DNA from: Flammeovirga pectinis
GTDB taxonomy: Bacteria; Bacteroidota; Bacteroidia; Cytophagales; Flammeovirgaceae
Assembly: GCF_003970675.1 (NCBI RefSeq)
Contig: NZ_CP034564.1
Span: 1-60,977 of the forward strand
Direction of reading: 5' to 3'
DNA: 60,977 nucleotides
In this document: one piece after another, positions 1 to 60,977 of the stretch
How the letters are laid out: the number at the start of each line of letters is the position of its first letter
How positions within the stretch are numbered: the first letter of the stretch is position 1
Notes under the pieces: model-generated
Seen by the model: only the letters and a program-made list of their open reading frames with translations
The model's database searches: none
Told to the model about the DNA's origin: nothing
Program-made: the position numbers and the translations under genes

Positions 1-859
1 GCAATATATAAATAACATATATGGTTTAACAAGGTCTATCATTGCATTTGGAACTTTAATTACTTTATTATTTAATAATAAAAGTATTCTATTTAGTGGA
101 CAAATAAGTAATTTTTCTCCCGATCTTATTCTTCAAAAAACAAACCTTTTTCTATTATTCTCCTATCAAGATATATGGATACCGCAATTAATATCAATAG
201 TTATATTAATAATCGTTATTACAGGTTTAATTCCTAAGGTGACTGGCATTTTACATTGGTGGGTAAGTTATAGTTTCTTTTACTCCTCAAATATTATTGA
301 CGGAGGAGATCAATTAGCTGTAGTACTTACATTATATTTAATTCCAATAACTTTAATTGATAAAAGAAAAAATCATTGGGGAGATTCTAATGTGAAATAC
401 ACTCGTATTCAAAATTTCATATCGTATCTATCCTTCTTAGTAATAGAAATTCAGGTTGCATTTTTATATTTTCAAGCAAGTATTGAAAAGCCGTATAAAG
501 TAAATGAATGGGTTGATGGTACAGCACTTTACTATTGGTTTAATCACAATGTTTTTGGAGCAAGTGATTGGATGTTATTTTTGTTAAACCCGATTATAGA
601 GAACGGCATTACTATATCATTATTGAACTGGAGTGTGATTTTATTTGAATTAATATTAGCTTCGGCTATTTTACTAGATTATAGAATAAGAAAAAAGATA
701 TTAATTATAGGAATATTATTTCATTTCAATATAATACTGATACATGGTTTGTTTAGTTTTTTCTTCAGTATCTCAGCTAGTTTAATTATTTATCTGAGTG
801 ATAAAAGTAAACCATTTGTTTTCCATAACCCTATTCATAAAATCAAGACCATAAAATGA
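1..859 (+). CDS. sdpB: SdpB-like membrane protein, 3' part (gene crosses the window ends)
   Basis: Membrane component of an SdpABC-type peptide toxin system. The frame is open from base 2 without a start codon. The ATG at 60937 at the other end of the window runs into base 1 in the same frame, giving 299 residues, close to the roughly 320 of Bacillus SdpB. The protein has several hydrophobic segments with an HTTM-like core (GILHWWVSYSF, then DGGDQLAVVLTLYLIP). In Bacillus, SdpA and SdpB are needed to produce active toxin from SdpC. The stop overlaps the start of the CPBP gene by 4 nt (ATGA), so the two are probably translationally coupled. The family call rests on order and motifs; no search was run. 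Confidence 0.82.
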   Translation, partial: QYINNIYGLTRSIIAFGTLITLLFNNKSILFSGQISNFSPDLILQKTNLFLLFSYQDIWIPQLISIVILIIVITGLIPKVTGILHWWVSYSFFYSSNIIDGGDQLAVVLTLYLIPITLIDKRKNHWGDSNVKYTRIQNFISYLSFLVIEIQVAFLYFQASIEKPYKVNEWVDGTALYYWFNHNVFGASDWMLFLLNPIIENGITISLLNWSVILFELILASAILLDYRIRKKILIIGILFHFNIILIHGLFSFFFSISASLIIYLSDKSKPFVFHNPIHKIKTIK

Positions 860-1581
860 AAAATTTTATAACAATCCTTATAATAGGATTAATAGGAGTA
901 ACTTCTTTAATTTTCTCAGAAGTACAATACCCTCCAGAAATTCTAAAGATACTAAGCGAGAAACTCACTCCTATTCAGATAAAACTACTTATATTAATTA
1001 ATCCTACTATATTAATTATTATGAGTACAATAGTAGGAACGCTTACTTTAGGTAAGACAGAATTAGTTATTTTTAAAACAAAAAAAGACCTATTAGAGAA
1101 CTTAAAGTTAAATATCATTTTAGGTGTCTTATTAGGTGTTTTTATTGTGATTTTCTCTTTAATCTATCAAAAAATAAACCCTAATGAATTTGAAATATTA
1201 AGTAATAAAACATCTATTCATATTATTACTAAGTTGTTATACGGAGGGATCTCAGAGGAAATTATATTCAGATTTGGCGTGATGACCTTTATATCTTTCT
1301 TGATATTAAAAATCAAAGACAAAAATTCTACATTTATATACGTAATAAGTATTTTAACATCATCTGTTTTATTTTCTTTATCTCACCTTCCTATCTTATT
1401 TCAAGCAGTTAGTACTCCTTCAATTTCTAGTATAATCTATATAATTTTAGGCAACTTCATACCTGGATGTGTTTATGGATTTTTATTTTGGAAACAAAGT
1501 CTAATAAATTCAATAATTACACATATTATCACTCACATTTCTTCTATTATATTGTTAGCTACTTTGAGTCTTCTTAGTTAG
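856..1581 (+). CDS. CPBP-family intramembrane metalloprotease (Abi), putative toxin immunity or processing
   Basis: Multi-pass membrane protein of 241 residues with the CPBP/Abi signature. EExxxR is present as SEEIIFRFG near residue 133, a second motif as VLFSLSHLP near residue 173, and a third N/H motif as NSIITHIITH near residue 217. Family members prenylate-process proteins or give self-immunity next to bacteriocin genes. It overlaps sdpB by 4 nt and is the last gene of the sdpC-sdpA-sdpB operon, where Bacillus would have the SdpI immunity protein elsewhere. Immunity or maturation of the SdpC-like peptide is therefore the likely role; this is an inference from position. Confidence 0.75.
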   Translation: MKNFITILIIGLIGVTSLIFSEVQYPPEILKILSEKLTPIQIKLLILINPTILIIMSTIVGTLTLGKTELVIFKTKKDLLENLKLNIILGVLLGVFIVIFSLIYQKINPNEFEILSNKTSIHIITKLLYGGISEEIIFRFGVMTFISFLILKIKDKNSTFIYVISILTSSVLFSLSHLPILFQAVSTPSISSIIYIILGNFIPGCVYGFLFWKQSLINSIITHIITHISSIILLATLSLLS

Positions 1582-1605
1582 GCATTCTATATAATATTCC
1601 TTCAT

Positions 1606-1875
1606 CACCAGTATTCCACATAAGCTCAAAAATGGCAAGATGGCCCTAACAGTATCAAAAACGTAGATTTTAAATTTTACTCAAAAAAAGAAGGAGTAGT
1701 GGTTACTAATGAAATGTTGGAAGGGTTAAGCCCCTATATGAGGGAGCATATCAGAATATATGGGGAATTTGTACTTAATTTAGATAATATATCGAATTTT
1801 AATCCTGTTAAAAATTTGAGCTAATGTTTAATATATTACTCGTGGCCGTTTTTGCGCTTATGTGGAACGCGGGTG
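1606..1875. mobile_element. 270-bp Tn3-derived miniature element (TIME-like), copy 1
   Basis: Terminal inverted repeats of about 34 bp face each other at 1606-1639 and about 1842-1875 (outer end of the right arm reads CACCCGCGTT on the minus strand). The only coding content is the last part of a Tn3-family transposase. A second element with the same ends, content and reconstructed length lies at 54363-54622. The ends resemble those of the full Tn3-type transposon at 30872 (CACCC, then TTC, then GATAA/CATAA spacing). No matching 5-bp target duplication is seen. Confidence 0.75.
1645..1824 (+). pseudogene. 3' end of a Tn3-family transposase
   Basis: The frame ends in ...MREHIRIYGEFVLN..., nearly the same as the C-terminus of the full-length transposase at 32806-35457 and of the fragment at 54430-54581. 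Only about 55 codons remain, inside the miniature element. Confidence 0.85.
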
Positions 1876-1880
1876 CTGTA

Positions 1881-1919
1881 AATATTAAAAAAGCTTTCCA
1901 CCAAAAGTGAATCAGAATC
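1881..1919. mobile_element. ISL3-family right-end remnant
   Basis: Thirty-nine bases match the right terminus of the ISL3 copies elsewhere in the window (GCTTTCCACCAAAAGTGAAT core). Nothing else of the IS remains. It abuts the miniature element. Confidence 0.85.
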
Positions 1920-2024
1920 GGGTGAAGAAGACTTGAACTTTGATCTTGAGAATGTTTATAAACTTTTTGAGATAATAGTTTTTTTTATGAAAAAGCCCTG
2001 TTCAAATTAGTTTTATATATATAT

Positions 2025-2105
2025 ATGTATAAAATTATATTGCCTATATTAACTATACTTTTTTCTTCAATTATTTTAAATACACAAACTAATAATTTAG
2101 CATGA
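2025..2105 (+). CDS. possible 26-residue signal-peptide-like ORF
   Basis: A short frame (MYKIILPILTILFSSIIL start) with a signal-peptide-like hydrophobic stretch ends by a 4-nt ATGA overlap with the lipoprotein gene at 2102. It may be a small peptide that couples translation, or the relic of an earlier gene. Short length and lack of relatives keep this tentative. Confidence 0.3.
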   Translation: MYKIILPILTILFSSIILNTQTNNLA

Positions 2106-2884
2106 CCAATTATTTTAACTGTCTAATTTTATTATTAATAAGTACTTCCATTTCTTGTAATAATATTGAAAATCAAACTATTGAAACTATTGACTATAAC
2201 TCAGTAATTTTTAAAATTAATGGATATCATTATAAAGGTAATGTAGAACTCTCTGTAATAGAAAAAGATCTTGTAGTAACTGTCTCAGATATTCAAAATG
2301 GGAATTTAATCAAAGCATTTAATGTACAACTTTACACAAATGTACTGTCACAGTTTGATTATAACCAAACTAGTTTTAATAATTCAGATGTTTTATTTTA
2401 TGATGAAGGAATTACTATCAAAAATAAAAACGACATTATTCATTTTTATTTATATAATTCGGATAGCTTCATTAGAAAATTCAAAGAAATAATAAATAAC
2501 ATTGGATCAGATTTTACTTATGCTTATTGTTCATATGGTATTTCTTCATACAATGGTAATTACACTAAAATTGGTAAGAATTATCAAAGAATTAATGAAG
2601 TTGGATTTATTCCATTCTTCAGAGAGATTCACCACAAAGAATCGTCCTCAGCAAGGACTCAAGATGAATGTGTAACTGGTGGGTCAGGTCATAGATCATG
2701 TACAGCCTCTATTAATACAGGTTTTGGAGAAAGCATTTCACATTCAATTACATGCGCTACTGGATTATATGCTTGTTGCACTTATGATTATGCAATATGT
2801 ATAAATAACAATGTTGGAAGTGGTGGTATACCTATAGAAGAAGGCTGTTCTTCAGTTCATAATTTATGTTTTGCACCAGAATAA
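2102..2884 (+). CDS. predicted lipoprotein with cysteine-rich C-terminal domain
   Basis: Protein of 260 residues that I do not recognise. The N-terminus is a lipoprotein-type signal (LILLLISTSISC, lipid Cys at residue 19). The middle part is predicted beta-rich. The last 75 residues hold eight cysteines (DECVTG, RSCTAS, ITCATGLYACC, AICIN, EGCSS, LCFAPE), consistent with a disulfide-stabilised exported domain. A strong hairpin terminator follows 28 bp downstream, so it is a single-gene unit or ends one. Exported Cys-rich domains of this kind may be secreted effectors, but nothing in the sequence proves that. Confidence 0.7.
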   Translation: MTNYFNCLILLLISTSISCNNIENQTIETIDYNSVIFKINGYHYKGNVELSVIEKDLVVTVSDIQNGNLIKAFNVQLYTNVLSQFDYNQTSFNNSDVLFYDEGITIKNKNDIIHFYLYNSDSFIRKFKEIINNIGSDFTYAYCSYGISSYNGNYTKIGKNYQRINEVGFIPFFREIHHKESSSARTQDECVTGGSGHRSCTASINTGFGESISHSITCATGLYACCTYDYAICINNNVGSGGIPIEEGCSSVHNLCFAPE

Positions 2885-2911
2885 ATTTATTATTATAGTT
2901 ATTATAGGTTT

Positions 2912-2955
2912 ATGCTCAAGGATGTTATTAATAACGTCCTTGAGCATATTTTTTT
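2912..2955 (+). terminator. rho-independent terminator after the Cys-rich lipoprotein
   Basis: Perfect arms TGCTCAAGGA and TCCTTGAGCA enclose an AT loop and are followed by a run of T. Confidence 0.85.
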
Positions 2956-3005
2956 GGGTAAGAAGATTCAACTTTCATTTAATTACTCGATATCACACCC
3001 TAGTC

Positions 3006-3030
3006 GAGGTCCCTCCATGATTCTTACAGT
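3006..3030. repeat. short repeat resembling an IS5-type transposase fragment
   Basis: The segment AGGTCCCTCCATGATTCTTA recurs inverted at 16113-16134, and its first half recurs at 58775-58787. At 58775 it lies in an IS5-family remnant reading DGGTS on the minus strand. The two longer copies are probably IS5 scraps. Confidence 0.4.
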
Positions 3031-3121
3031 GAAGGGCCACTCAGCATTTTCCCCTAAAATAACTGGGAATTGCTATCCAAATATTATTTGTTTTTAGATT
3101 CTCTACTAAAAGATTAAAAAC

Positions 3122-3726
3122 TTATCCTTTATCAAGATTTCTGCTTTTAATAAAGTTAGCAACAGTAACCCTATGCACACCAAAAATTCTACCGATAGCA
3201 CTTTTACTTACCTTTTTTTCTAATAACTCTTATATCTCTGTTTCTTTGCCTGAAAGCTTTGTATTTTCAGACAATGCTCCCTTTGGTCTACCTAATTTTT
3301 TACCCTCACTTTTACGTCTTGCTAAAGCTTCTTTTGTTCTTTGGGAAATTAAATTACGCTCGATATCCGCAGATAGGCTAAAAGCAAAAGCCAATACCTT
3401 TGAATTTAGATTATTACCTAACTCATATTTTTCTTTGATTGAAAATACTTTTATCTCTTTAGTCATACACTCATTCAAGATACTCATTACCTCCATCAGG
3501 TTTCGACCTAATCTTGATAGTTCAGCAATAATCAAAATATCTCCTTTCTTCATTTTTGGAAGATATGTTCCTAAAATTCGTTCACTCACTTTTTTTGAAC
3601 CGCTAACTACTTCTTCAATCCATTGATTGACTTGGATTGATTTTCTGTCTGCATATTTCAAAATCTCAAACCTTTGGTTTTCCACAATTGTAAGTCAGAA
3701 CTCACTCGAATATAGGCGTAAATCAT
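3122..3726 (-). pseudogene. serine resolvase, broken by a frameshift and an internal stop
   Basis: Remnant of the resolvase of a Tn3-type transposon. The N-terminus MIYAYIRVSSDLQ with the catalytic serine lies in a different frame from the next 150 residues (VENQRFEI... to LGRPKGALSEN). A TAA after GKETEI then separates the C-terminal helix-turn-helix (ELLEKKVSKSAIGRIFGVHR). It is divergent from the transposase N-terminal fragment at 3844, as in an intact Tn3-type layout. Confidence 0.85.
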
Positions 3727-3843
3727 TATTTTTTCATAGATGTTATATTAAATGTATTTTCATATTAAAATTAGACAATAATTGATAGTTTTTATATCTA
3801 CTAAATACAATCATTTATTGTCTATTAAAAAGACCTTTTAAAT

Positions 3844-3929
3844 ATGCCAACTATTCAAGATACTATATATCCTAAACTGAAACAGAAATATTCGAGAATA
3901 CAATTAGAAGAATTTTTTACTCTTACCTT
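3844..3929 (+). pseudogene. N-terminal fragment of a Tn3-family transposase
   Basis: The first about 28 codons (MPTIQDTIYPKLKQKYS, then LEEFFTLT) align with the start of the transposase at 32573 (MIIKQQTIYPHFKNSYS). The frame is cut off by the MITE that begins at 3930. Confidence 0.7.
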
Positions 3930-4216
3930 GGGTGTTTGGCGATATAAGGAGAAAAGTCCAGTAGAAACCTAAAACCATTGAATGTCAAATTTTAATGATT
4001 TTATTTGTATAGCTTAAATTTTTTAATTTTTGTATAACCAAAAAAAATAATAGAATTACCTTTTTTATATTCTTAGATTATAAAAATCATATACTTCCTA
4101 ATAATTAATACTCTTTACAAGAGTAATTTATTAAAATAATGTAATAATAAACACCTTTTTATTGAGTGTGTTATATTTTAAAAATTGGACTTTTCTTCTT
4201 ATATCGGGAAACACCC
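3930..4216. mobile_element. MITE-like element, copy 1 (287 bp)
   Basis: Inverted ends of about 28 bp start GGGTGTTTGGCGATATAAGG on the left and GGGTGTTTCCCGATATAAGA on the minus strand at the right. There is no coding content. The right end joins directly to the interior of an ISL3 transposase. A related 269-bp element is at 54083-54351. No IS in the window carries these ends, so the parent element is unknown. Confidence 0.7.
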
Positions 4217-4914
4217 AATACTCTGTATTATTTAAAAAAGTCAAAGAACTACAAAAAGAAGGGAAATTATCACAAAGGAAGATTGCTAAGAAATTAGGTA
4301 TGAATAGAGATGTTGTAGGAAGGTATTTTAAGTTGGATGTTTATCCACGTAATTTTTCTGAACCTATATATGAAAAAAAATACAGCTCTTTTATTCGCAA
4401 ACTTTGGAAAAATGGTGAACGAAGTGCCAAGGAGATATGGCGAAAAATAAAAGAGAAATGATATTCAAGAGATTATCCTCATTTCTATAGATATGTTCAA
4501 CACCATGTCAAAACCCATGTAGATATTCCTCCATTAAAAATTAAATATCACACTATGAATCAGGTAAATAGATGCTTATTTCTTCATAGTAACGAAAGAA
4601 CTACGGAAGAATCTACATTTATAGAAGCACTTTATGATAAAATTCCTCACTTAGAAAAGTTACGTAAACGCTATTTTGAATACCGTAATATCTTCTTATC
4701 TAAGTTGCCAGATAAATTACCAACTTGGTTAGCATCAGCTAAAGAATTGTCTATTGAAGGTCTAACTAGATTAGTTGGAGGAATTGAAAGAGATATGGAA
4801 GCTGTTAAAAATGCTGCTATTTATGAATTAACAAATGGTCAAGTTGAAGGACAAGTCAATAAATTAAAAATGATAAAACGTAAAGGGTATGGAAGGGCAA
4901 AATTACCCTTTTAG
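4217..4914 (+). pseudogene. ISL3 transposase C-terminal half
   Basis: The frame restarts at the conserved KKVKELQKEGKLSQR helix-turn-helix. It has a stop (AAA-TGA) after KIKEK near 4459, then continues to the conserved NQVEGQVNKLKMIKRK-type tail (here NGQVEGQVNKLKMIKRKGYG). It ends early in TTTTAG where intact copies read LPFLEKQ. Confidence 0.85.
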
Positions 4915-5073
4915 AAAACAGATGATGATATTAAATGAGTTATAAATGATAAAATAAAGCATCAAACCTGATCATATAATCACTTTTATATAGTGATTTG
5001 GGAGCGTAAAAATGAAGCATTATTATCTTTCAGGAATGTTTAAAAAGCTTTCCACCAAAAGTGAATCATAACC
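4217..5073 (+). mobile_element. ISL3-family element, 5'-truncated copy B
   Basis: Holds the 3' half of the transposase plus the right terminus (GTGAATCATAACC). The left part is replaced by the MITE at 3930-4216. Confidence 0.85.
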
Positions 5074-5750
5074 ACCTCTTTTAGTTTAAGCTATCGAGAT
5101 ATCGAAGAGTTACTATCTATTCGTAATATCTCTGTAGATCATTCAAGTGTTCAACGTTGGGTAGAAAATTATTCTTCTTTATTATCTGATCAGATGAGAA
5201 AACGTAAGCAATGTGTTGGAGGTAGTTGGTATTAGGATGAAACGTATATCAAAGTCCAAGGCGTATGGATGTATTTACATAGAGCAGTGGATAAAGAAGG
5301 GAATACCATAGACTTTTATTTATCGAAAAACCGTGATAAGAAGGCAGCATTGTCATTTTTACGAAAAGTAATAGGCGGTAATAGTGCACCTTTAAAAATA
5401 AGTATAGATAAGAGCGGGGCTAATATTTCGGCATTAGATCATCTCAATGAAGAATATACATCAAAAGGTAAACCCCCAATTGAAAAACGATGTAGTAAGT
5501 ACCTTAATAATCGGATAGAACAAGACCATAGATTTATCAAAAAACGAGTCAAACCTATGCTTGGTTTTAAAAGTTTTGAATCTGCTAAACATACAATTTC
5601 AGGAATAGAAACGGTGAGAATGATTCAGAAGGATCAACTTTCTGAGAGAAATGGTATGTCTAATTATGAAGCTTTCAAAAGCTTAGCTGCTTAATGAAAA
5701 TAGAGAAAATTAAGAAGAAAAAAGATTTCAATAATCAATGCGACAGAACC
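5074..5750 (+). mobile_element. IS6-family element, 5'-truncated copy 1
   Basis: The right terminus AATGCGACAGAACC is intact at 5750. The left end and the first 30 codons are lost at the ISL3 junction. Confidence 0.85.
5078..5694 (+). pseudogene. IS6-family DDE transposase, truncated with an internal stop
   Basis: The frame begins at FSLSYRDIEEL (residue 31 of the intact protein). The catalytic WYWDET motif is changed to WY-stop-DET by TGG to TAG near 5233. The rest, including ISIDKSGAN and RIEQDHRF, is preserved but divergent from copies 2 and 3, so this is an older insertion. Confidence 0.9.
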
Positions 5751-5759
5751 TAAAAATGA

Positions 5760-6561
5760 GGTTCTGTCGCATTGGTTGTGATTTCCTAAAAAGGTTTTAC
5801 ATTTGGTTCATGAATACTTCCCCAATCTCTTTTAAAGGTCAGCGTTTTCCACAAGAAATCATTTTACATGCAGTTTATCTTAAACTTCGTTTTTCCCTTA
5901 GTTATCGAGATATTGAGGAGTTGCTTTCTATGCGTAATCTCCTAATAGATCATTCTAGCATTCAGCGTTGGGTCGATAAATATTCTCCTTTGTTATCAGA
6001 GCAAATGAAGAAGCGAAAAAAGTTTGTAGGAGACAGTTGGTATTGGGATGAGACGTATATCAAAGTGAATGGAGTGTGGATGTATTTACATAGAGCAGTA
6101 GATAAAGAAGGGAATACCATAGACTTTTATTTATCGAAAAACCGTGATAAGAAGGCAGCATTGACATTTTTACGAAAAGCAATGGGCGGTAATGCTACAC
6201 CTTTAAAGATAAGTATAGACAAGAGTGGAGCTAATATTTCAGCATTAGATCACCTCAATGAAGAATATACATTAGAAGGTAAACCACCGATTGAAAAACG
6301 ATGTAGTAAGTACCTTAATAATCGGATAGAACAGGATCATAGATTTATCAAAAAAAGAGTAAAACCTATGTTAGGGTTTAAAAGTTTTGATTCAGCAGAA
6401 CATACAATTTCAGGAATAGAAACAATAAGAATGATCCAAAAAAATCAACTTTCTGACAGGAAGGGTATGTCTAATTTTGAAGCGATCAAAAGCTTAGCTG
6501 CTTAGTGAAAACATGAAAATTGAAGAAGAAAAAAGAATTTGATAATCAATGCGACAGAACC
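5760..6561 (+). mobile_element. IS6-family element, intact copy 2 (802 bp)
   Basis: Ends are GGTTCTGTCGCATTG at 5760 and its inverse at 6561. It is almost identical to the inverted copy at 15166-15967. The expected 8-bp duplication is not evident. Confidence 0.9.
5810..6505 (+). CDS. IS6-family DDE transposase
   Basis: Catalyses cointegrate-type transposition of the IS6 element. The protein has 231 residues, the family norm. An N-terminal helix-turn-helix (YRDIEELLSMR) is followed by the DDE residues in WYWDETYIKV, ISIDKSGAN and RIEQDHRF. An in-frame upstream ATG at 5738 lies outside the IS, so the start at 5810 (MNTSPISFKGQRFP) is chosen. It differs from the copy at 15222 at one visible residue near the C-terminus (EAIKSLAA against EAFKSLAA), so transposition is recent. 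Confidence 0.93.
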   Translation: MNTSPISFKGQRFPQEIILHAVYLKLRFSLSYRDIEELLSMRNLLIDHSSIQRWVDKYSPLLSEQMKKRKKFVGDSWYWDETYIKVNGVWMYLHRAVDKEGNTIDFYLSKNRDKKAALTFLRKAMGGNATPLKISIDKSGANISALDHLNEEYTLEGKPPIEKRCSKYLNNRIEQDHRFIKKRVKPMLGFKSFDSAEHTISGIETIRMIQKNQLSDRKGMSNFEAIKSLAA

Positions 6562-6607
6562 GAAAATTAAGAAGAAAAAAGATTTCAATAATCAATGCGA
6601 CAGAACC
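6562..6607. repeat. duplicated IS6 right end
   Basis: The 46 bases are the same as the last 46 bases of copy 1 (5705-5750). Intact copy 2 is thus bracketed by two identical right-end fragments, as expected after recombination or insertion beside an earlier copy. Confidence 0.85.
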
Positions 6608-6608
6608 A

Positions 6609-6643
6609 AAAAAAAGCACTCGGTTATGAGTGCTTTTTTTAGT
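6609..6643. terminator. bidirectional rho-independent terminator
   Basis: Stem AAAGCACTC/GAGTGCTTT around a GGTTAT loop, with an A run before it and a T run after it. It closes the minus-strand lipoprotein gene that ends at 6660. Confidence 0.8.
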
Positions 6644-6659
6644 AAAATATAAATTATTA

Positions 6660-7064
6660 TTATTTCGTAAAATCAATTGTAAGAGTTACCGTATCATTAT
6701 TGACAAGTGTAACCTGATGATTTACTTCATAATATTTTGTTTGAGTACCCAAGTCGTGAATATTTGATTCAAAATACATCTGCCCTTCAAATAAACTATC
6801 AAGTAAAACAACATCATCTAGTTTGTTTAAGTTAAATGCTACACTCATAAACCATTCTTTATTATCTTGATCGTCAATTTTGTAAACATCAGTTTCAACA
6901 TAAGTAATTGAATTCTTATCAACTATATAATCTTCAGTTGGTAGAATGTATTCTAATTGAATACTAGCATTTTTTACAACTGGCTTTGCATCTTCTTGTT
7001 TAGCACAACTTATTGAAACAAAGAAGAATAGTGTAAGAAAAAAAAATTGGTTTTTAATACTCAT
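6660..7064 (-). CDS. small lipoprotein of unknown function
   Basis: Protein of 134 residues starting MSIKNQFFFLTLFF. The lipoprotein signal ends at SISC (lipid Cys 20) and the mature part is beta-rich. The Met at 7064 is preferred over an upstream one because it puts the signal peptide at the N-terminus. A terminator follows the stop. It is bounded by IS6 on one side and a decayed gene on the other. I do not recognise the family. Confidence 0.7.
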   Translation of the reverse strand: MSIKNQFFFLTLFFFVSISCAKQEDAKPVVKNASIQLEYILPTEDYIVDKNSITYVETDVYKIDDQDNKEWFMSVAFNLNKLDDVVLLDSLFEGQMYFESNIHDLGTQTKYYEVNHQVTLVNNDTVTLTIDFTK

Positions 7065-7099
7065 AGTAGTTTTTGATATAATTAATCTAAAATACAATA

Positions 7100-7322
7100 C
7101 TACATAAAATCTAAAAACTTTGCTTCATTTTCTCTATCGAAAGCAAGATAAAATTCAAACGCATCGCTTTTGTGTATATGTTTTTTCTCGAACTGATTTC
7201 GCAAAATCTTTGAACCATTTTTCTGGAGTTTCAACTATCCCCTTATCAATATAAATTTTAGCTAGACCATCAAAACCTTTCTTCTGATTATTGGTGATAG
7301 CTTGATTAAGCTTAACTCAGGG
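7100..7322 (-). pseudogene. C-terminal gene remnant, frameshifted and cut by ISL3
   Basis: On the minus strand one frame reads KLNQAITNNQKKGFDGLAKI, then VETPEKWFKDFAKSVREK. A shift near 7160 leads to KSDAFEFYLAFDRENEAKFL and a stop. The 5' part was removed at the left end of the ISL3 copy. The original product is not recognisable. Confidence 0.55.
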
Positions 7323-9112
7323 GGGTCTGATTCACTTTTGGTGGAAAGCTTTTTTAACATTTAGCAGATAAGATATTATTAATTTCGTTATTATGATATC
7401 ACTCTCTACCTTTTCTAGTTTTGGTTCATTTGAATTTGATGGGTTCTCTGTCGATGAATCTAATATTGTAAAGAAAAGAATCATTCATTTAAAATCTATA
7501 TCTCCTTCTGGAAAATGTCCTTGTTGTCATACAGAAAGTAATGCGAAACATAGCTATTATGTACGTAATCTCAAAGATTTATCCTGGTCAGATTCTAGTG
7601 TTGAAGTTTCCTTAAAAGTGAAAAAATTCTACTGTAAAAATATTCATTGTTCGAGGAAGATTTTTACTGAACGTTTTACTCAAGAAATACAACCTTATGC
7701 CCGTTCTACAACTAGATTACAACATCAATTAATGGTTTTAGGACTTACAATAGGTGTACGAGCATTACAACGAATATCATCACATCTTCAATTAGAATAT
7801 TCCACTTCATCTTTGTTGCGTTTTGCTCATTTGTTTCAAGTGAATGATACTAATGAACTCACTATTAATTGTTTAGGTATTGATGATTGGGCGTTTAAAA
7901 AACAAGTTTCCTATGGTACTATTTTAGTGAATTTGGAAACTAGACAACCCATAGCTTTACTTCCTGATAGAAAAGTAGAGACCGTAAGTAAGTGGTTATT
8001 AGCACATCCTGAAATTAAAATAATTACCCGTGATGGGTCCAGTAGTTATGCATCAGCAGCAACAAAAGGAGCTCCTCAGGCAGAACAAATAAGTGATAAA
8101 TGGCATCTATTAGATAATTTATCAGCTGTAATTAGAAGCTATTTAGAAGGATATAAAAGTGATATTAGAACAGTTTGTGAAAATATTTCAGCAAATGAAC
8201 ACGAAAAATTGAAGTCTACTCTTCTTTCTCAAAAGATTTAATTGCCTGATACTAAATACTCTGCATTATTTAAAAAAGTAAAAGAACTACAAAAAGAAGG
8301 TAAATTATCACAAAGGGTAATTGCTAAGGAATTAGGTATGAATAGAGATGCAGTCGGAAGATATTTTAAGTTGGATGCTTATCCACGTAATTTTTCTGAG
8401 CCTATAGATGAAAAAAATATAGCTCTTTTATTCGCAAACTTTGGAAAAATGGTGAACGAAGTGCCAAGGAGATATGGCGAAAAATAAAAGAGAAAGGATA
8501 TTCAAGAGATTATCCTCATTTCTATAGATATGTTCAACACCATGTCAAAACCCATGTAGATATTCCTCCATTAAAAATTAAATATCACACTATGAATCAG
8601 GTAAATAGATGCTTATTTCTTCATAGTAACGAAAGAACTACGGAAGAATCTACATTTATAGAAGCACTTTATGATAAAATTCCTCACTTAGAAAAGTTAC
8701 GTAAACGCTATTTTGAATACCGTAATATCTTCTTATCTAAGTTGCCAGATAAATTACCAACTTGGTTAGCATCAGCTAAAGAATTGTCTATTGAAGGTCT
8801 AACTAGATTAGTTGGAGGAATTGAAAGAGCTATGGAAGCTGTTAAAAATGCTGCTATTTATGAATTAACAAATGGTCAAGTTGAAGGGCAAGTCAATAAA
8901 TTAAAAATGATAAAACGTAAAGGGTATGGAAGGGCAAAATTACCCTTTTTAGAAAAACAGATGATGATATTAAATGAGTTATAAATGATAAAATAAAGCA
9001 TCAAACCTGATCATATAATCACTTTTATATAGTGATTTAGGAGCGTAAAAATGAAGCATTATTATCTTTCAGGAATGTTTAAAAAGCTTTCCACCAAAAG
9101 TGAATCAGAACC
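7323..9112 (+). mobile_element. ISL3-family element, full-length but inactivated copy C (1.79 kb)
   Basis: Both termini are present (CTGATTCACTTTTGGTGGAA at the left and its inverse ending at 9112). Length matches the reconstructed copy D. The transposase has a nonsense mutation and a frameshift. Confidence 0.9.
7393..8984 (+). pseudogene. ISL3-family transposase with a nonsense mutation and a frameshift
   Basis: The zinc finger (CPCCHTES with a later C-x4-C, FYCKNIHC) and the DDE-region motif GIDDWAFKK are intact in the first 282 residues. GAA to TAA at 8239 stops the frame where copy D reads KIELPDTKYS. Farther on, seven instead of eight A residues near 8412 shift the frame. The C-terminal portion resumes at 8592. 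The element cannot supply a normal transposase. Confidence 0.92.
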
Positions 9113-9215
9113 CGCGGGTCCGCTTGCAAAACCGTAAAAAGCGGGCGAATTCCGCTCGCAAAATGGCCAAAAACCGCCTGTAAACGGGCAATTTCCGCGT
9201 TTTATTAAAATAACA
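9113..9215. repeat. GC-rich patch with imperfect direct repeats
   Basis: About 100 bp of markedly higher GC than its surroundings. It contains the palindrome ACCCGCGGGT, two CCGCTTGCAAAA/CCGCTCGCAAAA units, and two GCGGGCGAATTCCGC/CGGGCAATTTCCGCG units. It lies between the ISL3 end and the 3' end of a serine resolvase gene. It may be a foreign element end or recombination site. Confidence 0.5.
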
Positions 9216-9276
9216 CTATTTCCGAATCATGTTTTTGAGGTAGAAATGAGGCTTCATCATTGATAATAGAGCCATT

Positions 9277-9888
9277 TTAAATAAGATCTTTCTTCCTCAC
9301 CTTACTAATAGTATGCCTAGAGCAACCTAATAAATTTTGTATCTGTGAGTAGCTTTTTCCATCAGCCAAAAGCTCCTTAATTTTTGCCTGAAGTTCCAGG
9401 TTCTCAGGTCTGCCTTTGTACTTTCCTTCGGCTTTTGCTTTTTGTACTCCTTCTGCTTGTCTTCGCTTACGATCTACATAATCTTTGCGAGCAGTTGCTG
9501 CTAAAATATCTAGCATCATTCCATTAACAGCAGACATCACTCTTCGCTGAAACTCATCTTCGGTTCTAGCAAAGGTGTGGCTTGTTGGGAGGTCCATTGA
9601 AATTACTTTTAGTTGATTGTCTAAAATCAGTGATTTCAGTTTTTGCCAATCGTTTTCTGAAAGTCTGGTAATTCTATCAATTTGTTCAATCAATATGGCA
9701 TCTCCTGGTTCAGCATATTCCAACAGCTTAAAAAGTTCTGGGCGTTCTAACTTTGCTCCAGATTCATTTTCAATAAACCAACCTGAAACTTTCAAGTTCA
9801 GTTTTCTTCCAAATTCTAATAATGATGCTTTGGCTCTGTAAGCATCTTGGTCTTTTGTAGAAGCGCGAAGGTAGGCGTAAACTCTCAT
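9277..9888 (-). CDS. serine recombinase, resolvase type
   Basis: Site-specific recombinase of 203 residues. The catalytic serine sits in VYAYLRAST, with conserved EQIDRITRLS and KAKAEGKYKGRP motifs, and a C-terminal helix-turn-helix (SYSQIQNLLGCSRHTISKV) binds the site. The length and C-terminal HTH fit a transposon or plasmid resolvase. No transposase of its own is adjacent. Repeats that look like a recombination site lie upstream (9965-10025), so it may resolve plasmid multimers or be left over from a lost transposon. Confidence 0.88.
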   Translation of the reverse strand: MRVYAYLRASTKDQDAYRAKASLLEFGRKLNLKVSGWFIENESGAKLERPELFKLLEYAEPGDAILIEQIDRITRLSENDWQKLKSLILDNQLKVISMDLPTSHTFARTEDEFQRRVMSAVNGMMLDILAATARKDYVDRKRRQAEGVQKAKAEGKYKGRPENLELQAKIKELLADGKSYSQIQNLLGCSRHTISKVRKKDLI

Positions 9889-9964
9889 TTTTATTGAAAT
9901 AAGTATATATAAATTGTATTACGTATAAATATGCTAAAATTGACTAAAAACCATACAAAACAGT

Positions 9965-10025
9965 GCATTATACATGGTTTCTTAAAAATAGTGCATTATA
10001 CATATAAAATCAATAATAATGCACT
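9965..10025. promoter_or_regulatory. possible res site of the resolvase
   Basis: Two direct AGTGCATTATACAT repeats and one inverted AATGCACT half lie just upstream of the resolvase start, the usual position of a res site. Confidence 0.5.
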
Positions 10026-10048
10026 AAAGTTTAGATAGTACACGAGAG

Positions 10049-10231
10049 GTATACTTAAAATGAACTATTATAGAATATTTTCAAATTGTTAATATTTGTT
10101 ATACAAAAATCAGAGATATGTCATAAATAAGTTTTTATCTGTCATACAATTGTAAACCTAAAACAAACAAATTAAATGAGAAACTATTTTTTATTAGGGC
10201 TTTTAATCAGCCTATTTTTTAGCTGTTCACC
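10049..10231. repeat. 183-bp repeat: promoter plus signal peptide, copy 1
   Basis: Identical by eye to 17350-17532 in inverted orientation. It covers the last codons of an IS5-family transposase, the intergenic region and the first about 18 codons (MRNYFLLGLLISLFFSCSP) of the lipoprotein gene. Similarity stops abruptly in the early mature part. Confidence 0.9.
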
Positions 10232-11348
10232 GATGAACGAGGCTATACTAAACGGTGATGTTTCACCAAACACAAAAGGAGCTAACGGACATTTGTCATT
10301 AAACCAATTTGACTTTATTAAGTCTGAATTTCAAAAAGTTTATTCTTACTCCCAGTTTGATAGTAATACGTTACTATTCGATCAAGCAACAATGGAGATT
10401 CAAGGAGCAGAAAGAGTTATTTTTGTACCTCTACAAAAAAATGATTTAGAATACCCTCAATTTTTACGGTTGAATCAAAACTATAATGACACTAATTATA
10501 CATTTAATTTAGTCATTATGCAGTACAAGTATCAAGATGCAATGTTATTATCAACTTATAATTTTAAAGAATCGTTACAAACGTTTCACGGTACTATTGC
10601 TGTTCTTGATTTAATGGATCCTCTACAAAAAACAGTAAATTATCATAGATTTATTCGAGGTCAAGAAGTAACTAAAAGAGAAAGGTTTCATGGAACAACA
10701 AGTTTTTCTCATTCTTGTACTGATGGGCAGTGCGGTGGTGGTGGAGGAACAACCCCAAACGATTTTAGAGGATTAGGAACAAACGGAGGCATAAGACAGT
10801 TAGGAGGTGTAACTATAAAATCAGGCAGTTATCCTAATAGCAATAATTTAGGTGGTTTCGGAAACGGTTTAACAAATTCACCTAATCATTTTGGGAATGG
10901 TAATCAGGGTTCAATCAGCGGTGGTGGTGGTGGTGGAAGCGGAAGCAAAACACGAGGGTATAAAGTAAAAAGTAGAGCAGAAGCAGAAAAATTAGCAAAA
11001 ACGAAATTCAAAAGTTCCATTCAAAATAAAATACAACAACAAGGAAATAAAAAGTTTATAGGTACAGCGAAACGTTCTAATTCAATAATAACAATATCTT
11101 ATGACGTATATAAAGAAAAAGGAAAATGGAATGTAAAAGAAATGGTTACAGGTGCTGTTTTTGCTAATCAATACAAAATATCTAGTGTTAGATCTGAAAC
11201 AAATGGGGATGAAACAATTTTAAAAATAACAGGAATAATGACATTAGGTTTTAATGTTCTAAACTCAAATTTTTCAATTTCAAGAAAAGATACAATTGAA
11301 ATTATAATTGACAACAAGAAAAATAGAATTAAAAAAATAATAGATTAA
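10176..11348 (+). CDS. modular lipoprotein A with Gly-rich linker and shared C-terminal domain
   Basis: Predicted lipoprotein of 390 residues (LISLFFSC, lipid Cys 17) of unknown function. Residues about 25-180 are unique, and 180-270 form a Gly/Asn/Ser-rich linker with poly-Gly runs. Residues about 285-390 form a domain also found at the C-terminus of the protein at 16242 (FIGTAKRS, SYDVYKEKGKW, LKITGIMTLGF against YLGSGKFES, FDVYLEDGKY, LRVTGYSLVGF). Signal peptide and promoter are shared, while the middle is unrelated. A small membrane-protein gene begins 2 nt after the stop. The arrangement resembles a polymorphic surface effector with a partner; that function is inferred. Confidence 0.7.
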   Translation: MRNYFLLGLLISLFFSCSPMNEAILNGDVSPNTKGANGHLSLNQFDFIKSEFQKVYSYSQFDSNTLLFDQATMEIQGAERVIFVPLQKNDLEYPQFLRLNQNYNDTNYTFNLVIMQYKYQDAMLLSTYNFKESLQTFHGTIAVLDLMDPLQKTVNYHRFIRGQEVTKRERFHGTTSFSHSCTDGQCGGGGGTTPNDFRGLGTNGGIRQLGGVTIKSGSYPNSNNLGGFGNGLTNSPNHFGNGNQGSISGGGGGGSGSKTRGYKVKSRAEAEKLAKTKFKSSIQNKIQQQGNKKFIGTAKRSNSIITISYDVYKEKGKWNVKEMVTGAVFANQYKISSVRSETNGDETILKITGIMTLGFNVLNSNFSISRKDTIEIIIDNKKNRIKKIID

Positions 11349-11350
11349 AT

Positions 11351-11539
11351 ATGTTTGACTCATTAACCTTTGACCAATTCACCTATTTAGGTGTTTTTAT
11401 AAACTTATTTATATTTTGTATATCAATTAGTTTATTTGTTTACGTTTTAAACTTATCATTTATATGGAGAAAAAATCTAAAATTAAATAATGAATATTTA
11501 AATATTCTTATAAAAAAAGAAAAAGAAGAAAGCAAGTAG
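11351..11539 (+). CDS. small single-pass membrane protein, partner of lipoprotein A
   Basis: Protein of 62 residues with one strong transmembrane segment (residues about 12-35) and a charged Lys/Glu-rich C-terminal tail. It starts 2 nt after the modular lipoprotein stop, so it is co-transcribed. The second modular lipoprotein also has a tiny membrane-protein gene directly downstream. A protective or anchoring role is plausible but unproven. Confidence 0.6.
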   Translation: MFDSLTFDQFTYLGVFINLFIFCISISLFVYVLNLSFIWRKNLKLNNEYLNILIKKEKEESK

Positions 11540-11542
11540 TTT

Positions 11543-11580
11543 GTACCCCTCGAATTATGACGGTTTGAGGGTCTTATTTT
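11543..11580 (+). terminator. probable rho-independent terminator
   Basis: Imperfect stem ACCCCTCGAA/TTTGAGGGT with a 9-nt loop followed by a T-rich stretch, directly after the small membrane protein gene. Confidence 0.6.
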
Positions 11581-11582
11581 TC

Positions 11583-11600
11583 AAATCCATGCGACAGAAC
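11583..11600. mobile_element. IS6 right-end scrap
   Basis: The sequence ATGCGACAGAACC matches the IS6 terminus; the rest of the IS is missing. Confidence 0.6.
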
Positions 11601-11731
11601 CGAATAATGCAAGTTGAGTTTTAAACTAAAAACATCGAAGATCACAAAATATAGACAAACAAAATAATGAAAAACTTAATTTTAATAATCTTTCAATAAG
11701 TCTATTTAATTGTTCGTTCAATGAAAATTTA

Positions 11732-12679
11732 TTGAATGAAAAGGAACTAGTCAACAATGAAAACACTCAATTTGAATCATTTCCGAATTATCTTGGAAAT
11801 GGTGTAGGTGAGTTCATAAAGCTTGATAGAATTAACGGTGTTACTCGTTACATGTGGGTAGGCTATGTAGGAGGTATTACTTCTAGTCCTTTAAATCTAA
11901 ACAGTATTAGAACGTATGGATTACAATTAGAAATGCGCTACATGTATAATAATTCTAATCAACCAAGATTCATTAATCAAAATCTTAGATTCTTTCCTAA
12001 ACCCTCTGATTTTGCAAAGAAAGTTATTGATGATATCATTTCTAATAAAATGAATCAATGCCTTAATCAAGTACTCTATGTATTGAAAAATGGAGGTGCA
12101 TTAAAAGAGAACTTTGATTATTTTAATAAAGGTGGTGCAAGTTATAATTGGAATATTGAATCTGGTAATGCAAACGGAAAAGTAGCTCAAACTAGATCAT
12201 TATTAAATAACGGTACACGTATGAGAACAGTATTAAATATTTCAAAATACAATAACGCAACTAATCTTTTCTGGGCAAAAACACTATTACATGAATCAGT
12301 ACATGCTTATCTAGTTAGTAATTATCTTTCTACTAAGTTATCAGATAGCAACAAGGCAAAACTATTCATGAATGATGATGAAAATAATAGTTGGACTACA
12401 GCAGTAATTAATAAAGGAGGTCATGAATATATGGCATCAAACTATGTTAGACGTATTGCTATGGGATTAGAAGATTATTGTTTGAGAATGAATATACCAC
12501 TTGATAGAGAATATCTAGCAAACCTTGCATGGTCTGGACTACAACATACTGATGCTTACAAGAAGTTACCCGAAGCTCGAAAAAAAGCTATAAATGAAAC
12601 ATTCTTAATTGAAAGACAAGGTGTAAACCTAAAAGGACAATCAGTAAAACAAAAAGGTGAAAGAATAAATTGCAAATAA
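11732..12679 (+). CDS. predicted exported zinc metalloprotease (HExxH) with a damaged signal peptide
   Basis: Protein of 315 residues from a TTG. The motif HESVH at residues 187-191, in a helix context (AKTLLHESVHAYLV), gives two zinc ligands and the catalytic Glu. A second HE pair at 231-232 (GGHEYMAS) could give the third ligand. The upstream ATG at 11667 begins a lipoprotein signal (MKNLILII). A one-base shift near 11693 separates it from the continuation SISLFNCS in the protease frame, so export may be lost unless the read is wrong. Two TIMP-like genes follow, the first after 1 nt. This suggests a toxin-protease with dedicated inhibitors; no substrate is visible. Confidence 0.68.
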   Translation: MNEKELVNNENTQFESFPNYLGNGVGEFIKLDRINGVTRYMWVGYVGGITSSPLNLNSIRTYGLQLEMRYMYNNSNQPRFINQNLRFFPKPSDFAKKVIDDIISNKMNQCLNQVLYVLKNGGALKENFDYFNKGGASYNWNIESGNANGKVAQTRSLLNNGTRMRTVLNISKYNNATNLFWAKTLLHESVHAYLVSNYLSTKLSDSNKAKLFMNDDENNSWTTAVINKGGHEYMASNYVRRIAMGLEDYCLRMNIPLDREYLANLAWSGLQHTDAYKKLPEARKKAINETFLIERQGVNLKGQSVKQKGERINCK

Positions 12680-12680
12680 T

Positions 12681-13142
12681 ATGAAAAAGTACCTACTATT
12701 AGCACTTGTAACAAGTCTATTATTCAGTTGTGATTCATACAATAAGATCAATTTATATTACTATGATAAAGTATTTGAATACCAATCTAAAGAAGATTTA
12801 AAAAGATACTCCTTTATTGCTTCTGTTACTGTAGATAGTGTTTATGTAACTGAAGAAAGTAGAAAAGAACAATTCTATAAAATTCACTTTAAAGTGAATC
12901 AATTATTCAAAGGTGATTCTAGTATCAATACGGTAAGCGTACTTAGTGGGAATCCATATTTTGCACTAAGATCACAATCATCATGTGATACTTATATTGA
13001 TAAAAATGATAAACTATTATTATTCGCTTATAAAGAATATGATAGTAAACTTTCAACGCATGGTTGCACACCTACCCAATATTTAAAAAATACTCCTCAA
13101 ACTTTTAAAAGTTTGAGAAAACTTAAAAGAATATACAAATGA
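12681..13142 (+). CDS. TIMP-like lipoprotein 1, putative metalloprotease inhibitor
   Basis: Predicted lipoprotein of 153 residues (LLFSC, lipid Cys 17). It is paralogous to the next gene over the whole mature region: YQSKEDL, FIASVTVDS, QLFKGDSSINT, SSCDTYI, LLLFAY, THGCTPT. The pattern of a beta-barrel with FKGD, a central Cys and a THxCT end resembles the TIMP/NTR-type OB fold of bacterial metalloproteinase-inhibitor-like proteins. It lacks the N-terminal Cys-x-Cys of its neighbour. It starts 1 nt after the protease stop and overlaps the next gene by 4 nt. Immunity or inhibition of the upstream protease is inferred from family and position. Confidence 0.65.
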   Translation: MKKYLLLALVTSLLFSCDSYNKINLYYYDKVFEYQSKEDLKRYSFIASVTVDSVYVTEESRKEQFYKIHFKVNQLFKGDSSINTVSVLSGNPYFALRSQSSCDTYIDKNDKLLLFAYKEYDSKLSTHGCTPTQYLKNTPQTFKSLRKLKRIYK

Positions 13143-13576
13143 AAAACATCTTCCTACTTCTATTTTCAATTATAAGTGTAAACGCTTATTCATGTAGTTG
13201 TGATCATATTGATTACCAATCTAAAGAAGATCTAAAACAATATGATTTCATTGCTTTAGTAAGTGTAGATTCTACTTACCTATCAGATGATAGTAAATTA
13301 GATTTTGCTTATTACAATGTAAATTTCACTATCAAAGAACTATTCAAAGGTGATATAAGTATTAACACATTAGATGTACTTGGAGGCAACGTTTTATTAT
13401 CTGATGATTTTATAACTTCTTGTGATATGTATATTAAAAAGGGTGAAAAATGGCTGCTATTTGCTTATATCGAACAAGGTAGATTAATCACACATGTTTG
13501 CACAGATACTACAGAAATTGATGATAAACCATATCATCAAAAAGCATTAAAAAAAATTAGAAGAATAGCAAAGTAA
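13139..13576 (+). CDS. TIMP-like secreted protein 2, putative metalloprotease inhibitor
   Basis: Protein of 145 residues with signal peptide MKNIFLLLFSIISVNA and a mature N-terminus YSCSC. Cysteines lie at 19, 21, 95 and 121, which fits the C-x-C...C...C disulfide layout of TIMP-like N-terminal domains. Conserved blocks are YQSKEDLKQYDFIAL, ELFKGDISINT, SCDMYIKKGEKWLLFAY and THVCTDT. It is the last gene of a three-gene operon with the HExxH protease. In TIMPs the free N-terminal Cys chelates the protease zinc; here two residues precede the first Cys if signal cleavage is after Ala, so the exact mechanism may differ. Confidence 0.68.
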   Translation: MKNIFLLLFSIISVNAYSCSCDHIDYQSKEDLKQYDFIALVSVDSTYLSDDSKLDFAYYNVNFTIKELFKGDISINTLDVLGGNVLLSDDFITSCDMYIKKGEKWLLFAYIEQGRLITHVCTDTTEIDDKPYHQKALKKIRRIAK

Positions 13577-13621
13577 AATAATTTTAAAATAAGTAGCATA
13601 TTGATTTTTTTAACATCCAAT

Positions 13622-13696
13622 TTTGGGTTGAGTAAAATTAAAAATCTGCCTTTTTGATAGCGTTAGGGTTATCTTTCCGTTTTTTCACTTATCCAG
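13622..13696 (-). mobile_element. Tn3-type miniature element remnant, target of IS110 copy 1
   Basis: Read on the minus strand from 13696 it runs CTGGATAAGTG..., CCTAACGCTATCAAAAA and ATTTTACTC, matching the start of the miniature element at 54363. Its outermost ten bases (CACTCGCGTT) are found on the far side of the IS110, at 14975-14984. The remaining interior is lost. Confidence 0.8.
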
Positions 13697-13752
13697 ACCT
13701 TAGATTAGCAGTATTGTAAAATTTGAAGATAATCTTAACTTAAATTATTGAA

Positions 13753-13894
13753 AGTTGAAAAGGGTAAGTGACTCTTTTATCCGGATAGGTAAGACCTCTC
13801 GCGTTTCTTGTACTTACTCCTTTTTATTGAATCTAGACCTGCATAAGAGATTGTTAGAACCATTAAGGTCCTTAGGTTATATTCAATTTCAACT
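13753..13894 (+). ncRNA. predicted IS110 bridge RNA, copy 1
   Basis: The noncoding left end folds as an outer stem (AGTTGAAA with TTTCAACT) enclosing two loops. In the first, the stem GGGTAAGT/ACTTACTCC and apical AGGT/ACCT bound an internal loop. One strand of that loop reads TTATCCGG, like the target left half (CTTATCCAG). The other reads CGCGTTT, complementary to target right half AACGCG. In the second loop CATAAGAGA repeats the element's right end, and TAAGGT is complementary to its left end ACCTTA. This is the layout known for bridge RNAs of the IS621 type. Exact transcript ends are not known. Confidence 0.72.
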
Positions 13895-13929
13895 CTCAAC
13901 TTTTCCTTAAACACAATATAATAAACGGT

Positions 13930-14943
13930 ATGAATTATAATAATTACATTGGAATAGATATTTCAAAAGGTAAACTAGATTTAGCAGTATTAAATCAAGA
14001 GGGTGAACTAATTTTATATCAATGTTTGAATGATAAAAAATCAATTATAAAATGTTTAGGAGAAATATTTAAAGAATCAAATCTATCAAAAGAAGACACT
14101 TTAATTATAGCAGAAAGTAGTGGGCATTACATTAATCCCCTTATATGGTCTATCATAGCTGAAAATTATCTATTATGGATAGAAGATGGTTATCAAATAG
14201 CTAATAGTCAAGGAATAAGGAGGGGTAAAAATGATGAAAAAGATGCTGAAATGATAGCTATTTATGGTAAACGATTTTCGGATAGATGTCAACTAGTAGA
14301 AGCAAGTTCAGAATGTATTGAAAACCTCGCTTATCTCAATTCAGAACGAGAACTTTTAACAAAAGAGATGGTAAAGTATGATCAGCAACTTACTGACCAT
14401 AAGGAGTATGTGAAACCTAGTTTCTATCTGTCAAGAAAGAAAAGATATACTGAACTTATAGCAAATTTGAAAACACATATTTCTGAAATAGAACAGGAAA
14501 TGGAAAAGCTTATTGAAAATGATCCTAAGCTATCACATTATGCGAAATTACTTCGATCTATACCAGGTATTGGAAAACAAGTTTCTATCGCTACTATTAT
14601 TGCAACAAAAGGCTTTACAAAATTTACTGATCCTAGAAAATTTGCGTGTCACGTTGGTGTAGTACCTTTTGAATACAAATCAGGGAGTAGTATTAGATCA
14701 GCTCATAAAATATCCCAGAGAGCGAATAAAAAGATGAAATCCCTTTTCCATTTAGCCTCACTTGTTGTGATTCAGCTAGAAGGAGAATTTAAAGATTATT
14801 ACCTTCGAAAACAGACAGAAAATAAGATGTCAATAATTAATGCAATAAGGGGAAAGTTAATTCATATAGTTTTTGCTGTAATAAAAAGAAATGAACCCTA
14901 TACAAAAGAATTTAAACCTTCATTTCAAAATTGTACTAATTAA
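13930..14943 (+). CDS. IS110-family recombinase (DEDD/serine transposase)
   Basis: Protein of 337 residues. The N-terminal RuvC-like DEDD domain starts YIGIDISKGKLDLAV and includes IAESSGHY and KNDEKDAEMIA. A coiled-coil linker precedes the C-terminal Tnp domain (SIPGIGKQVSIATII, FACHVGVVPFEYKSGSS, RANKKMKSL) that holds the catalytic serine region. It catalyses RNA-guided insertion and excision of the element. It is nearly identical to the protein at 54856, which has two more residues. Confidence 0.93.
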   Translation: MNYNNYIGIDISKGKLDLAVLNQEGELILYQCLNDKKSIIKCLGEIFKESNLSKEDTLIIAESSGHYINPLIWSIIAENYLLWIEDGYQIANSQGIRRGKNDEKDAEMIAIYGKRFSDRCQLVEASSECIENLAYLNSERELLTKEMVKYDQQLTDHKEYVKPSFYLSRKKRYTELIANLKTHISEIEQEMEKLIENDPKLSHYAKLLRSIPGIGKQVSIATIIATKGFTKFTDPRKFACHVGVVPFEYKSGSSIRSAHKISQRANKKMKSLFHLASLVVIQLEGEFKDYYLRKQTENKMSIINAIRGKLIHIVFAVIKRNEPYTKEFKPSFQNCTN

Positions 14944-14974
14944 AGACGAAAATACTTGCTTTTACCATAAGAGA

Positions 14975-14984
14975 AACGCGAGTG
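14975..14984 (-). repeat. outer ten bases of the Tn3-type terminal repeat split by IS110
   Basis: Reads AACGCGAGTG on the plus strand. It completes the interrupted terminus at 13622-13696 and matches AACGCGGGTG at 1866-1875. Confidence 0.75.
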
Positions 14985-15083
14985 TAGTAAAAGAAGAATG
15001 CAACGCTTCGTGTTAACATTTGTTTAATTGATTATAAAAAAAGCACCATATAAATACAGTGCTTAAAAATTGTTTAAATATCC

Positions 15084-15165
15084 TTAGTTAAAAAAGTCCT
15101 CTCTAACTACGTCTTTTTCTTGGTCTATTACATTGCCGTCTTCGTCGTAGCTATCAAGACTTAAA
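15084..15165 (-). pseudogene. C-terminal remnant of an acidic protein, cut by IS6
   Basis: The minus strand reads SLDSYDEDGNVIDQEKDVVR and then EDFFN and a stop. The rest of the gene was removed or displaced by the IS6 copy at 15166. A weak AAGCAC/GTGCTT hairpin follows at about 15040-15063. Confidence 0.5.
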
Positions 15166-15967
15166 GGTTCTGTCGCATTGATTATCAAATTCTTTTTTCT
15201 TCTTCAATTTTCATGTTTTCACTAAGCAGCTAAGCTTTTGAACGCTTCAAAATTAGACATACCCTTCCTGTCAGAAAGTTGATTTTTTTGGATCATTCTT
15301 ATTGTTTCTATTCCTGAAATTGTATGTTCTGCTGAATCAAAACTTTTAAACCCTAACATAGGTTTTACTCTTTTTTTGATAAATCTATGATCCTGTTCTA
15401 TCCGATTATTAAGGTACTTACTACATCGTTTTTCAATCGGTGGTTTACCTTCTAATGTATATTCTTCATTGAGGTGATCTAATGCTGAAATATTAGCTCC
15501 ACTCTTGTCTATACTTATCTTTAAAGGTGTAGCATTACCGCCCATTGCTTTTCGTAAAAATGTCAATGCTGCCTTCTTATCACGGTTTTTCGATAAATAA
15601 AAGTCTATGGTATTCCCTTCTTTATCTACTGCTCTATGTAAATACATCCACACTCCATTCACTTTGATATACGTCTCATCCCAATACCAACTGTCTCCTA
15701 CAAACTTTTTTCGCTTCTTCATTTGCTCTGATAACAAAGGAGAATATTTATCGACCCAACGCTGAATGCTAGAATGATCTATTAGGAGATTACGCATAGA
15801 AAGCAACTCCTCAATATCTCGATAACTAAGGGAAAAACGAAGTTTAAGATAAACTGCATGTAAAATGATTTCTTGTGGAAAACGCTGACCTTTAAAAGAG
15901 ATTGGGGAAGTATTCATGAACCAAATGTAAAACCTTTTTAGGAAATCACAACCAATGCGACAGAACC
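15166..15967 (-). mobile_element. IS6-family element, intact copy 3 (802 bp)
   Basis: Inverted copy of 5760-6561 with both ends GGTTCTGTCGCATTG. Flanks differ, so no 8-bp target duplication is seen. Confidence 0.9.
15222..15917 (-). CDS. IS6-family DDE transposase
   Basis: Full-length 231-residue transposase with the catalytic residues in WYWDETYIKV, ISIDKSGAN and RIEQDHRF. It is one visible residue different from the copy at 5810. Together the two inverted intact copies bracket 8.6 kb that includes the metalloprotease/TIMP operon. Confidence 0.93.
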   Translation of the reverse strand: MNTSPISFKGQRFPQEIILHAVYLKLRFSLSYRDIEELLSMRNLLIDHSSIQRWVDKYSPLLSEQMKKRKKFVGDSWYWDETYIKVNGVWMYLHRAVDKEGNTIDFYLSKNRDKKAALTFLRKAMGGNATPLKISIDKSGANISALDHLNEEYTLEGKPPIEKRCSKYLNNRIEQDHRFIKKRVKPMLGFKSFDSAEHTISGIETIRMIQKNQLSDRKGMSNFEAFKSLAA

Positions 15968-16112
15968 AGATAATTAACTATTAAATAGCTGATTATAAGT
16001 CATTTGTAATTGTTTTAATTAAAAACATTTTTACATAAAATCAAATAAATGTCAATTCCGACCCATATATGTAAGATAATGAGTTAGTTATAATACCATC
16101 TGGTACACTGTC

Positions 16113-16134
16113 GTAAGAATCATGGAGGGACCTC
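16113..16134. repeat. short repeat, probable IS5-type scrap
   Basis: GTAAGAATCATGGAGGGACC recurs inverted at 3006-3030. The surrounding 15968-16138 holds no other recognisable gene. Confidence 0.4.
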
Positions 16135-16138
16135 TGTT

Positions 16139-16240
16139 CTACTTAAATAAATTATGTATCCATTTTACAAAATAATATATACCACTTATCAAAAAGTAGC
16201 CCGTTAATATTAAAAAAACTAAAAGGAATAAAAATTTCAT
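16139..16240 (-). CDS. 33-residue membrane peptide, partner of lipoprotein B
   Basis: The product MKFLFLLVFLILTGYFLISG with a short KWIHNLFK tail is one transmembrane helix. The ATG lies 1 nt after the stop of the modular lipoprotein B. The same layout (modular lipoprotein, then small membrane protein) occurs at 10176-11539, which supports its reality despite its size. Confidence 0.55.
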   Translation of the reverse strand: MKFLFLLVFLILTGYFLISGIYYFVKWIHNLFK

Positions 16241-16241
16241 G

Positions 16242-17405
16242 TTATTTAATTTGTTTACTAGTCATTCCTGTCAATTTGTTACTTTTACTTAAATAAAAGT
16301 TTAAAACATAATTAGTTTGAACACCAACCTTTTGGCCTAAAAATGAAAATCCTACTAAAGAATATCCAGTCACTCTTAAAATTTTAGTTCCATTAGGATT
16401 AATTGTTATTGCTGTTTTTCCTGTTGTTTGAAAATCAGCAACTGAATTAGCTATTCCAGTGGGAATACTTTCCACAATGTATTTACCATCCTCTAAATAA
16501 ACATCAAATACTACATCTAATACACCAGATTCAAATTTACCTGACCCTAAATATTTAGCATTTTTAGGTTTTTGTTTAGGAGTACCTTGTTCAACACTTG
16601 TCTTTGGGGTAGAAGCTATTTCATTAGCTAATTTGGTACTCGGTTCAGTAGGTCCAATTATAAACTTACCATTTAAATCTTTAATTTTTATATTTGGATT
16701 CATACGATGAATTAAACTAAGAAAACCAAGTATATTAGGTGTTGGTCTTTTAAGATCAGAGACTTTTACTTTTGCTAATTTACTACTTTTACCTGTTTTA
16801 AGATGAAAAGATTTTAATACACCACTTGGTGTTACTTCGCTTTTAATCGGTTGATAACCATTCGCTCTTATTTCAATTGGAGGTAAAATACACCAAGAAA
16901 AACCCATCATAATTAGCATTTGAGGATCCTTTATTTCTTCAGGACATTCATTACTCCCTTTGGATATAAAAATACCATTAATTATACGTCTATTTATTGT
17001 GATTTTTGTCTCATAATCTTCAATTTTAACTGTACCAGTAGTAGTTTTTAAAATATTTAATAGAGAATTTTCTTTATTAAATTTATATTTAGGCTCGACG
17101 GTATAAATATAAGTTTTTAATGGTACTAAATTTCCTTTTTCATGTACGTTTATATAGTACTTTAATATACTTTTATTATTTGTAATTATTCTAGTGGTGT
17201 ATATATCAAAATTACCTTCTGTATTCAAAATGGTATTTTTGTAATCTACTTCAATAATATTATCATTTAAGTCTTGAGCAATTAATTGATTTCTATCATT
17301 TTTTTTTGTTTTAGGGATGACTTCACCATTTAGCATAGCTTCGCTCATTGGTGAACAGCTAAAAAATAGGCTGATTAAAAGCCCTAATAAAAAATAGTTT
17401 CTCAT
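16242..17405 (-). CDS. modular lipoprotein B with shared C-terminal domain
   Basis: Predicted lipoprotein of 387 residues sharing its promoter and signal peptide (FFSCSPMSEA) with lipoprotein A at 10176. Residues about 25-270 are unrelated to A. A Thr/Pro/Lys-rich linker (TPKTSVEQGTPKQKPK) precedes the shared C-terminal domain (YLGSGKFESG, VFDVYLEDGKY, ILRVTGYSLVGFS). No enzymatic motif is recognised in the middle part. It is followed by a 33-residue membrane peptide gene and preceded by an IS5-family transposase whose 3' end overlaps the shared repeat. Confidence 0.7.
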   Translation of the reverse strand: MRNYFLLGLLISLFFSCSPMSEAMLNGEVIPKTKKNDRNQLIAQDLNDNIIEVDYKNTILNTEGNFDIYTTRIITNNKSILKYYINVHEKGNLVPLKTYIYTVEPKYKFNKENSLLNILKTTTGTVKIEDYETKITINRRIINGIFISKGSNECPEEIKDPQMLIMMGFSWCILPPIEIRANGYQPIKSEVTPSGVLKSFHLKTGKSSKLAKVKVSDLKRPTPNILGFLSLIHRMNPNIKIKDLNGKFIIGPTEPSTKLANEIASTPKTSVEQGTPKQKPKNAKYLGSGKFESGVLDVVFDVYLEDGKYIVESIPTGIANSVADFQTTGKTAITINPNGTKILRVTGYSLVGFSFLGQKVGVQTNYVLNFYLSKSNKLTGMTSKQIK

Positions 17406-17532
17406 TTAATTTGTTTGTTTTAGGTTTACAATTGTATGACAGATAAAAACTTATTTATGACATATCTCTGATTTTTGTATAACAAATATTAACAATTTGA
17501 AAATATTCTATAATAGTTCATTTTAAGTATAC
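17350..17532. repeat. 183-bp repeat: promoter plus signal peptide, copy 2
   Basis: Inverted copy of 10049-10231. It includes the final 17 or so codons of the IS5 transposase (ISILKMNYYRIFSNC), so the lipoprotein promoter sits right behind that IS in both places. Confidence 0.9.
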
Positions 17533-18313
17533 TTATAAAAGCAATATAATGTGATTGCTCCCAATTTTTGATTGAAGTCATACATCGAATGATTAAAGAT
17601 TTATAATTATCTATCCATGCATTTGTTTGCTCTACAGAAAATCTAAATTTATATAACTCATCATCAAATACATAATCTAATAAATATTGACTTTTACTAT
17701 TCCTTTTATTCTTATCCACATTTGGAAAAATAGAGTGTTCATTCAGTAAGTGAATAAACTTTTTACTATCAAAACCTGCATCAGCATTTAAAAATAAACC
17801 TTCCATATTACCTATAATTTGTGAGGTGTTTTCTAATATTTTATGAGTGAAAAATTCTATCTCATACAAATCATGATGATCTCCTGAAATCCCAGGAGAA
17901 ATTGCTAAAGGTATACCTGTTTTATCTGATAGAATTAACATATTAGTAGTCTTTGCTTTTTTACGTCCTTGGTAACCAACCTTTTCTCCTCCTCTTTTCG
18001 TAGGGCTATGACTACCATCAAAATTTAGAATTGAACAATCTAAAAGTCTCTTATAATCTTTTAATAAGTTATCATAGATTTTATGAAACACCCCTATTTT
18101 ACACCATTTATTATAGTGGTAATAAACTGATTGATAAGAAATTGATAAATTACCAAAAAACTCTTTTAATGGTAATAAATGCCATTGAACTCCTGTTTTT
18201 ATCTTATAAAAGATTGCGTTCAGTATTTTCCAAATAGGTACTTTCACCTGTCGTCCTCTTTTAATTTTTGGAATATATCTATTTACATACTTATTTAGTA
18301 TTGCTTTATGCAT
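17489..18313 (-). CDS. IS5-family DDE transposase
   Basis: Intact 274-residue transposase with an N-terminal helix-turn-helix-type domain (WKILNAIFYKIKTGVQWHLLP). The catalytic residues are Asp in NFDGSHSPTKRGG, Asp in LNADAGFDSKKF and Glu in RFSVEQTNAWIDNYKS. These features fit the IS5 group. The left end lies near a CCTTCAG inverted repeat around 18325-18365. The 3' end of the gene also survives as a scrap at 10049. Confidence 0.88.
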   Translation of the reverse strand: MHKAILNKYVNRYIPKIKRGRQVKVPIWKILNAIFYKIKTGVQWHLLPLKEFFGNLSISYQSVYYHYNKWCKIGVFHKIYDNLLKDYKRLLDCSILNFDGSHSPTKRGGEKVGYQGRKKAKTTNMLILSDKTGIPLAISPGISGDHHDLYEIEFFTHKILENTSQIIGNMEGLFLNADAGFDSKKFIHLLNEHSIFPNVDKNKRNSKSQYLLDYVFDDELYKFRFSVEQTNAWIDNYKSLIIRCMTSIKNWEQSHYIAFISILKMNYYRIFSNC

Positions 18314-18486
18314 GATCTGAAGGGGTTGTTTTTTTTGTGGTAAATTAAATTTACTCCTTCAGGTCTTTTTTAAAAAGCATAACTATTTTTTTTATTTTAT
18401 TTTTAAATCACTTCATAGACAAAACAGATCTCTATCAATATTTTCAATGTGCATATTTTCTTTAAGTTTTATAGTTTTAATAATTA

Positions 18487-18582
18487 ATGAAAATAGAGAA
18501 AGAAAAAAAGCTAACAGGAAAAGTAAATATCGAAGTCATTGGCTTAAATATTAAAGGGGGAGTTGGTGATTTATGCGAGTGA
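18487..18582 (+). CDS. possible 31-residue peptide
   Basis: A short frame begins MKIEKEKKLTGKVNIEVIGL, contains IKGGVGD and ends CE. It stands alone after an AT-rich leader. It may be a genuine small peptide or the start of a lost gene. Confidence 0.25.
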   Translation: MKIEKEKKLTGKVNIEVIGLNIKGGVGDLCE

Positions 18583-19240
18583 TACACTTTCGGGGGGTGG
18601 GCTTGGTAAGAAATGTTTGAACGGGAACCGTTTTTATTTCAGTTTACTACAAGCATACTCGAAGAGCTTTTCGTTAGGCGAGTCAGAGAAAGTGGCTGTT
18701 GTAATTTTGAATTTGTGAGGTACGAACAATTTAAAAATTATCTACTGCCATCGTGCTTAGCAAAAGCAGATAGAAAAAGGATTGAAGGCTTTCAAATTTA
18801 CAACTGAGATTATTTTTCTATTGGTTTTTGTGGTGGCGTTGGATCAATGGAGGGGAGGAAACAATCTAAAAAATAGTACACAATTATCAATTTTAATAGT
18901 TGCCTGGTTTTGGATTGTGGAGCGTCGGACGTTAGAAAATGGCGGGTCAGCCGAAAAGGGGGCGAAAAGGCATTTATGACTTTTTGCCCCTTTGCGTGGC
19001 TATTTAACATAATGCCCTTATAAAAAATAGCCGTAGGCTTTTTATAAGACGGCATTATGTTAAGATAGCTTAGGTCTTATATTGGAATACCTAGCTATCA
19101 TTATTCTTTTGTTGTTACTAGACGAACTCCATCAAGAAAATGAGCGACGAATGTACCCCTCCGCAAACGGAATGGAGATGCAGGCTTTAGCCAAATGGAA
19201 TGAAGTGAAGCTTGGTGTGGGTGCGTGAGGAGGGAATAAA
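18583..19240. other. GC-richer region without a convincing gene, includes the attC-like hairpin
   Basis: Several short open frames occur on both strands, but none has a convincing start, domain or codon pattern. Composition is less AT-rich than its neighbours. The strongest feature is the long hairpin at 18999-19069. Confidence 0.5.
18999..19069. repeat. 71-bp hairpin resembling an integron attC site
   Basis: Nested arms GCTAT/ATAGC, TTAACATAATGCC/GGCATTATGTTAA, CTTATAAAAA/TTTTTATAAG and AGCC/GGCT pair with a few unpaired bases on one side only (AC and G). Imperfect stems with extrahelical bases, together with a RYYYAAC-like box (ATTTAAC) and a near GTTRRRY box (GTTAAGA), are traits of attC sites. 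No integrase gene is in the window. Confidence 0.5.
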
Positions 19241-19834
19241 TTATTTTTCTTGTATTAAAGATTGAAGATATTTCCTCATTGGTTTTGAAAAGTGTAGTTT
19301 CCAATCTTCATCAGAAATCAGATTACTTTTAGCATTATTACAAAAAGGACAAGCTAGAACAGAATTATCAAAAGTATAACCTTTATTTGAATCTAACTTT
19401 TCTATTTCTAAACTTCCTTTTGAACGCTTCTGTAAATTATTTAAAGTCATATTCCCACCTCTTAAATCAACAATTTTCAGAACTTCTTCCTGGGTAATGT
19501 CGCAATAGTGACAAGAATTATTTTGATTATTAAACCATTCAATTAGTGTTTTTGGGTCTGCGAAAAACTCCTTTCGATATTCATTAAAATACTTTTGGTA
19601 AAGGTGGTGGTATTCTTTAAAGCCATTGATTACTTTTTCAAGTTCTTTTACTGATATAGATAACTCATCACAGTAAAAATCATCTAGTCTCTTATACTTT
19701 GATTTAGCTGTTCCTACAGACCAATTCTTAAGATCATCAATTTTGTAGAATTCATTAATTTTATGATTGTACTTTAACTCAAAGTATCTCTTTTCAATAG
19801 AAGTCATATTCATTTTAGTTATAATGTTGTCCAA
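19241..19834 (-). CDS. HNH-type endonuclease
   Basis: Protein of 197 residues. The C-terminal half carries an HNH/zinc-knuckle pattern: CHYC near residue 109, a GGNMTLNNLQ and LEIEKLDSNKGYTFDNSVLA core, then CPFCNNAKSN. The four cysteines probably bind a structural zinc, and the nuclease motif lies in EIEKLD...NSVLACPFCN. The start at 19834 overlaps the deiminase gene by 16 nt; internal Met codons at 19813 or 19807 are alternatives. It is the last gene of a three-gene minus-strand set. A defence role is possible but inferred only from company. Confidence 0.78.
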   Translation of the reverse strand: MDNIITKMNMTSIEKRYFELKYNHKINEFYKIDDLKNWSVGTAKSKYKRLDDFYCDELSISVKELEKVINGFKEYHHLYQKYFNEYRKEFFADPKTLIEWFNNQNNSCHYCDITQEEVLKIVDLRGGNMTLNNLQKRSKGSLEIEKLDSNKGYTFDNSVLACPFCNNAKSNLISDEDWKLHFSKPMRKYLQSLIQEK

Positions 19835-20652
19835 GTAATACAGTTCAAGACACCTCCATGCTTGACAATATTTGTCATATCAATTTGCTCAATTTTACTT
19901 TTATAATGAGGGTAGAGGCTCCTTATCTGCTCTAGAGCTAAAGCATCTTCATCAATATTAAATTTAGGAAGTAGAATTAGATCTTTTGTTTGTAAGAAAT
20001 TCATATACGCCCAACTCCTTTTATCAAGGACATTCACTTCATACTTTAAAAATTCAGCACTTAAGTTCGTCTTATTTAAAGCGGACACTATTGATTTATC
20101 ATTCTCATAAAAAGAGTTTACTAATACTGTATCTTCATTGATAAACCGTAACATACCATCAGTATGACCATATTTATCAAGAGGATCTTGTGGTATTGTA
20201 ATGATAGTTTCAATTTCAAATAAAGAATGTAACTGATTCATCAATTCCTTTTTGGTATAATCATTCCGATTTTCGTGAAATATTTTATCTGTCATTATCA
20301 GAGTTCTTTTTGACTTCACCATATTTCCACCATCAAGTATGATATCCGCTTTTACGGTAAACAATCCTATCTCATCACATATAATATCAGGGTAGGATTT
20401 TAGGTTTCTATACCCTTTTCTAGCTCCTTGTAAATAATCAGGGTCATATCTAAACTCCACAAATTTACTATTAGAAACCTGTACAGGCATATAATCTCTA
20501 GCCCAAATATCTTTAGTTTTAGGTAATAATGTTAGTGGTACTTTATGTCTTTCTAATATTGCTTTTAGTTCGCTAAAAATAGGTTGGAACTCATCTTTTT
20601 TTGATAAAATATCAGAAACATAAACTTTATTTACTTCAAAGTCAGTAACCAT
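19819..20652 (-). CDS. agmatine/peptidyl-arginine deiminase-family enzyme
   Basis: Guanidine-modifying amidinotransferase-fold enzyme of 277 residues, somewhat shorter than typical agmatine deiminases (about 350). Conserved motifs are in order: KDIWARDYMPVQ, ILDGGNMV, YGHTDGMLRF and a C-terminal HGGVLNCITW with the catalytic Cys. The usual reaction is hydrolysis of agmatine or arginine guanidino groups to ureido products plus ammonia. It has no signal peptide, so it acts in the cytoplasm. It overlaps the HNH gene and follows an unknown gene by 2 nt, unlike the polyamine-pathway context expected for housekeeping AguA. Confidence 0.82.
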   Translation of the reverse strand: MVTDFEVNKVYVSDILSKKDEFQPIFSELKAILERHKVPLTLLPKTKDIWARDYMPVQVSNSKFVEFRYDPDYLQGARKGYRNLKSYPDIICDEIGLFTVKADIILDGGNMVKSKRTLIMTDKIFHENRNDYTKKELMNQLHSLFEIETIITIPQDPLDKYGHTDGMLRFINEDTVLVNSFYENDKSIVSALNKTNLSAEFLKYEVNVLDKRSWAYMNFLQTKDLILLPKFNIDEDALALEQIRSLYPHYKSKIEQIDMTNIVKHGGVLNCITWTTL

Positions 20653-20654
20653 GA

Positions 20655-21068
20655 TTAGACACCTTCTACATTACCAAAATGATCATTAACTATTCCTTTC
20701 AACTTAAGGTACAACTCCTTATACTCTTTGATTTTTTCTACATCATTAGGATTCTCTAATTCAGTATTAAGAAATTGATATTTGAATTCCTTCAATGTAT
20801 CCAAAAGAACTAGATATAAATCATTATGATCATTTTTAGGAAGATTTAGTTCTATTGCATCATGATCACCACTTTTCTTTTCTATTTCAACACTTAGTCT
20901 TTTTTGAGCTACATTTACTGAGCTAGATTTCTCTTTAAAAACCTCATTTTTGAAGTTTTTATAATACTCATTCATTACATATTCATTCTGTAAGGTAATG
21001 ATGTATTTACTTAATATAGGTCTAAGTTGAACAGCTATTTTAATATTCAAGACTTTTAATTTACTCAT
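20655..21068 (-). CDS. unknown cytoplasmic protein, first gene of the deiminase-HNH operon
   Basis: Charged, helix-rich protein of 137 residues without signal peptide or known motif (MSKLKVLNIKIAVQLRP at the start, acidic LENPNDVEKIKEYKEL near the end). The stop is 2 nt from the deiminase start, so the two are one transcription unit. Confidence 0.65.
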   Translation of the reverse strand: MSKLKVLNIKIAVQLRPILSKYIITLQNEYVMNEYYKNFKNEVFKEKSSSVNVAQKRLSVEIEKKSGDHDAIELNLPKNDHNDLYLVLLDTLKEFKYQFLNTELENPNDVEKIKEYKELYLKLKGIVNDHFGNVEGV

Positions 21069-21118
21069 TAGTTTATTGATTTATTTGAATAGATTATTAC
21101 TAAATTGGTTGAAAAACA

Positions 21119-21679
21119 TCAAATCTCCAAAACCCCTCTCCTATACAATTCCATTACAATATCTGCTTCATGAAAAGCATCATCTGCTCCTCTATGCAGT
21201 TCGGTATAATCATTATCAGGAAAGAAAAAATCATAAGCTTCTTCTACTTTTGGCCATTTCCATTTTTGGTAATAATCATTCCAAGATACCTTACAAATAT
21301 CTGTTGATAGCTCCATTGGACAAGGAAGTTTTGAAGGAAATTGAAAACGTCTACTTTCTAAGAAATCAAAATCGAAAGATCTATTATATGCTGTAGCTCC
21401 TGTTCGGTACTGATTAAAAATATCTTGAAGTTGGCTTCGGTATACTTCCAGGTTTTTGCTGTGTCTAATTTCCTCCACAGTCATAAAACCATTACTTACT
21501 ATCCAACTATTTTGAACACTCTCCAAAGTCATTCCTTTCTCGTGGCAAACTTCATCAAAGATTATCTCTTTAGCTCCTGTTTGTAGATCTAATTCCACGA
21601 TGCCAATTTCGGCAATATGGCCACCTTGATTGAGGAAGCCTGTTGTTTCAATATCTACTACTAGTATCTTATTTTCCAT
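21119..21679 (-). CDS. DEDDh 3'-5' exonuclease (DnaQ-like)
   Basis: Protein of 186 residues with the DEDDh exonuclease motifs: Asp/Glu in VVDIETTGF, Asp in YNRSFDFDFLE, and His/Asp in HRGADDAFHEADI. This family removes nucleotides from the 3' end of DNA or RNA. It lies on the same strand just upstream of the unknown-deiminase-HNH operon with a 50-bp gap, so it could be co-expressed. No polymerase or helicase domain is attached. Confidence 0.85.
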   Translation of the reverse strand: MENKILVVDIETTGFLNQGGHIAEIGIVELDLQTGAKEIIFDEVCHEKGMTLESVQNSWIVSNGFMTVEEIRHSKNLEVYRSQLQDIFNQYRTGATAYNRSFDFDFLESRRFQFPSKLPCPMELSTDICKVSWNDYYQKWKWPKVEEAYDFFFPDNDYTELHRGADDAFHEADIVMELYRRGVLEI

Positions 21680-21830
21680 TTATCAATCTGTTAGTTTCTA
21701 TAAAAATCAATTTATGAAAAAAGGTACAAATGATTATTCACTTGTACCTTCAATTTTAAATATATTTCACCAACCATAATTGGTTCTAAACATAAATGGA
21801 GAAGCATAAATAAATTCTTCTTCTACTATC

Positions 21831-22679
21831 TTAAGAAGATAAACGATCAGAAAGCCTTAAATCTGAAATCATCTGCTTTATCAAAACCGGATTACTCTTC
21901 ACCATCTTGCAAAGCTTGGCAATATTTCTTTCACCACCTTCCCAAGCTTGATACAACCTTTCTTCTTTTGTACCTGTATTAAATAAAAAACCAATAGATT
22001 GATTACTTCTTATCTGATGATGATTATTCTTGTTTTCAAGCTTGAAATTAAGGTTTCCTTCTTGTTTAATCTCTTGAGATAAGCTTGTAGTATCAAGCTT
22101 GAACTCTTTGTTATCTATCGCTTTTGTTACTTCAATAGATGCTAAAATTGATAACACTAAAACAATTATAGAGTAGAAGGAGAACATCTCTGTTTTAGCT
22201 TCTGCTGTTTCTTGTTGATTTACTAATTCAAGCTTAGCTCCCTTGATTTCGGCTTGAATTTCCTTGATTTGTACTTTAAGACTTCTTCTTAATTCAACCT
22301 TGGCATAATGATTTGAAACTCCTGTTTGGCTTAACTGATTTCTCAAATTAACCAATTGTGACCCCAGAACTTCGACCTTAGTATTATCTACTTCAGATGT
22401 TCTAATTTTATGATTCAGACCATAGTATTCCATCACAACAATAGACGCACAGAACGTTAAAGCTAAAATGATATTGGAAGAAAATTTCTTAGTAGATAAA
22501 ATTGATTTCGCAGAATCAAAAATGATAGAGTGGGTGATATAGGCAATCACAATGGAGACACCCATAGCTACTTTTTCATCAATCCCTAAGAACATTAGAA
22601 AGTGAGTAACTACATACATCGAATAAAGAGAACACAATCCGATGATTAATAAATACGGAATATTTTGTACTTTTGACAT
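21831..22679 (-). CDS. membrane protein with coiled coil and cytoplasmic helix-turn-helix-like tail
   Basis: Protein of 282 residues, start chosen at MSKVQNIPYLLI so that the first hydrophobic segment is N-terminal. Three or four transmembrane segments (two near 8-60, one near 70-90, one near 165-185) surround a coiled coil (about 105-155). A cytoplasmic tail ends in a possible winged-helix-like unit (GERNIAKLCKMVKSNPVLIKQ). It lies directly behind parB on the same strand, so it may belong to the plasmid maintenance operon. The family is not recognised. Confidence 0.6.
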   Translation of the reverse strand: MSKVQNIPYLLIIGLCSLYSMYVVTHFLMFLGIDEKVAMGVSIVIAYITHSIIFDSAKSILSTKKFSSNIILALTFCASIVVMEYYGLNHKIRTSEVDNTKVEVLGSQLVNLRNQLSQTGVSNHYAKVELRRSLKVQIKEIQAEIKGAKLELVNQQETAEAKTEMFSFYSIIVLVLSILASIEVTKAIDNKEFKLDTTSLSQEIKQEGNLNFKLENKNNHHQIRSNQSIGFLFNTGTKEERLYQAWEGGERNIAKLCKMVKSNPVLIKQMISDLRLSDRLSS

Positions 22680-22768
22680 AATTATAACTTTGTATAAGGT
22701 TATGAGGGGGTGCATACGGGTTTGGCGATTTGTATTGGCTCCCTCTTTTTTATATTTGAATTTTTATT

Positions 22769-23683
22769 CTAAAGGTTGGCTTTCAATTCATTAATTAAAT
22801 GAATCATATTATCTAGCTCTGTTTTCGCTAATTCTTTATTTCCTTTTGATAGAGAGTTCTTAAATGATAGATAAGTATTATCTAAAGTATTAATTTTTCC
22901 TTTTGCTGTAATTTCATTAGAAGAATCATTCAATTTTTCTTGAAGAGATGTTTCTTTTAAATTGACTTTTGGAGCTTTTTCAACTTTCGCTTTCTTAGTA
23001 ATCTCTTGATATGCACTATGAATTGATCTTTCTCCAGAGCGAACCAGGTCTTTTAATTCTTCAGGAGCTTCTCTGATAATCTTAAGAGCCTTTGATGTAT
23101 TTCTTCTTGATGTATTGGCTGTATCTGCAATATTTTGAGTATGATCTATCTTTTTAGGGCTTGCACTTTCTTCCTCACTTCGAAAGTGCAAATTTGCACT
23201 TTCGTTTTTTGAAGCATTTTGCACTCGCTTTTCTATACCAAGTTTTGCATTAAAACTCAATAACTTTTCTGATAATTCAATACGCTCAAAATCCTTTAAG
23301 TTTCTACGTCCTAACTGATTTTTAAGCATCCATACTTTTACCTCATCTAAAGTATTTAGTGAAGTAATGTATTTAACCGGAACAGTAGGAGAGTTCTCAG
23401 AAGCTTTATATCTATGGTGACCATCAATCAAGAGATTATCATGACCAGGAATATTAACCAACAAAAGTGGCTCTCTAATTCCTTCAGTTTCTATAGATTC
23501 ACGAAACAATTCAGCTTCTTCAACATCTTGTTTTCTGATATAAGATTCTAACTCTGGAAGAATTACGATTCCATTTCTTTCTATATAGTTATTACGATCA
23601 ATAGAGGCTTCATTTTGGGCAGCCCTATCGAATACTGTTCTATTCTTTTTCTTACGGTTCGTATTTATATTAAGATTTGCCAT
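22769..23683 (-). CDS. parB: ParB-family partition protein
   Basis: Centromere-binding partner of ParA, 304 residues. The ParB/Srx N-terminal domain is visible as IREPLLLVNIPG and LLIDGHHRYKAS (near residue 85), followed by WMLKNQLGRRNLKDFERIEL. A helix-turn-helix region (TQNIADTANTSRRNTSKALK) is followed by a coiled C-terminal dimerisation part. The gene starts 23 bp after the parA stop, in a parA-parB operon. Only copy of its kind in the window. Confidence 0.88.
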   Translation of the reverse strand: MANLNINTNRKKKNRTVFDRAAQNEASIDRNNYIERNGIVILPELESYIRKQDVEEAELFRESIETEGIREPLLLVNIPGHDNLLIDGHHRYKASENSPTVPVKYITSLNTLDEVKVWMLKNQLGRRNLKDFERIELSEKLLSFNAKLGIEKRVQNASKNESANLHFRSEEESASPKKIDHTQNIADTANTSRRNTSKALKIIREAPEELKDLVRSGERSIHSAYQEITKKAKVEKAPKVNLKETSLQEKLNDSSNEITAKGKINTLDNTYLSFKNSLSKGNKELAKTELDNMIHLINELKANL

Positions 23684-23706
23684 GGATAGTATAATCGTTA
23701 AGGTTA

Positions 23707-24570
23707 TTAATTAGATAAACCAGTGTATTTCTCCAGCTCATCCATAAATTTATCAAATTCTTTTTTTATAGATGCATTTGTAAATGAAGTAGATAAATCA
23801 TCTGTTCTACTATACTCTACAGAATTACTAATTACGTTGGTTAGTACATTTATACCTTCAAACTCAATATCCTTTAAAATCTTTACTTCGTTTGCTCTCT
23901 TATTAACCATTGTAGCAACAGCTACCGCTTTGGTAGGTAACTTTCCTTGCTCACTTCTATGAGCATTTGTTTCAACGATCAATTCCTCAATAAACTCAGT
24001 GCCTGAAATAGACATACGTGTTAATTGGAAAGGAACAATTAGAATATTAGACATTTCAATAATTGCAGATAAGAACGTAAAAGATTCAAACGAACCTGCT
24101 GTATCAATAATAATAAAGTCGTATTCCTTAGAAAGATTGACCAATTGAGTTCTGATAGAAGATTCCTTACTCACAAATTTCTTTGTATGATCAAAAGTTA
24201 CCAAATCAACTATACTATCGTCAGAATGTACATTTGATAATGATTCCTGAATATCTGTATCAAACGCAAGCACCTTTTTGCCCGTTAGTAATTTTAATTG
24301 TTTTGATATATGTATTGCCATAGTAGTCTTTCCACTACCACCTTTAGTATTTGCTAATGTAATTATGGTACAACGCCTTTTCATTAGTGTATCAACACCT
24401 ATTCCCAGTACGTCCGAAATTTTAGAAAGGTCAGTCATCCCGACATCAGAAGTTCCTTGTTCTATTCTCTGGTAAGTTGCTAAGGAAATTTCTGATTTCG
24501 CCGCAACTTCTTTTTGAGATAGTCCTTTTTCTTTTCTAAAATATTTAATGTTATCTATTAATGTACTCAT
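23707..24570 (-). CDS. parA: ParA-family ATPase with N-terminal XRE-type HTH
   Basis: Plasmid partition ATPase of 287 residues. Residues 1-62 form an HTH_3 DNA-binding domain (SQKEVAAKSEISLATYQRIEQG). This is followed by the deviant Walker A box KGGSGKTT near 73-80, Walker A' in FDTDIQ and Walker B in FIIIDTAG. Fusion of an HTH to ParA usually means the protein represses its own promoter. Four regular repeats stand in the promoter (24586-24760) as likely operators. Confidence 0.92.
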   Translation of the reverse strand: MSTLIDNIKYFRKEKGLSQKEVAAKSEISLATYQRIEQGTSDVGMTDLSKISDVLGIGVDTLMKRRCTIITLANTKGGSGKTTMAIHISKQLKLLTGKKVLAFDTDIQESLSNVHSDDSIVDLVTFDHTKKFVSKESSIRTQLVNLSKEYDFIIIDTAGSFESFTFLSAIIEMSNILIVPFQLTRMSISGTEFIEELIVETNAHRSEQGKLPTKAVAVATMVNKRANEVKILKDIEFEGINVLTNVISNSVEYSRTDDLSTSFTNASIKKEFDKFMDELEKYTGLSN

Positions 24571-24585
24571 ATTATTACTTATAAT

Positions 24586-24760
24586 AACTCATATATGATT
24601 TATATATATGCAATATAAGCCATACTTTTTCATAAAAACAACTCAAATATGACTTTTATTTGTGAATAAAGTATCATATATTGCATTCATAACTCAAATA
24701 TGATTTATGAATCGTATAGTAATTTCAATTTATAACCTACTTAATAATCAAATATGATTT
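24586..24760. promoter_or_regulatory. four phased repeats upstream of parA (operator and/or parS)
   Basis: Copies of AACTCAAATATGATTT stand at 24586-24601, 24640-24655, 24691-24706 and 24746-24760, spaced 51-55 bp. The regular spacing and position fit binding by the ParA HTH domain or ParB. Confidence 0.7.
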
Positions 24761-24889
24761 CTTTAATAAGAATTAAAGTTATAAAGAGATTAATAAATAT
24801 TAGAAGTATTAATAATATTAAGGAAGTTTGGAAAATTACTATAACTAATTGATTTACAGTTTATAACAACTAAATATTACTATTTAAAT

Positions 24890-25085
24890 GTGTATAGACT
24901 AACGAAATTTAATGTACTATATGACTAATAATAGTGTATAGTTTAACGTAAAGGCAAGTATTGTTTAACGTTGAGTGTACAATTTAACGCTTAAGATGTG
25001 TAGATTAACGTTAATGTGTATAAAACAACGTATTTAATATATGGTTTACTTGCATTATGCGTATCGTTTTCGTTAGTTTATACAC
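24890..25085. promoter_or_regulatory. replication origin iterons
   Basis: Six direct repeats of the type GTGTATAGTTTAACG start at 24890, 24934, 24956, 24975, 24998 and 25016. One inverted copy (CGTTAGTTTATACAC) is at 25071-25085, next to the rep start. Iterons plus an inverted half-operator before rep is the standard layout of Rep_3-type plasmids: direct copies for initiation, inverted copy for autoregulation. Confidence 0.85.
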
Positions 25086-25108
25086 ATATAGGATTCAACT
25101 GAAGTATC

Positions 25109-26245
25109 ATGAATGCACAGGATATAGTAAAAAAACATAGTAAACTCATATTGTACAACGAAACAAAGGGTTTATCAGCAGTGGAACAGAAACTGTTTAT
25201 CTATTGTATTGCTAAAGCAGTAAGGGCAAATGATATAGATACGTTTCATTCTATTAGCATTCGTGAATTTACAGGAAAGAAAAACCCTAGTATATATGAC
25301 TATCGTAAAGCAAAGAAAGCTCTTTTTGCATTACAACAAATGAAGCCACTGTATGTTGAATTAGATGGTAAGTTTAAGTCTATAGTGATCTTTCCAACCC
25401 TTCAAGGGGATGCTAGGAGCATAGACAACGATAAAGACATAGACAAGATAGAATTAGCCTATAAGCTTAATGATGAGTTAAAACCGCTTATTATAGACCT
25501 TAAGGAAGCATATACAGAATACCTATATTCTACAGTGAGTAAGATGAAGTCTTCTTTTGCAATTAGACTTTATGAGATCCTTTTACAGCAAGCTAAGTTT
25601 AACAAGCCGTATTCTATTACAGTAGATAACCTTAAGATCAAATTTGGCATTCAAGATGTTAAAACTTATGCTACGTATTCTCAGTTTAAACGTGCAGTTA
25701 TAGAAAAATCTATAAATGAAATTAATGAGAAAACAGACATTAGTGGGTACTATGAAGAAGAGAAGCAAGGTAAAAAGGTGTATAAACTGACGTTCTTTTT
25801 TACGTTGGATAGTACACATAAAGATGAGGAAGCAGATATTTTAGCACTATCACCAGAAGAATCACTTGTTTATAATGTATTACCTGACGAAAAGACAAAA
25901 CAGACTTACTTAAAGCAAATAGGGAAACTACCTAAAACGTCAAGTAATACTAAAGATGTACAAACTGACGAAATAAAAACAAAGAAAGCTCCAACACAGC
26001 AAACTCTCTTTGATGAAAGTACACCGAGTGTATCACCAGAGTTTAAAGAGAAATTAGATAAACTGTCTATGAGGCTAGGGGAGATTGGTTTAGAGAAAAG
26101 TGTTATAAAAGTAGCTTTGAATAAATATACTGAGAACCCTCAATGGAAAATTTGGCCAGAAGTGAATAACGTAAGAATGGCTATTAAGGATGGTAAAGAT
26201 TTTCCTAATAAGCATACTTTGAAGAAAGTGATTAATGAGAGTTGA
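25109..26245 (+). CDS. repB: plasmid replication initiator, Rep_3 (RepB/RepE) superfamily
   Basis: Iteron-binding initiator of 378 residues. Two winged-helix domains are visible: WH1 in residues about 10-125 (LSAVEQKLFIYCIAKAV, FHSISIREFTG) and WH2 in about 140-250 (KMKSSFAIRLYEILLQQAKF, KFGIQDVKTYATYSQFKRAV, ISGYYEEEKQGKKVYKLTFF). A Lys/Thr-rich linker and a C-terminal helical extension follow. Iterons lie immediately upstream. It is divergent from parA across the origin region, defining the plasmid core. Confidence 0.92.
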   Translation: MNAQDIVKKHSKLILYNETKGLSAVEQKLFIYCIAKAVRANDIDTFHSISIREFTGKKNPSIYDYRKAKKALFALQQMKPLYVELDGKFKSIVIFPTLQGDARSIDNDKDIDKIELAYKLNDELKPLIIDLKEAYTEYLYSTVSKMKSSFAIRLYEILLQQAKFNKPYSITVDNLKIKFGIQDVKTYATYSQFKRAVIEKSINEINEKTDISGYYEEEKQGKKVYKLTFFFTLDSTHKDEEADILALSPEESLVYNVLPDEKTKQTYLKQIGKLPKTSSNTKDVQTDEIKTKKAPTQQTLFDESTPSVSPEFKEKLDKLSMRLGEIGLEKSVIKVALNKYTENPQWKIWPEVNNVRMAIKDGKDFPNKHTLKKVINES

Positions 26246-26257
26246 ATGATTCTAATT

Positions 26258-26297
26258 AAAAAAATAAACCCTTCCAACAAAGTTAGAGAGGGTTTAC
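26258..26297 (-). terminator. rho-independent terminator of the small secreted protein gene
   Basis: On the minus strand an 8-bp stem TAAACCCT/AGGGTTTA is followed by seven T residues. It lies between the convergent rep gene and the gene at 26365. Confidence 0.65.
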
Positions 26298-26364
26298 GCT
26301 TTAACGATTCATAAAGGGAAACTACCCCTTTTAATTTTATTATATACAAACTAAGACCATCGTC

Positions 26365-26658
26365 TTAGTTAAATGATATGCATCCATTTTTGATGGTAAT
26401 ATTATCCCCATCGTCTAAAGTTACTTTCCCGCAACTTGTATAAACTATGGCTTTGCTTCCTCCACCTTGAATAGTAAGGGAGCCAGACTGACTACCGCCA
26501 AAAGTAATTTTCTGCATACTTCCTCCAATATCTGTATCAAATGTATAAGAGCTAGAGTCATTGTTTTGATATCTTACAAATACTCCTGCATATGCATTTA
26601 TAGCAAAAGTTAAAACAAGAAGAAAAAGAGATACAGAAAATAGTTTAATAGTTTTCAT
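26365..26658 (-). CDS. small secreted protein
   Basis: Protein of 97 residues with a clear signal peptide (MKTIKLFSVSLFLLVLTFA, cleavage near AYA-GVF). The mature part has about 75 residues, rich in Gly/Ser and beta-prone, with two cysteines (TSCGKV, NGCISF) that could form one disulfide. Family not recognised. It has its own terminator. Confidence 0.6.
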   Translation of the reverse strand: MKTIKLFSVSLFLLVLTFAINAYAGVFVRYQNNDSSSYTFDTDIGGSMQKITFGGSQSGSLTIQGGGSKAIVYTSCGKVTLDDGDNITIKNGCISFN

Positions 26659-26793
26659 GAAATTTTAGTTAGCTAAAAGTAATACTGCATCCATTTTCTA
26701 TAGAATACAGCTTGATAAAAATAGTTAGAATCGTACTACCCAATAGTATAATTTTGGTTCGTCATCAAAATTAATAAATCGTTATTTTTTGAA

Positions 26794-27075
26794 TCAGAGA
26801 TAGTACAATTGATTCAATGACACAAGTATAATACATTGATTTTTAGCTTCAAACCACTGTATAATGTTAGGAGTATTTTTAGTAAAAAAAACTTCATCAA
26901 AGATTAAATTCTCTTGAAATTTCCCTCTCCATTTTTCTAAAATCCATCTGCAGAACAATCTGAGACTTGATTCTTTTAAAGGCTTTTTCCTACCCCACCT
27001 TTTTGATTTGCTATTGATATAACCATTTTTTATTAGCGAAAACTTGAAAAATACATACAATAAAATATGTATCAT
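26794..27075 (-). CDS. uncertain 93-residue ORF
   Basis: Basic, Trp/Lys-rich frame (KSKRWGRKKPLKESS, WILEKWRGKFQEN) with no recognised domain. It starts just inside a set of 16-bp tandem repeats. It may be a gene fragment; support is weak. Confidence 0.25.
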   Translation of the reverse strand: MIHILLYVFFKFSLIKNGYINSKSKRWGRKKPLKESSLRLFCRWILEKWRGKFQENLIFDEVFFTKNTPNIIQWFEAKNQCIILVSLNQLYYL

Positions 27076-27077
27076 AT

Positions 27078-27157
27078 CTTTTAATCCTTATTTCTTTTAA
27101 TCCTTATTTCCTTTAATCCTTATTTCTTTTAATCCTTATTTCCTTTAATCCTTTACT
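27078..27157. repeat. five 16-bp tandem repeats
   Basis: Units of CTTTTAATCCTTATTT follow each other with only C/T changes. They are followed by two longer units (TATGTAAATACTTATTTAGG type) at 27159-27216. They lie between the plasmid core and the hairpin-armed element. Confidence 0.8.
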
Positions 27158-27330
27158 TATGTAAATACTTATTTAGGGATACATTTATTTATGTAAATAT
27201 TTATTTAGGGATGTGATTGTTTATGTAATTATGTTTGATGTATAATAGTTACAACTAAATTTAATTAGTTAATTTTGAATTATTAAAATAATAATGTGAT
27301 ATACAACAATTAATAATCGAGATAAAATTA

Positions 27331-27605
27331 TTAATTATAGTCGTTTTATAAGTCTATCGACACGACTAAATTAATTATATTATAATATTAAGATGTGATT
27401 AAATTATAGTCGTTTTATAAGTCTATCGACACGACTAAATTAAATAGCAAGCTATGTTTATGTGGTAACAAAAACTCAATGAATTGAGATTTTCGTGTTA
27501 CCACATAAACCCGTTTCGTTTAATACTCACTGGCTTGTTCCTCTCGGAAGGTTGGGGACATTCGCAATTCTGCTCATTCATAAATGATTAGTTTAAGTTT
27601 AATCA
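27331..27605 (+). repeat. left arm of the hairpin-armed element
   Basis: Small hairpin repeats at 27331-27373 and 27400-27443 (TAGTCGT/ACGACTA stems). The large hairpin has arms GTTTATGTGGTAACA at 27456-27470 and TGTTACCACATAAAC at 27496-27510, with an inner CTCAAT/ATTGAG stem. The conserved block is 27511-27605. Confidence 0.85.
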
Positions 27606-27749
27606 TTTTAGAAATTAAAACTAGAGCATGAAAATCATTTTCAGGTCTATTTTTATTAGAATTCAAGATTAATAAAAATAGAATAGAGTAAAAGAGAGTA
27701 AGGTCTTTATGATAAATATGGTTTTCCTCCTTACAAAAATTGAGAGGTA

Positions 27750-29321
27750 TTAAATTTTGTATTCGTAGTGATCCATATCATTTGCTCTTAATTTAAAAAT
27801 TAGGTTAATTACGTTTTGAGGAATAACAGGTATTTTATACGACCACTCTATGTACTTCCATCCTAAATCTTTACATTTTTGTTTTTTTTCAAAATCATGA
27901 AGTATATTTTTCTGAAGTGAATCAGACGAGTATAGTCCATTAATATCTTTGTAATGTTGAATACCTTGATATTCGATAACAGTTTTTAATTTTAAAATAA
28001 CTATATCAAATCTCATCTCTTTTTTAGTTTCATCGAAATAAAAAAGTCTAGGTATATCTTTATCAAAATATGTTTGTTTAGAATATTCTTCTGGGAGGTA
28101 CTTTTTAATCAACTTGTATAATTGTTTTTCAGTTTTATTGTTATTTAACGAAGAAAAATCTCTCATATTAAGGCCACAATTTGGGTAATGATACTCTAAA
28201 AGGTTTTTCAAATGACTACCTTTCTTATTATGATACTCTAATATTGATCTTCCAAAATTATTTTGGATCATATGAATAGAAATAATAGCAAGATCTTTGT
28301 CAGGCTGTAACCCATAAATATCTAGTAACCAATTAAGGTAAACTTTTTGATTATCTTCATTTGACCACCAGTTAGCATTAACCTTTACAGATTTAAATTT
28401 AAAAAGGAAGAAATTATATTTTGGAAATAGTATTTTCACAAATTCAATAAGATCTTCATTAACCAATTTTCTAAAAAAATGGAAACACTTGCAATCTTTA
28501 ATTATTTGATAGCTTATTTGATAAAAATCTTCAGGTAATAACCATCCCATTTTTTGAGTGATTAATAATTTAGACTGATTTATCATTTCATCAATAGATA
28601 AAGGTGCTACAGAATTTTCTTCAAACCTTATCCTTAATTGATGGATGAATTCTTCAATATCATTATTACAGATTTCTTTAACATAGCATTTAACTCCCTT
28701 TATTGATAATACATTAGAGTAAGAGATCGTCTCAAACCCTTTGTAAAAAGTTTGTTTCGACAATTCAGAATAAACATTTTTCATAAAAGCATTTACATGA
28801 AATTTATTTATCCACCATTTATATTGATTTTTTGGAAACTTCCATACTTTCAAATTTTTAAATTCTTCTCTAAACAAAGACATAATTAAAAGGACAGGAG
28901 AACACCTATACTTCTTTAAAAGGCTAAAACCACCATAATATTCTTTTTTTGTACCTTTAAAATGAGTACCAATAATGAAACTTGTTTTTAGATATTTGTA
29001 TAAATTTTCCTCAACAAAATCTATTCTATTAAGTTGGAAGATGTATAAAATAAACCTCTTCTCATCCTCTATATTCTTAAATCTAATTTTATTATTAAGT
29101 TTATGGAAGTTCCAGAATTCAATATGATAATCAGGGAAAGAGTAGGTAATAGCCTTTGCAATTGATTGATTAAAGAATCTAGCAAAAATTGTTGAACATT
29201 TTTTAAAAATTTCTGCACCAGTAATACTTATAAGATTATTCTTATTTAATTTCTCTCCTTTTTCTTCTAGAATTTGTGTTGCAGCCTTTCTTATAGCAAT
29301 ATGATGAGATTCTAATTTCAT
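27750..29321 (-). CDS. large protein with C-terminal PD-(D/E)XK-like nuclease domain
   Basis: Protein of 523 residues. The C-terminal about 110 residues look like a Vsr/DUF559-type nuclease fold: KTEKQLYKLI, RFDIVILKLKTVIEYQGIQH with the D...E-x-Q core, HY after it, and KKQKCKDLGWKYIEW at the end. The N-terminal 400 residues hold imperfect helical repeats ending in FPDYHIEFWNF, FPKYNFFLFKF and YPNCGLNMRDF, probably DNA-binding units like those in some homing-type nucleases. It is divergent from an XRE controller gene. No methyltransferase is adjacent, so it is either an unusual restriction-type or a mobility nuclease. Confidence 0.62.
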   Translation of the reverse strand: MKLESHHIAIRKAATQILEEKGEKLNKNNLISITGAEIFKKCSTIFARFFNQSIAKAITYSFPDYHIEFWNFHKLNNKIRFKNIEDEKRFILYIFQLNRIDFVEENLYKYLKTSFIIGTHFKGTKKEYYGGFSLLKKYRCSPVLLIMSLFREEFKNLKVWKFPKNQYKWWINKFHVNAFMKNVYSELSKQTFYKGFETISYSNVLSIKGVKCYVKEICNNDIEEFIHQLRIRFEENSVAPLSIDEMINQSKLLITQKMGWLLPEDFYQISYQIIKDCKCFHFFRKLVNEDLIEFVKILFPKYNFFLFKFKSVKVNANWWSNEDNQKVYLNWLLDIYGLQPDKDLAIISIHMIQNNFGRSILEYHNKKGSHLKNLLEYHYPNCGLNMRDFSSLNNNKTEKQLYKLIKKYLPEEYSKQTYFDKDIPRLFYFDETKKEMRFDIVILKLKTVIEYQGIQHYKDINGLYSSDSLQKNILHDFEKKQKCKDLGWKYIEWSYKIPVIPQNVINLIFKLRANDMDHYEYKI

Positions 29322-29380
29322 AGTAATATTTCTGTTTTGTACTATATATGGGGTAATTTGAATTTACTAAAAAAATACAT

Positions 29381-29400
29381 TTGTACCAAATATGGTACGA
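29381..29400. promoter_or_regulatory. palindromic operator over the XRE start codon
   Basis: GTACC-AAATAT-GGTAC lies in the 70-bp divergent intergenic region, and its right arm contains the ATG of the XRE gene. Controller proteins of restriction systems bind such boxes. The start codon inside the box suggests a leaderless or autorepressed transcript. Confidence 0.55.
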
Positions 29401-29607
29401 AGCAATACTCAAATACTGATTAAGCAGATAAGGCTTGAAAAGAAAATGACTCAGCATCAACTTGCTGATTTCTGTGATTTACCTAGAAGTTATATTTCAA
29501 AACTGGAGGGAGGAACAACTCACCCTACTTTGGAAATGCTATTTAGAGTTTGTAAGGGTTTAGAGATTAAACCATCCTCTTTTGTTAAGAGGCTTGAAGA
29601 ATTTTAA
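29392..29607 (+). CDS. XRE-family controller protein
   Basis: Small HTH_3 protein of 71 residues (KKMTQHQLADFCDLPRSYIS, LEGGTTHPTLEMLFRVCKGL) of the size and shape of restriction-modification controller (C) proteins. It is transcribed divergently from the nuclease gene, with the operator in between. It probably times nuclease expression on entry into a new host; this is inferred from family and layout. Confidence 0.82.
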   Translation: MVRSNTQILIKQIRLEKKMTQHQLADFCDLPRSYISKLEGGTTHPTLEMLFRVCKGLEIKPSSFVKRLEEF

Positions 29608-29754
29608 GACATTTATTTTTATATACATCACAGGAAATAAAATGACTAAAAGGACGATATAAGTATCTGAAACATCACAACGATACTATACTCTATTTTT
29701 ATTGATGTAATTACAATAGATCTGAAAATATTTTTCTTGCTCTAGTTTTAATTT

Positions 29755-30032
29755 TTAAACTGATTAAGTTTAAACTAATTAATTACAAGTGAGCAGTATT
29801 GCGAATGTCCCCAACCTTCCGAGAGGAACAAGTAAGTGAGTTTAAAACGAAACGAGTTTATGTATATACACAAGAATCTCAATTTATTGAGTTATTGTAT
29901 ATACATAAACATAGCTTGCTATTTAATTTAGTCGTGTTGTTAGACACATAAAAGACTATAATTTAATCATCCTTTTATATTATAATATATTTAATTTAGT
30001 CATGTCGTTAGACTCATAAAATGACTTTAATT
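29755..30032 (-). repeat. right arm of the hairpin-armed element
   Basis: Mirror of the left arm. The conserved block is 29755-29855. The large hairpin has arms GTTTATGTATATACA at 29856-29870 and TGTATATACATAAAC at 29896-29910. Small hairpin repeats lie at about 29923-29965 and 29989-30032. Four adjacent stem positions differ from the left arm, and each change is matched on the partner strand. Confidence 0.85.
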
Positions 30033-30185
30033 GACAATTCCCATTTATGTTACTTATCGTTGCAAATCATACAATATTCAAAAAAATAGTAAATAATATT
30101 TAGTTCACCCGCGTGGTTCTGATTCACTTTTGGTGGAAAGCTTTTTTAACATTTTAGCAGATAAGATATTATTACTTTCGTTATT

Positions 30186-30871
30186 ATGATATCACTCTCT
30201 ACCTTTTCTAGTTTTGGTTCATTTGAATTTGATGGGTTCTCTGTCGATGAATCTAATATTGTAAAGAAAAGAATCATTCATTTAAAATCTATATCTCCTT
30301 CTGGAAAATGTCCTTGTTGTCATACAGAAAGTAATGCGAAACATAGCTATTATGTACGTAATCTCAAAGATTTATCCTGGTCAGATTCTAGTGTTGAAGT
30401 TTCCTTAAAAGTGAAAAAATTCTACTGTAAAAATATTCATTGTTCGAGGAAGATTTTTACTGAACGTTTTACTCAAGAAATACAACCTTATGCCCGTTCT
30501 ACAACTAGATTACAACATCAATTAATGGTTTTAGGACTTACAATAGGTGTACGAGCATTACAACGAATATCATCACATCTTCAATTAGAATATTCCACTT
30601 CACCTTTGTTGTGTTTTGCTCATTTGTTTCAAGTGAATGACACTAATGAACTCACTATTAATTGTTTAGGTATTGATGATTGGGCGTTTAAAAAACAAGT
30701 TTCCTATGGTACTATTTTAGTGGATTTGGAAACTAGACAACCCATAGCTTTACTTCCTGATAGAAAAGTAGAGACCGTAAGTAAGTGGTTATTAGCACAT
30801 CCTGAAATTAAAATAATTACCCGTGATGGGTCCAGTAGTTATGCATCAGCAGCAACAAAAGGAGCTCCTCA
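30186..30871 (+). pseudogene. ISL3 transposase, 5' half
   Basis: The first 228 codons, with the zinc-finger CPCCHTES and GIDDWAFKK regions, are followed by the transposon at SAATKGAP. The 3' half resumes at 35506. Confidence 0.92.
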
Positions 30872-30995
30872 CACCCACATTCAAGATAACCCACAAACCC
30901 GCCATAGCTCTATTTCACCCTTAAACTAACATTTAAAACAATCACCCACTGTTTAAAATATAAACAGTGGATAAAAAGTAAATATTGCATTATAA

Positions 30996-31787
30996 CTAGA
31001 AATCAATACTTGTGTAATCGTCATTATCTTTTTGAGACTTATACCTATCAATTTCCAATTGCAGGAATTTTTGGTATTGATTTCGCATAAAATCATAAAA
31101 ATATTGAATGTTATTTTCCTCTCTGGTTTTTTCAAGACTTTGGATATAATCTAACTTGTCTTCTTTAAAGACTACTGACATTGGAAACCCAAAAAGCTCC
31201 TGTAAATAGTTCATTATCAATCGAGAGGTTCTGCCATTTCCATCATAAAAAGGGTGAATACTTACCAATTCAAAATGGGTATAAAATGATAGGTTTATTT
31301 TATCATCATCTGATAATTTTTTCTCTAGTTGAGTATTAATCGTTGTGCAAAGTTTGTCAATAAGTCCTGGTACTTTCTGATAATTGACAAAATATCTTTG
31401 TCCTGCATATACACTCCCTTTTCTATATTCTCCTTTACTACTATCAATGGTACCTAAAACAGTATTGTATGAAGTCCCTGTTGAATGCATGATATGAGCA
31501 TTAATTTCTTGAATAAACTGAGCGTTAATTGTTCTCTTTTTTGACACTTCTTCCTTAATGAAAAGTAGCGCTTTATGGTGATCTGTTACCATTTGAGAAT
31601 GGATAAATGGTTTTCCTTTTGGTGTCAATCCTTCATTTAAAAGTAATGTAGCATCATCTAATGTTAAGGTTGAGCCTTCTATTTGGGTACTATGAGCTGT
31701 AATTGTGTAATTATTAAATTTCTCATAATCAATAATTTTAGCTATACCTATATTTTTATACTCTTGTATGGTTTCTAGTAAAGTCAT
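30996..31787 (-). CDS. Fic-domain protein (AMP-transferase type)
   Basis: Protein of 263 residues. The Fic core HPFYDGNGRTSR is complete, so transfer of AMP or another nucleotide to a target hydroxyl is expected. An N-terminal STQIEGS segment matches the (S/T)xxxE(G/N) inhibitory motif, marking an auto-inhibited Fic with the inhibitory helix in the same protein. It is the passenger of the Tn3-type transposon, between its left end and the resolvase, and ends close (4 nt) to the resolvase stop, so the two are co-transcribed. Confidence 0.9.
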   Translation of the reverse strand: MTLLETIQEYKNIGIAKIIDYEKFNNYTITAHSTQIEGSTLTLDDATLLLNEGLTPKGKPFIHSQMVTDHHKALLFIKEEVSKKRTINAQFIQEINAHIMHSTGTSYNTVLGTIDSSKGEYRKGSVYAGQRYFVNYQKVPGLIDKLCTTINTQLEKKLSDDDKINLSFYTHFELVSIHPFYDGNGRTSRLIMNYLQELFGFPMSVVFKEDKLDYIQSLEKTREENNIQYFYDFMRNQYQKFLQLEIDRYKSQKDNDDYTSIDF

Positions 31788-31790
31788 TTT

Positions 31791-32426
31791 CTAACTGTTT
31801 AAAACTTTTAGTGCGGCTTCTCTTAACTCTCCTTTTGGTCCAACATATCTATACAGTGATTGTCTGGAGATATTTAACTCTTTACAAAGTTCCGTAACTA
31901 TTGTTTTTGGATCTTTCATAGCAGCTTCTGCTAATCGAACTTGAGCCTTAGTGAGTTGAAATTTCCGACCTCCTATTAGTCCTCTTGCACGTGAAGCTTT
32001 TAAGCCTGCAACCGTTCTCTCTCTAATCAAATCTCGCTCAAATTCGGCAAGAGCTCCAAAAATACCAAAGATAAATTTTCCACTTGGTGTTGTTGTATCA
32101 ATATTTGCACCCTTTCCGGTGAGTACCTTAAACCCTATATTTTTCTCGTCTAGGTCTTCAACTGTTGAAATAAGATGTTTTAGATTTCTCCCTAAACGAT
32201 CCAATTTCCAAACGACAAGTGTATCTCTTGGTCTTAGTGCTTTTAAGCAAGCATTTAGGCCTTCTCTTTTGTCATTTTTCCCTGATGCAAAATCTTCATA
32301 AATATGTTCTTCATTTACACCTTCGCTTATCAAGGCATCACGTTGCAATTGCACGACCTGACTTCCATCGGCCTTAGAAACTCTTGCATAACCAATTTTT
32401 AATGATGTATTTTTTGAATCTGCCAT
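31791..32426 (-). CDS. tnpR: serine resolvase of the Tn3-type transposon
   Basis: Resolvase of 211 residues, start placed at MADSKNTSLKIGYARVS so the catalytic serine is near the N-terminus. Conserved WKLDRLGRNLKHL, AEFERDLIRERT and a C-terminal helix-turn-helix (TELCKELNISRQSLYRY) are present. It resolves cointegrates at the res site expected just upstream. It is divergent from tnpA, as in Tn3-group elements. Confidence 0.92.
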   Translation of the reverse strand: MADSKNTSLKIGYARVSKADGSQVVQLQRDALISEGVNEEHIYEDFASGKNDKREGLNACLKALRPRDTLVVWKLDRLGRNLKHLISTVEDLDEKNIGFKVLTGKGANIDTTTPSGKFIFGIFGALAEFERDLIRERTVAGLKASRARGLIGGRKFQLTKAQVRLAEAAMKDPKTIVTELCKELNISRQSLYRYVGPKGELREAALKVLNS

Positions 32427-32572
32427 ATTGTCTTTAGAACAATGTGTCTTACAAACCACCGTTTACGAGACACTATAAAATTGGTAGTAAATATAAGATA
32501 TTACTGTCACTTATTTTGTATTTTATACTATGTAATGTAAATAGTTTTATCGTTAAGAAAAATGACACTATT

Positions 32573-35457
32573 ATGATAATTAAACAACAAACTATCTATC
32601 CCCATTTTAAAAATTCATATTCCAAGGAAGAACTGAAACTATTTTTCCTGTTAGCGATGATGATAAAATATTTGCCTTACATAAAACAAGGAGGTATAAC
32701 CATCTTCTAAAACTCATTTTATTAAAAGTATTTGATTATCTAAACTACTTTCCTACCGATTTAAATGATATTCCTCAAGTTGTTATTGATTATTGTGTTC
32801 AGTCTATGGACAATAAAGAAAAAGATATTGTCGATAAGAAATTAATTTTCACAACCTCAACAAGGTCGTATGAACGGATAAGAGAACTTATAAGAAAAAA
32901 GAGAGGTAAATTTCTTTTCAATAAAGAGGCGGAAGTAGAAGTCCTTCAATATTTAGATGAAACCACCCCAACAATGAGTCATCCTTCAGACCTACTAAAT
33001 GCTTCAGTAGAAAAAATACTTGATTTAAATTTTACGTTCCCTTCTTTTGAAAGGCTGTCATTATTGGTTTTATCAAAAAGGAATGAATATCAAGAGAACG
33101 TTTATAATGCTGTTTACCGATCTATTTCAGCTCATAACTTTACACAATTAAATAGTTTATTAGTCGTACAAAATGAAAACTATAAATCTGAATTTACAAA
33201 GTTGAAAGAACCACCAAATAAACCCAATTTATCCAATATACATGAATGGATCGGACGATATAATAACCTATATGCCTTTCAAGAAGTATTCCTTTTTCTT
33301 AAAAATATTCCGTTCACAAAAATAAAACAATTCTATGCTGAAGCGGATGCTTTTGAGCTATCAGAAATACTAGATACCACGATTAAAAGACGTTATACAT
33401 TACTTATTTGTTTCTTGTACATCAAACAGATGCAAGTGAAAGATACATTGATTGAGATGTTTATTAAACGTGTAAATAAAAATATCACCAATGCAAAAAA
33501 TAAACTTGAAGAATACAAAAAAGAGCACAGAAGGAACGAGGAAAAAATGTTGCAACTACAAGAGCAGATTTTTACTATTTCAATAGAAACAAAGAACAAT
33601 CCGTCTTTACACCATCAAAAACTTCACGATCTATACCATAGGAATGGTGGTCTTGCTTATTTAAAGCAAAGAAATCAATTTCTTAACCAGTTTCATAACG
33701 ACAACTTTTACCCTTATCTACTCCAATCGCATAAATATTATGGTAAAGCGTTGAGAATGATAATTGATAAAGCTGAAATTTATTCCGTAAATGAGAATTT
33801 ATTGAATGATTGGAAAAAATTTAAACGTTTCAGGAACAAACGCACGAACACTATCGATGAAGATTTTGATTTATCTTACCTCACAAAGAAATGGTTGAAA
33901 GTAATTATTATATCTGAGGATAATGGTCAGATAAGTTATCATAAAAAGCACCTAGAAATCGCCTTGATGTATTATTTATCTGAAGGTTTACAATCCTTTG
34001 ATTATTTTGCAAAAGGGTCGTTAGAATACGCCAATACAGATGAGTACCTTGTCTCTGATGAAGAATTAACACATGAATTACCCATCATCATTCAAGATCT
34101 TCAATTACCTGAAAACGGTAAACAGATGGTGCTACATTTACAAAAAGAAATGAAAGATAAAATCTTTGATTTTGATCAACACTTTAAAAAAGAAACCTCT
34201 TCGTACTATAGAGATGACAAAGGATTTCATCTCAAAAAATCAAGTAAGAGAAAAAGAAATAAAGAGGTAGAAAAGATTCAGCTCATCATTAAGCAAAAAC
34301 TACAGAAACACAACCTATTAGATATGATGAATAGGGTAAATCATCATGTTTCCTTTACAGATAATTTTCAATTTATAACAGGTACATTATCCAAAACAAA
34401 AGATCCTATAAGTAACTATATTTATACTTTATTTGCCTATGGTGTAAATATTGGCCCGACCTATATGTCGTCACATTGCAGGCATAAAATTAGCCAAAGA
34501 ACATTATCAAGAATCAACAAACAACATATCAGCAATGAAAACCTACAAAAAGCGATGCGTACGCTAATAAATTTCACCCAATCATTTGACATTATCAAAA
34601 AATGGGGAAATCAAGCTACTGCTGTTGCTGATGGAACCCAAATTCCTTTGTTAGAAAATAATATGTTTGGAGAAAGACATATTAGATATGGTGGTTATGG
34701 AGGAATAGCCTATCATCATATCAGTGATACTTACATTGCCTTGTTCAGTAAATTTATAGTCTGCGGAATTTGGGAGGCCATTTATATTCTAGATGGCCTC
34801 ATACAAAATCAATCATCACTGGAGATAAAAAATATTCATGCTGATACACAAGGTCAAAATGAACCTGTTTTTGGACTTTCCTATTTATTAGGTATTGAAT
34901 TAATGCCCAGAATAAGAGATTGGAAACTCATAGAGGGATACTACCATGAAATGCTAAGGATTGTTATTTCAATAAAAAAGGGTAGAGTTATACCGTCATT
35001 AATTTTAAAGAAACTAGGTATTCATGGACGAAAAACAAAAATTTATAAAGCTTTTAGAGAATTAGGGCGGGTTCAAAGAACCTTGTTCTTAATAGATTTT
35101 ATTAGAAACAGTGCACTTAGGTCAAATATCACTAAATCAACAACAAAGATAGAGTCTTTTAATAGTTTCTGCGATTGGATCACTTTTGGTGGAGAACAAA
35201 TAAAATCAGGAGACCCTATCGAACAAGAAAAGAGAGTAAAGTACACAATATTATTAGCTAATATTATTATGGCTCATAATATCATTGATCTCACAAGGGT
35301 CATTAATGAATTAAAGGAAGATGGGTTAACCATCACAGATGAAATGATTGAAAGGTTAAATCCTTATATGAGGGAACATATTAGAATTTATGGTGAATTT
35401 GTATTAAATCAAGATAATATTCCGAATAAAAACATCGATAAAAAATTAATCATTTGA
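32573..35457 (+). pseudogene. tnpA: Tn3-family transposase with a frameshift in its N-terminal domain
   Basis: The long frame from 32806 (883 residues) has the DDE core: AVADGTQIPLLENN, NIHADTQGQNEPVFG and TTKIESFNSFCDW. Family members are near 960-1000 residues. Upstream, MIIKQQTIYPHFKNSYSKEE starts at 32573 in another frame. After a shift in the T5 run at 32642-32646 the sequence SDDDKIFALHKTRRYNHLLK continues in the main frame. One lost or gained T thus breaks the N-terminal DNA-binding domain. A shortened protein from 32806 may still be made. Sequencing error cannot be excluded. Confidence 0.85.
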
Positions 35458-35505
35458 TGCTTTTTTGAGCTATGGCGGGTTTATGGGTTATCTTGAATGT
35501 GGGTG

Positions 35506-36417
35506 CCTCAGGCAGAACAAATAAGTGATAGATGGCATCTATTAGATAATTTATCAGCTGTAATTAGAAGCTATTTAGAAGGATATAAAAGTGATATTAG
35601 AACAGTTTGTGAAAATATTTCAGCAAATGAACACGAAAAATTGAAGTCTACTCTTCTTTCTCAAAAGATTGAATTACCTGATACTAAATACTCTGCATTA
35701 TTTAAAAAAGTAAAAGAACTACAAAAAGAAGGTAAATTATCACAAAGGGTAATTGCTAAGGAATTAGGTATGAATAGAGATGCAGTCGGAAGATATTTTA
35801 AGTTGGATGCTTATCCACGTAATTTTTCTGAGCCTATAGATGAAAAAAAATATAGCTCTTTTATTCGCAAACTTTGGAAAAATGGTGAACGAAGTGCCAA
35901 GGAGATATGGCGAAAAATAAAAGAGAAAGGATATTCAAGAGATTATCCTCATTTCTATAGATATGTTCAACACCATGTCAAAACCCATGTAGATATTCCT
36001 CCATTAAAAATTAAATATCCCACTATGAATCAGGTAAATAGATGCTTATTTCTTCATAGTAACGAAAGAACTACGGAAGAATCTATATTTATAGAAGCAC
36101 TTTATGATAAAATTCCTCACTTAGAAAAGTTACGTAAACGCTATTTTGAATACCGTAATATCTTCTTATCTAAGTTGCCAGATAAATTACCAACTTGGTT
36201 AGTATCAGCTAAAGAATTGTCTATTGAAGGTCTAATTAGATTAGTTGGAGGAATTGAAAGAGATATGGAAGCTGTTAAAAATGCTGCTATTTATGAATTA
36301 ACAAATGGTCAAGTTGAAGGGCAAGTCAATAAATTAAAAATGATAAAACGTAAAGGGTATGGAAGGGCAAAATTACCCTTTTTAGAAAAACAGATGATGA
36401 TATTAAATGAGTTATAA
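35506..36417 (+). pseudogene. ISL3 transposase, 3' half
   Basis: Continues the gene broken at 30871, with the helix-turn-helix QKEGKLSQRVIAKELGMNRD and the C-terminal domain intact to LEKQMMILNEL. Unlike copies B, C and E it has no internal stop or shift. Confidence 0.92.
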
Positions 36418-36545
36418 ATGATAAAATAAAGCATCAAACCTGATCATAGAATCACTTTTATATAGTGATTTTGTAACGTAAAAATGAAGCATTATTACCT
36501 CCTATAAATGTTAAAAAAGCTTTCCACCAAAAGTGAATCAGAACC

Positions 36546-37214
36546 TTCTAGGGTTGGTGTTTTTAAAGAATGGTTGTCTAATTTTATATGGAATGGTTTC
36601 AAAACTATCCGTAATCAATCTAAAAAAGCTGTTTTACATGTATTTGACAGAGGATATGCGAATTGTACTCTTTTAGAATTTGCTCAACAGTTTTTAGTTC
36701 GTTGGATTGGAAAGAGATTTTTAATTGACGAAAAAGGAAAACGATTAACCTACAATATTACCAAAGGAATGAAGAATAAGAGCTTCAAATTTACTTATGA
36801 TAAAGAACGTAATAAGTATGCTAGAAGACTTATTTCATGTAAATAGGAGATCAGATGTACACGCTAATTGTGGTCAGAGAATATAAAAGAGCAGGATCTC
36901 CTATTTACATGCTTACCAACCTTAATATAGATATAAAAAAGACTGCATGGGAAATGCTTTTTTCATATATGAAAAGACGGGAAGTAGAAGAAATGTTTAG
37001 ATGTTGTAAAGCATAAATTGGCTTACAATCAATAAGAGTTCAAGGATGGGAAAATCGATTAAAACTCTTCTATATAGCCCTACTTATTTATGAGTTTTTA
37101 ATGGAAATAATACAAAAAAGGAGGCATTATGTAGAACGTTTACTCAACATATATGCTCCCATTTTTGGATCAAAGAAAAGTAAATCAAGTAAAAAAACTC
37201 TCAATCGGAGCTAG
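36546..37214 (+). pseudogene. IS4-like transposase fragment
   Basis: The frame enters from the ISL3 right end with VLHVFDRGYANCTLLEF (catalytic Asp) and runs to CK-stop at 36846. It continues in another frame as MYTLIVVREYKRAGSPIYML and RREVEEMFRCCKA with a second stop, then IRVQGWENRLKLFYIALLIY. The VEEMFR and GLQSIRVQ motifs fit the C-terminal part of IS4-type transposases. The 5' end is missing. Confidence 0.75.
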
Positions 37215-37298
37215 AACGTCCAGTGTTTAATTTTCACAGAAATATGTTTAGTTTCAATAATCAAGAAATTAAAGAGCAAAAGTATTGATTCAAATTAG

Positions 37299-37612
37299 CA
37301 ATAATCAAAATTGATGACTTCATAAAATTTCTTCCACATATCTTCGCTAGATCCAATAATAAAAAACTATAAAGAATACTTATTCAGTCCTTTAAATATT
37401 TCAAGAAAAAACATAAAAGTCTCATGAAATGATTCCAAGTATAGTTAACAGATTTAAATGCACTTGTTGTGTTTTTAAATATTATGCAAATTGGATATGT
37501 TAACTTATTGAAAATAACTAAGACCAACTAAAATAAAACATAAAAGACTGAGCCTATTTATTACTTTTTATCTCTACTATCTTCATGTTATATAATTGAC
37601 GAGGAGGTTTTT
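37299..37612. repeat. regulatory-region repeat, copy 1 (about 315 bp)
   Basis: Closely matches 59276-59597, the leader of the sdp-like operon, ending in the same GAGGAGGTTTT ribosome-binding site. Here it precedes a decayed peptide operon. Confidence 0.85.
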
Positions 37613-37922
37613 ATGAGATTGAAGTTTATTAATAGAACTTTACAAAACAACTCTAAATTGAAACCTAGATTAGATTAAAAAATGGATTGATAGAATATTA
37701 CTCTCTATTTAAAACTTATAAAAATACTGTTAAAAACATTAATCAAGATGAGCTTAGATATTTCTATAATTCAACTTTAGAGAAACTAGTGATGTTTGAG
37801 ACTCCCTCAAATACAAAAGCAGCTCTACAAGGGAAGCTATAAGAGATGAAATGAGAACTGAATGCGGAGGATACATGTGGGGGTTAGATTGGTGGTGTAA
37901 AACTGCCGTAGATACCGCATAA
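37613..37922 (+). pseudogene. decayed peptide precursor gene
   Basis: After the strong GAGGAGG site a short frame MRLKFINRTLQNNSK ends early. Further frames read LIEYYSLFKTYKNTVKNINQ and LEKLVMFETPSNTKAAL. A shift then leads to REAIRDEMRTECGGYMWGLD plus WWCKTAVDTA and a stop. The Cys/Trp-rich end resembles a bacteriocin core. It shares its promoter region with the sdp-like operon. Confidence 0.45.
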
Positions 37923-37944
37923 TTATTAGGTTAACACTTTGCTT

Positions 37945-38094
37945 ATGAAGTTACATAAAATAATAATTTTAACTGTATTGGTATCAATAGTTTTAGCAAC
38001 TATACACCCTATGCTATTGGTGTTTGTTTGGGTTTGTCAAATCACCTTTAACAAGAAAATATTTTACTCCATTATTAAATTTTTAGATCTATGA
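37945..38094 (+). CDS. 49-residue membrane peptide
   Basis: Product MKLHKIIILTVLVSIVLATI with a second hydrophobic part (MLLVFVWVCQI) and a basic tail. It follows the decayed peptide gene and overlaps by 4 nt (ATGA) a further start (MKLKKLSLL at 38091) that is cut off by IS6. It is probably an immunity-type protein of the broken operon. Confidence 0.45.
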   Translation: MKLHKIIILTVLVSIVLATIHPMLLVFVWVCQITFNKKIFYSIIKFLDL

Positions 38095-38115
38095 AACTTA
38101 AAAAACTAAGCTTAT

Positions 38116-38918
38116 TGGTTCTGCCGCAATGATTGAGTATTATCTAAAAAATGCTTTAATTTGAATAATGAATACTTCCCCAATCTCTTTTAAAGATCAA
38201 CGTTTTCCACAAAAAATCATCTTACATGCAGTTTATCTAAAACTTCGTTTTTCCCTTAGTTATCGAGATATTGAAGAGTTGCTTTCCATGCGTAATCTTC
38301 TAATAGATAATTCTAGCGTTCAGCGTTGGGTCGAGAAATATTCTCCTTTGTTATCAGAGTAAATGAAGCAGCGAAAAAGTTTGTAAGAGGCAGTTGGTAT
38401 TGGGATGAGACGTATGTCAAAGTGAATAGAGTATGGATATATTTACATAGAGCAGTAGATAAAGAAGGTCATACGCTAGACTTCTATCTTTCCGTAAAAC
38501 GTGATAAAAAGGCTGCATTGTCCTTTTTAAGGAAAGCACTAGGAGGTAACAGTAAACCTTTAAAAATAAGTATTGATAAGAGTAGTTCTAATATCTCCGC
38601 ATTGGACCATATAAATACGGAATATGAAAATGAGGGCGACTTACCCATTGAAAAGCGATGTAGTAAGTACCTTAATAATCGGATAGAACAGGATCATCGT
38701 TTTATCAAAAAAAGAGTAAAACCTATGTTAGGATTTAAAAGTTTTGATCCAGCAGAACATACAATTTCAGGAATAGAAACAGTAAGAATACTCCAAAAAT
38801 ATCAACTTTCTGACAGAAAGGGTATGTCTAATTTTGAAGCTTTCAAAAGCTTAACTACTTAAAGAAATGACAGAAATTGAAAAAGAAAAAAAAGTCTTCA
38901 AATCAATGCGACAGAACC
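38116..38918 (+). mobile_element. IS6-family element, degraded copy 4
   Basis: Ends GGTTCTGCCGCAATG (left, diverged) and AATGCGACAGAACC (right). Confidence 0.85.
38168..38862 (+). pseudogene. IS6 transposase with a stop and a frameshift
   Basis: MNTSPISFKDQRFPQK to YSPLLSE is followed by TAA (CAA in intact copies). A shift then leads to SWYWDETYVKV, ISIDKSSSN and RIEQDHRF to the end. Internal sequence diverges from copies 2 and 3, so it is older. Confidence 0.9.
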
Positions 38919-39074
38919 AAAAAAACTTATTGTAAGTCTGTTCAATATTTTTGATGCTTGAAACGATCGTTTTGTGAGAAAATAACAAAAGTCAATATAC
39001 AACAATTGTAAACGTTTTTTAAATTCTATGTCTTATTATTTAGATTCATTTTCACAATCAAACTAATTATTAAA

Positions 39075-39530
39075 ATGTTTAATTATTTAATCAAAACTTT
39101 TTTTCATGCAAATATTGTGTTTCTATTATTTCTTATTAGTTGTACCGAAGTACCGCCTCCTGTATCAGAATGTGGATGTGAATCACAAACTATTTCAAGA
39201 ATAATGAATATTACTGGTAAATTATTTTATAAAAAAGACTCTACTGGTAATGATTTTAATAATGGAAAATATTGGATTATTAATACGGACGAAAACTGTA
39301 TAAATTGTGTCCATCATTTTATCATTTGCAATGATAATTTGTTACTTAACTCAATAACTAATATTCCAAACGTAGAAAATTATAGTGAAATTTTTGGGAA
39401 TGAATATCAGGTGGAAAGGTTGTTAGATATTCAATTTACTGGCGAACTAAAAAGAATATGTAATCCTATATTTTCTCCCGCAGATTATTCTTACTACAAT
39501 ACTTATTTAACTAAAATTACATTAAAATGA
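39075..39530 (+). CDS. lipoprotein preceding the subtilisin-like protease
   Basis: Predicted lipoprotein of 151 residues (VFLLFLISC, lipid Cys 23) with additional cysteines (SECGCES, NCINC, IICND, RICNP). No family recognised. The stop overlaps the protease start by 4 nt (ATGA), so the pair is translationally coupled. A role as chaperone, inhibitor or immunity protein for the protease is possible. Confidence 0.6.
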   Translation: MFNYLIKTFFHANIVFLLFLISCTEVPPPVSECGCESQTISRIMNITGKLFYKKDSTGNDFNNGKYWIINTDENCINCVHHFIICNDNLLLNSITNIPNVENYSEIFGNEYQVERLLDIQFTGELKRICNPIFSPADYSYYNTYLTKITLK

Positions 39531-41626
39531 AGCAACTTCAACTATTATTCGTATTGTTAATGTTATGTTTCAGCTTGCAAGCACAAGAAAAAATTACATT
39601 TCATCTTAAAAACCAAGCTATTGAATTTAATATTTCAGAAGATGATGTGTATATAGAATATTCTGAAAAGAATAAAAAAATGATGAATAACTTTTCATTA
39701 GATGATTTTAAAGAATTATCTAATGAATCATCTTTTTTTAAAATAAAAAAACTTCAAGGAAAATACAGAGACAAGGTAATAGCTATTCAAAAAATAACAC
39801 AAAATAGATTAAAACGTATTGAACCTGTATTGGTTTTTAGAGATGGAACTAATCAAATTTTAAAAGGTGAACTTAATATTAAATTAAAACCAAATATAAA
39901 GTTAAAAGAAGTATTGAAAGATATTTCATATTCATTTATAAGGAATGAATATGATGAAAATCTATATTTAGTAAAATTAAATTATGAGACATTTAAAATG
40001 GTCAATTTAATTGATCAATTAAAAGATGATAATAAAATAGAATTTATAGAACCTAATTTCCTTCGTGAAATAAAAACACATTCAAATGATCCTTTTTTTT
40101 CTTCACAATGGTCTATTAAAAATCAAGGATATTTGAATGGAAGAGTAGGTGCAGACATGGATGTTGAGGCTGCATGGAACTATGCAACAGGTACAGGTAT
40201 AAAAGTAGCAATTATTGATACTGGTGTAGATCTAAATCATCCAGATCTTCAAACAAATTTATTACCTGGTTATGATGCAACTGGAGAAGGGAGTAATGGT
40301 AATCATAATGGAAACGCACATGGTACAGCTTGTGCTGGAATTGTTGCTGCTATAGGTAATAATAATCTTGGTGTTTCTGGAGTCGCTTATAATTCTAAGA
40401 TAATACCAATTAAGATATTTAATTCTTCAGACCTTACTAGTGATAACATTATTGCTAATGCAATTAATTGGGCTTGGCAAAATGGAGCAGATGTGCTTAG
40501 TAATTCCTATGGAGGAGGATCTTATTCAAGTACAATTGAAAGTGCTATAAATAATGCCGTTAGTAGTGGTAGAAATGGCAAAGGATCAGTTGTATTATTT
40601 TCTTCTGGTAATGATAATGGTAGTGTTTCTTTTCCCTCATCTGTTTCTAATGCTATTAGTGTTGGAGCTAGTTCTATGTGTGATGAAAGAAAAACACCAA
40701 ATTCATGTGATGGCGAAAGTTGGTGGGGAAGTAATTATGGTTCTAAACTAGATGTTGTAGCTCCTGGGGTTAAAATATATACTACAGATATTAGTAGTAC
40801 AGGAGGGTATACTACAGGTGATTATGTATCAAATTACAATGGAACTTCATCTGCTTGCCCAAATGCAGCTGCTGTTGTTGCTTTAATCTTATCAACAAAT
40901 CCAGAACTAACACAAGCAGATGCAAGAAGAATTTTAGAAAGTAATGTAGATAAAGTATCAGGGTATAGCTATCGAACTACTTCAGGTCAATCTAATGGCA
41001 CATGGAATAGTGATGTCGGTTATGGAAGAATTAACGCAAGAAAAGCTGTAGAAGAAGCTGTTAGTTCAATTTGGATTGGGGTACCTCAAATTAGTTTTGA
41101 ATATGATCCTGATTATAACTATGTAACTGTTAACATGATTGGAGCAAACGGTACTGATATTCATAGACAAGGTATTACATCAACAAGTTGGACTACTATA
41201 TCAAGTGAAGGAGGTTGCTCTGCTTCATTTTCTGGCAGTGGATTTTCAGGATTAGGTAATGGACCTTGCACTTCATGGAGAATAAGGGTAAGAGTCACAG
41301 CAACTAACGCATTTGGTACTACCACAAGTACAATTACTGTACTACCTCCAGTTCCACCTGAAGAATGTTTTAGTTTACAATCTTTATCCGAACCAAATAC
41401 TTATAAAATTATTCCATGTAACTTTTCATTATTAGAAACTCAAGCAAATGCTCTATCAAATACCAACCAACAAGTATTTGTAAATGACATATATGGAAAT
41501 TTAGTGTATGAAACTACTGATGAAATAATTAATTTATCGATGTTAAATAATAGTATATATATCATCAATATAGTTATAAATAACAAACATGTATTATCAC
41601 AAAAAATCTTTAAACAATCAAACTAA
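39527..41626 (+). CDS. secreted subtilisin-like serine protease (S8) with T9SS-type C-terminus
   Basis: Protein of 699 residues. Signal peptide MKQLQLLFVLLMLCFSLQA, then a propeptide-like region to about 180. The S8 domain carries Asp231 (AIIDTGVDLNHPD), His265 (NAHGTACAGI) and Ser441 (NGTSSACPNAA). A linker with an Ig-like part (FEYDPDYNYVTVNMIG) precedes the last 60 residues, which resemble a type A sorting domain (VFVNDIYGNLVYETTD, IYIINIVINNKHVLSQKI). Export is therefore by Sec and then probably the type IX system. It is coupled to the upstream lipoprotein; a broken lipoprotein gene follows. Confidence 0.88.
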   Translation: MKQLQLLFVLLMLCFSLQAQEKITFHLKNQAIEFNISEDDVYIEYSEKNKKMMNNFSLDDFKELSNESSFFKIKKLQGKYRDKVIAIQKITQNRLKRIEPVLVFRDGTNQILKGELNIKLKPNIKLKEVLKDISYSFIRNEYDENLYLVKLNYETFKMVNLIDQLKDDNKIEFIEPNFLREIKTHSNDPFFSSQWSIKNQGYLNGRVGADMDVEAAWNYATGTGIKVAIIDTGVDLNHPDLQTNLLPGYDATGEGSNGNHNGNAHGTACAGIVAAIGNNNLGVSGVAYNSKIIPIKIFNSSDLTSDNIIANAINWAWQNGADVLSNSYGGGSYSSTIESAINNAVSSGRNGKGSVVLFSSGNDNGSVSFPSSVSNAISVGASSMCDERKTPNSCDGESWWGSNYGSKLDVVAPGVKIYTTDISSTGGYTTGDYVSNYNGTSSACPNAAAVVALILSTNPELTQADARRILESNVDKVSGYSYRTTSGQSNGTWNSDVGYGRINARKAVEEAVSSIWIGVPQISFEYDPDYNYVTVNMIGANGTDIHRQGITSTSWTTISSEGGCSASFSGSGFSGLGNGPCTSWRIRVRVTATNAFGTTTSTITVLPPVPPEECFSLQSLSEPNTYKIIPCNFSLLETQANALSNTNQQVFVNDIYGNLVYETTDEIINLSMLNNSIYIINIVINNKHVLSQKIFKQSN

Positions 41627-41878
41627 AAATCATATTAATTGCACCAATTCTTATCTTACTCTTTTGCTGTAATGATAAAAATGAGGTTACAGAAAATAAA
41701 TCATTGGTCAATGGTACCTTATAAAAGTAGAAGGATGATTCAATCCATCTAAAACTTTTAATCAAAATGATATAATTTGGATATTTGAAGATTTAGAAAT
41801 CATTAAAGTCAATACTGCTCCTGATCAAATATTACCTATTTTGGATGCAAGAAATTATAAATACTCTATTAAACAGGG
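41624..41878 (+). pseudogene. lipoprotein gene fragment cut by ISL3
   Basis: A signal-like LKIILIAPILILLFCCN without a start codon leads to a shift and a TGA. The frame FNPSKTFNQNDIIWIFEDLE then runs to the ISL3 border. The start, the middle and the 3' end are all damaged. Confidence 0.65.
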
Positions 41879-43619
41879 GGTTCTGATTCACTTTTGGTGG
41901 AAAGCTTTTTTAACCTTTCTGAAAGGTAATAATACTTCATTTTTACACTCCAAAATCACTATATAAAAGTGATTATATGATCAGGTTTGATGCTTTATTT
42001 TATCATTTATAACTCATTTAATATCATCATCTTTTTTCTAAAAAGGGTAATTTTGCCCTTCCATACCCTTTACGTTTTATCATTTTTAATTTATTGACTT
42101 GCCCTTCAACTTGACCATTTGTTAATTCATAAATAGCAGTATTTTTAACAGCTTCCATATACAATTCTTTAGCTGATGCTAACCCAGTTGGTAATTTATC
42201 TGGTAACTTAGATAAGAAGATATTACGGTATTTAAAATAGAGCTTACGCAACTTTTCTAAGTGAGGAATTTTATCATAAAGTGATTCTATCAATGTAGAT
42301 TCTTCCGTAGTTCTTTCGTTACTATGAAGAAATAAGCATTTATTTACCTGATTCATAGTGTGATATTTAATTTTTAATGGAGGGATATCTACATGGATTT
42401 TGACATGGTGCTGAACATATCTATAGAAATGAGGATAATCTCTTGAATATTCTTTTATTTTTCGTCCTATCTCCTTGTTACTTCGTTCACCATTTTTTCA
42501 AATTTTGCGAATAAAAGAGCTATATTTTTTTTCATCTATAGGCTCAGAAAAATTACGTGGATAAGCATCCAACTTAAAATATCTTCCGACTGCATCTCTA
42601 TTAATACCTAATTCCTTAGCAATTGTCCTTTGTGATAATTTACCTTCTTTTTGTAGTTCTTTGACTTTTTTAAATAATGCAGAGTATTTAGTATCAGGTA
42701 ATTCAATCTTTTGAGAAAGAAGAGTAGACTTCAATTTTTCGTGTTCATTTGCTGAAATATTTTCACAAACTGTTCTAATATCACTTTTATATCCTTCTAA
42801 ATAGCTTCTAATTACAGCTGATAAATTATCTAATAGATGCCATTTATCACTTATTTGTTCTGCCTGATGAGCTCCTTTTGCTGCAGCTGATACATAACTA
42901 CTAGACCTATCACGGGTAATTATTTTAATTTCAGGATGTGCTAATAACCACTTACTTACGGTCTCTACTTTTCTGTCATGAAGTAAAGCTATGGGTTGTC
43001 TAGTTTCCAAATTCACTAAAATAGTACCATAGGAAACTTGTTTTTTAAACGCCAATCATCAATATCTAAACAATTAATAGTGAGTTTATTAGTATCATTC
43101 ACTTGAAATAAATGAGCAAAACGCAAAAAAGATGAAGTGGAATATTCTAATTGAAGATGTGATGATATTCGTTGTAATGCTCGTACACCTATTGTGAGTC
43201 CCAAAACCATTAATTGATGTTGTAATCTAGTTGTAGAACGGACATAAGGTTGTATATCTTGAGTAAAACGTTCAGTAAAAATCTTCATCGAACAATGAAT
43301 GTTAGTACAGTAGAATTTTTTCACTTTTAAGGAAACTTCAATACTAGAATTTGACCAGGATATATCTTTGAGGTTACGTACATAATAGCTATGTTTCGAA
43401 TTACTTTCTGTATGACAACAAGGACATTTTCCGGAAGGAGATACGGATTTTAAATGAATGATTCTTTTCTTTACAGTATTAGATTCATCAACAGAGAACC
43501 CATCAAATTCAAAAGACCTAAAACTTGAAAAGGTAGAGAGTGATATCATAATAAAGAAATTAATAATATCTTATCTGCTAAATGTTAAAAACGCTTTCCA
43601 CCAAAAGTGAATCAGAACC
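41879..43619 (-). mobile_element. ISL3-family element, degraded copy E
   Basis: Both ends GGTTCTGATTCAC are present in inverse orientation. Length is about 50 bp short of copy C because of internal deletions. Confidence 0.9.
42027..43549 (-). pseudogene. ISL3 transposase, multiply broken
   Basis: The N-terminal part (MISLSTFSSFRSFEFDG to DIDDWRLKN) shifts at about 43040. The second part runs to YSSFIRKI at 42498, and the third begins at MNQVNKCLFLHSNERT (42356) with an internal deletion of the LTRLVGGIE region. No active protein is expected. Confidence 0.92.
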
Positions 43620-43933
43620 CCCTGATGTTAAAGTATTTTTTTTTAAATGATATATTATATTTTGATAATTTTATGTATCCCTAAATAATTATATGATAAT
43701 AATATAAAAAGAAATATAATATTGAAATAATTTTATTTTTTTTATCGATTTACATTAAAATTCATCAGTTGCATAAATGGTAATTATTGTTTTAAATTTG
43801 AACAACAGAAATTAATAACTCTAGAGCTATACTATTATAAATTTCACAAACAATATTCTCATTTACAAGCTCAAAATTATATCGTTTTATTCACGATAAT
43901 AGTATTGAGAATGACTATTGCAAACTTTAACAC
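43620..43933. promoter_or_regulatory. AT-rich leader of the peptide-export cluster
   Basis: Region of 314 bp without a coding frame between the ISL3 end and the first cluster gene. It very probably holds the promoter, though I cannot fix its boxes. Confidence 0.4.
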
Positions 43934-44581
43934 ATGCATAAATTAAAAACTATTAGTAATCTTAAACTACTAATATTACTCATTGTATCTACATGTTTTA
44001 TTCAATTTATTATTACTGATTTTATCATTACCGAGGAAATATTTTATTCCAGTTATGGTGAAATGCTCACACTGGAGCAGATTGAAAGTATGATTGAATG
44101 GAGAAAAGAACATTGGTGGTTTTCTTTGGTGATCACTGCTATTGTAACGATAGTAAAAGTGTCTTTTGTTGCCATTACTCTGATTATTGGAGGTTTAATT
44201 TTGGAATCTAATATTTCTCTGAAATTGATATTTAAATTTGTTATTTTATCAAGTTTTATATTTGTATTACCTAATATATACTTGATTTTGAAATATATGA
44301 CCTTTCAAGATTTATCCACCATCCAAGAACTACATAACCTTAAACCTTGGGAATTAGAATATTTTATCAATGATAGTATTGAAATATACACATGGTTTAA
44401 ATACCCATTGAGTCTAATTAATTTATTTGAGTTTTTATTTATCGCAATGCTTATTTTCTTTTTTGATAAAATGCTCTTTAACGAAGTGCAAAAAGGAGTT
44501 AAAGTTGTATTAATTGGGTATGGGGGTGGATTATTTTCTTGGGTCGTTTTTATCACTTTTATCTCTCTTCAGATTTTTTAA
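43934..44581 (+). CDS. multi-pass membrane protein of the peptide cluster
   Basis: Protein of 215 residues with about five hydrophobic segments (near 10-28, 58-82, 92-112, 160-178, 186-212) and no recognised motif. It is the first gene of the cluster, 12 nt before the thioredoxin-like gene. Membrane proteins at this place in Bacteroidota peptide clusters are often of unknown role; immunity or export assistance is plausible. Confidence 0.6.
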   Translation: MHKLKTISNLKLLILLIVSTCFIQFIITDFIITEEIFYSSYGEMLTLEQIESMIEWRKEHWWFSLVITAIVTIVKVSFVAITLIIGGLILESNISLKLIFKFVILSSFIFVLPNIYLILKYMTFQDLSTIQELHNLKPWELEYFINDSIEIYTWFKYPLSLINLFEFLFIAMLIFFFDKMLFNEVQKGVKVVLIGYGGGLFSWVVFITFISLQIF

Positions 44582-44593
44582 AAATGCAAACCA

Positions 44594-45112
44594 ATGCTTA
44601 CAAAAAAGAATGTTATAGGATCTATTTTTGGTGGATTGATGTTAATCATGCTTGGTAATATCATTTACCTTCATCAAACTAAAGTTATTCAATTATCGAA
44701 GAAAAATAAACTACCAGACCTGTTTGTTGAATCAATCGTTTCAAACAAAAAAGTGAATCTACATCAATATTTAGGTCAAAAAATAATAATACTTTATTTT
44801 AATTCTGAATGTCAATTTTGTGAGAAAGAAATTAAAATGTTTTACGAGAGTAGTTCTTCTTTAAAAGAAAGTGACATAAAGTTATTACTAGTTTCGGAAG
44901 AAAAAATAAGTTCAATTAAAGCCTTCTTTCGGAAGAATAACTATGATATTTCTAGCTTCGAACTATATAAGGCATCTACTGATGCAATGTTTAATTCTAT
45001 TGGATCAGTTGACACGCCAGATCTCTTCTTATATGATAAAGAAGGGAATTTGATTAAAAATATAAAAGGTAATACTAAGCTTTCATATATACTTGAACAA
45101 TTTAAAGGATGA
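44594..45112 (+). CDS. membrane-anchored thioredoxin-like (TlpA-type) protein
   Basis: Protein of 172 residues with an N-terminal transmembrane anchor (about 8-25) and a periplasmic thioredoxin fold. The redox motif is C73-Q-F-C76 (FNSECQFCEKEI) and the cis-Pro region is VDTPDLFLYD. It could make or reshuffle the disulfide of the two-Cys peptide encoded at 47300. It overlaps the ABC exporter gene by 4 nt, so both are made together. Confidence 0.85.
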   Translation: MLTKKNVIGSIFGGLMLIMLGNIIYLHQTKVIQLSKKNKLPDLFVESIVSNKKVNLHQYLGQKIIILYFNSECQFCEKEIKMFYESSSSLKESDIKLLLVSEEKISSIKAFFRKNNYDISSFELYKASTDAMFNSIGSVDTPDLFLYDKEGNLIKNIKGNTKLSYILEQFKG

Positions 45113-47223
45113 AAACTAACTATCATAAATATTTTATTGAGCAACAAGACAACTCAGATTGTGGAGTAGCTTGTTTACAGATGATTATTAATTTTTATAA
45201 TGGTAAAAAATATCCATTTGAAGACTTAAGATTATTAAGTGGTACAACTTCTGAAGGCACTAGTTTATTAGGTTTATATGAAGCTTGTAGTAAAATAGGC
45301 TTTGATGCTGAAGGGTTTGAAGTAGAACTTGACCAACTCCAAAATATTGATAAACCTTGTATATTACATATTGTTCTGGAGCAAAACTTAGAACATTACG
45401 TCGTTTGCTTTGGCTATGATCAAAAACATCAAAAGTATATAATAGCAGACCCTGCTAAAGGGATCATAAAATTATCTACTAATGAATTATCTCATATTTG
45501 GAACTCTAGAGTATTACTAACCCTCATTCCTAACCCATCCTTCGTCAATAAAAAGAATTATGAAAAGAATAAATTTCAAAGGTTATTTCAATTTCTTATT
45601 AAAGAGAAAAACTATTTAATATCAACATTAACTTTAGGTTTATTTATTTCCGTTATAGGATTATCCGTTAGCATATTTACACAACGTTTAGTGGATCATA
45701 TTCTGCCATCAAAAGATCTCAATCGATTAGCTATCGCATTACTTTTTCTTGGTTTACTTCTTTTTATTAAAGTAATTTTATCTTATTTAAGAAGTACATT
45801 ATCCTCTAAGCATTCAAAGCTATTTAATAGTAATCTGATAAATAATTTTTTCTCCAATATGTTGGCTCTTCCTATCCCATTTTTTAAAAATAGAAAAACA
45901 GGAGATCTTATATCTAGATTAAATGACACGAATAGATTACAAGATGCTATTGCTTATTTTGCTTCAACATTTATCATTGATTTGTTGATTATTATAATAT
46001 CATTGATCTATATTTTCTCACTTAGCATTTGGGTTGGGAGTACTATCGTCATCGTTATTCCATTATTCCTCATTATATCTAAACTGAATTATGGATCTAT
46101 ACTTGAAAAACAAAATAAAGTAATGGCTACTTATGCTACTTCAGAAAGTCAATTTATAAATGCTCTTCAAGGAATATCAACGATAAAGTTGCATCAAAAA
46201 GAAACTAGTTTTATCGATAAATCTCATGAGTTATATTCCTCTTTTCAAAATGAGTTATTCAATTTTTCTAAATTACAATACACTATCAATAGTTACATGG
46301 AAGTTATTAATACTACTTTTATTGTAGCTTTAATGGGGATAGGTTCTTATTTGACAATTCAAGAAAAATTATCATATGGTGAATTAATGGCAATCATCTC
46401 TATTTCATTAAGTATAACGCCTACAGTTATAAGATTATCAATGTCGAATCTAATATATGGTGAAGCAAAGGTTGCTTTGGATAGAATATATGAGATACTT
46501 GGAGATGAAGATAAGTCTGAAGTACTTGAAAATATTGATTCTAATTTTGAAATACAAAATATTAACATTAACAACATATCTCTAACTCTTCCAGGTGCTC
46601 AACATCTATTAAAACAATTTACGGGTTATTTTAAAAAAGGAGACTTTGTCACTATTGTTGGAAATAGTGGTATTGGTAAGACAACTTTACTAAATCTTAT
46701 TGTTCGTTTTTATCAGCCTTCCAGTGGAACAATTTATTGCAACAATAACATTACAATAGAATCTATTCCTCTATTAGAGTGGCGAAGTAGAATCTCATTG
46801 GTTGAACAAAAGACTACTCTATTTAATGGTAGTTTAACTGAAAATATTTCCTTTTCAAATTCTATGGAAAGTTATGAAGATGTCCTTCTTTTCTGTAAAA
46901 AATTAGGGTTGGATACTATTATCGAAGATCTACCACAAGGATATTTAACGATCATATCAGAGAATGGTGAAAATCTGTCTGGTGGTCAGAAACAACTAAT
47001 AGCAATTCTAAGGGCGTTATATAAAAAACCTGATCTATTACTACTTGATGAACCTTTAACAGGATTAGACAAAGAGAAACGAGGGTTAGTCTTAGAGGCA
47101 ATTCAGAAAGAAATGAAAGATAAAATTACCATTCTGATTTCACATCATGACGAGGTGATCCAAAAAGGAAATAAGGTAATCAAGTTAGAAAATACTATAC
47201 ATCAAGAACTAAGTCTTGTATAA
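45109..47223 (+). CDS. peptidase-containing ABC exporter (C39-PCAT) for a double-glycine peptide
   Basis: Protein of 704 residues that cleaves a GG leader and exports the core peptide. The N-terminal C39 peptidase has Cys18 (QDNSDCGVACLQ), His96 (EHYVVCFGYD) and Asp114 (IIADPAKG). A six-helix membrane domain (about 160-450) follows. The ATPase has Walker A GNSGIGKTTLLN, signature LSGGQKQLIAILRAL, Walker B LLLLDEPLTGLD and H-loop ISHHD. All catalytic parts are intact. The likely substrate is the 51-residue peptide encoded 77 bp downstream. Confidence 0.95.
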   Translation: MKTNYHKYFIEQQDNSDCGVACLQMIINFYNGKKYPFEDLRLLSGTTSEGTSLLGLYEACSKIGFDAEGFEVELDQLQNIDKPCILHIVLEQNLEHYVVCFGYDQKHQKYIIADPAKGIIKLSTNELSHIWNSRVLLTLIPNPSFVNKKNYEKNKFQRLFQFLIKEKNYLISTLTLGLFISVIGLSVSIFTQRLVDHILPSKDLNRLAIALLFLGLLLFIKVILSYLRSTLSSKHSKLFNSNLINNFFSNMLALPIPFFKNRKTGDLISRLNDTNRLQDAIAYFASTFIIDLLIIIISLIYIFSLSIWVGSTIVIVIPLFLIISKLNYGSILEKQNKVMATYATSESQFINALQGISTIKLHQKETSFIDKSHELYSSFQNELFNFSKLQYTINSYMEVINTTFIVALMGIGSYLTIQEKLSYGELMAIISISLSITPTVIRLSMSNLIYGEAKVALDRIYEILGDEDKSEVLENIDSNFEIQNININNISLTLPGAQHLLKQFTGYFKKGDFVTIVGNSGIGKTTLLNLIVRFYQPSSGTIYCNNNITIESIPLLEWRSRISLVEQKTTLFNGSLTENISFSNSMESYEDVLLFCKKLGLDTIIEDLPQGYLTIISENGENLSGGQKQLIAILRALYKKPDLLLLDEPLTGLDKEKRGLVLEAIQKEMKDKITILISHHDEVIQKGNKVIKLENTIHQELSLV

Positions 47224-47299
47224 AGAAATTGTGCACAAAAAAGCGTTAACCGAAAAGCTTTAATAGAGTAGGTGTTTTTTAATATTAAACTTTTTAAAA

Positions 47300-47455
47300 A
47301 TGAAAAAGCTAACTTTTAATCAAATGGGAAAAATTAATGGTGGAGGAACATGCCATTACCAAATGTGGAGAATGTATTCATCAGGAGCCGTTTCCCCTTC
47401 TCAATACCAAGCATATTGGGATTTAGTACATGCAGGATATAATATGGTTTGCTAA
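47300..47455 (+). CDS. double-glycine leader peptide precursor (putative bacteriocin)
   Basis: Short gene for a 51-residue peptide. The leader MKKLTFNQMGKINGG is a textbook GG-type leader that C39 exporters cut after residue 15. The core GTCHYQMWRMYSSGAVSPSQ continues for 16 more residues and ends in MVC. It has two cysteines (core positions 3 and 36, fit for one disulfide or thioether), four serines and one threonine. It lies between the exporter and a terminator-like hairpin, so it can be expressed more strongly than the later genes. Confidence 0.82.
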   Translation: MKKLTFNQMGKINGGGTCHYQMWRMYSSGAVSPSQYQAYWDLVHAGYNMVC

Positions 47456-47465
47456 TCCCTCCTAA

Positions 47466-47497
47466 GGGCTGTATAATTCTATACAGCCCATTTTCTC
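47466..47497 (+). terminator. hairpin terminator after the peptide gene
   Basis: Perfect 10-bp stem GGGCTGTATA/TATACAGCCC with an ATTC loop, then a T-rich tract. It probably reduces read-through into the modification genes. Confidence 0.8.
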
Positions 47498-47519
47498 TTT
47501 ATTTTAAAATATACTCAAT

Positions 47520-48428
47520 ATGATATCTATCAGAATAGCTTTTCTTCTACTTTTTCCTACAATTTCTATTCTTGCACAAGAAGAAGGTATTATTGAAAAA
47601 GGACATTCAAAGCTAGTATGCACCTATATACATACTTATCAACCTTTCAAAAATGATACTTTAAGCGTTAATCAGAAGTTTATTTTGGTTATGAATGATC
47701 AATTTTCAAAATATATGAATTTTGATAGTTATTTATATGATAAAGCTTTAAAGGAAGAGTTTCAAGAAAAAAAATTAGGTAAGAATAGTTCGATTGCTAA
47801 AATTATTACATTTACTAATATAGATATCCCACAACCTGAATCTAATGATTTTTCTGTTATGAAAGATCTTAATACTAAAGATGTTACATACATCTATAAT
47901 TTAGGTTACATCACGAATTGTAGTTTCACTGAAAATTATAATGACTTAAAATGGACTATTACCAATAATACAAAAAACATAAATGGGTTTTACTGCATTC
48001 AAGCAACTACTACCTATGGATTTTATGAAATCGAGGCATGGTTTACACCCGAAATTCCTGTATCAGATGGTCCCTATTTATTCGCTGGTTTACCTGGGCT
48101 AATAATCTCTCTGAATGATCAAAATAATATGCACTCTTTTATGATTGATGAGGTAGCAAGTGATAGTACCATCATGTTAACTGATAATATTAGTGGTAGA
48201 AAATTCTTAGCACCAATCGGAATCAAACAAGCCCAAAAAAACATAAAAAAGAAAAGGAAACAATTAGAACTAGGTTATGATATTGAGCAAAACAATCCAT
48301 TATATCCTCAAGATAAGTTACCGATGTTGGAAGACCAATCTGATAAATCTATCAAAAAGTTAAAACTTAAATATACTCTTTATGATCACCTCTTGTTTAG
48401 GTTTATTTCATTTGAGAATAATTTATAG
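47520..48428 (+). CDS. GLPGLI family protein
   Basis: Exported protein of 302 residues with signal peptide ISIRIAFLLLFPTISILA and the family motif in LFAGLPGLIISLND near residue 180. The family is specific to Bacteroidota, of unknown biochemical role, and often encoded next to peptide exporters and outer-membrane barrel proteins, as here. It follows the peptide terminator and precedes the LanC-like gene by 15 bp. Confidence 0.85.
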   Translation: MISIRIAFLLLFPTISILAQEEGIIEKGHSKLVCTYIHTYQPFKNDTLSVNQKFILVMNDQFSKYMNFDSYLYDKALKEEFQEKKLGKNSSIAKIITFTNIDIPQPESNDFSVMKDLNTKDVTYIYNLGYITNCSFTENYNDLKWTITNNTKNINGFYCIQATTTYGFYEIEAWFTPEIPVSDGPYLFAGLPGLIISLNDQNNMHSFMIDEVASDSTIMLTDNISGRKFLAPIGIKQAQKNIKKKRKQLELGYDIEQNNPLYPQDKLPMLEDQSDKSIKKLKLKYTLYDHLLFRFISFENNL

Positions 48429-48443
48429 GATGTTTTCACCTGA

Positions 48444-50015
48444 ATGTTATTGTCTCTCCACTCCATCTTACTGATAAATTATAATAAAAGATTGAATATG
48501 TTACTTTGTGAACAAGAATATAAATACATAAAAGCTGAAGCTATTATTGATAATATTGGGATATCATGGGACTCTATTAAAACATCATTAGCAAAAGATA
48601 TTTTTATAAGAGAAAGATCATCTTCATTATTTCTAGGAAGTACAGGTATCGTTTTCTTTCTATTAGAGTATTATAAAACATCTAAGGACAAAGAGTGTTT
48701 TTATATTATCAAAAACAGTATTCCGGTAATACATGAATTTTACAAAAAAGAAAGTAACTCTTATGGTTTCTATAAAGGAAAATCTGGTTATATATATCTG
48801 TTGGTTGAACTGTATAAGGTAACTTCTGAACAAGAATATTTACAATATATCAAAGACCTTATTGATGAACCTATCTATAATGAAGGTGATTTATTCAATT
48901 TAGAATCAGGGCTTTCTGGTTATTTATTGGCTTTACTAAAAGTAACAGAAATTGATATTTCTGAAACAATAATAAAATACATTGAAAAGACATTAAATCT
49001 TATCATAATAAACTCCAAACGTGATAAAGATGGAATCTATTGGGATGAAGAAGAGTGGGCTATTGATAAGTCCATTGGCTATTTAAAAGGGAATTCTGGG
49101 ATTGCATATGTTTTAAATCTCTTCATTGATAATTGTAAAAATAAGGAGCAAATTCAGAAAGTAATTTCATTAGCATTAGATTGGGAGGATAGTAAATTTG
49201 ATCGATCAATAATGAATTGGAAGGATCCATTTAACGAGAAAATCTATTCACACAAAAACATTTTCAACAAAAAAGATCATAAGGAAAAGTTTTTTAATAG
49301 CTATGGTAATACACAAAATATTTGGATAGGGAAACCTGGAATGATACTTACAAGAAAATTTTGTAAAAGAAAAAATTACAACTCATTTGGTGCTATTAGC
49401 AATAGCATCGATTCTTTATGTATTAAAAATGGAGGAGGAAACTTATTCTGCAAATATGTATTATCAGAACTAAATAAAGAGGTATTTACTAAATGTTTTG
49501 AAGAGGGAAATAAGTTTAAATCTGGGGTTATTTATAATGAGCATATCCCCGATTGTTCCTTTCTAAATGGAGTAGCTGGCATTGGATATTTACAACTGAT
49601 CATAGAGAATAAAACCACAGATAATGTTTTATTTCCTCAGTGTAAAATACCTTCTTTTAAAGTGAGAAATGCATCAATTAATGAATTGAGTGAAACCAAT
49701 AAATTATTTAATCTTAGTTTCAATCCACTTAAATCAAAATTTCACAACAAAAATATCCACACTCATAAAAAGCTAAAACTATCAAGATGGTGTGAAATAA
49801 ATGAGAAGGAACATACTATTTATTATAGAGACATAAACATCATCAATTTAATAAAAATAGATAAATATCTTAAGTCCTATATCGTAGCTCTAGACTCATC
49901 AAAGGTGGTAAAGGAATATATTTCATCCATAAAATATTTCACAAATGATAACGATGAAAACATAGAAAAAACAATTCAGAGTTTGTTAAACCTCAATATT
50001 TTAGAGTATGTCTAA
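48444..50015 (+). CDS. LanC-like cyclase-fold protein with degenerate zinc site
   Basis: Protein of 523 residues. Successive G-x-x-G motifs of the LanC alpha/alpha toroid are clear: LGSTGIVFFLLEYY, YKGKSGYIYLLVE, LESGLSGYLLALL, LKGNSGIAYVLNL, WIGKPGMIL, NGVAGIGYLQLI. The zinc ligands usual in LanC are changed: the WCYGxPG Cys is Ile (WIGKPG), and the CH pair is Cys-Ile (LCIKNGGGN). Thioether cyclisation is thus doubtful, and no dehydratase gene is adjacent. About 130 extra residues follow the toroid. The start may be at 48498 (MLLCEQEYKYIKAE). It may bind the peptide as a scaffold. Confidence 0.78.
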   Translation: MLLSLHSILLINYNKRLNMLLCEQEYKYIKAEAIIDNIGISWDSIKTSLAKDIFIRERSSSLFLGSTGIVFFLLEYYKTSKDKECFYIIKNSIPVIHEFYKKESNSYGFYKGKSGYIYLLVELYKVTSEQEYLQYIKDLIDEPIYNEGDLFNLESGLSGYLLALLKVTEIDISETIIKYIEKTLNLIIINSKRDKDGIYWDEEEWAIDKSIGYLKGNSGIAYVLNLFIDNCKNKEQIQKVISLALDWEDSKFDRSIMNWKDPFNEKIYSHKNIFNKKDHKEKFFNSYGNTQNIWIGKPGMILTRKFCKRKNYNSFGAISNSIDSLCIKNGGGNLFCKYVLSELNKEVFTKCFEEGNKFKSGVIYNEHIPDCSFLNGVAGIGYLQLIIENKTTDNVLFPQCKIPSFKVRNASINELSETNKLFNLSFNPLKSKFHNKNIHTHKKLKLSRWCEINEKEHTIYYRDINIINLIKIDKYLKSYIVALDSSKVVKEYISSIKYFTNDNDENIEKTIQSLLNLNILEYV

Positions 50016-51369
50016 GAAAATATTATTCCGCATTTTTCCTCAAGAAAGTCATCATAATGCTACATTTACTTTTGCAAAAATATTACAACAATTTGGGGTT
50101 GAAGTAATTTATATGGCTATAAGTCAAATGGAAGGCATTGTTAAACAAAATGGGTTTAAATTTATTGCACTTCCATATGAGAAAGACATCATGGGCAAAC
50201 CTTCTGAAAGGATAATCGGAACCAAAATGGATAGGTTAAAACAAATTCTCCCTGATTTATTAATTGAAAGAAGAGTAAATAAAGTTTATATTAATAAAAT
50301 CACTCAAAAAGATTTTTTCGAAGATATAATTAATGAAGTAAATCCTGATATAATAATACTTGATGGTACTTATAAAGCCAATATTTTTCATAGTTTTAAA
50401 TACGGTATTCCTATTGTGATACTTGAAACAACTGTATCTCTAATAAATCAAAAAAATAAACCTCCTTTATCTTCATCATTAATACCTGCTAATAATGTTA
50501 TTTCAGAATTACTGGTGAAACTATCATGGAAAAAATATCACCTCAAGTCTTATTTTCTTTCTAAAATTCTTGGTGATGTTTCGAAACCTGTAAAAGAATT
50601 ATCGAAATTGTATCCAAAAATAAATGTTGATTATTCTAGATATTTCTTTTTGGGTTATTCTAATATACTTGAATTAAATTCAACGATTTATGAATTTGAT
50701 TTTGATCATGATAGGCCAAAAAATATATTTTATTTAGGTCCTCCTTCATTAAGTGATAGAAATAATATGCATTCTGATTTATTTTTCAAAGAAAGATTTT
50801 GGCAACTAAAAAAAGAATATAAAAAGATCGTGTATTGTTCATTTGGAACAATGGCATGGAGGTATAAAAACCATGAATCATTTATTGATAAAGTGCTTAA
50901 ATACTTTTATGAAACTAAAGGTATCGCACTAATTATTTGTATTGAAGGTCAACTCTTTAGACATAAAATGAGAGAGAAATATGTATCAGACAATATTGTT
51001 ATTTGTAGAAGAGTTCCTCAAATATATCTCTTAAAAGCTAGTATTGATCTAATGATCACACATGGAGGTATTAATTCGATTAATGAATGTATTTTAACTA
51101 ATACACCAATGCTAGTATACCCAGGTGCAAAAAATTTAGATCAAACAGGTAATGGTGCAAGAGTAAAGTATCATGGGTTAGGAGAAAGAGGTACGTTAAA
51201 GGACTCATATAAATCCATAAAAAAGAATATTCAAAGTTTATTGAACAACGAAATTTACAAGAAAAATTTACTGGACTTTAATGACAATATCAATCCGAAA
51301 AATTATATCAATCTGAAAGATTTCTTAAAACACATGGAAAATTATTCTGATATTTTTTTAACTAATTAG
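50008..51369 (+). CDS. UGT/MGT-type glycosyltransferase (GT1-like)
   Basis: Protein of 453 residues with a GT-B fold. The N-terminal acceptor part is FPQESHHNATFTFAKILQQF. The nucleotide-sugar motif near residue 350 is THGGINSINECILTNTPMLV, followed by PGAKNLDQTGNGARV, with KKIVYCSFGTMAW before it. Such enzymes transfer a sugar from a nucleotide donor to small molecules or peptides. It overlaps the LanC-like gene by 8 nt, so the two are made together. Glycosylation of the exported peptide (glycocin-like) is the simplest guess and is untested. Confidence 0.82.
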   Translation: MSKKILFRIFPQESHHNATFTFAKILQQFGVEVIYMAISQMEGIVKQNGFKFIALPYEKDIMGKPSERIIGTKMDRLKQILPDLLIERRVNKVYINKITQKDFFEDIINEVNPDIIILDGTYKANIFHSFKYGIPIVILETTVSLINQKNKPPLSSSLIPANNVISELLVKLSWKKYHLKSYFLSKILGDVSKPVKELSKLYPKINVDYSRYFFLGYSNILELNSTIYEFDFDHDRPKNIFYLGPPSLSDRNNMHSDLFFKERFWQLKKEYKKIVYCSFGTMAWRYKNHESFIDKVLKYFYETKGIALIICIEGQLFRHKMREKYVSDNIVICRRVPQIYLLKASIDLMITHGGINSINECILTNTPMLVYPGAKNLDQTGNGARVKYHGLGERGTLKDSYKSIKKNIQSLLNNEIYKKNLLDFNDNINPKNYINLKDFLKHMENYSDIFLTN

Positions 51370-51398
51370 TGTAATAGCTTCGTGATATTAATAAAACA

Positions 51399-54008
51399 AT
51401 GAAAAACTACCTACTATTACTATTTCTTTTAAAGTCAACTATTATTCTTGCACAAACACCAATTCATGGAGTTATTAAAAATCAAAAAGGTGAACCGATA
51501 AATGGTGCATCAATTATTATTTATCCTGTTAAAAGTAATAGTATTTTGGGTTATTGTGTTTCAAATAATGATGGATTATTTGAAATTTCAATAAATGAAA
51601 AATTAGATAGTATTAGTGTAATAGCGCGTTCTTTAGGGTATAAATCGTCTACAAAAGTTGTAAAATTAGGAACGAATACCATAGTATTTACTATGGACCA
51701 TTCCGATCAATATTTAAAAGAGTTTGAAGTAAAAGCAAAACCTATTACCGAAGAAGGAGATACACTCAATTATAATGTAGATGCTTTTTCTAAAGAAGGA
51801 GATGAATCTATAGAAGATGTATTGAAACGGTTGCCTGGCGTAAAAGTAAGTGATGATGGCACCATACAATACCAAGGGAGAGCTATTAATAAATTTTATG
51901 TAGAGGGAAAGGACCTAATGGGAAGTCAATATGCCCTTACATCAAAAAATTTACCTAAAAATGCAGTAGCTTCTGTCGAAGTTTTAAAAAATCATCAGCC
52001 CGTTAAAATGCTAAATGATGTTGTACATTCTGTAGACCCTGCTATCAATATAGTGTTAAAAGAAGGGGTAAGTATTACAGGAAATGCAGAAATTGGAGGG
52101 GGTATTCCTTCTATCTGGTATGCAAAAGTAACACCAATGGTCTTTAATAAAAAGCGTCAAAGTATAAATGTACTCTCTTCTACTAACAGTGGAAAAAATG
52201 AATTGGAGGTCTTTAATAGCATCAATTTATTTGATTATTTAGAATTTGGATTAATTGAAAGTCAGCCTTCTTTTTTATTAGGGAGACAACCTTTGGAAAG
52301 CTCACTTTTTAAGAAACAAGAATACAATGATCATCAAACACATAGTGTATCTACCAACTATTTAACGGGTTTTGGAAAAGGGGATTTGAAAGTAAATATT
52401 GATGCTTACTACGATAAAAGAGTACAGGACTTATCTTCTAATACATTCTATTTTGTACCTAACGATACTATCGCAATTCATAATTTTCAACAATCTACAT
52501 TTAATAAAAAGTACCTCAATACAAAGTTAACTTATGAACATAATGAGCTAAAGAATTACTTTAAAAACGTCTTCCATTTTAAAATTTTAGATGATGATGG
52601 AAAATCAGACTTTTATCAAAATCAAGAAATAATACCTCAAACTACAAGCAGAACTTTTTTGACTATCGGTGATAAGTTTAGCCGTATTCTGAAAATGGGA
52701 AAAACGTACTATAAATTGAATGCTTATTTAGAATACACAAATACACCAGAGCAGTTGCATTTTATTGGGGGTCCTCTAACAGATGCATCGTTGATAGATT
52801 CTTTACAAACAGTGGAACAGAAAACAAGTCAGCAACATTTAAAAACATATTTAGGTACTGGAATTATAAAAAAATGGAAGCGTTGGACACTCGATACAAA
52901 AATCAGCTTGAATTACGGTTTTAAAACATTAACCTCACATTTCGATAATGATGAAAAAGATCAAAATAGTTCTTATCAGAATGATTTAAAATACATGCTT
53001 CTGATCCCGGAAATATCACCTGAAATTCAATACAAGTATAAAAAACTTTCTTTTTCATTAAAACCCAATTTCTCTTTTCAGTCAAGAATTTTAAAAGATC
53101 ATATGCTTGGAGAAGAAAGCCAAGTACATCAATTTTTAATAGAACCAACAACTCTTATAAGCTATACACTATTAGGAATAGATTTGATGGTAAATTATAA
53201 TTACAAAAATGATTTTTTAGAATTACCCCAAATGTATAGTGGCATTATTATTCATGATTATAGTACGGCCAAACAACAACAGCTTCCTATTTTACAGACT
53301 AAAAGGCATACTTTTAGAAATGATTTAAAATACGAGTTTACAGCAGCATCATTAAATTTTTATGCTAACTATGAATTCAATAGCACGAATAAAGACTGGA
53401 TAACAGCATACGAAGTAAATTCCGATGGAGTTACTTTGATGAAGACACTAAACTACACTAATAACTTAGGGGAAAGTCATAAAATAAAAGGCAATTTTGA
53501 TTGGTTTTTTCTTGCTTTAAGTACCAATATTAAATTAGGGGTAGAGCTTGGGAAAACAGAAGAGAAAGTCATTTTAAATAATAACGTAAATAGAAATGCC
53601 AATACTTACCTTCAATGGGAAGCCATTGTAGATATTCCTTTATTTAAAGGGCTAATAGCGACAACTTACATTGAAGATTATTCAACCGAAAATACGTATC
53701 AAGAAATGAATAAGGTAGATTGGTCACAACGTATTATTGGTACTGATCTTCAATTTTCAAGAGCAAAACACCTTATTAAATGGAATAATAAATGGATAGA
53801 TCACACCTTTGTCGATGATGATTTCTGGTATGTTGATCTTTCTTATCAATATCAATTCAATAAGAAAACAAGAATGCTTCTTACTGCTCAAAACATACTT
53901 GACCATCGTTCTTACACTCAAACTACTTTAAATGCTTTTCAAAGCAATCAATCTTTTTATAGATTAAGACCTAGGCAAATAATGCTGGAGGTGCGTTTTA
54001 GGTTATAG
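51399..54008 (+). CDS. outer-membrane beta-barrel protein with CarboxypepD_reg-like domain (TonB-dependent receptor-like)
   Basis: Protein of 869 residues. Signal peptide to about 18 (LLKSTIILAQ), then an Ig-like carboxypeptidase-regulatory domain (TPIHGVIKNQKGEPINGASI, 20-105). A plug-like region follows (DVLKRLPGVKVSDDGTIQYQ, FYVEGKDLMGSQY), then a long barrel ending in an aromatic/Leu strand (IMLEVRFRL). No TonB box is obvious. It is the last gene of the cluster and may pass the mature peptide through the outer membrane, or act as receptor or immunity factor. Pairing with GLPGLI proteins is recurrent in the phylum. Confidence 0.82.
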   Translation: MKNYLLLLFLLKSTIILAQTPIHGVIKNQKGEPINGASIIIYPVKSNSILGYCVSNNDGLFEISINEKLDSISVIARSLGYKSSTKVVKLGTNTIVFTMDHSDQYLKEFEVKAKPITEEGDTLNYNVDAFSKEGDESIEDVLKRLPGVKVSDDGTIQYQGRAINKFYVEGKDLMGSQYALTSKNLPKNAVASVEVLKNHQPVKMLNDVVHSVDPAINIVLKEGVSITGNAEIGGGIPSIWYAKVTPMVFNKKRQSINVLSSTNSGKNELEVFNSINLFDYLEFGLIESQPSFLLGRQPLESSLFKKQEYNDHQTHSVSTNYLTGFGKGDLKVNIDAYYDKRVQDLSSNTFYFVPNDTIAIHNFQQSTFNKKYLNTKLTYEHNELKNYFKNVFHFKILDDDGKSDFYQNQEIIPQTTSRTFLTIGDKFSRILKMGKTYYKLNAYLEYTNTPEQLHFIGGPLTDASLIDSLQTVEQKTSQQHLKTYLGTGIIKKWKRWTLDTKISLNYGFKTLTSHFDNDEKDQNSSYQNDLKYMLLIPEISPEIQYKYKKLSFSLKPNFSFQSRILKDHMLGEESQVHQFLIEPTTLISYTLLGIDLMVNYNYKNDFLELPQMYSGIIIHDYSTAKQQQLPILQTKRHTFRNDLKYEFTAASLNFYANYEFNSTNKDWITAYEVNSDGVTLMKTLNYTNNLGESHKIKGNFDWFFLALSTNIKLGVELGKTEEKVILNNNVNRNANTYLQWEAIVDIPLFKGLIATTYIEDYSTENTYQEMNKVDWSQRIIGTDLQFSRAKHLIKWNNKWIDHTFVDDDFWYVDLSYQYQFNKKTRMLLTAQNILDHRSYTQTTLNAFQSNQSFYRLRPRQIMLEVRFRL

Positions 54009-54013
54009 TACGG

Positions 54014-54034
54014 GGGGCTGATTCACTTTTGGTG
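54014..54034. mobile_element. ISL3 left-end scrap
   Basis: CTGATTCACTTTTGGTG matches the ISL3 left end and is cut at a Tn3-type terminus. Confidence 0.8.
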
Positions 54035-54082
54035 CACCCGCGTTTCTCTTATGGTAAAAGCAAGTGTTTTCGTCTTTAATTA
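54035..54082 (-). mobile_element. Tn3-type terminus followed by an IS110 right-end remnant
   Basis: CACCCGCGTT (outer Tn3-type terminal repeat) is joined to TCTCTTATGGTAAAAGCAAG, the inverse of the IS110 right end including its last codons. This is a third IS110 insertion into the same kind of terminus, later truncated. Confidence 0.8.
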
Positions 54083-54351
54083 GGGTGTTTCCCGATACAA
54101 GGAGAAAAGTCCACCAGCCCTAATATAATACACTCATAATCAAGATGTTTGTTGTTGCATTATTTTAATAAATTATTCTTTTAAGGATATTAGATATTGT
54201 ATGATTTTTCTAATATAGAAGGTAATTCTATTAATCTTTTTGATTATAATGAAATTCAAAAAATTAAGCTGTCTAATTTAAATTATTAACTACTGATATT
54301 CAATAGTTTAAAATCCTTAATGGGCTTTTCTCTTTATATCGGGAAACACCC
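54083..54351. mobile_element. MITE-like element, copy 2 (269 bp)
   Basis: Ends GGGTGTTTCCCGATACAAGG (left) and GGGTGTTTCCCGATATAAAG (right, minus strand). The interior is unrelated in detail to copy 1 and noncoding. Confidence 0.7.
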
Positions 54352-54362
54352 AAGGTTTAATA

Positions 54363-54622
54363 CACCCGCGTTCTGGATAAGTGCAAAAATGACAAAACAC
54401 TCCTAACGCTATCAAAAACGTAGATTTTAAATTTTACTCAAAAAAAGAAGGAGTAGTGGTTACTAATGAAATGTTGGAAGGGTTAAGTCCTTATATAAGG
54501 GAACATATCAGAATATATGGAGAATTTGTACTTAATTTAGATAATATACCGAATTTTAATCCTGTTAAAAATTTGAGCTAATGTTTAGTATGTTAGCTCT
54601 TGCCGTTTTTGCACGTATCCGG
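54363..54622. mobile_element. 270-bp Tn3-derived miniature element, copy 2, interrupted by IS110
   Basis: The left terminus starts CACCCGCGTTCTGGATAAGT. The interior holds the transposase 3' end (54420-54581, stop TAA). The right terminus is cut ten bases before its end by IS110, at GTATCCGG. Adding those ten bases gives 270 bp, the size of copy 1. Confidence 0.82.
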
Positions 54623-54678
54623 ACCTTAGATTAGCAGTATTGTAAAATTTGAAGATAATCTTAACTTAGATTATTGAA

Positions 54679-54820
54679 AGTTGAAAAGGGTAAGTGACTC
54701 TTGTATCCGGATAGGTAAGACCTCTCGCGTTTCTTGTACTTACTCCTTTTTATTGAATCTAGACCTGTATAAGAGATTGTTAGAACCATTAAGGTCCTTA
54801 GGTTATATTCAATTTCAACT
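54679..54820 (+). ncRNA. predicted IS110 bridge RNA, copy 2
   Basis: Same fold as copy 1: outer AGTTGAAA/TTTCAACT, target loop with GTATCCGG (54703-54710) and CGCGTTT (54726-54732), donor loop with ATAAGAGA and TAAGGT (54790-54795). The first target-guide base differs from copy 1 (G instead of T). The flank of this copy has the same G (CGTATCCGG), whereas copy 1 has T in both places. Confidence 0.72.
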
Positions 54821-54855
54821 CTCAACTTTTTCCTTAATCACAATATAGTAAACAG

Positions 54856-55875
54856 ATGAATTTTAATAATTACATTGGAATAGATATTTCAAAAGGTAAA
54901 CTAGATTTAGCAGTATTAAATCAAGAGGGTGAACTAATTTTATATCAATGTTTGAATGATAAAAAATCAATTATAAAATGTTTAGGAAAAGTATTTAAAG
55001 AATCAAATCTATCAAAAGAAGACACTTTAATTATAGCAGAAAGTAGTGGGCATTACATTAATCCCCTTATATGGTCTATCATATCTGAAAATTATCTATT
55101 ATGGATAGAAGATGGTTATCAAATAGCTAATAGTCAAGGAATAAGGAGGGGTAAAAATGATGAAAAAGATGCTGAAATGATAGCTATTTATGGTAAACGA
55201 TTTTCGGATAGATGTCAACTAGTAAAAGCAAGTTCAGAATGTATTGAAAACCTCGCTTATCTCAATTCAGAACGAGAACTTTTAACAAAAGAGATGGTAA
55301 AGTTTGATCAGCAACTTACTGACCATAAGAAGTATGTGAAACCTAGTTTCTATCTGTCAAGAAAGAAAAGATATACTGAACTTATAGCAAATTTGAAAAC
55401 ACATATTTCTGAAATAGAACAGGAAATGGAAAAGCTTATTGAAAATGAACCTAAGCTATCACATTATGCGAAATTACTTCGATCTATACCAGGTATTGGA
55501 AAACAAGTTTCTATCGCTACTATTATTGCAACAAAAGGCTTTACAAAATTTACTGATCCTAGAAAATTTGCGTGTCACGTTGGTGTAGTACCTTTTGAAT
55601 ACAAATCAGGGAGTAGTATTAGATCAGCTCATAAAATATCCCAGAGAGCGAATAAAAAGATGAAATCCCTTTTCCATTTAGCCTCACTTGTTGTGATTCA
55701 GCTAGAAGGAGAATTTAAAGAATATTATCTTCGAAAACAGAAAGAAGGTAAAAATAAAATGTCAATAATTAATGCAATAAGGGGAAAGTTAATTCATAGA
55801 GCTTTTGCTGTAATAAAAAGAAATGAACCCTATACAAAAGAATTTAAACCTTCATTTCAAAATTGTACTAATTAA
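54856..55875 (+). CDS. IS110-family recombinase (DEDD/serine transposase)
   Basis: Full-length 339-residue recombinase with the DEDD start YIGIDISKGKLDLAV, KNDEKDAEMIA, and the C-terminal SIPGIGKQVSIATII and FACHVGVVPFEYKSGSS regions. It differs from copy 1 at a few residues and by a two-residue insertion (KQKEGKNKM). The stop lies inside the right end of the IS. That right end also supplies the C-terminal codons of the opposing pseudogene. Confidence 0.93.
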   Translation: MNFNNYIGIDISKGKLDLAVLNQEGELILYQCLNDKKSIIKCLGKVFKESNLSKEDTLIIAESSGHYINPLIWSIISENYLLWIEDGYQIANSQGIRRGKNDEKDAEMIAIYGKRFSDRCQLVKASSECIENLAYLNSERELLTKEMVKFDQQLTDHKKYVKPSFYLSRKKRYTELIANLKTHISEIEQEMEKLIENEPKLSHYAKLLRSIPGIGKQVSIATIIATKGFTKFTDPRKFACHVGVVPFEYKSGSSIRSAHKISQRANKKMKSLFHLASLVVIQLEGEFKEYYLRKQKEGKNKMSIINAIRGKLIHRAFAVIKRNEPYTKEFKPSFQNCTN

Positions 55876-57007
55876 AGACCAAAATACTTGCTTTTACCAT
55901 AAGAGAAACGGCCCTGATCTTGAGTTGGTTGATTTGGGATTTTAAAATTATCCCAAAAGTTTTTATTCTCATTTAAATTTTTTATATAAACTGCTTTATT
56001 TCTATTTAAATAAAAGTCATCTGATAATACCTGTTTCTTTATATTTAGGGGTATCCACACTCTCTCGTCTATTATTTCTTCATCTATTTTTTCAATAAGG
56101 TTATAACCTTTGTATGAACAAATCTTTTTTGAATAAACAACCTCATATGTATCTTCAAAGGATTTGTTATAGAAAGTTGTCATGACAATTTCTGAAGAGT
56201 TATATTTTAAAGGGTAGAGTTCTCCATTTTCTTTATAAGTACTTTTAGCAATTAGAGATTGTTTTTTAGCGTCAAAAACTCTATAGTTTATTTCTTTTAA
56301 AATAGCATAGTCATAGGTACTAATTGTATAGATAGTATAGTCAGTAAAAAAAGGATTGATTCTCTTTTTTGGTTCTACTTTAATTTCATAATATTCCTCA
56401 TTATTCATTAAAGTAATTTTATATTTATTAAAAATGCCATTAAATATAGATTTGTTAAATGATACTGATACGGTTGGATTTGATAAATTCAGTTTAGTAC
56501 TTTCTACCGTAAAATGTGAACTATTAAACGGGAAATAGGAATTATATCTTATTTGAGAATCAATACATTCATAATAAGCGTGATCATAGGAGTAATATAA
56601 TTTACCAAAATATTCAATGTCAAGTTTTAATTTGTTATTCCTAGTTATTTTTTGATGTTTATAATAATCACGTTGATGATACGATAAATCATAATTCCTT
56701 TTTAAATTTTCTATTACTTTGTTGATAACATGTTTTGCAAAGTCACCATCAGCGTAGATCATCAATTCATTTAATGTTATCTCTGAAGGTTTCAAGTTAA
56801 AATCACTATTACTACCATCAAAGTTGATTTCTCTTTTTTCATAACCACTTGAAGAAAGTAATAGCGTATCTCCTACATTGATTGACAATTCATAATTACC
56901 ATTTTCATCACAGACAGTTCCTTCTTGTGTTCCTTTAATTTTAAGTAGGCAATAACTAACAGGAGTACTGTCAAATTCATTTAAGACCTTTCCTTTTGTA
57001 TATTGAC
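55872..57007 (-). pseudogene. CarboxypepD_reg-like second half of a split exported protein, 3' end replaced by IS110
   Basis: The frame runs KGKVLNEFDSTPVSYCLLKI, GTVCDENGNYELSINVG, then a long beta-rich region with no enzyme motif, and ends QGRFSYGKSKYFGL-stop. The last about 12 residues are encoded by the IS110 right end, so the true C-terminus is lost. It has no start of its own. It joins the esterase-like gene upstream if one A is added to the A7 run (minus strand) at 57008-57014. Confidence 0.75.
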
Positions 57008-58251
57008 TTTTTTTCCTGACTACTTTTACTATTGTTTAATAGAGGATATGAATACTTAATTGAAGAAGTATCAAATTGAATATTTTCCTTCTCAATAGAA
57101 TGCATAGGACTGATCTCTTTGTGGAATATTAAAACATCAAATACTTCTGACCATTTTCCTATCATAGGAGAGTATTCAATACTAGAAGAAGAAAAAATAC
57201 TATCTTTTAGGTGATAATTATTAAGATTAATGATTTTAATATCATCCAATTCATTAGAATAGCTTTTTTCAAGTGCCCCATTCGAACTTAACTTTATTTC
57301 CTTAGCCTCATTTAAATCTTCAAACCAATATTTATAACTTCCAACTCTTCCTGTATGCCCAATAGTGATTACATCTTCACCAACCTCTTCGACAATTTCC
57401 CCTCCCATAGGGTTAAATTCCCTTATCTCATCATTTTCAAAGCTAGAAAAACTTTTAGCAAAATGTGCAGAAGCACCCCAACAGATTATCTTCGTTTGCG
57501 GATATTTTTTAGCATAGTAAAGAACATTTTTAGCCATTTGAATATCTCTTGGATTACACATTTTGGCTTTAAAATCTTTTTCCTGAATATCAAACACTCC
57601 AGATTTCAGTATCAATAGATACTCTTTATAATTTTCTAATCCTTGTAAAAAAAAATCATCTCCATCTACAAGCTTACTAAGTTTATCTATTTCTGATAGA
57701 TATGTCTCAAAAGAGTACTCTTTAAACGGATGCCCCCCTTCATTAATCACTCTATTAAAAATGTAAAAGAAGCTTTCCCAATTTTTGATAGTTTCTTTTG
57801 ATATATACGCCTTTAAAGAATCAACGAAATTTGAGTACATAAAATCCGAAGAGAAATTAAGATCAAAACCACCAACTTTAAATTGCTCTTTTTCCTTCTC
57901 TAAATAATCTAACAAGGGTTGAAACTCACCGGAATGTGACCACACAGGAAATATGGCATCAGATAAATTTTCTCTATAATCAACCGAAGCATTAGAAATA
58001 ACACCTAAGTCAATAAATCCAGATTCAAAAAGTATTAAATTAAACCCTTTTTCTTGGTGTAAAAATTTTACAATTTTTGTGTTTGTTTTTATTACATTCC
58101 CTTCACGGTGTGACATTTCACCTAAAAGCACAATACGTTTATCTCCAATTAAGTTTTCTATTTCAGATTTAAAAGAAGAAAGAGTGTCTTGAGAAAATAA
58201 ATCAGTAAATGGTAAAAGCGTAACAAAAACAAGAAGAATGTAACTCTTCAT
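56977..58251 (-). CDS. erythromycin esterase-like exported protein (5' part of a frameshifted fusion)
   Basis: Protein of 424 residues. Signal peptide SYILLVFVTLLPFTDLFS, then the erythromycin-esterase-type domain with GDKRIVLLGEMSHREGNV (His/Glu site), LILFESGF, GGFDLNFSSDFM and IICWGASAHFAKSF. These metal-independent hydrolase-like proteins are widespread in Bacteroidota and mostly not antibiotic-resistance enzymes. After PLLNNSKSSQEKK the frame shifts in a homopolymer and stops soon after; the CarboxypepD_reg-like half follows in the next frame. The esterase domain itself is complete. Confidence 0.78.
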   Translation of the reverse strand: MKSYILLVFVTLLPFTDLFSQDTLSSFKSEIENLIGDKRIVLLGEMSHREGNVIKTNTKIVKFLHQEKGFNLILFESGFIDLGVISNASVDYRENLSDAIFPVWSHSGEFQPLLDYLEKEKEQFKVGGFDLNFSSDFMYSNFVDSLKAYISKETIKNWESFFYIFNRVINEGGHPFKEYSFETYLSEIDKLSKLVDGDDFFLQGLENYKEYLLILKSGVFDIQEKDFKAKMCNPRDIQMAKNVLYYAKKYPQTKIICWGASAHFAKSFSSFENDEIREFNPMGGEIVEEVGEDVITIGHTGRVGSYKYWFEDLNEAKEIKLSSNGALEKSYSNELDDIKIINLNNYHLKDSIFSSSSIEYSPMIGKWSEVFDVLIFHKEISPMHSIEKENIQFDTSSIKYSYPLLNNSKSSQEKKSIYKRKGLK

Positions 58252-58399
58252 TATTTTCGAATTAATATTTAGTTTTTGTAAATTTTATATTTTAAGTAAC
58301 AATTTGCTGTTGTTTTCATAATTATATAATAATTTTGTTGCAATAAAAATATATAACAGAATAAATTACTGATTTCTAACAATTAACCCTAATTTTCTA
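58252..58399. other. promoter region of the esterase-like gene
   Basis: AT-rich, noncoding, upstream of the start at 58251. No clear operator is visible. Confidence 0.4.
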
Positions 58400-58515
58400 G
58401 GTTCTGTTGTAAAGATTCCTGTTTTGAGTAAATTGTTATCTTTGATCCATACAATCATCCACATCTATCAATTTAAAGGTCAACGTTTCCAAAAAGAAAT
58501 CATTTTAGAGCATGT
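58400..58515 (+). pseudogene. IS6 left-end remnant
   Basis: GGTTCTGTTGTAAAG resembles the IS6 end, and FKGQRFQKEIILEHVW matches the transposase N-terminus (FKGQRFPQEIILHAVY). The rest is missing. Confidence 0.6.
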
Positions 58516-58557
58516 TTGGAACAAATCTTTCATACTTTATCGATCAACATTGTGATA

Positions 58558-58793
58558 CTAGCGAGATAAATAAAGCACATGTGTGATTGAGGTAATCTTT
58601 CGTAATCTGCGGAAAAAGTTAAGCCAAGCAAATGATCTTTCTACTTGCCACCTTTTGAATTCAGGAATAAATCCTTTCTCTTTTTTTGATGGAGGTCTTT
58701 GTTTGGTTTCTACAGAAAATCCATATAAAATTTTTTTCTTAAAAAGACCCCATAAGCTTTGTCCCCTTTTATAGAGGTCCCTCCATCACACCA
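58558..58793 (-). pseudogene. IS5-family transposase C-terminal fragment
   Basis: One minus-strand frame reads WCDGGTSIKGDKAYGVFLRK, then FSVETKQRPPSKKEKGFIPE, then FKRWQVERSFAWLNFFRRLR and a stop at 58558. The RWQVERSFAWL motif holds the catalytic Glu of IS5-type enzymes. It is unlike the intact IS5 transposase at 17489. Confidence 0.75.
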
Positions 58794-58954
58794 ACGGAAA
58801 AGAGATATTTCAATTTGTAACAACCCTAATATCAATGTATTATAGGAGTATTTTAATATTATTTTAGATATTGTAAAAAAACCAATTTCTAAGTATTAAC
58901 CCAAGACTGCAATACCCTATTACTTAAAAAGTGCAGCACTAATCGAAATTAAAT

Positions 58955-59197
58955 TTAACTAGTATTTACTTTTACTCCGTTAGGGTATTCAACCGTTATT
59001 TTTTGCTCAACAGGATTAGATAGAGAGAAGGGAATAAATTGAGCGGGTAAGTCGATATTTTTTTTACCACGAAACTTGGTTACCCAATAACTGAAAGTAG
59101 GTACTTTTATTGAATGAAGTTCGCAATAGGCTTTTTGAGTTAAACCACTTTCTTTCCATGCTGCTAAATGAGCAGACATCTCTTCTTTTTTTGACAT
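58955..59197 (-). CDS. tnpA: IS66-type accessory protein TnpA, remnant of an IS66 element
   Basis: Helix-turn-helix protein of 80 residues with the IS66 OrfA pattern (HLAAWKESGLTQKAYCELHS, FSYWVTKFR). TnpB and the large TnpC transposase are absent, so only this piece of the IS remains. It may be translated but cannot move the element. Confidence 0.75.
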   Translation of the reverse strand: MSKKEEMSAHLAAWKESGLTQKAYCELHSIKVPTFSYWVTKFRGKKNIDLPAQFIPFSLSNPVEQKITVEYPNGVKVNTS

Positions 59198-59275
59198 AAT
59201 TTTTTAAGTTTGATTATGTCGTAAAATTAATGCGTGGGATTATAGGATGATAGATGGAGTTGCCCGACTGCTTAC

Positions 59276-59597
59276 CAATAATCAAAATTGATGACTTCAT
59301 AATATATATATCTTCGTTAGATGCAATAATAAAAAACTAAAAATAATACTTAATCAGTCCTTTAAATAGTTGAAATTTAACTATTTAAAGAAAAAACATA
59401 AAAGTCTCATGAAATGATTTCAAGTATAGTTAACAGATTTAAATACACTTGTTGTGATTTTAAATATTATGCAAATTGGATATGTTAACTTATTAAAAAT
59501 AACTAAGGCCAACTAAAATAAAACTGAAAAGACTGAGTCTATTTATTACTTTTTATCTCTACTATCTTCATGTCATATAAATGGCGAGGAGGTTTTA
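59276..59597 (+). promoter_or_regulatory. leader region of the sdp-like operon (repeat copy 2)
   Basis: About 320 noncoding bases closely matching 37299-37612, ending in GAGGAGGTTTTA. That is a strong Shine-Dalgarno-like sequence of a kind uncommon in this phylum, 9 bp before a small ORF. Promoter and any regulatory RNA structure must lie here. Confidence 0.75.
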
Positions 59598-59600
59598 TTG

Positions 59601-59672
59601 ATGCAGAAGTATTATAGCAATAAAAAAAACAAAATCAATTATCTAACTTCAACCTATTACTTAACGTTATGA
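59601..59672 (+). CDS. 23-residue leader ORF coupled to the sdpC-like gene
   Basis: MQKYYSNKKNKINYLTSTYY followed by LTL and a TGA that overlaps the sdpC-like ATG by 4 nt. It sits under the strong GAGGAGG site. It probably serves translational coupling: ribosomes load here and reinitiate on the toxin gene. Confidence 0.5.
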   Translation: MQKYYSNKKNKINYLTSTYYLTL

Positions 59673-60400
59673 TTAAACTAAGCATAATTCTATCTAAGAA
59701 TTACATTTTCGTATCTCTTTTAATAACTAGTTTATTAGTTACAACAACTAGTTGTCAAACTAATCAAAGCGAGATTAAAGTGACAGTATCTAAAACTGGC
59801 GAAACTCTTTTTAGAGAGATATTATTAATGGAAAATACAGATGGGGAACTCTATAATAATATACCGGAATATTCTAATATTCTAAATATTTTAGAGTATC
59901 AAACAGCAGAAGAAAAAACAGAAAGACATAAATTCAATCAATATATTATTGATGGAATTAATCAATTAGATCCTGATTTTTTTGATAGATTTAAGAAAAC
60001 AATAGATAGCAATGATCCGTATTTAATAACCAGCGAAATTAGAATGGGAGCTAAATTATTAACAACGGTAGCACTAATAGATGAAAAATATGGTAATAGT
60101 ATAGAAAAGCTGCAAGAAGCCTTAAAAGGTGAGAATGTTGATTTATCTAACCCGGAAAGTATAGATAACTTTCTTTCTAAAATCGAATCGACGGTTAATG
60201 AATCAAACTCTAGAGTAAATAAAGAGGCTTGTATCGCTGTGGTTGGGGTATTAGCATTGGCAGTTGCTGCAGCTGCTGCAATTGTATATACACTATTTTG
60301 GGTTATTTCGGAACAAAGTATGAGTGCAATGAGGTTTAATACTAATGAATTGAACCTCATGAATGATAAGATTGTATTATCAATAATAAACAATTACTAA
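59669..60400 (+). CDS. sdpC: SdpC-like toxin precursor
   Basis: Protein of 243 residues. The N-terminal signal (YIFVSLLITSLLVTTTSC, possibly lipoprotein Cys 29) is followed by a helical, charged part. A strongly hydrophobic segment at 187-213 starts at Cys188 (ACIAVVGVLALAVAAAAAIV), and a short tail ends the protein. In Bacillus the active SDP toxin is cut from a hydrophobic C-terminal part of SdpC, so this segment is the likely toxin. It has one Cys, where SDP has two. It is followed within 1 nt by sdpA-like and sdpB-like genes, which supports the call. Confidence 0.72.
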   Translation: MIKLSIILSKNYIFVSLLITSLLVTTTSCQTNQSEIKVTVSKTGETLFREILLMENTDGELYNNIPEYSNILNILEYQTAEEKTERHKFNQYIIDGINQLDPDFFDRFKKTIDSNDPYLITSEIRMGAKLLTTVALIDEKYGNSIEKLQEALKGENVDLSNPESIDNFLSKIESTVNESNSRVNKEACIAVVGVLALAVAAAAAIVYTLFWVISEQSMSAMRFNTNELNLMNDKIVLSIINNY

Positions 60401-60401
60401 C

Positions 60402-60932
60402 ATGAGATTATCTGGTATCGATGCACAAAAAATTAACATCAGATTTATATTAATACTTCTCTTATTCGTATATTTTGTACTTTTAATTTTTTTTGTGTCT
60501 ATACCAGATAATACTATTATAAGTGATTCAATATTCAAAAAAAACATTGCTTCTATATCTCCTCAAGGTTGGGGATTTTTCACAAAAAGCCCTAGGGAAG
60601 AATTAATATACTTATACAATTCAAATTTTGAGAGAATCGACTTTAATAATTCAAGCCCTAAAAACTTTTTTGGTATAAAGAGATATAGCAGAGCTTTAAG
60701 TCGAGAGGTTTCTATTCTTGCTTCAAATGTAAATGATAGCGTATGGACAGAAGGAAAAGGAATTCAAATTTTTATAAAAGAAGAACGAATAATTGATATA
60801 AAAGATGATAGAATAAAGCACATAAAAAAAGGAGAGTATTATTTAGTTAAATATAATTTACCTCCATGGGCACTTAGTAAGGTTACGTCAAAAGATATGA
60901 TTCCATATAAAATATGTCATATTAAAATGTAA
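60402..60932 (+). CDS. sdpA: SdpA-family toxin maturation protein
   Basis: Protein of 176 residues with one N-terminal transmembrane segment (about 14-33). The family motif ISPQGWGFFTKSPREE is at residues 52-67, and the end is predicted to be beta-rich. SdpA acts with SdpB in SDP maturation in Bacillus. The gene starts 1 nt after the sdpC-like stop and ends 4 nt before the sdpB ATG. Confidence 0.82.
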   Translation: MRLSGIDAQKINIRFILILLLFVYFVLLIFFVSIPDNTIISDSIFKKNIASISPQGWGFFTKSPREELIYLYNSNFERIDFNNSSPKNFFGIKRYSRALSREVSILASNVNDSVWTEGKGIQIFIKEERIIDIKDDRIKHIKKGEYYLVKYNLPPWALSKVTSKDMIPYKICHIKM

Positions 60933-60936
60933 TCTA

Positions 60937-60977
60937 ATGGAAACTATATATAAATGGATATATAATAGATCTAACAA
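60937..60977 (+). CDS. sdpB: SdpB-like protein, 5' part (continues at base 1)
   Basis: The ATG at 60937 opens METIYKWIYNRSN. The last two bases plus base 1 make AAG, and the frame goes on from base 2 (QYINNIYGLTRSIIAFGTLI) without a stop. This is the start of the 299-residue SdpB-like protein described at 1-859. Confidence 0.85.
   Translation, partial: METIYKWIYNRSN

Follow-up and report, generated by a model that had tools for sequence, protein, structure and literature searches.

A nuclease and regulator gene pair between long, hairpin-bearing inverted arms on a Rep_3 plasmid of Flammeovirga pectinis, tentatively read as a transposon-like cassette

What kind of genetic unit is formed by two genes set between long, inverted, hairpin-bearing arms on a small bacterial plasmid? 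The question is raised by the window analyzed here, a stretch of 60,977 bp that makes up the entire third contig of the 6.68-Mb, three-contig genome of Flammeovirga pectinis. Its G+C content is 29.44%; for strain L12M1, the published description gives a matching circular plasmid of 0.06 Mb with 29.4% G+C (PMC8653839). An earlier note on this DNA had proposed a new class of mobile or selfish element whose arms are recognized as hairpins. The inverted arms, their internal palindromes and the gene content are observed. The reading favored here, at a probability of roughly 45%, is a non-autonomous, transposon-like cassette of 2.7 kb on a Rep_3 plasmid, and it is favored because the inverted homology frames just two genes. 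The cassette is an orphan, and the claim of a new hairpin-recognized mobile element is unproven. The compact nuclease-and-controller unit between long inverted arms stands as the earlier note described it, but the further steps to selection on the fold and to a new mobile class do not.

The cassette comprises the following features, apart from the hairpins themselves:

27326–27690, plus strand: left inverted arm, in inverted alignment with the right arm
29684–30039, minus strand: right inverted arm, in inverted alignment with the left arm
27429–27463, plus strand: 35-nt block identical between the arms (right copy 29903–29937)
27534–27568, plus strand: 35-nt core identical between the arms, CTTGTTCCTCTCGGAAGGTTGGGGACATTCGCAAT (right copy 29798–29832)
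27750–29321, minus strand: gene for a 523-aa nuclease-like protein with a C-terminal homing-endonuclease-like domain
29392–29607, plus strand: gene for an XRE/HTH_3 regulator of 71 aa, transcribed divergently from the nuclease gene
29383–29398: 16-bp palindrome GTACCAAATATGGTAC, a possible operator, which overlaps the XRE gene at its start; terminator-like on the minus strand in the scan
27357–27386, plus strand: sigma-70-like promoter match (11/12) directed inward across the hairpins, with a right counterpart at 30008–29979 (10/12); a lead only

The arms had been placed at 27331–27605 and 29755–30032, each about 275 bp long; they are indeed inverted copies with the same internal order, but they are longer, reaching the limits given above. 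Their identity is about 83–84.8% (84.8% across 356 aligned columns, 83% across 365 nt), and the divergence of about 15% speaks against a fold-back artifact of assembly. From the outside inward, each arm carries two small hairpin repeats spaced 68–69 bp apart, a main hairpin of 15-25-15 pattern, the 35-nt core and an AT-rich stretch, and the inner arm ends lie about 60 bp from the stop codon of the nuclease gene and about 76 bp from that of the XRE gene. A single identical run of 35 nt is unremarkable (P 0.12), whereas two such runs are unusual (P 0.0035; 20,000 permutations). Coding arms were ruled out by the 37 differences in 245 columns, which split 13/12/12 over the codon positions, and the only other open reading frame of at least 60 aa between the arms, one of 72 aa, overlaps the start of the nuclease gene. 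No second inverted pair with copies 80 bp or longer, 300–7000 bp apart and at E 1e-10 was present in 45 stretches (872,463 bases, with 1-kb overlaps between stretches) drawn from the window, the first 381 kb of the genome's own 1,411-kb second contig, all of the sibling plasmid G005:C4 and the first 343 kb of the 640-kb contig G005:C3. The arms have the form of the terminal inverted repeats of insertion sequences, MITEs and non-autonomous transposons, imperfect and about 360 bp long, and are presumably terminal.

Judged by sequence, the C-terminal domain of the nuclease-like protein is homologous to homing endonucleases and would constitute a homing endonuclease catalytic domain. The protein matches PHROG 9084 (E 1.6e-10) and PHROG 559 (E 4.5e-7), and this domain matches proteins of 41 phage records, nearly all from Staphylococcus and several annotated as homing endonucleases, as well as proteins on two Shinella plasmids. 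In a five-sequence alignment, the residues D, E, G, Q, H, D, K and C are invariant across the domain. The remaining N-terminal part of about 390 residues is without convincing relatives; repeat modules, suspected there, found no support in self-comparison (z 0.7–1.6) or in searches with a 125-residue part. For the whole protein, no Pfam, NCBIfam or PADLOC match was obtained at E up to 1, no relative with a solved structure was found, and structure prediction without an alignment gave a mean pLDDT of 32.7. The cargo had been described as only a PD-(D/E)XK-like protein and a controller. A nuclease-like and an XRE gene are both present, whereas the PD-(D/E)XK label is a putative one, taken from the motif.

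Searches with the whole nuclease returned 4/395 genomes of the phylum and 4/341 of the order, its own included each time, the others being partial matches, among them L163 and L164 from the search of the order. PHROG 559 matches, mainly to the catalytic domain, occur in 157 of the 395 phylum genomes; none of six such loci has an inverted pair at E 0.01 in the flanks fetched, and an inverted pair (E 1e-6, gap >200 bp) is missing from 25 of the 26 viral loci that encode a related domain. On one viral contig (L161), three inverted pairs were seen (for example, 1191–1258/4029–4094), two of them overlapping the nuclease reading frame; these inverted similar segments are perhaps paired nuclease genes.

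The XRE protein matches HTH_3 (E 2.9e-14) and the PADLOC profiles HTH_VI (1.3e-14) and Control_protein (5.9e-11), and resembles the control proteins of restriction-modification systems, among other XRE families. Its divergent orientation and the 16-bp palindrome at its gene suggest that it may regulate itself. XRE relatives occur in 3/18 family genomes, including its own. One of these (L089) lies, by eye, among unrelated genes. In the other, from the same genus (G006; L090, 1474–2769), an HNH_4 nuclease gene (E 1.9e-5) comes immediately after the XRE gene; thus, the pairing of an XRE gene with a nuclease occurs in the genus, with another nuclease type. This 3.2-kb locus has no long inverted arms, its longest inverted pair being 30 nt at 80%. 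Further upstream in the same locus, a 22-nt perfect inverted repeat lies at 326–369.

The structural argument of the earlier note concerned the hairpins, which are distributed as follows:

27338–27368, plus strand: left outer small hairpin repeat (TAGTCGT...ACGACTA)
27407–27437, plus strand: left inner small hairpin repeat, a direct repeat at a spacing of 69
29997–30027, minus strand: right outer small hairpin repeat, with one pair compensated (G-C to A-T) and the terminal pair lost
29929–29958, minus strand: right inner small hairpin repeat, with one base deleted and one more pair broken
27456–27510: left main hairpin, a 15-bp stem with a 25-nt spacer containing an inner CTCAAT/ATTGAG stem
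29856–29910: right main hairpin, in whose 15-bp stem four pairs differ but are compensated; one inner pair is broken

Each arm does contain a perfect 15-bp stem around a 25-nt spacer, and the four adjacent differences within that stem are all compensated, as had been noticed. The statement that every change is compensated fails beyond it. When the whole structure is drawn on the left arm, it comprises 52 pairs, of which the right arm leaves 43 unchanged, compensates five and breaks four. Four of the five compensated pairs form one contiguous block of the main stem, and the fifth lies in the outer small hairpin. The small hairpins were said to keep pairing, which holds for this compensated pair but not for the terminal pair of the right outer copy or for two pairs of the right inner copy, one lost with a deleted G and one changed to C-A; a GTGT/ACAC pairing, noticed by eye, perhaps makes up for these two in part. 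The fourth broken pair, A-T in the left arm and T-C in the right, belongs to the AAAA/TTTT helix next to the inner stem. None of the 52 pairs shows, between the two arms, a one-sided change that retains pairing.

By chance, eight substitutions in 30 stem positions would form four complementary pairs with a probability of about 3e-6, and the probability that 19 random substitutions in 132 nt alter the stem but leave it perfectly paired is 0.0012. All four main-hairpin strands fold beyond shuffled sequences (z -3.8 to -5.5). The small-hairpin region folds better than shuffles in the left arm (z -3.25) and no better in the right arm (z -0.72). Since only two related copies of the arm exist and the four stem pairs are contiguous, the covariation possibly reflects as few as two events, and with n=2 it is too small a basis for power in an R-scape-type test. 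The earlier conclusion that compensatory change means selection on the folded form therefore does not follow from a contiguous four-base block accompanied by four broken pairs; a template switch or a changed dyad-symmetric protein site explains such a block as well as fold selection does.

Relatives of the arms were sought in several collections. The own genome holds no further copy: besides the two arms, the search recovered the palindrome matching itself and a chromosomal match of 27 nt (L004), which is without a hairpin and was taken as chance. An arm DNA search matched 1/18 family genomes, namely its own and none of the 17 others, and the core with up to three mismatches occurs in 1/395 genomes of a class sample, again its own. 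A covariance model of the arm gave matches in 6/18 family genomes at E up to 1, the best outside its own genome having an E of 0.0076; at E up to 0.01 and with stricter filters, it matched 3/291 order genomes, which are its own, G013 and G821. Both outside matches (E 0.0076 each) lack a hairpin and lie inside reading frames, of 356 aa in G013, where 23/25 core letters agree, and of 580 aa in G821. Other weak matches (E 0.17–0.92) came from the family genomes G003, G005, G013, G014 and G016. Collections of plasmid and phage records contained no homologous arm, and viral contigs gave no match to the 22-mer core, to the hairpin pattern or to an 18-mer. Five viral 17-mer matches cover only 17–21 nt of the core, one of them (L094) with a separate 28-nt, 86% piece. 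Three 18-mer matches in the species-genome collection consist of those 18 core letters only; one of these loci (L043) shares a further 21-nt, 86% piece with the right arm elsewhere. The viral and species-genome scans used exact patterns, which diverged arms could escape, and the collections searched may lack records close to the window's genome. Thus, the arm core and the 15-25-15 pattern, whose wider occurrence in Bacteroidota the earlier note had suggested looking for, led to no homologous arm in the sampled family, class and order genomes or in these collections.

The plasmid itself carries a Rep3 initiator gene (profile match), and its type is Rep_3. A ParA-type ATPase with an N-terminal HTH_3 domain is encoded at 23707–24570 and conserved in the sibling plasmid G005:C4; a ParB-like gene, without a Pfam match, was assigned by eye. 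Transposases of the ISL3 and Tn3 types are also present. The ISL3-type gene (Pfam DDE_Tnp_ISL3, Zn_ribbon_ISL3) lies at 30186–30929 and 35497–36417, apparently split by a Tn3-family unit that has its transposase at 32806–35457, its resolvase at 31791–32459 and, as cargo, a Fic/DOC protein at 30996–31787 (Pfam Fic, E 4e-17). Directly outside the left arm, tandem repeats of 16 bp (TTTAATCCTTATTTCC-like) and 32 bp occupy 27074–27215; the repeats at 24885–25090, upstream of rep, are more like initiator iterons. Farther along, at 43934–51369, a run of genes resembles a peptide modification and export operon, with a C39 peptidase-ABC transporter (45109–47223) and a LanC-like protein (48444–50015), both from Pfam matches, and with TlpA-like and glycosyltransferase-like genes assigned by eye; a DUF805b RNA motif (RF02914, 44.8 bits) lies at 47240–47274.

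Direct signs of movement were likewise sought. Between the arms, open reading frames and profile searches revealed no transposase, the Y1 HUH type included, and no methyltransferase or further frame of such size. No further copies and no autonomous partner with the same ends were found in its own genome or in the collections searched. The flanks share only AT-rich words of 7–8 nt (longest 8) and no target duplication, with the limit that the exact ends of the element are uncertain and that a 2-bp duplication would escape notice. The only sibling compared, G005:C4, is 94% identical over 18553–26239 and differs entirely across the cassette segment. An empty site, which the earlier note had also proposed to look for, was not found there, since the homology of the backbone stops at the rep gene. 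In the cassette's place, beside rep, the sibling carries genes for the N- and C-terminal parts of HipA, and this place therefore exchanges modules. The HipA genes have no long inverted arms, their 2.1 kb containing five inverted pairs of 14–19 nt and none that reaches 80 bp. Beside the sibling HipA gene (L041, 10122–10153), an AT-rich piece of 32 nt matches the inner end of the arm at 84%; this was taken as chance. The variable segment is bordered by ISL3-type transposase sequence on the window plasmid and, on the sibling, by about 118 bp that match the end of this sequence; thus, IS-driven shuffling could account for the arrival of the segment. The proposed new class of mobile element is left with no second copy, target duplication, empty site, transposase between the arms or homologous arm.

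As all mobility tests made were negative, recognition of hairpins is kept as a rival to the cassette reading. The unit would then be mobile or selfish, its arms recognized in their folded, single-stranded hairpin form, as happens in IS200/IS605 and attC systems, and their pairing would be under selection. We consider this unlikely. The stem is perfect in both arms despite the four-base change, and the main hairpins fold beyond shuffles; the non-palindromic spacer letters, mostly alike in both arms, agree with it as well but are expected to do so at 85% identity. Against it stand the number of copies, two and related, the 4/52 broken pairs, the contiguity of the compensated stem pairs and the want of one-sided changes that preserve pairing. 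Furthermore, IS200/IS605 ends are not inverted copies, unlike these arms, and the attC core pair is absent: in a scan for RYYYAAC ... GTTRRRY, neither motif occurred in the left arm, and one occurred twice on a single strand of the right arm, forming no pair. About as improbable is a main stem that serves as a double-stranded, dyad-symmetric protein site for a regulator, partition protein or recombinase, present in two inverted copies, with the block change being a change of half-site. Both halves, which start 40 bp apart, change together and stay exact complements, as would be expected of a homodimer site; however, no matching protein was identified, and conserved blocks outside the dyad adjoin it.

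Still lower odds attach to the remaining explanations. The arms might encode structured RNAs, for example antisense or guide-like ones, transcribed inward from conserved promoters and acting on the cassette. Promoter-like matches (11/12 and 10/12) do occupy equivalent places in both arms, pointing inward over the hairpins, but such equivalence is expected of homologous arms, and the region is not enriched in these matches (21 versus 20.2 ± 4.0 in shuffles). Bacteroidota promoters also differ from the sigma-70-like consensus used, and Rfam provided no family in the arms at gathering scores, only five weak matches below them. It is no more probable that one or two rounds of template switching in the palindrome first created and then repaired the stem, leaving covariation without selective meaning. 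The contiguous four-base block fits such an origin, and multibase compensatory changes have been attributed to template switching, with evidence from RNA genes (PMC8794818); perfect stems in both arms amid about 15% divergence are unexplained by it unless switching recurs or selection helps. A stronger form of the selfish-element proposal, with hairpin-recognized long inverted ends and a homing-type nuclease under XRE control that itself cuts to mobilize or home the unit, is to our minds equally doubtful.

In the cassette reading, by contrast with these rivals, the two long terminal inverted repeats enclose what appears to be a homing-endonuclease-like nuclease and a divergent XRE gene. An enzyme acting in trans would most likely use the arms as DNA ends or as sites of recombination, and the main hairpin would offer a dyad-symmetric place for binding. 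The XRE protein probably controls the nuclease, as C proteins control restriction enzymes; the comparison with restriction-modification goes no further than analogy, because the arms enclose no methyltransferase. The nuclease, if active, probably attacks rival DNA or favors retention of the plasmid. These proposals draw on one locus in one strain.

The cassette can be compared with several known systems. As with MITEs and other non-autonomous transposons, it has inverted terminal repeats without a transposase of its own; unlike them, it is single-copy, contains genes and is without a detected target duplication. A second comparison is with dif modules, whose sites stand in inverted orientation. 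In the dif-like scan, using a generic consensus that may not be the host's, the best XerC/XerD 11-6-11 candidate in the arms scored 12/19, at the same place in both, versus 14–15/19 for the eight best in the window. Thus, the cassette, with arms of about 360 bp, has no standout dif-like site, although it shares with the dif modules of Acinetobacter, as described in two reports, a Rep_3 plasmid and exchangeable gene modules (PMC13141974; PMC6449649).

Among the open-license papers listed on restriction units bounded by inverted repeats, elements with double hairpins, terminal repeats bearing hairpins, dif modules and homing endonucleases, the combination of a nuclease, an XRE gene and hairpin-bearing inverted arms was absent, and its parts resemble two further systems. 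Restriction-modification units bounded by inverted repeats, reportedly described by Furuta et al. in 2010, are summarized in PMC3874152. The cassette resembles them as a plasmid-borne nuclease-like gene and a control-protein-like regulator between imperfect inverted repeats, and differs from them in its lack of a methyltransferase and target duplication, its long hairpin-bearing arms and its homing-type nuclease domain. With the free-standing homing endonucleases of phages (PHROG 9084, Staphylococcus phage), the nuclease shares its C-terminal catalytic domain; unlike them, it sits on a plasmid between inverted arms, has an XRE gene as its partner and is extended by the N-terminal part of about 390 residues. 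Should the hairpins be recognized as such, the unit would add a hairpin-recognizing system of DNA mobility. Should it move, it would represent a nuclease-plus-regulator cassette without its own transposase, linking homing endonucleases to restriction-like selfish modules.
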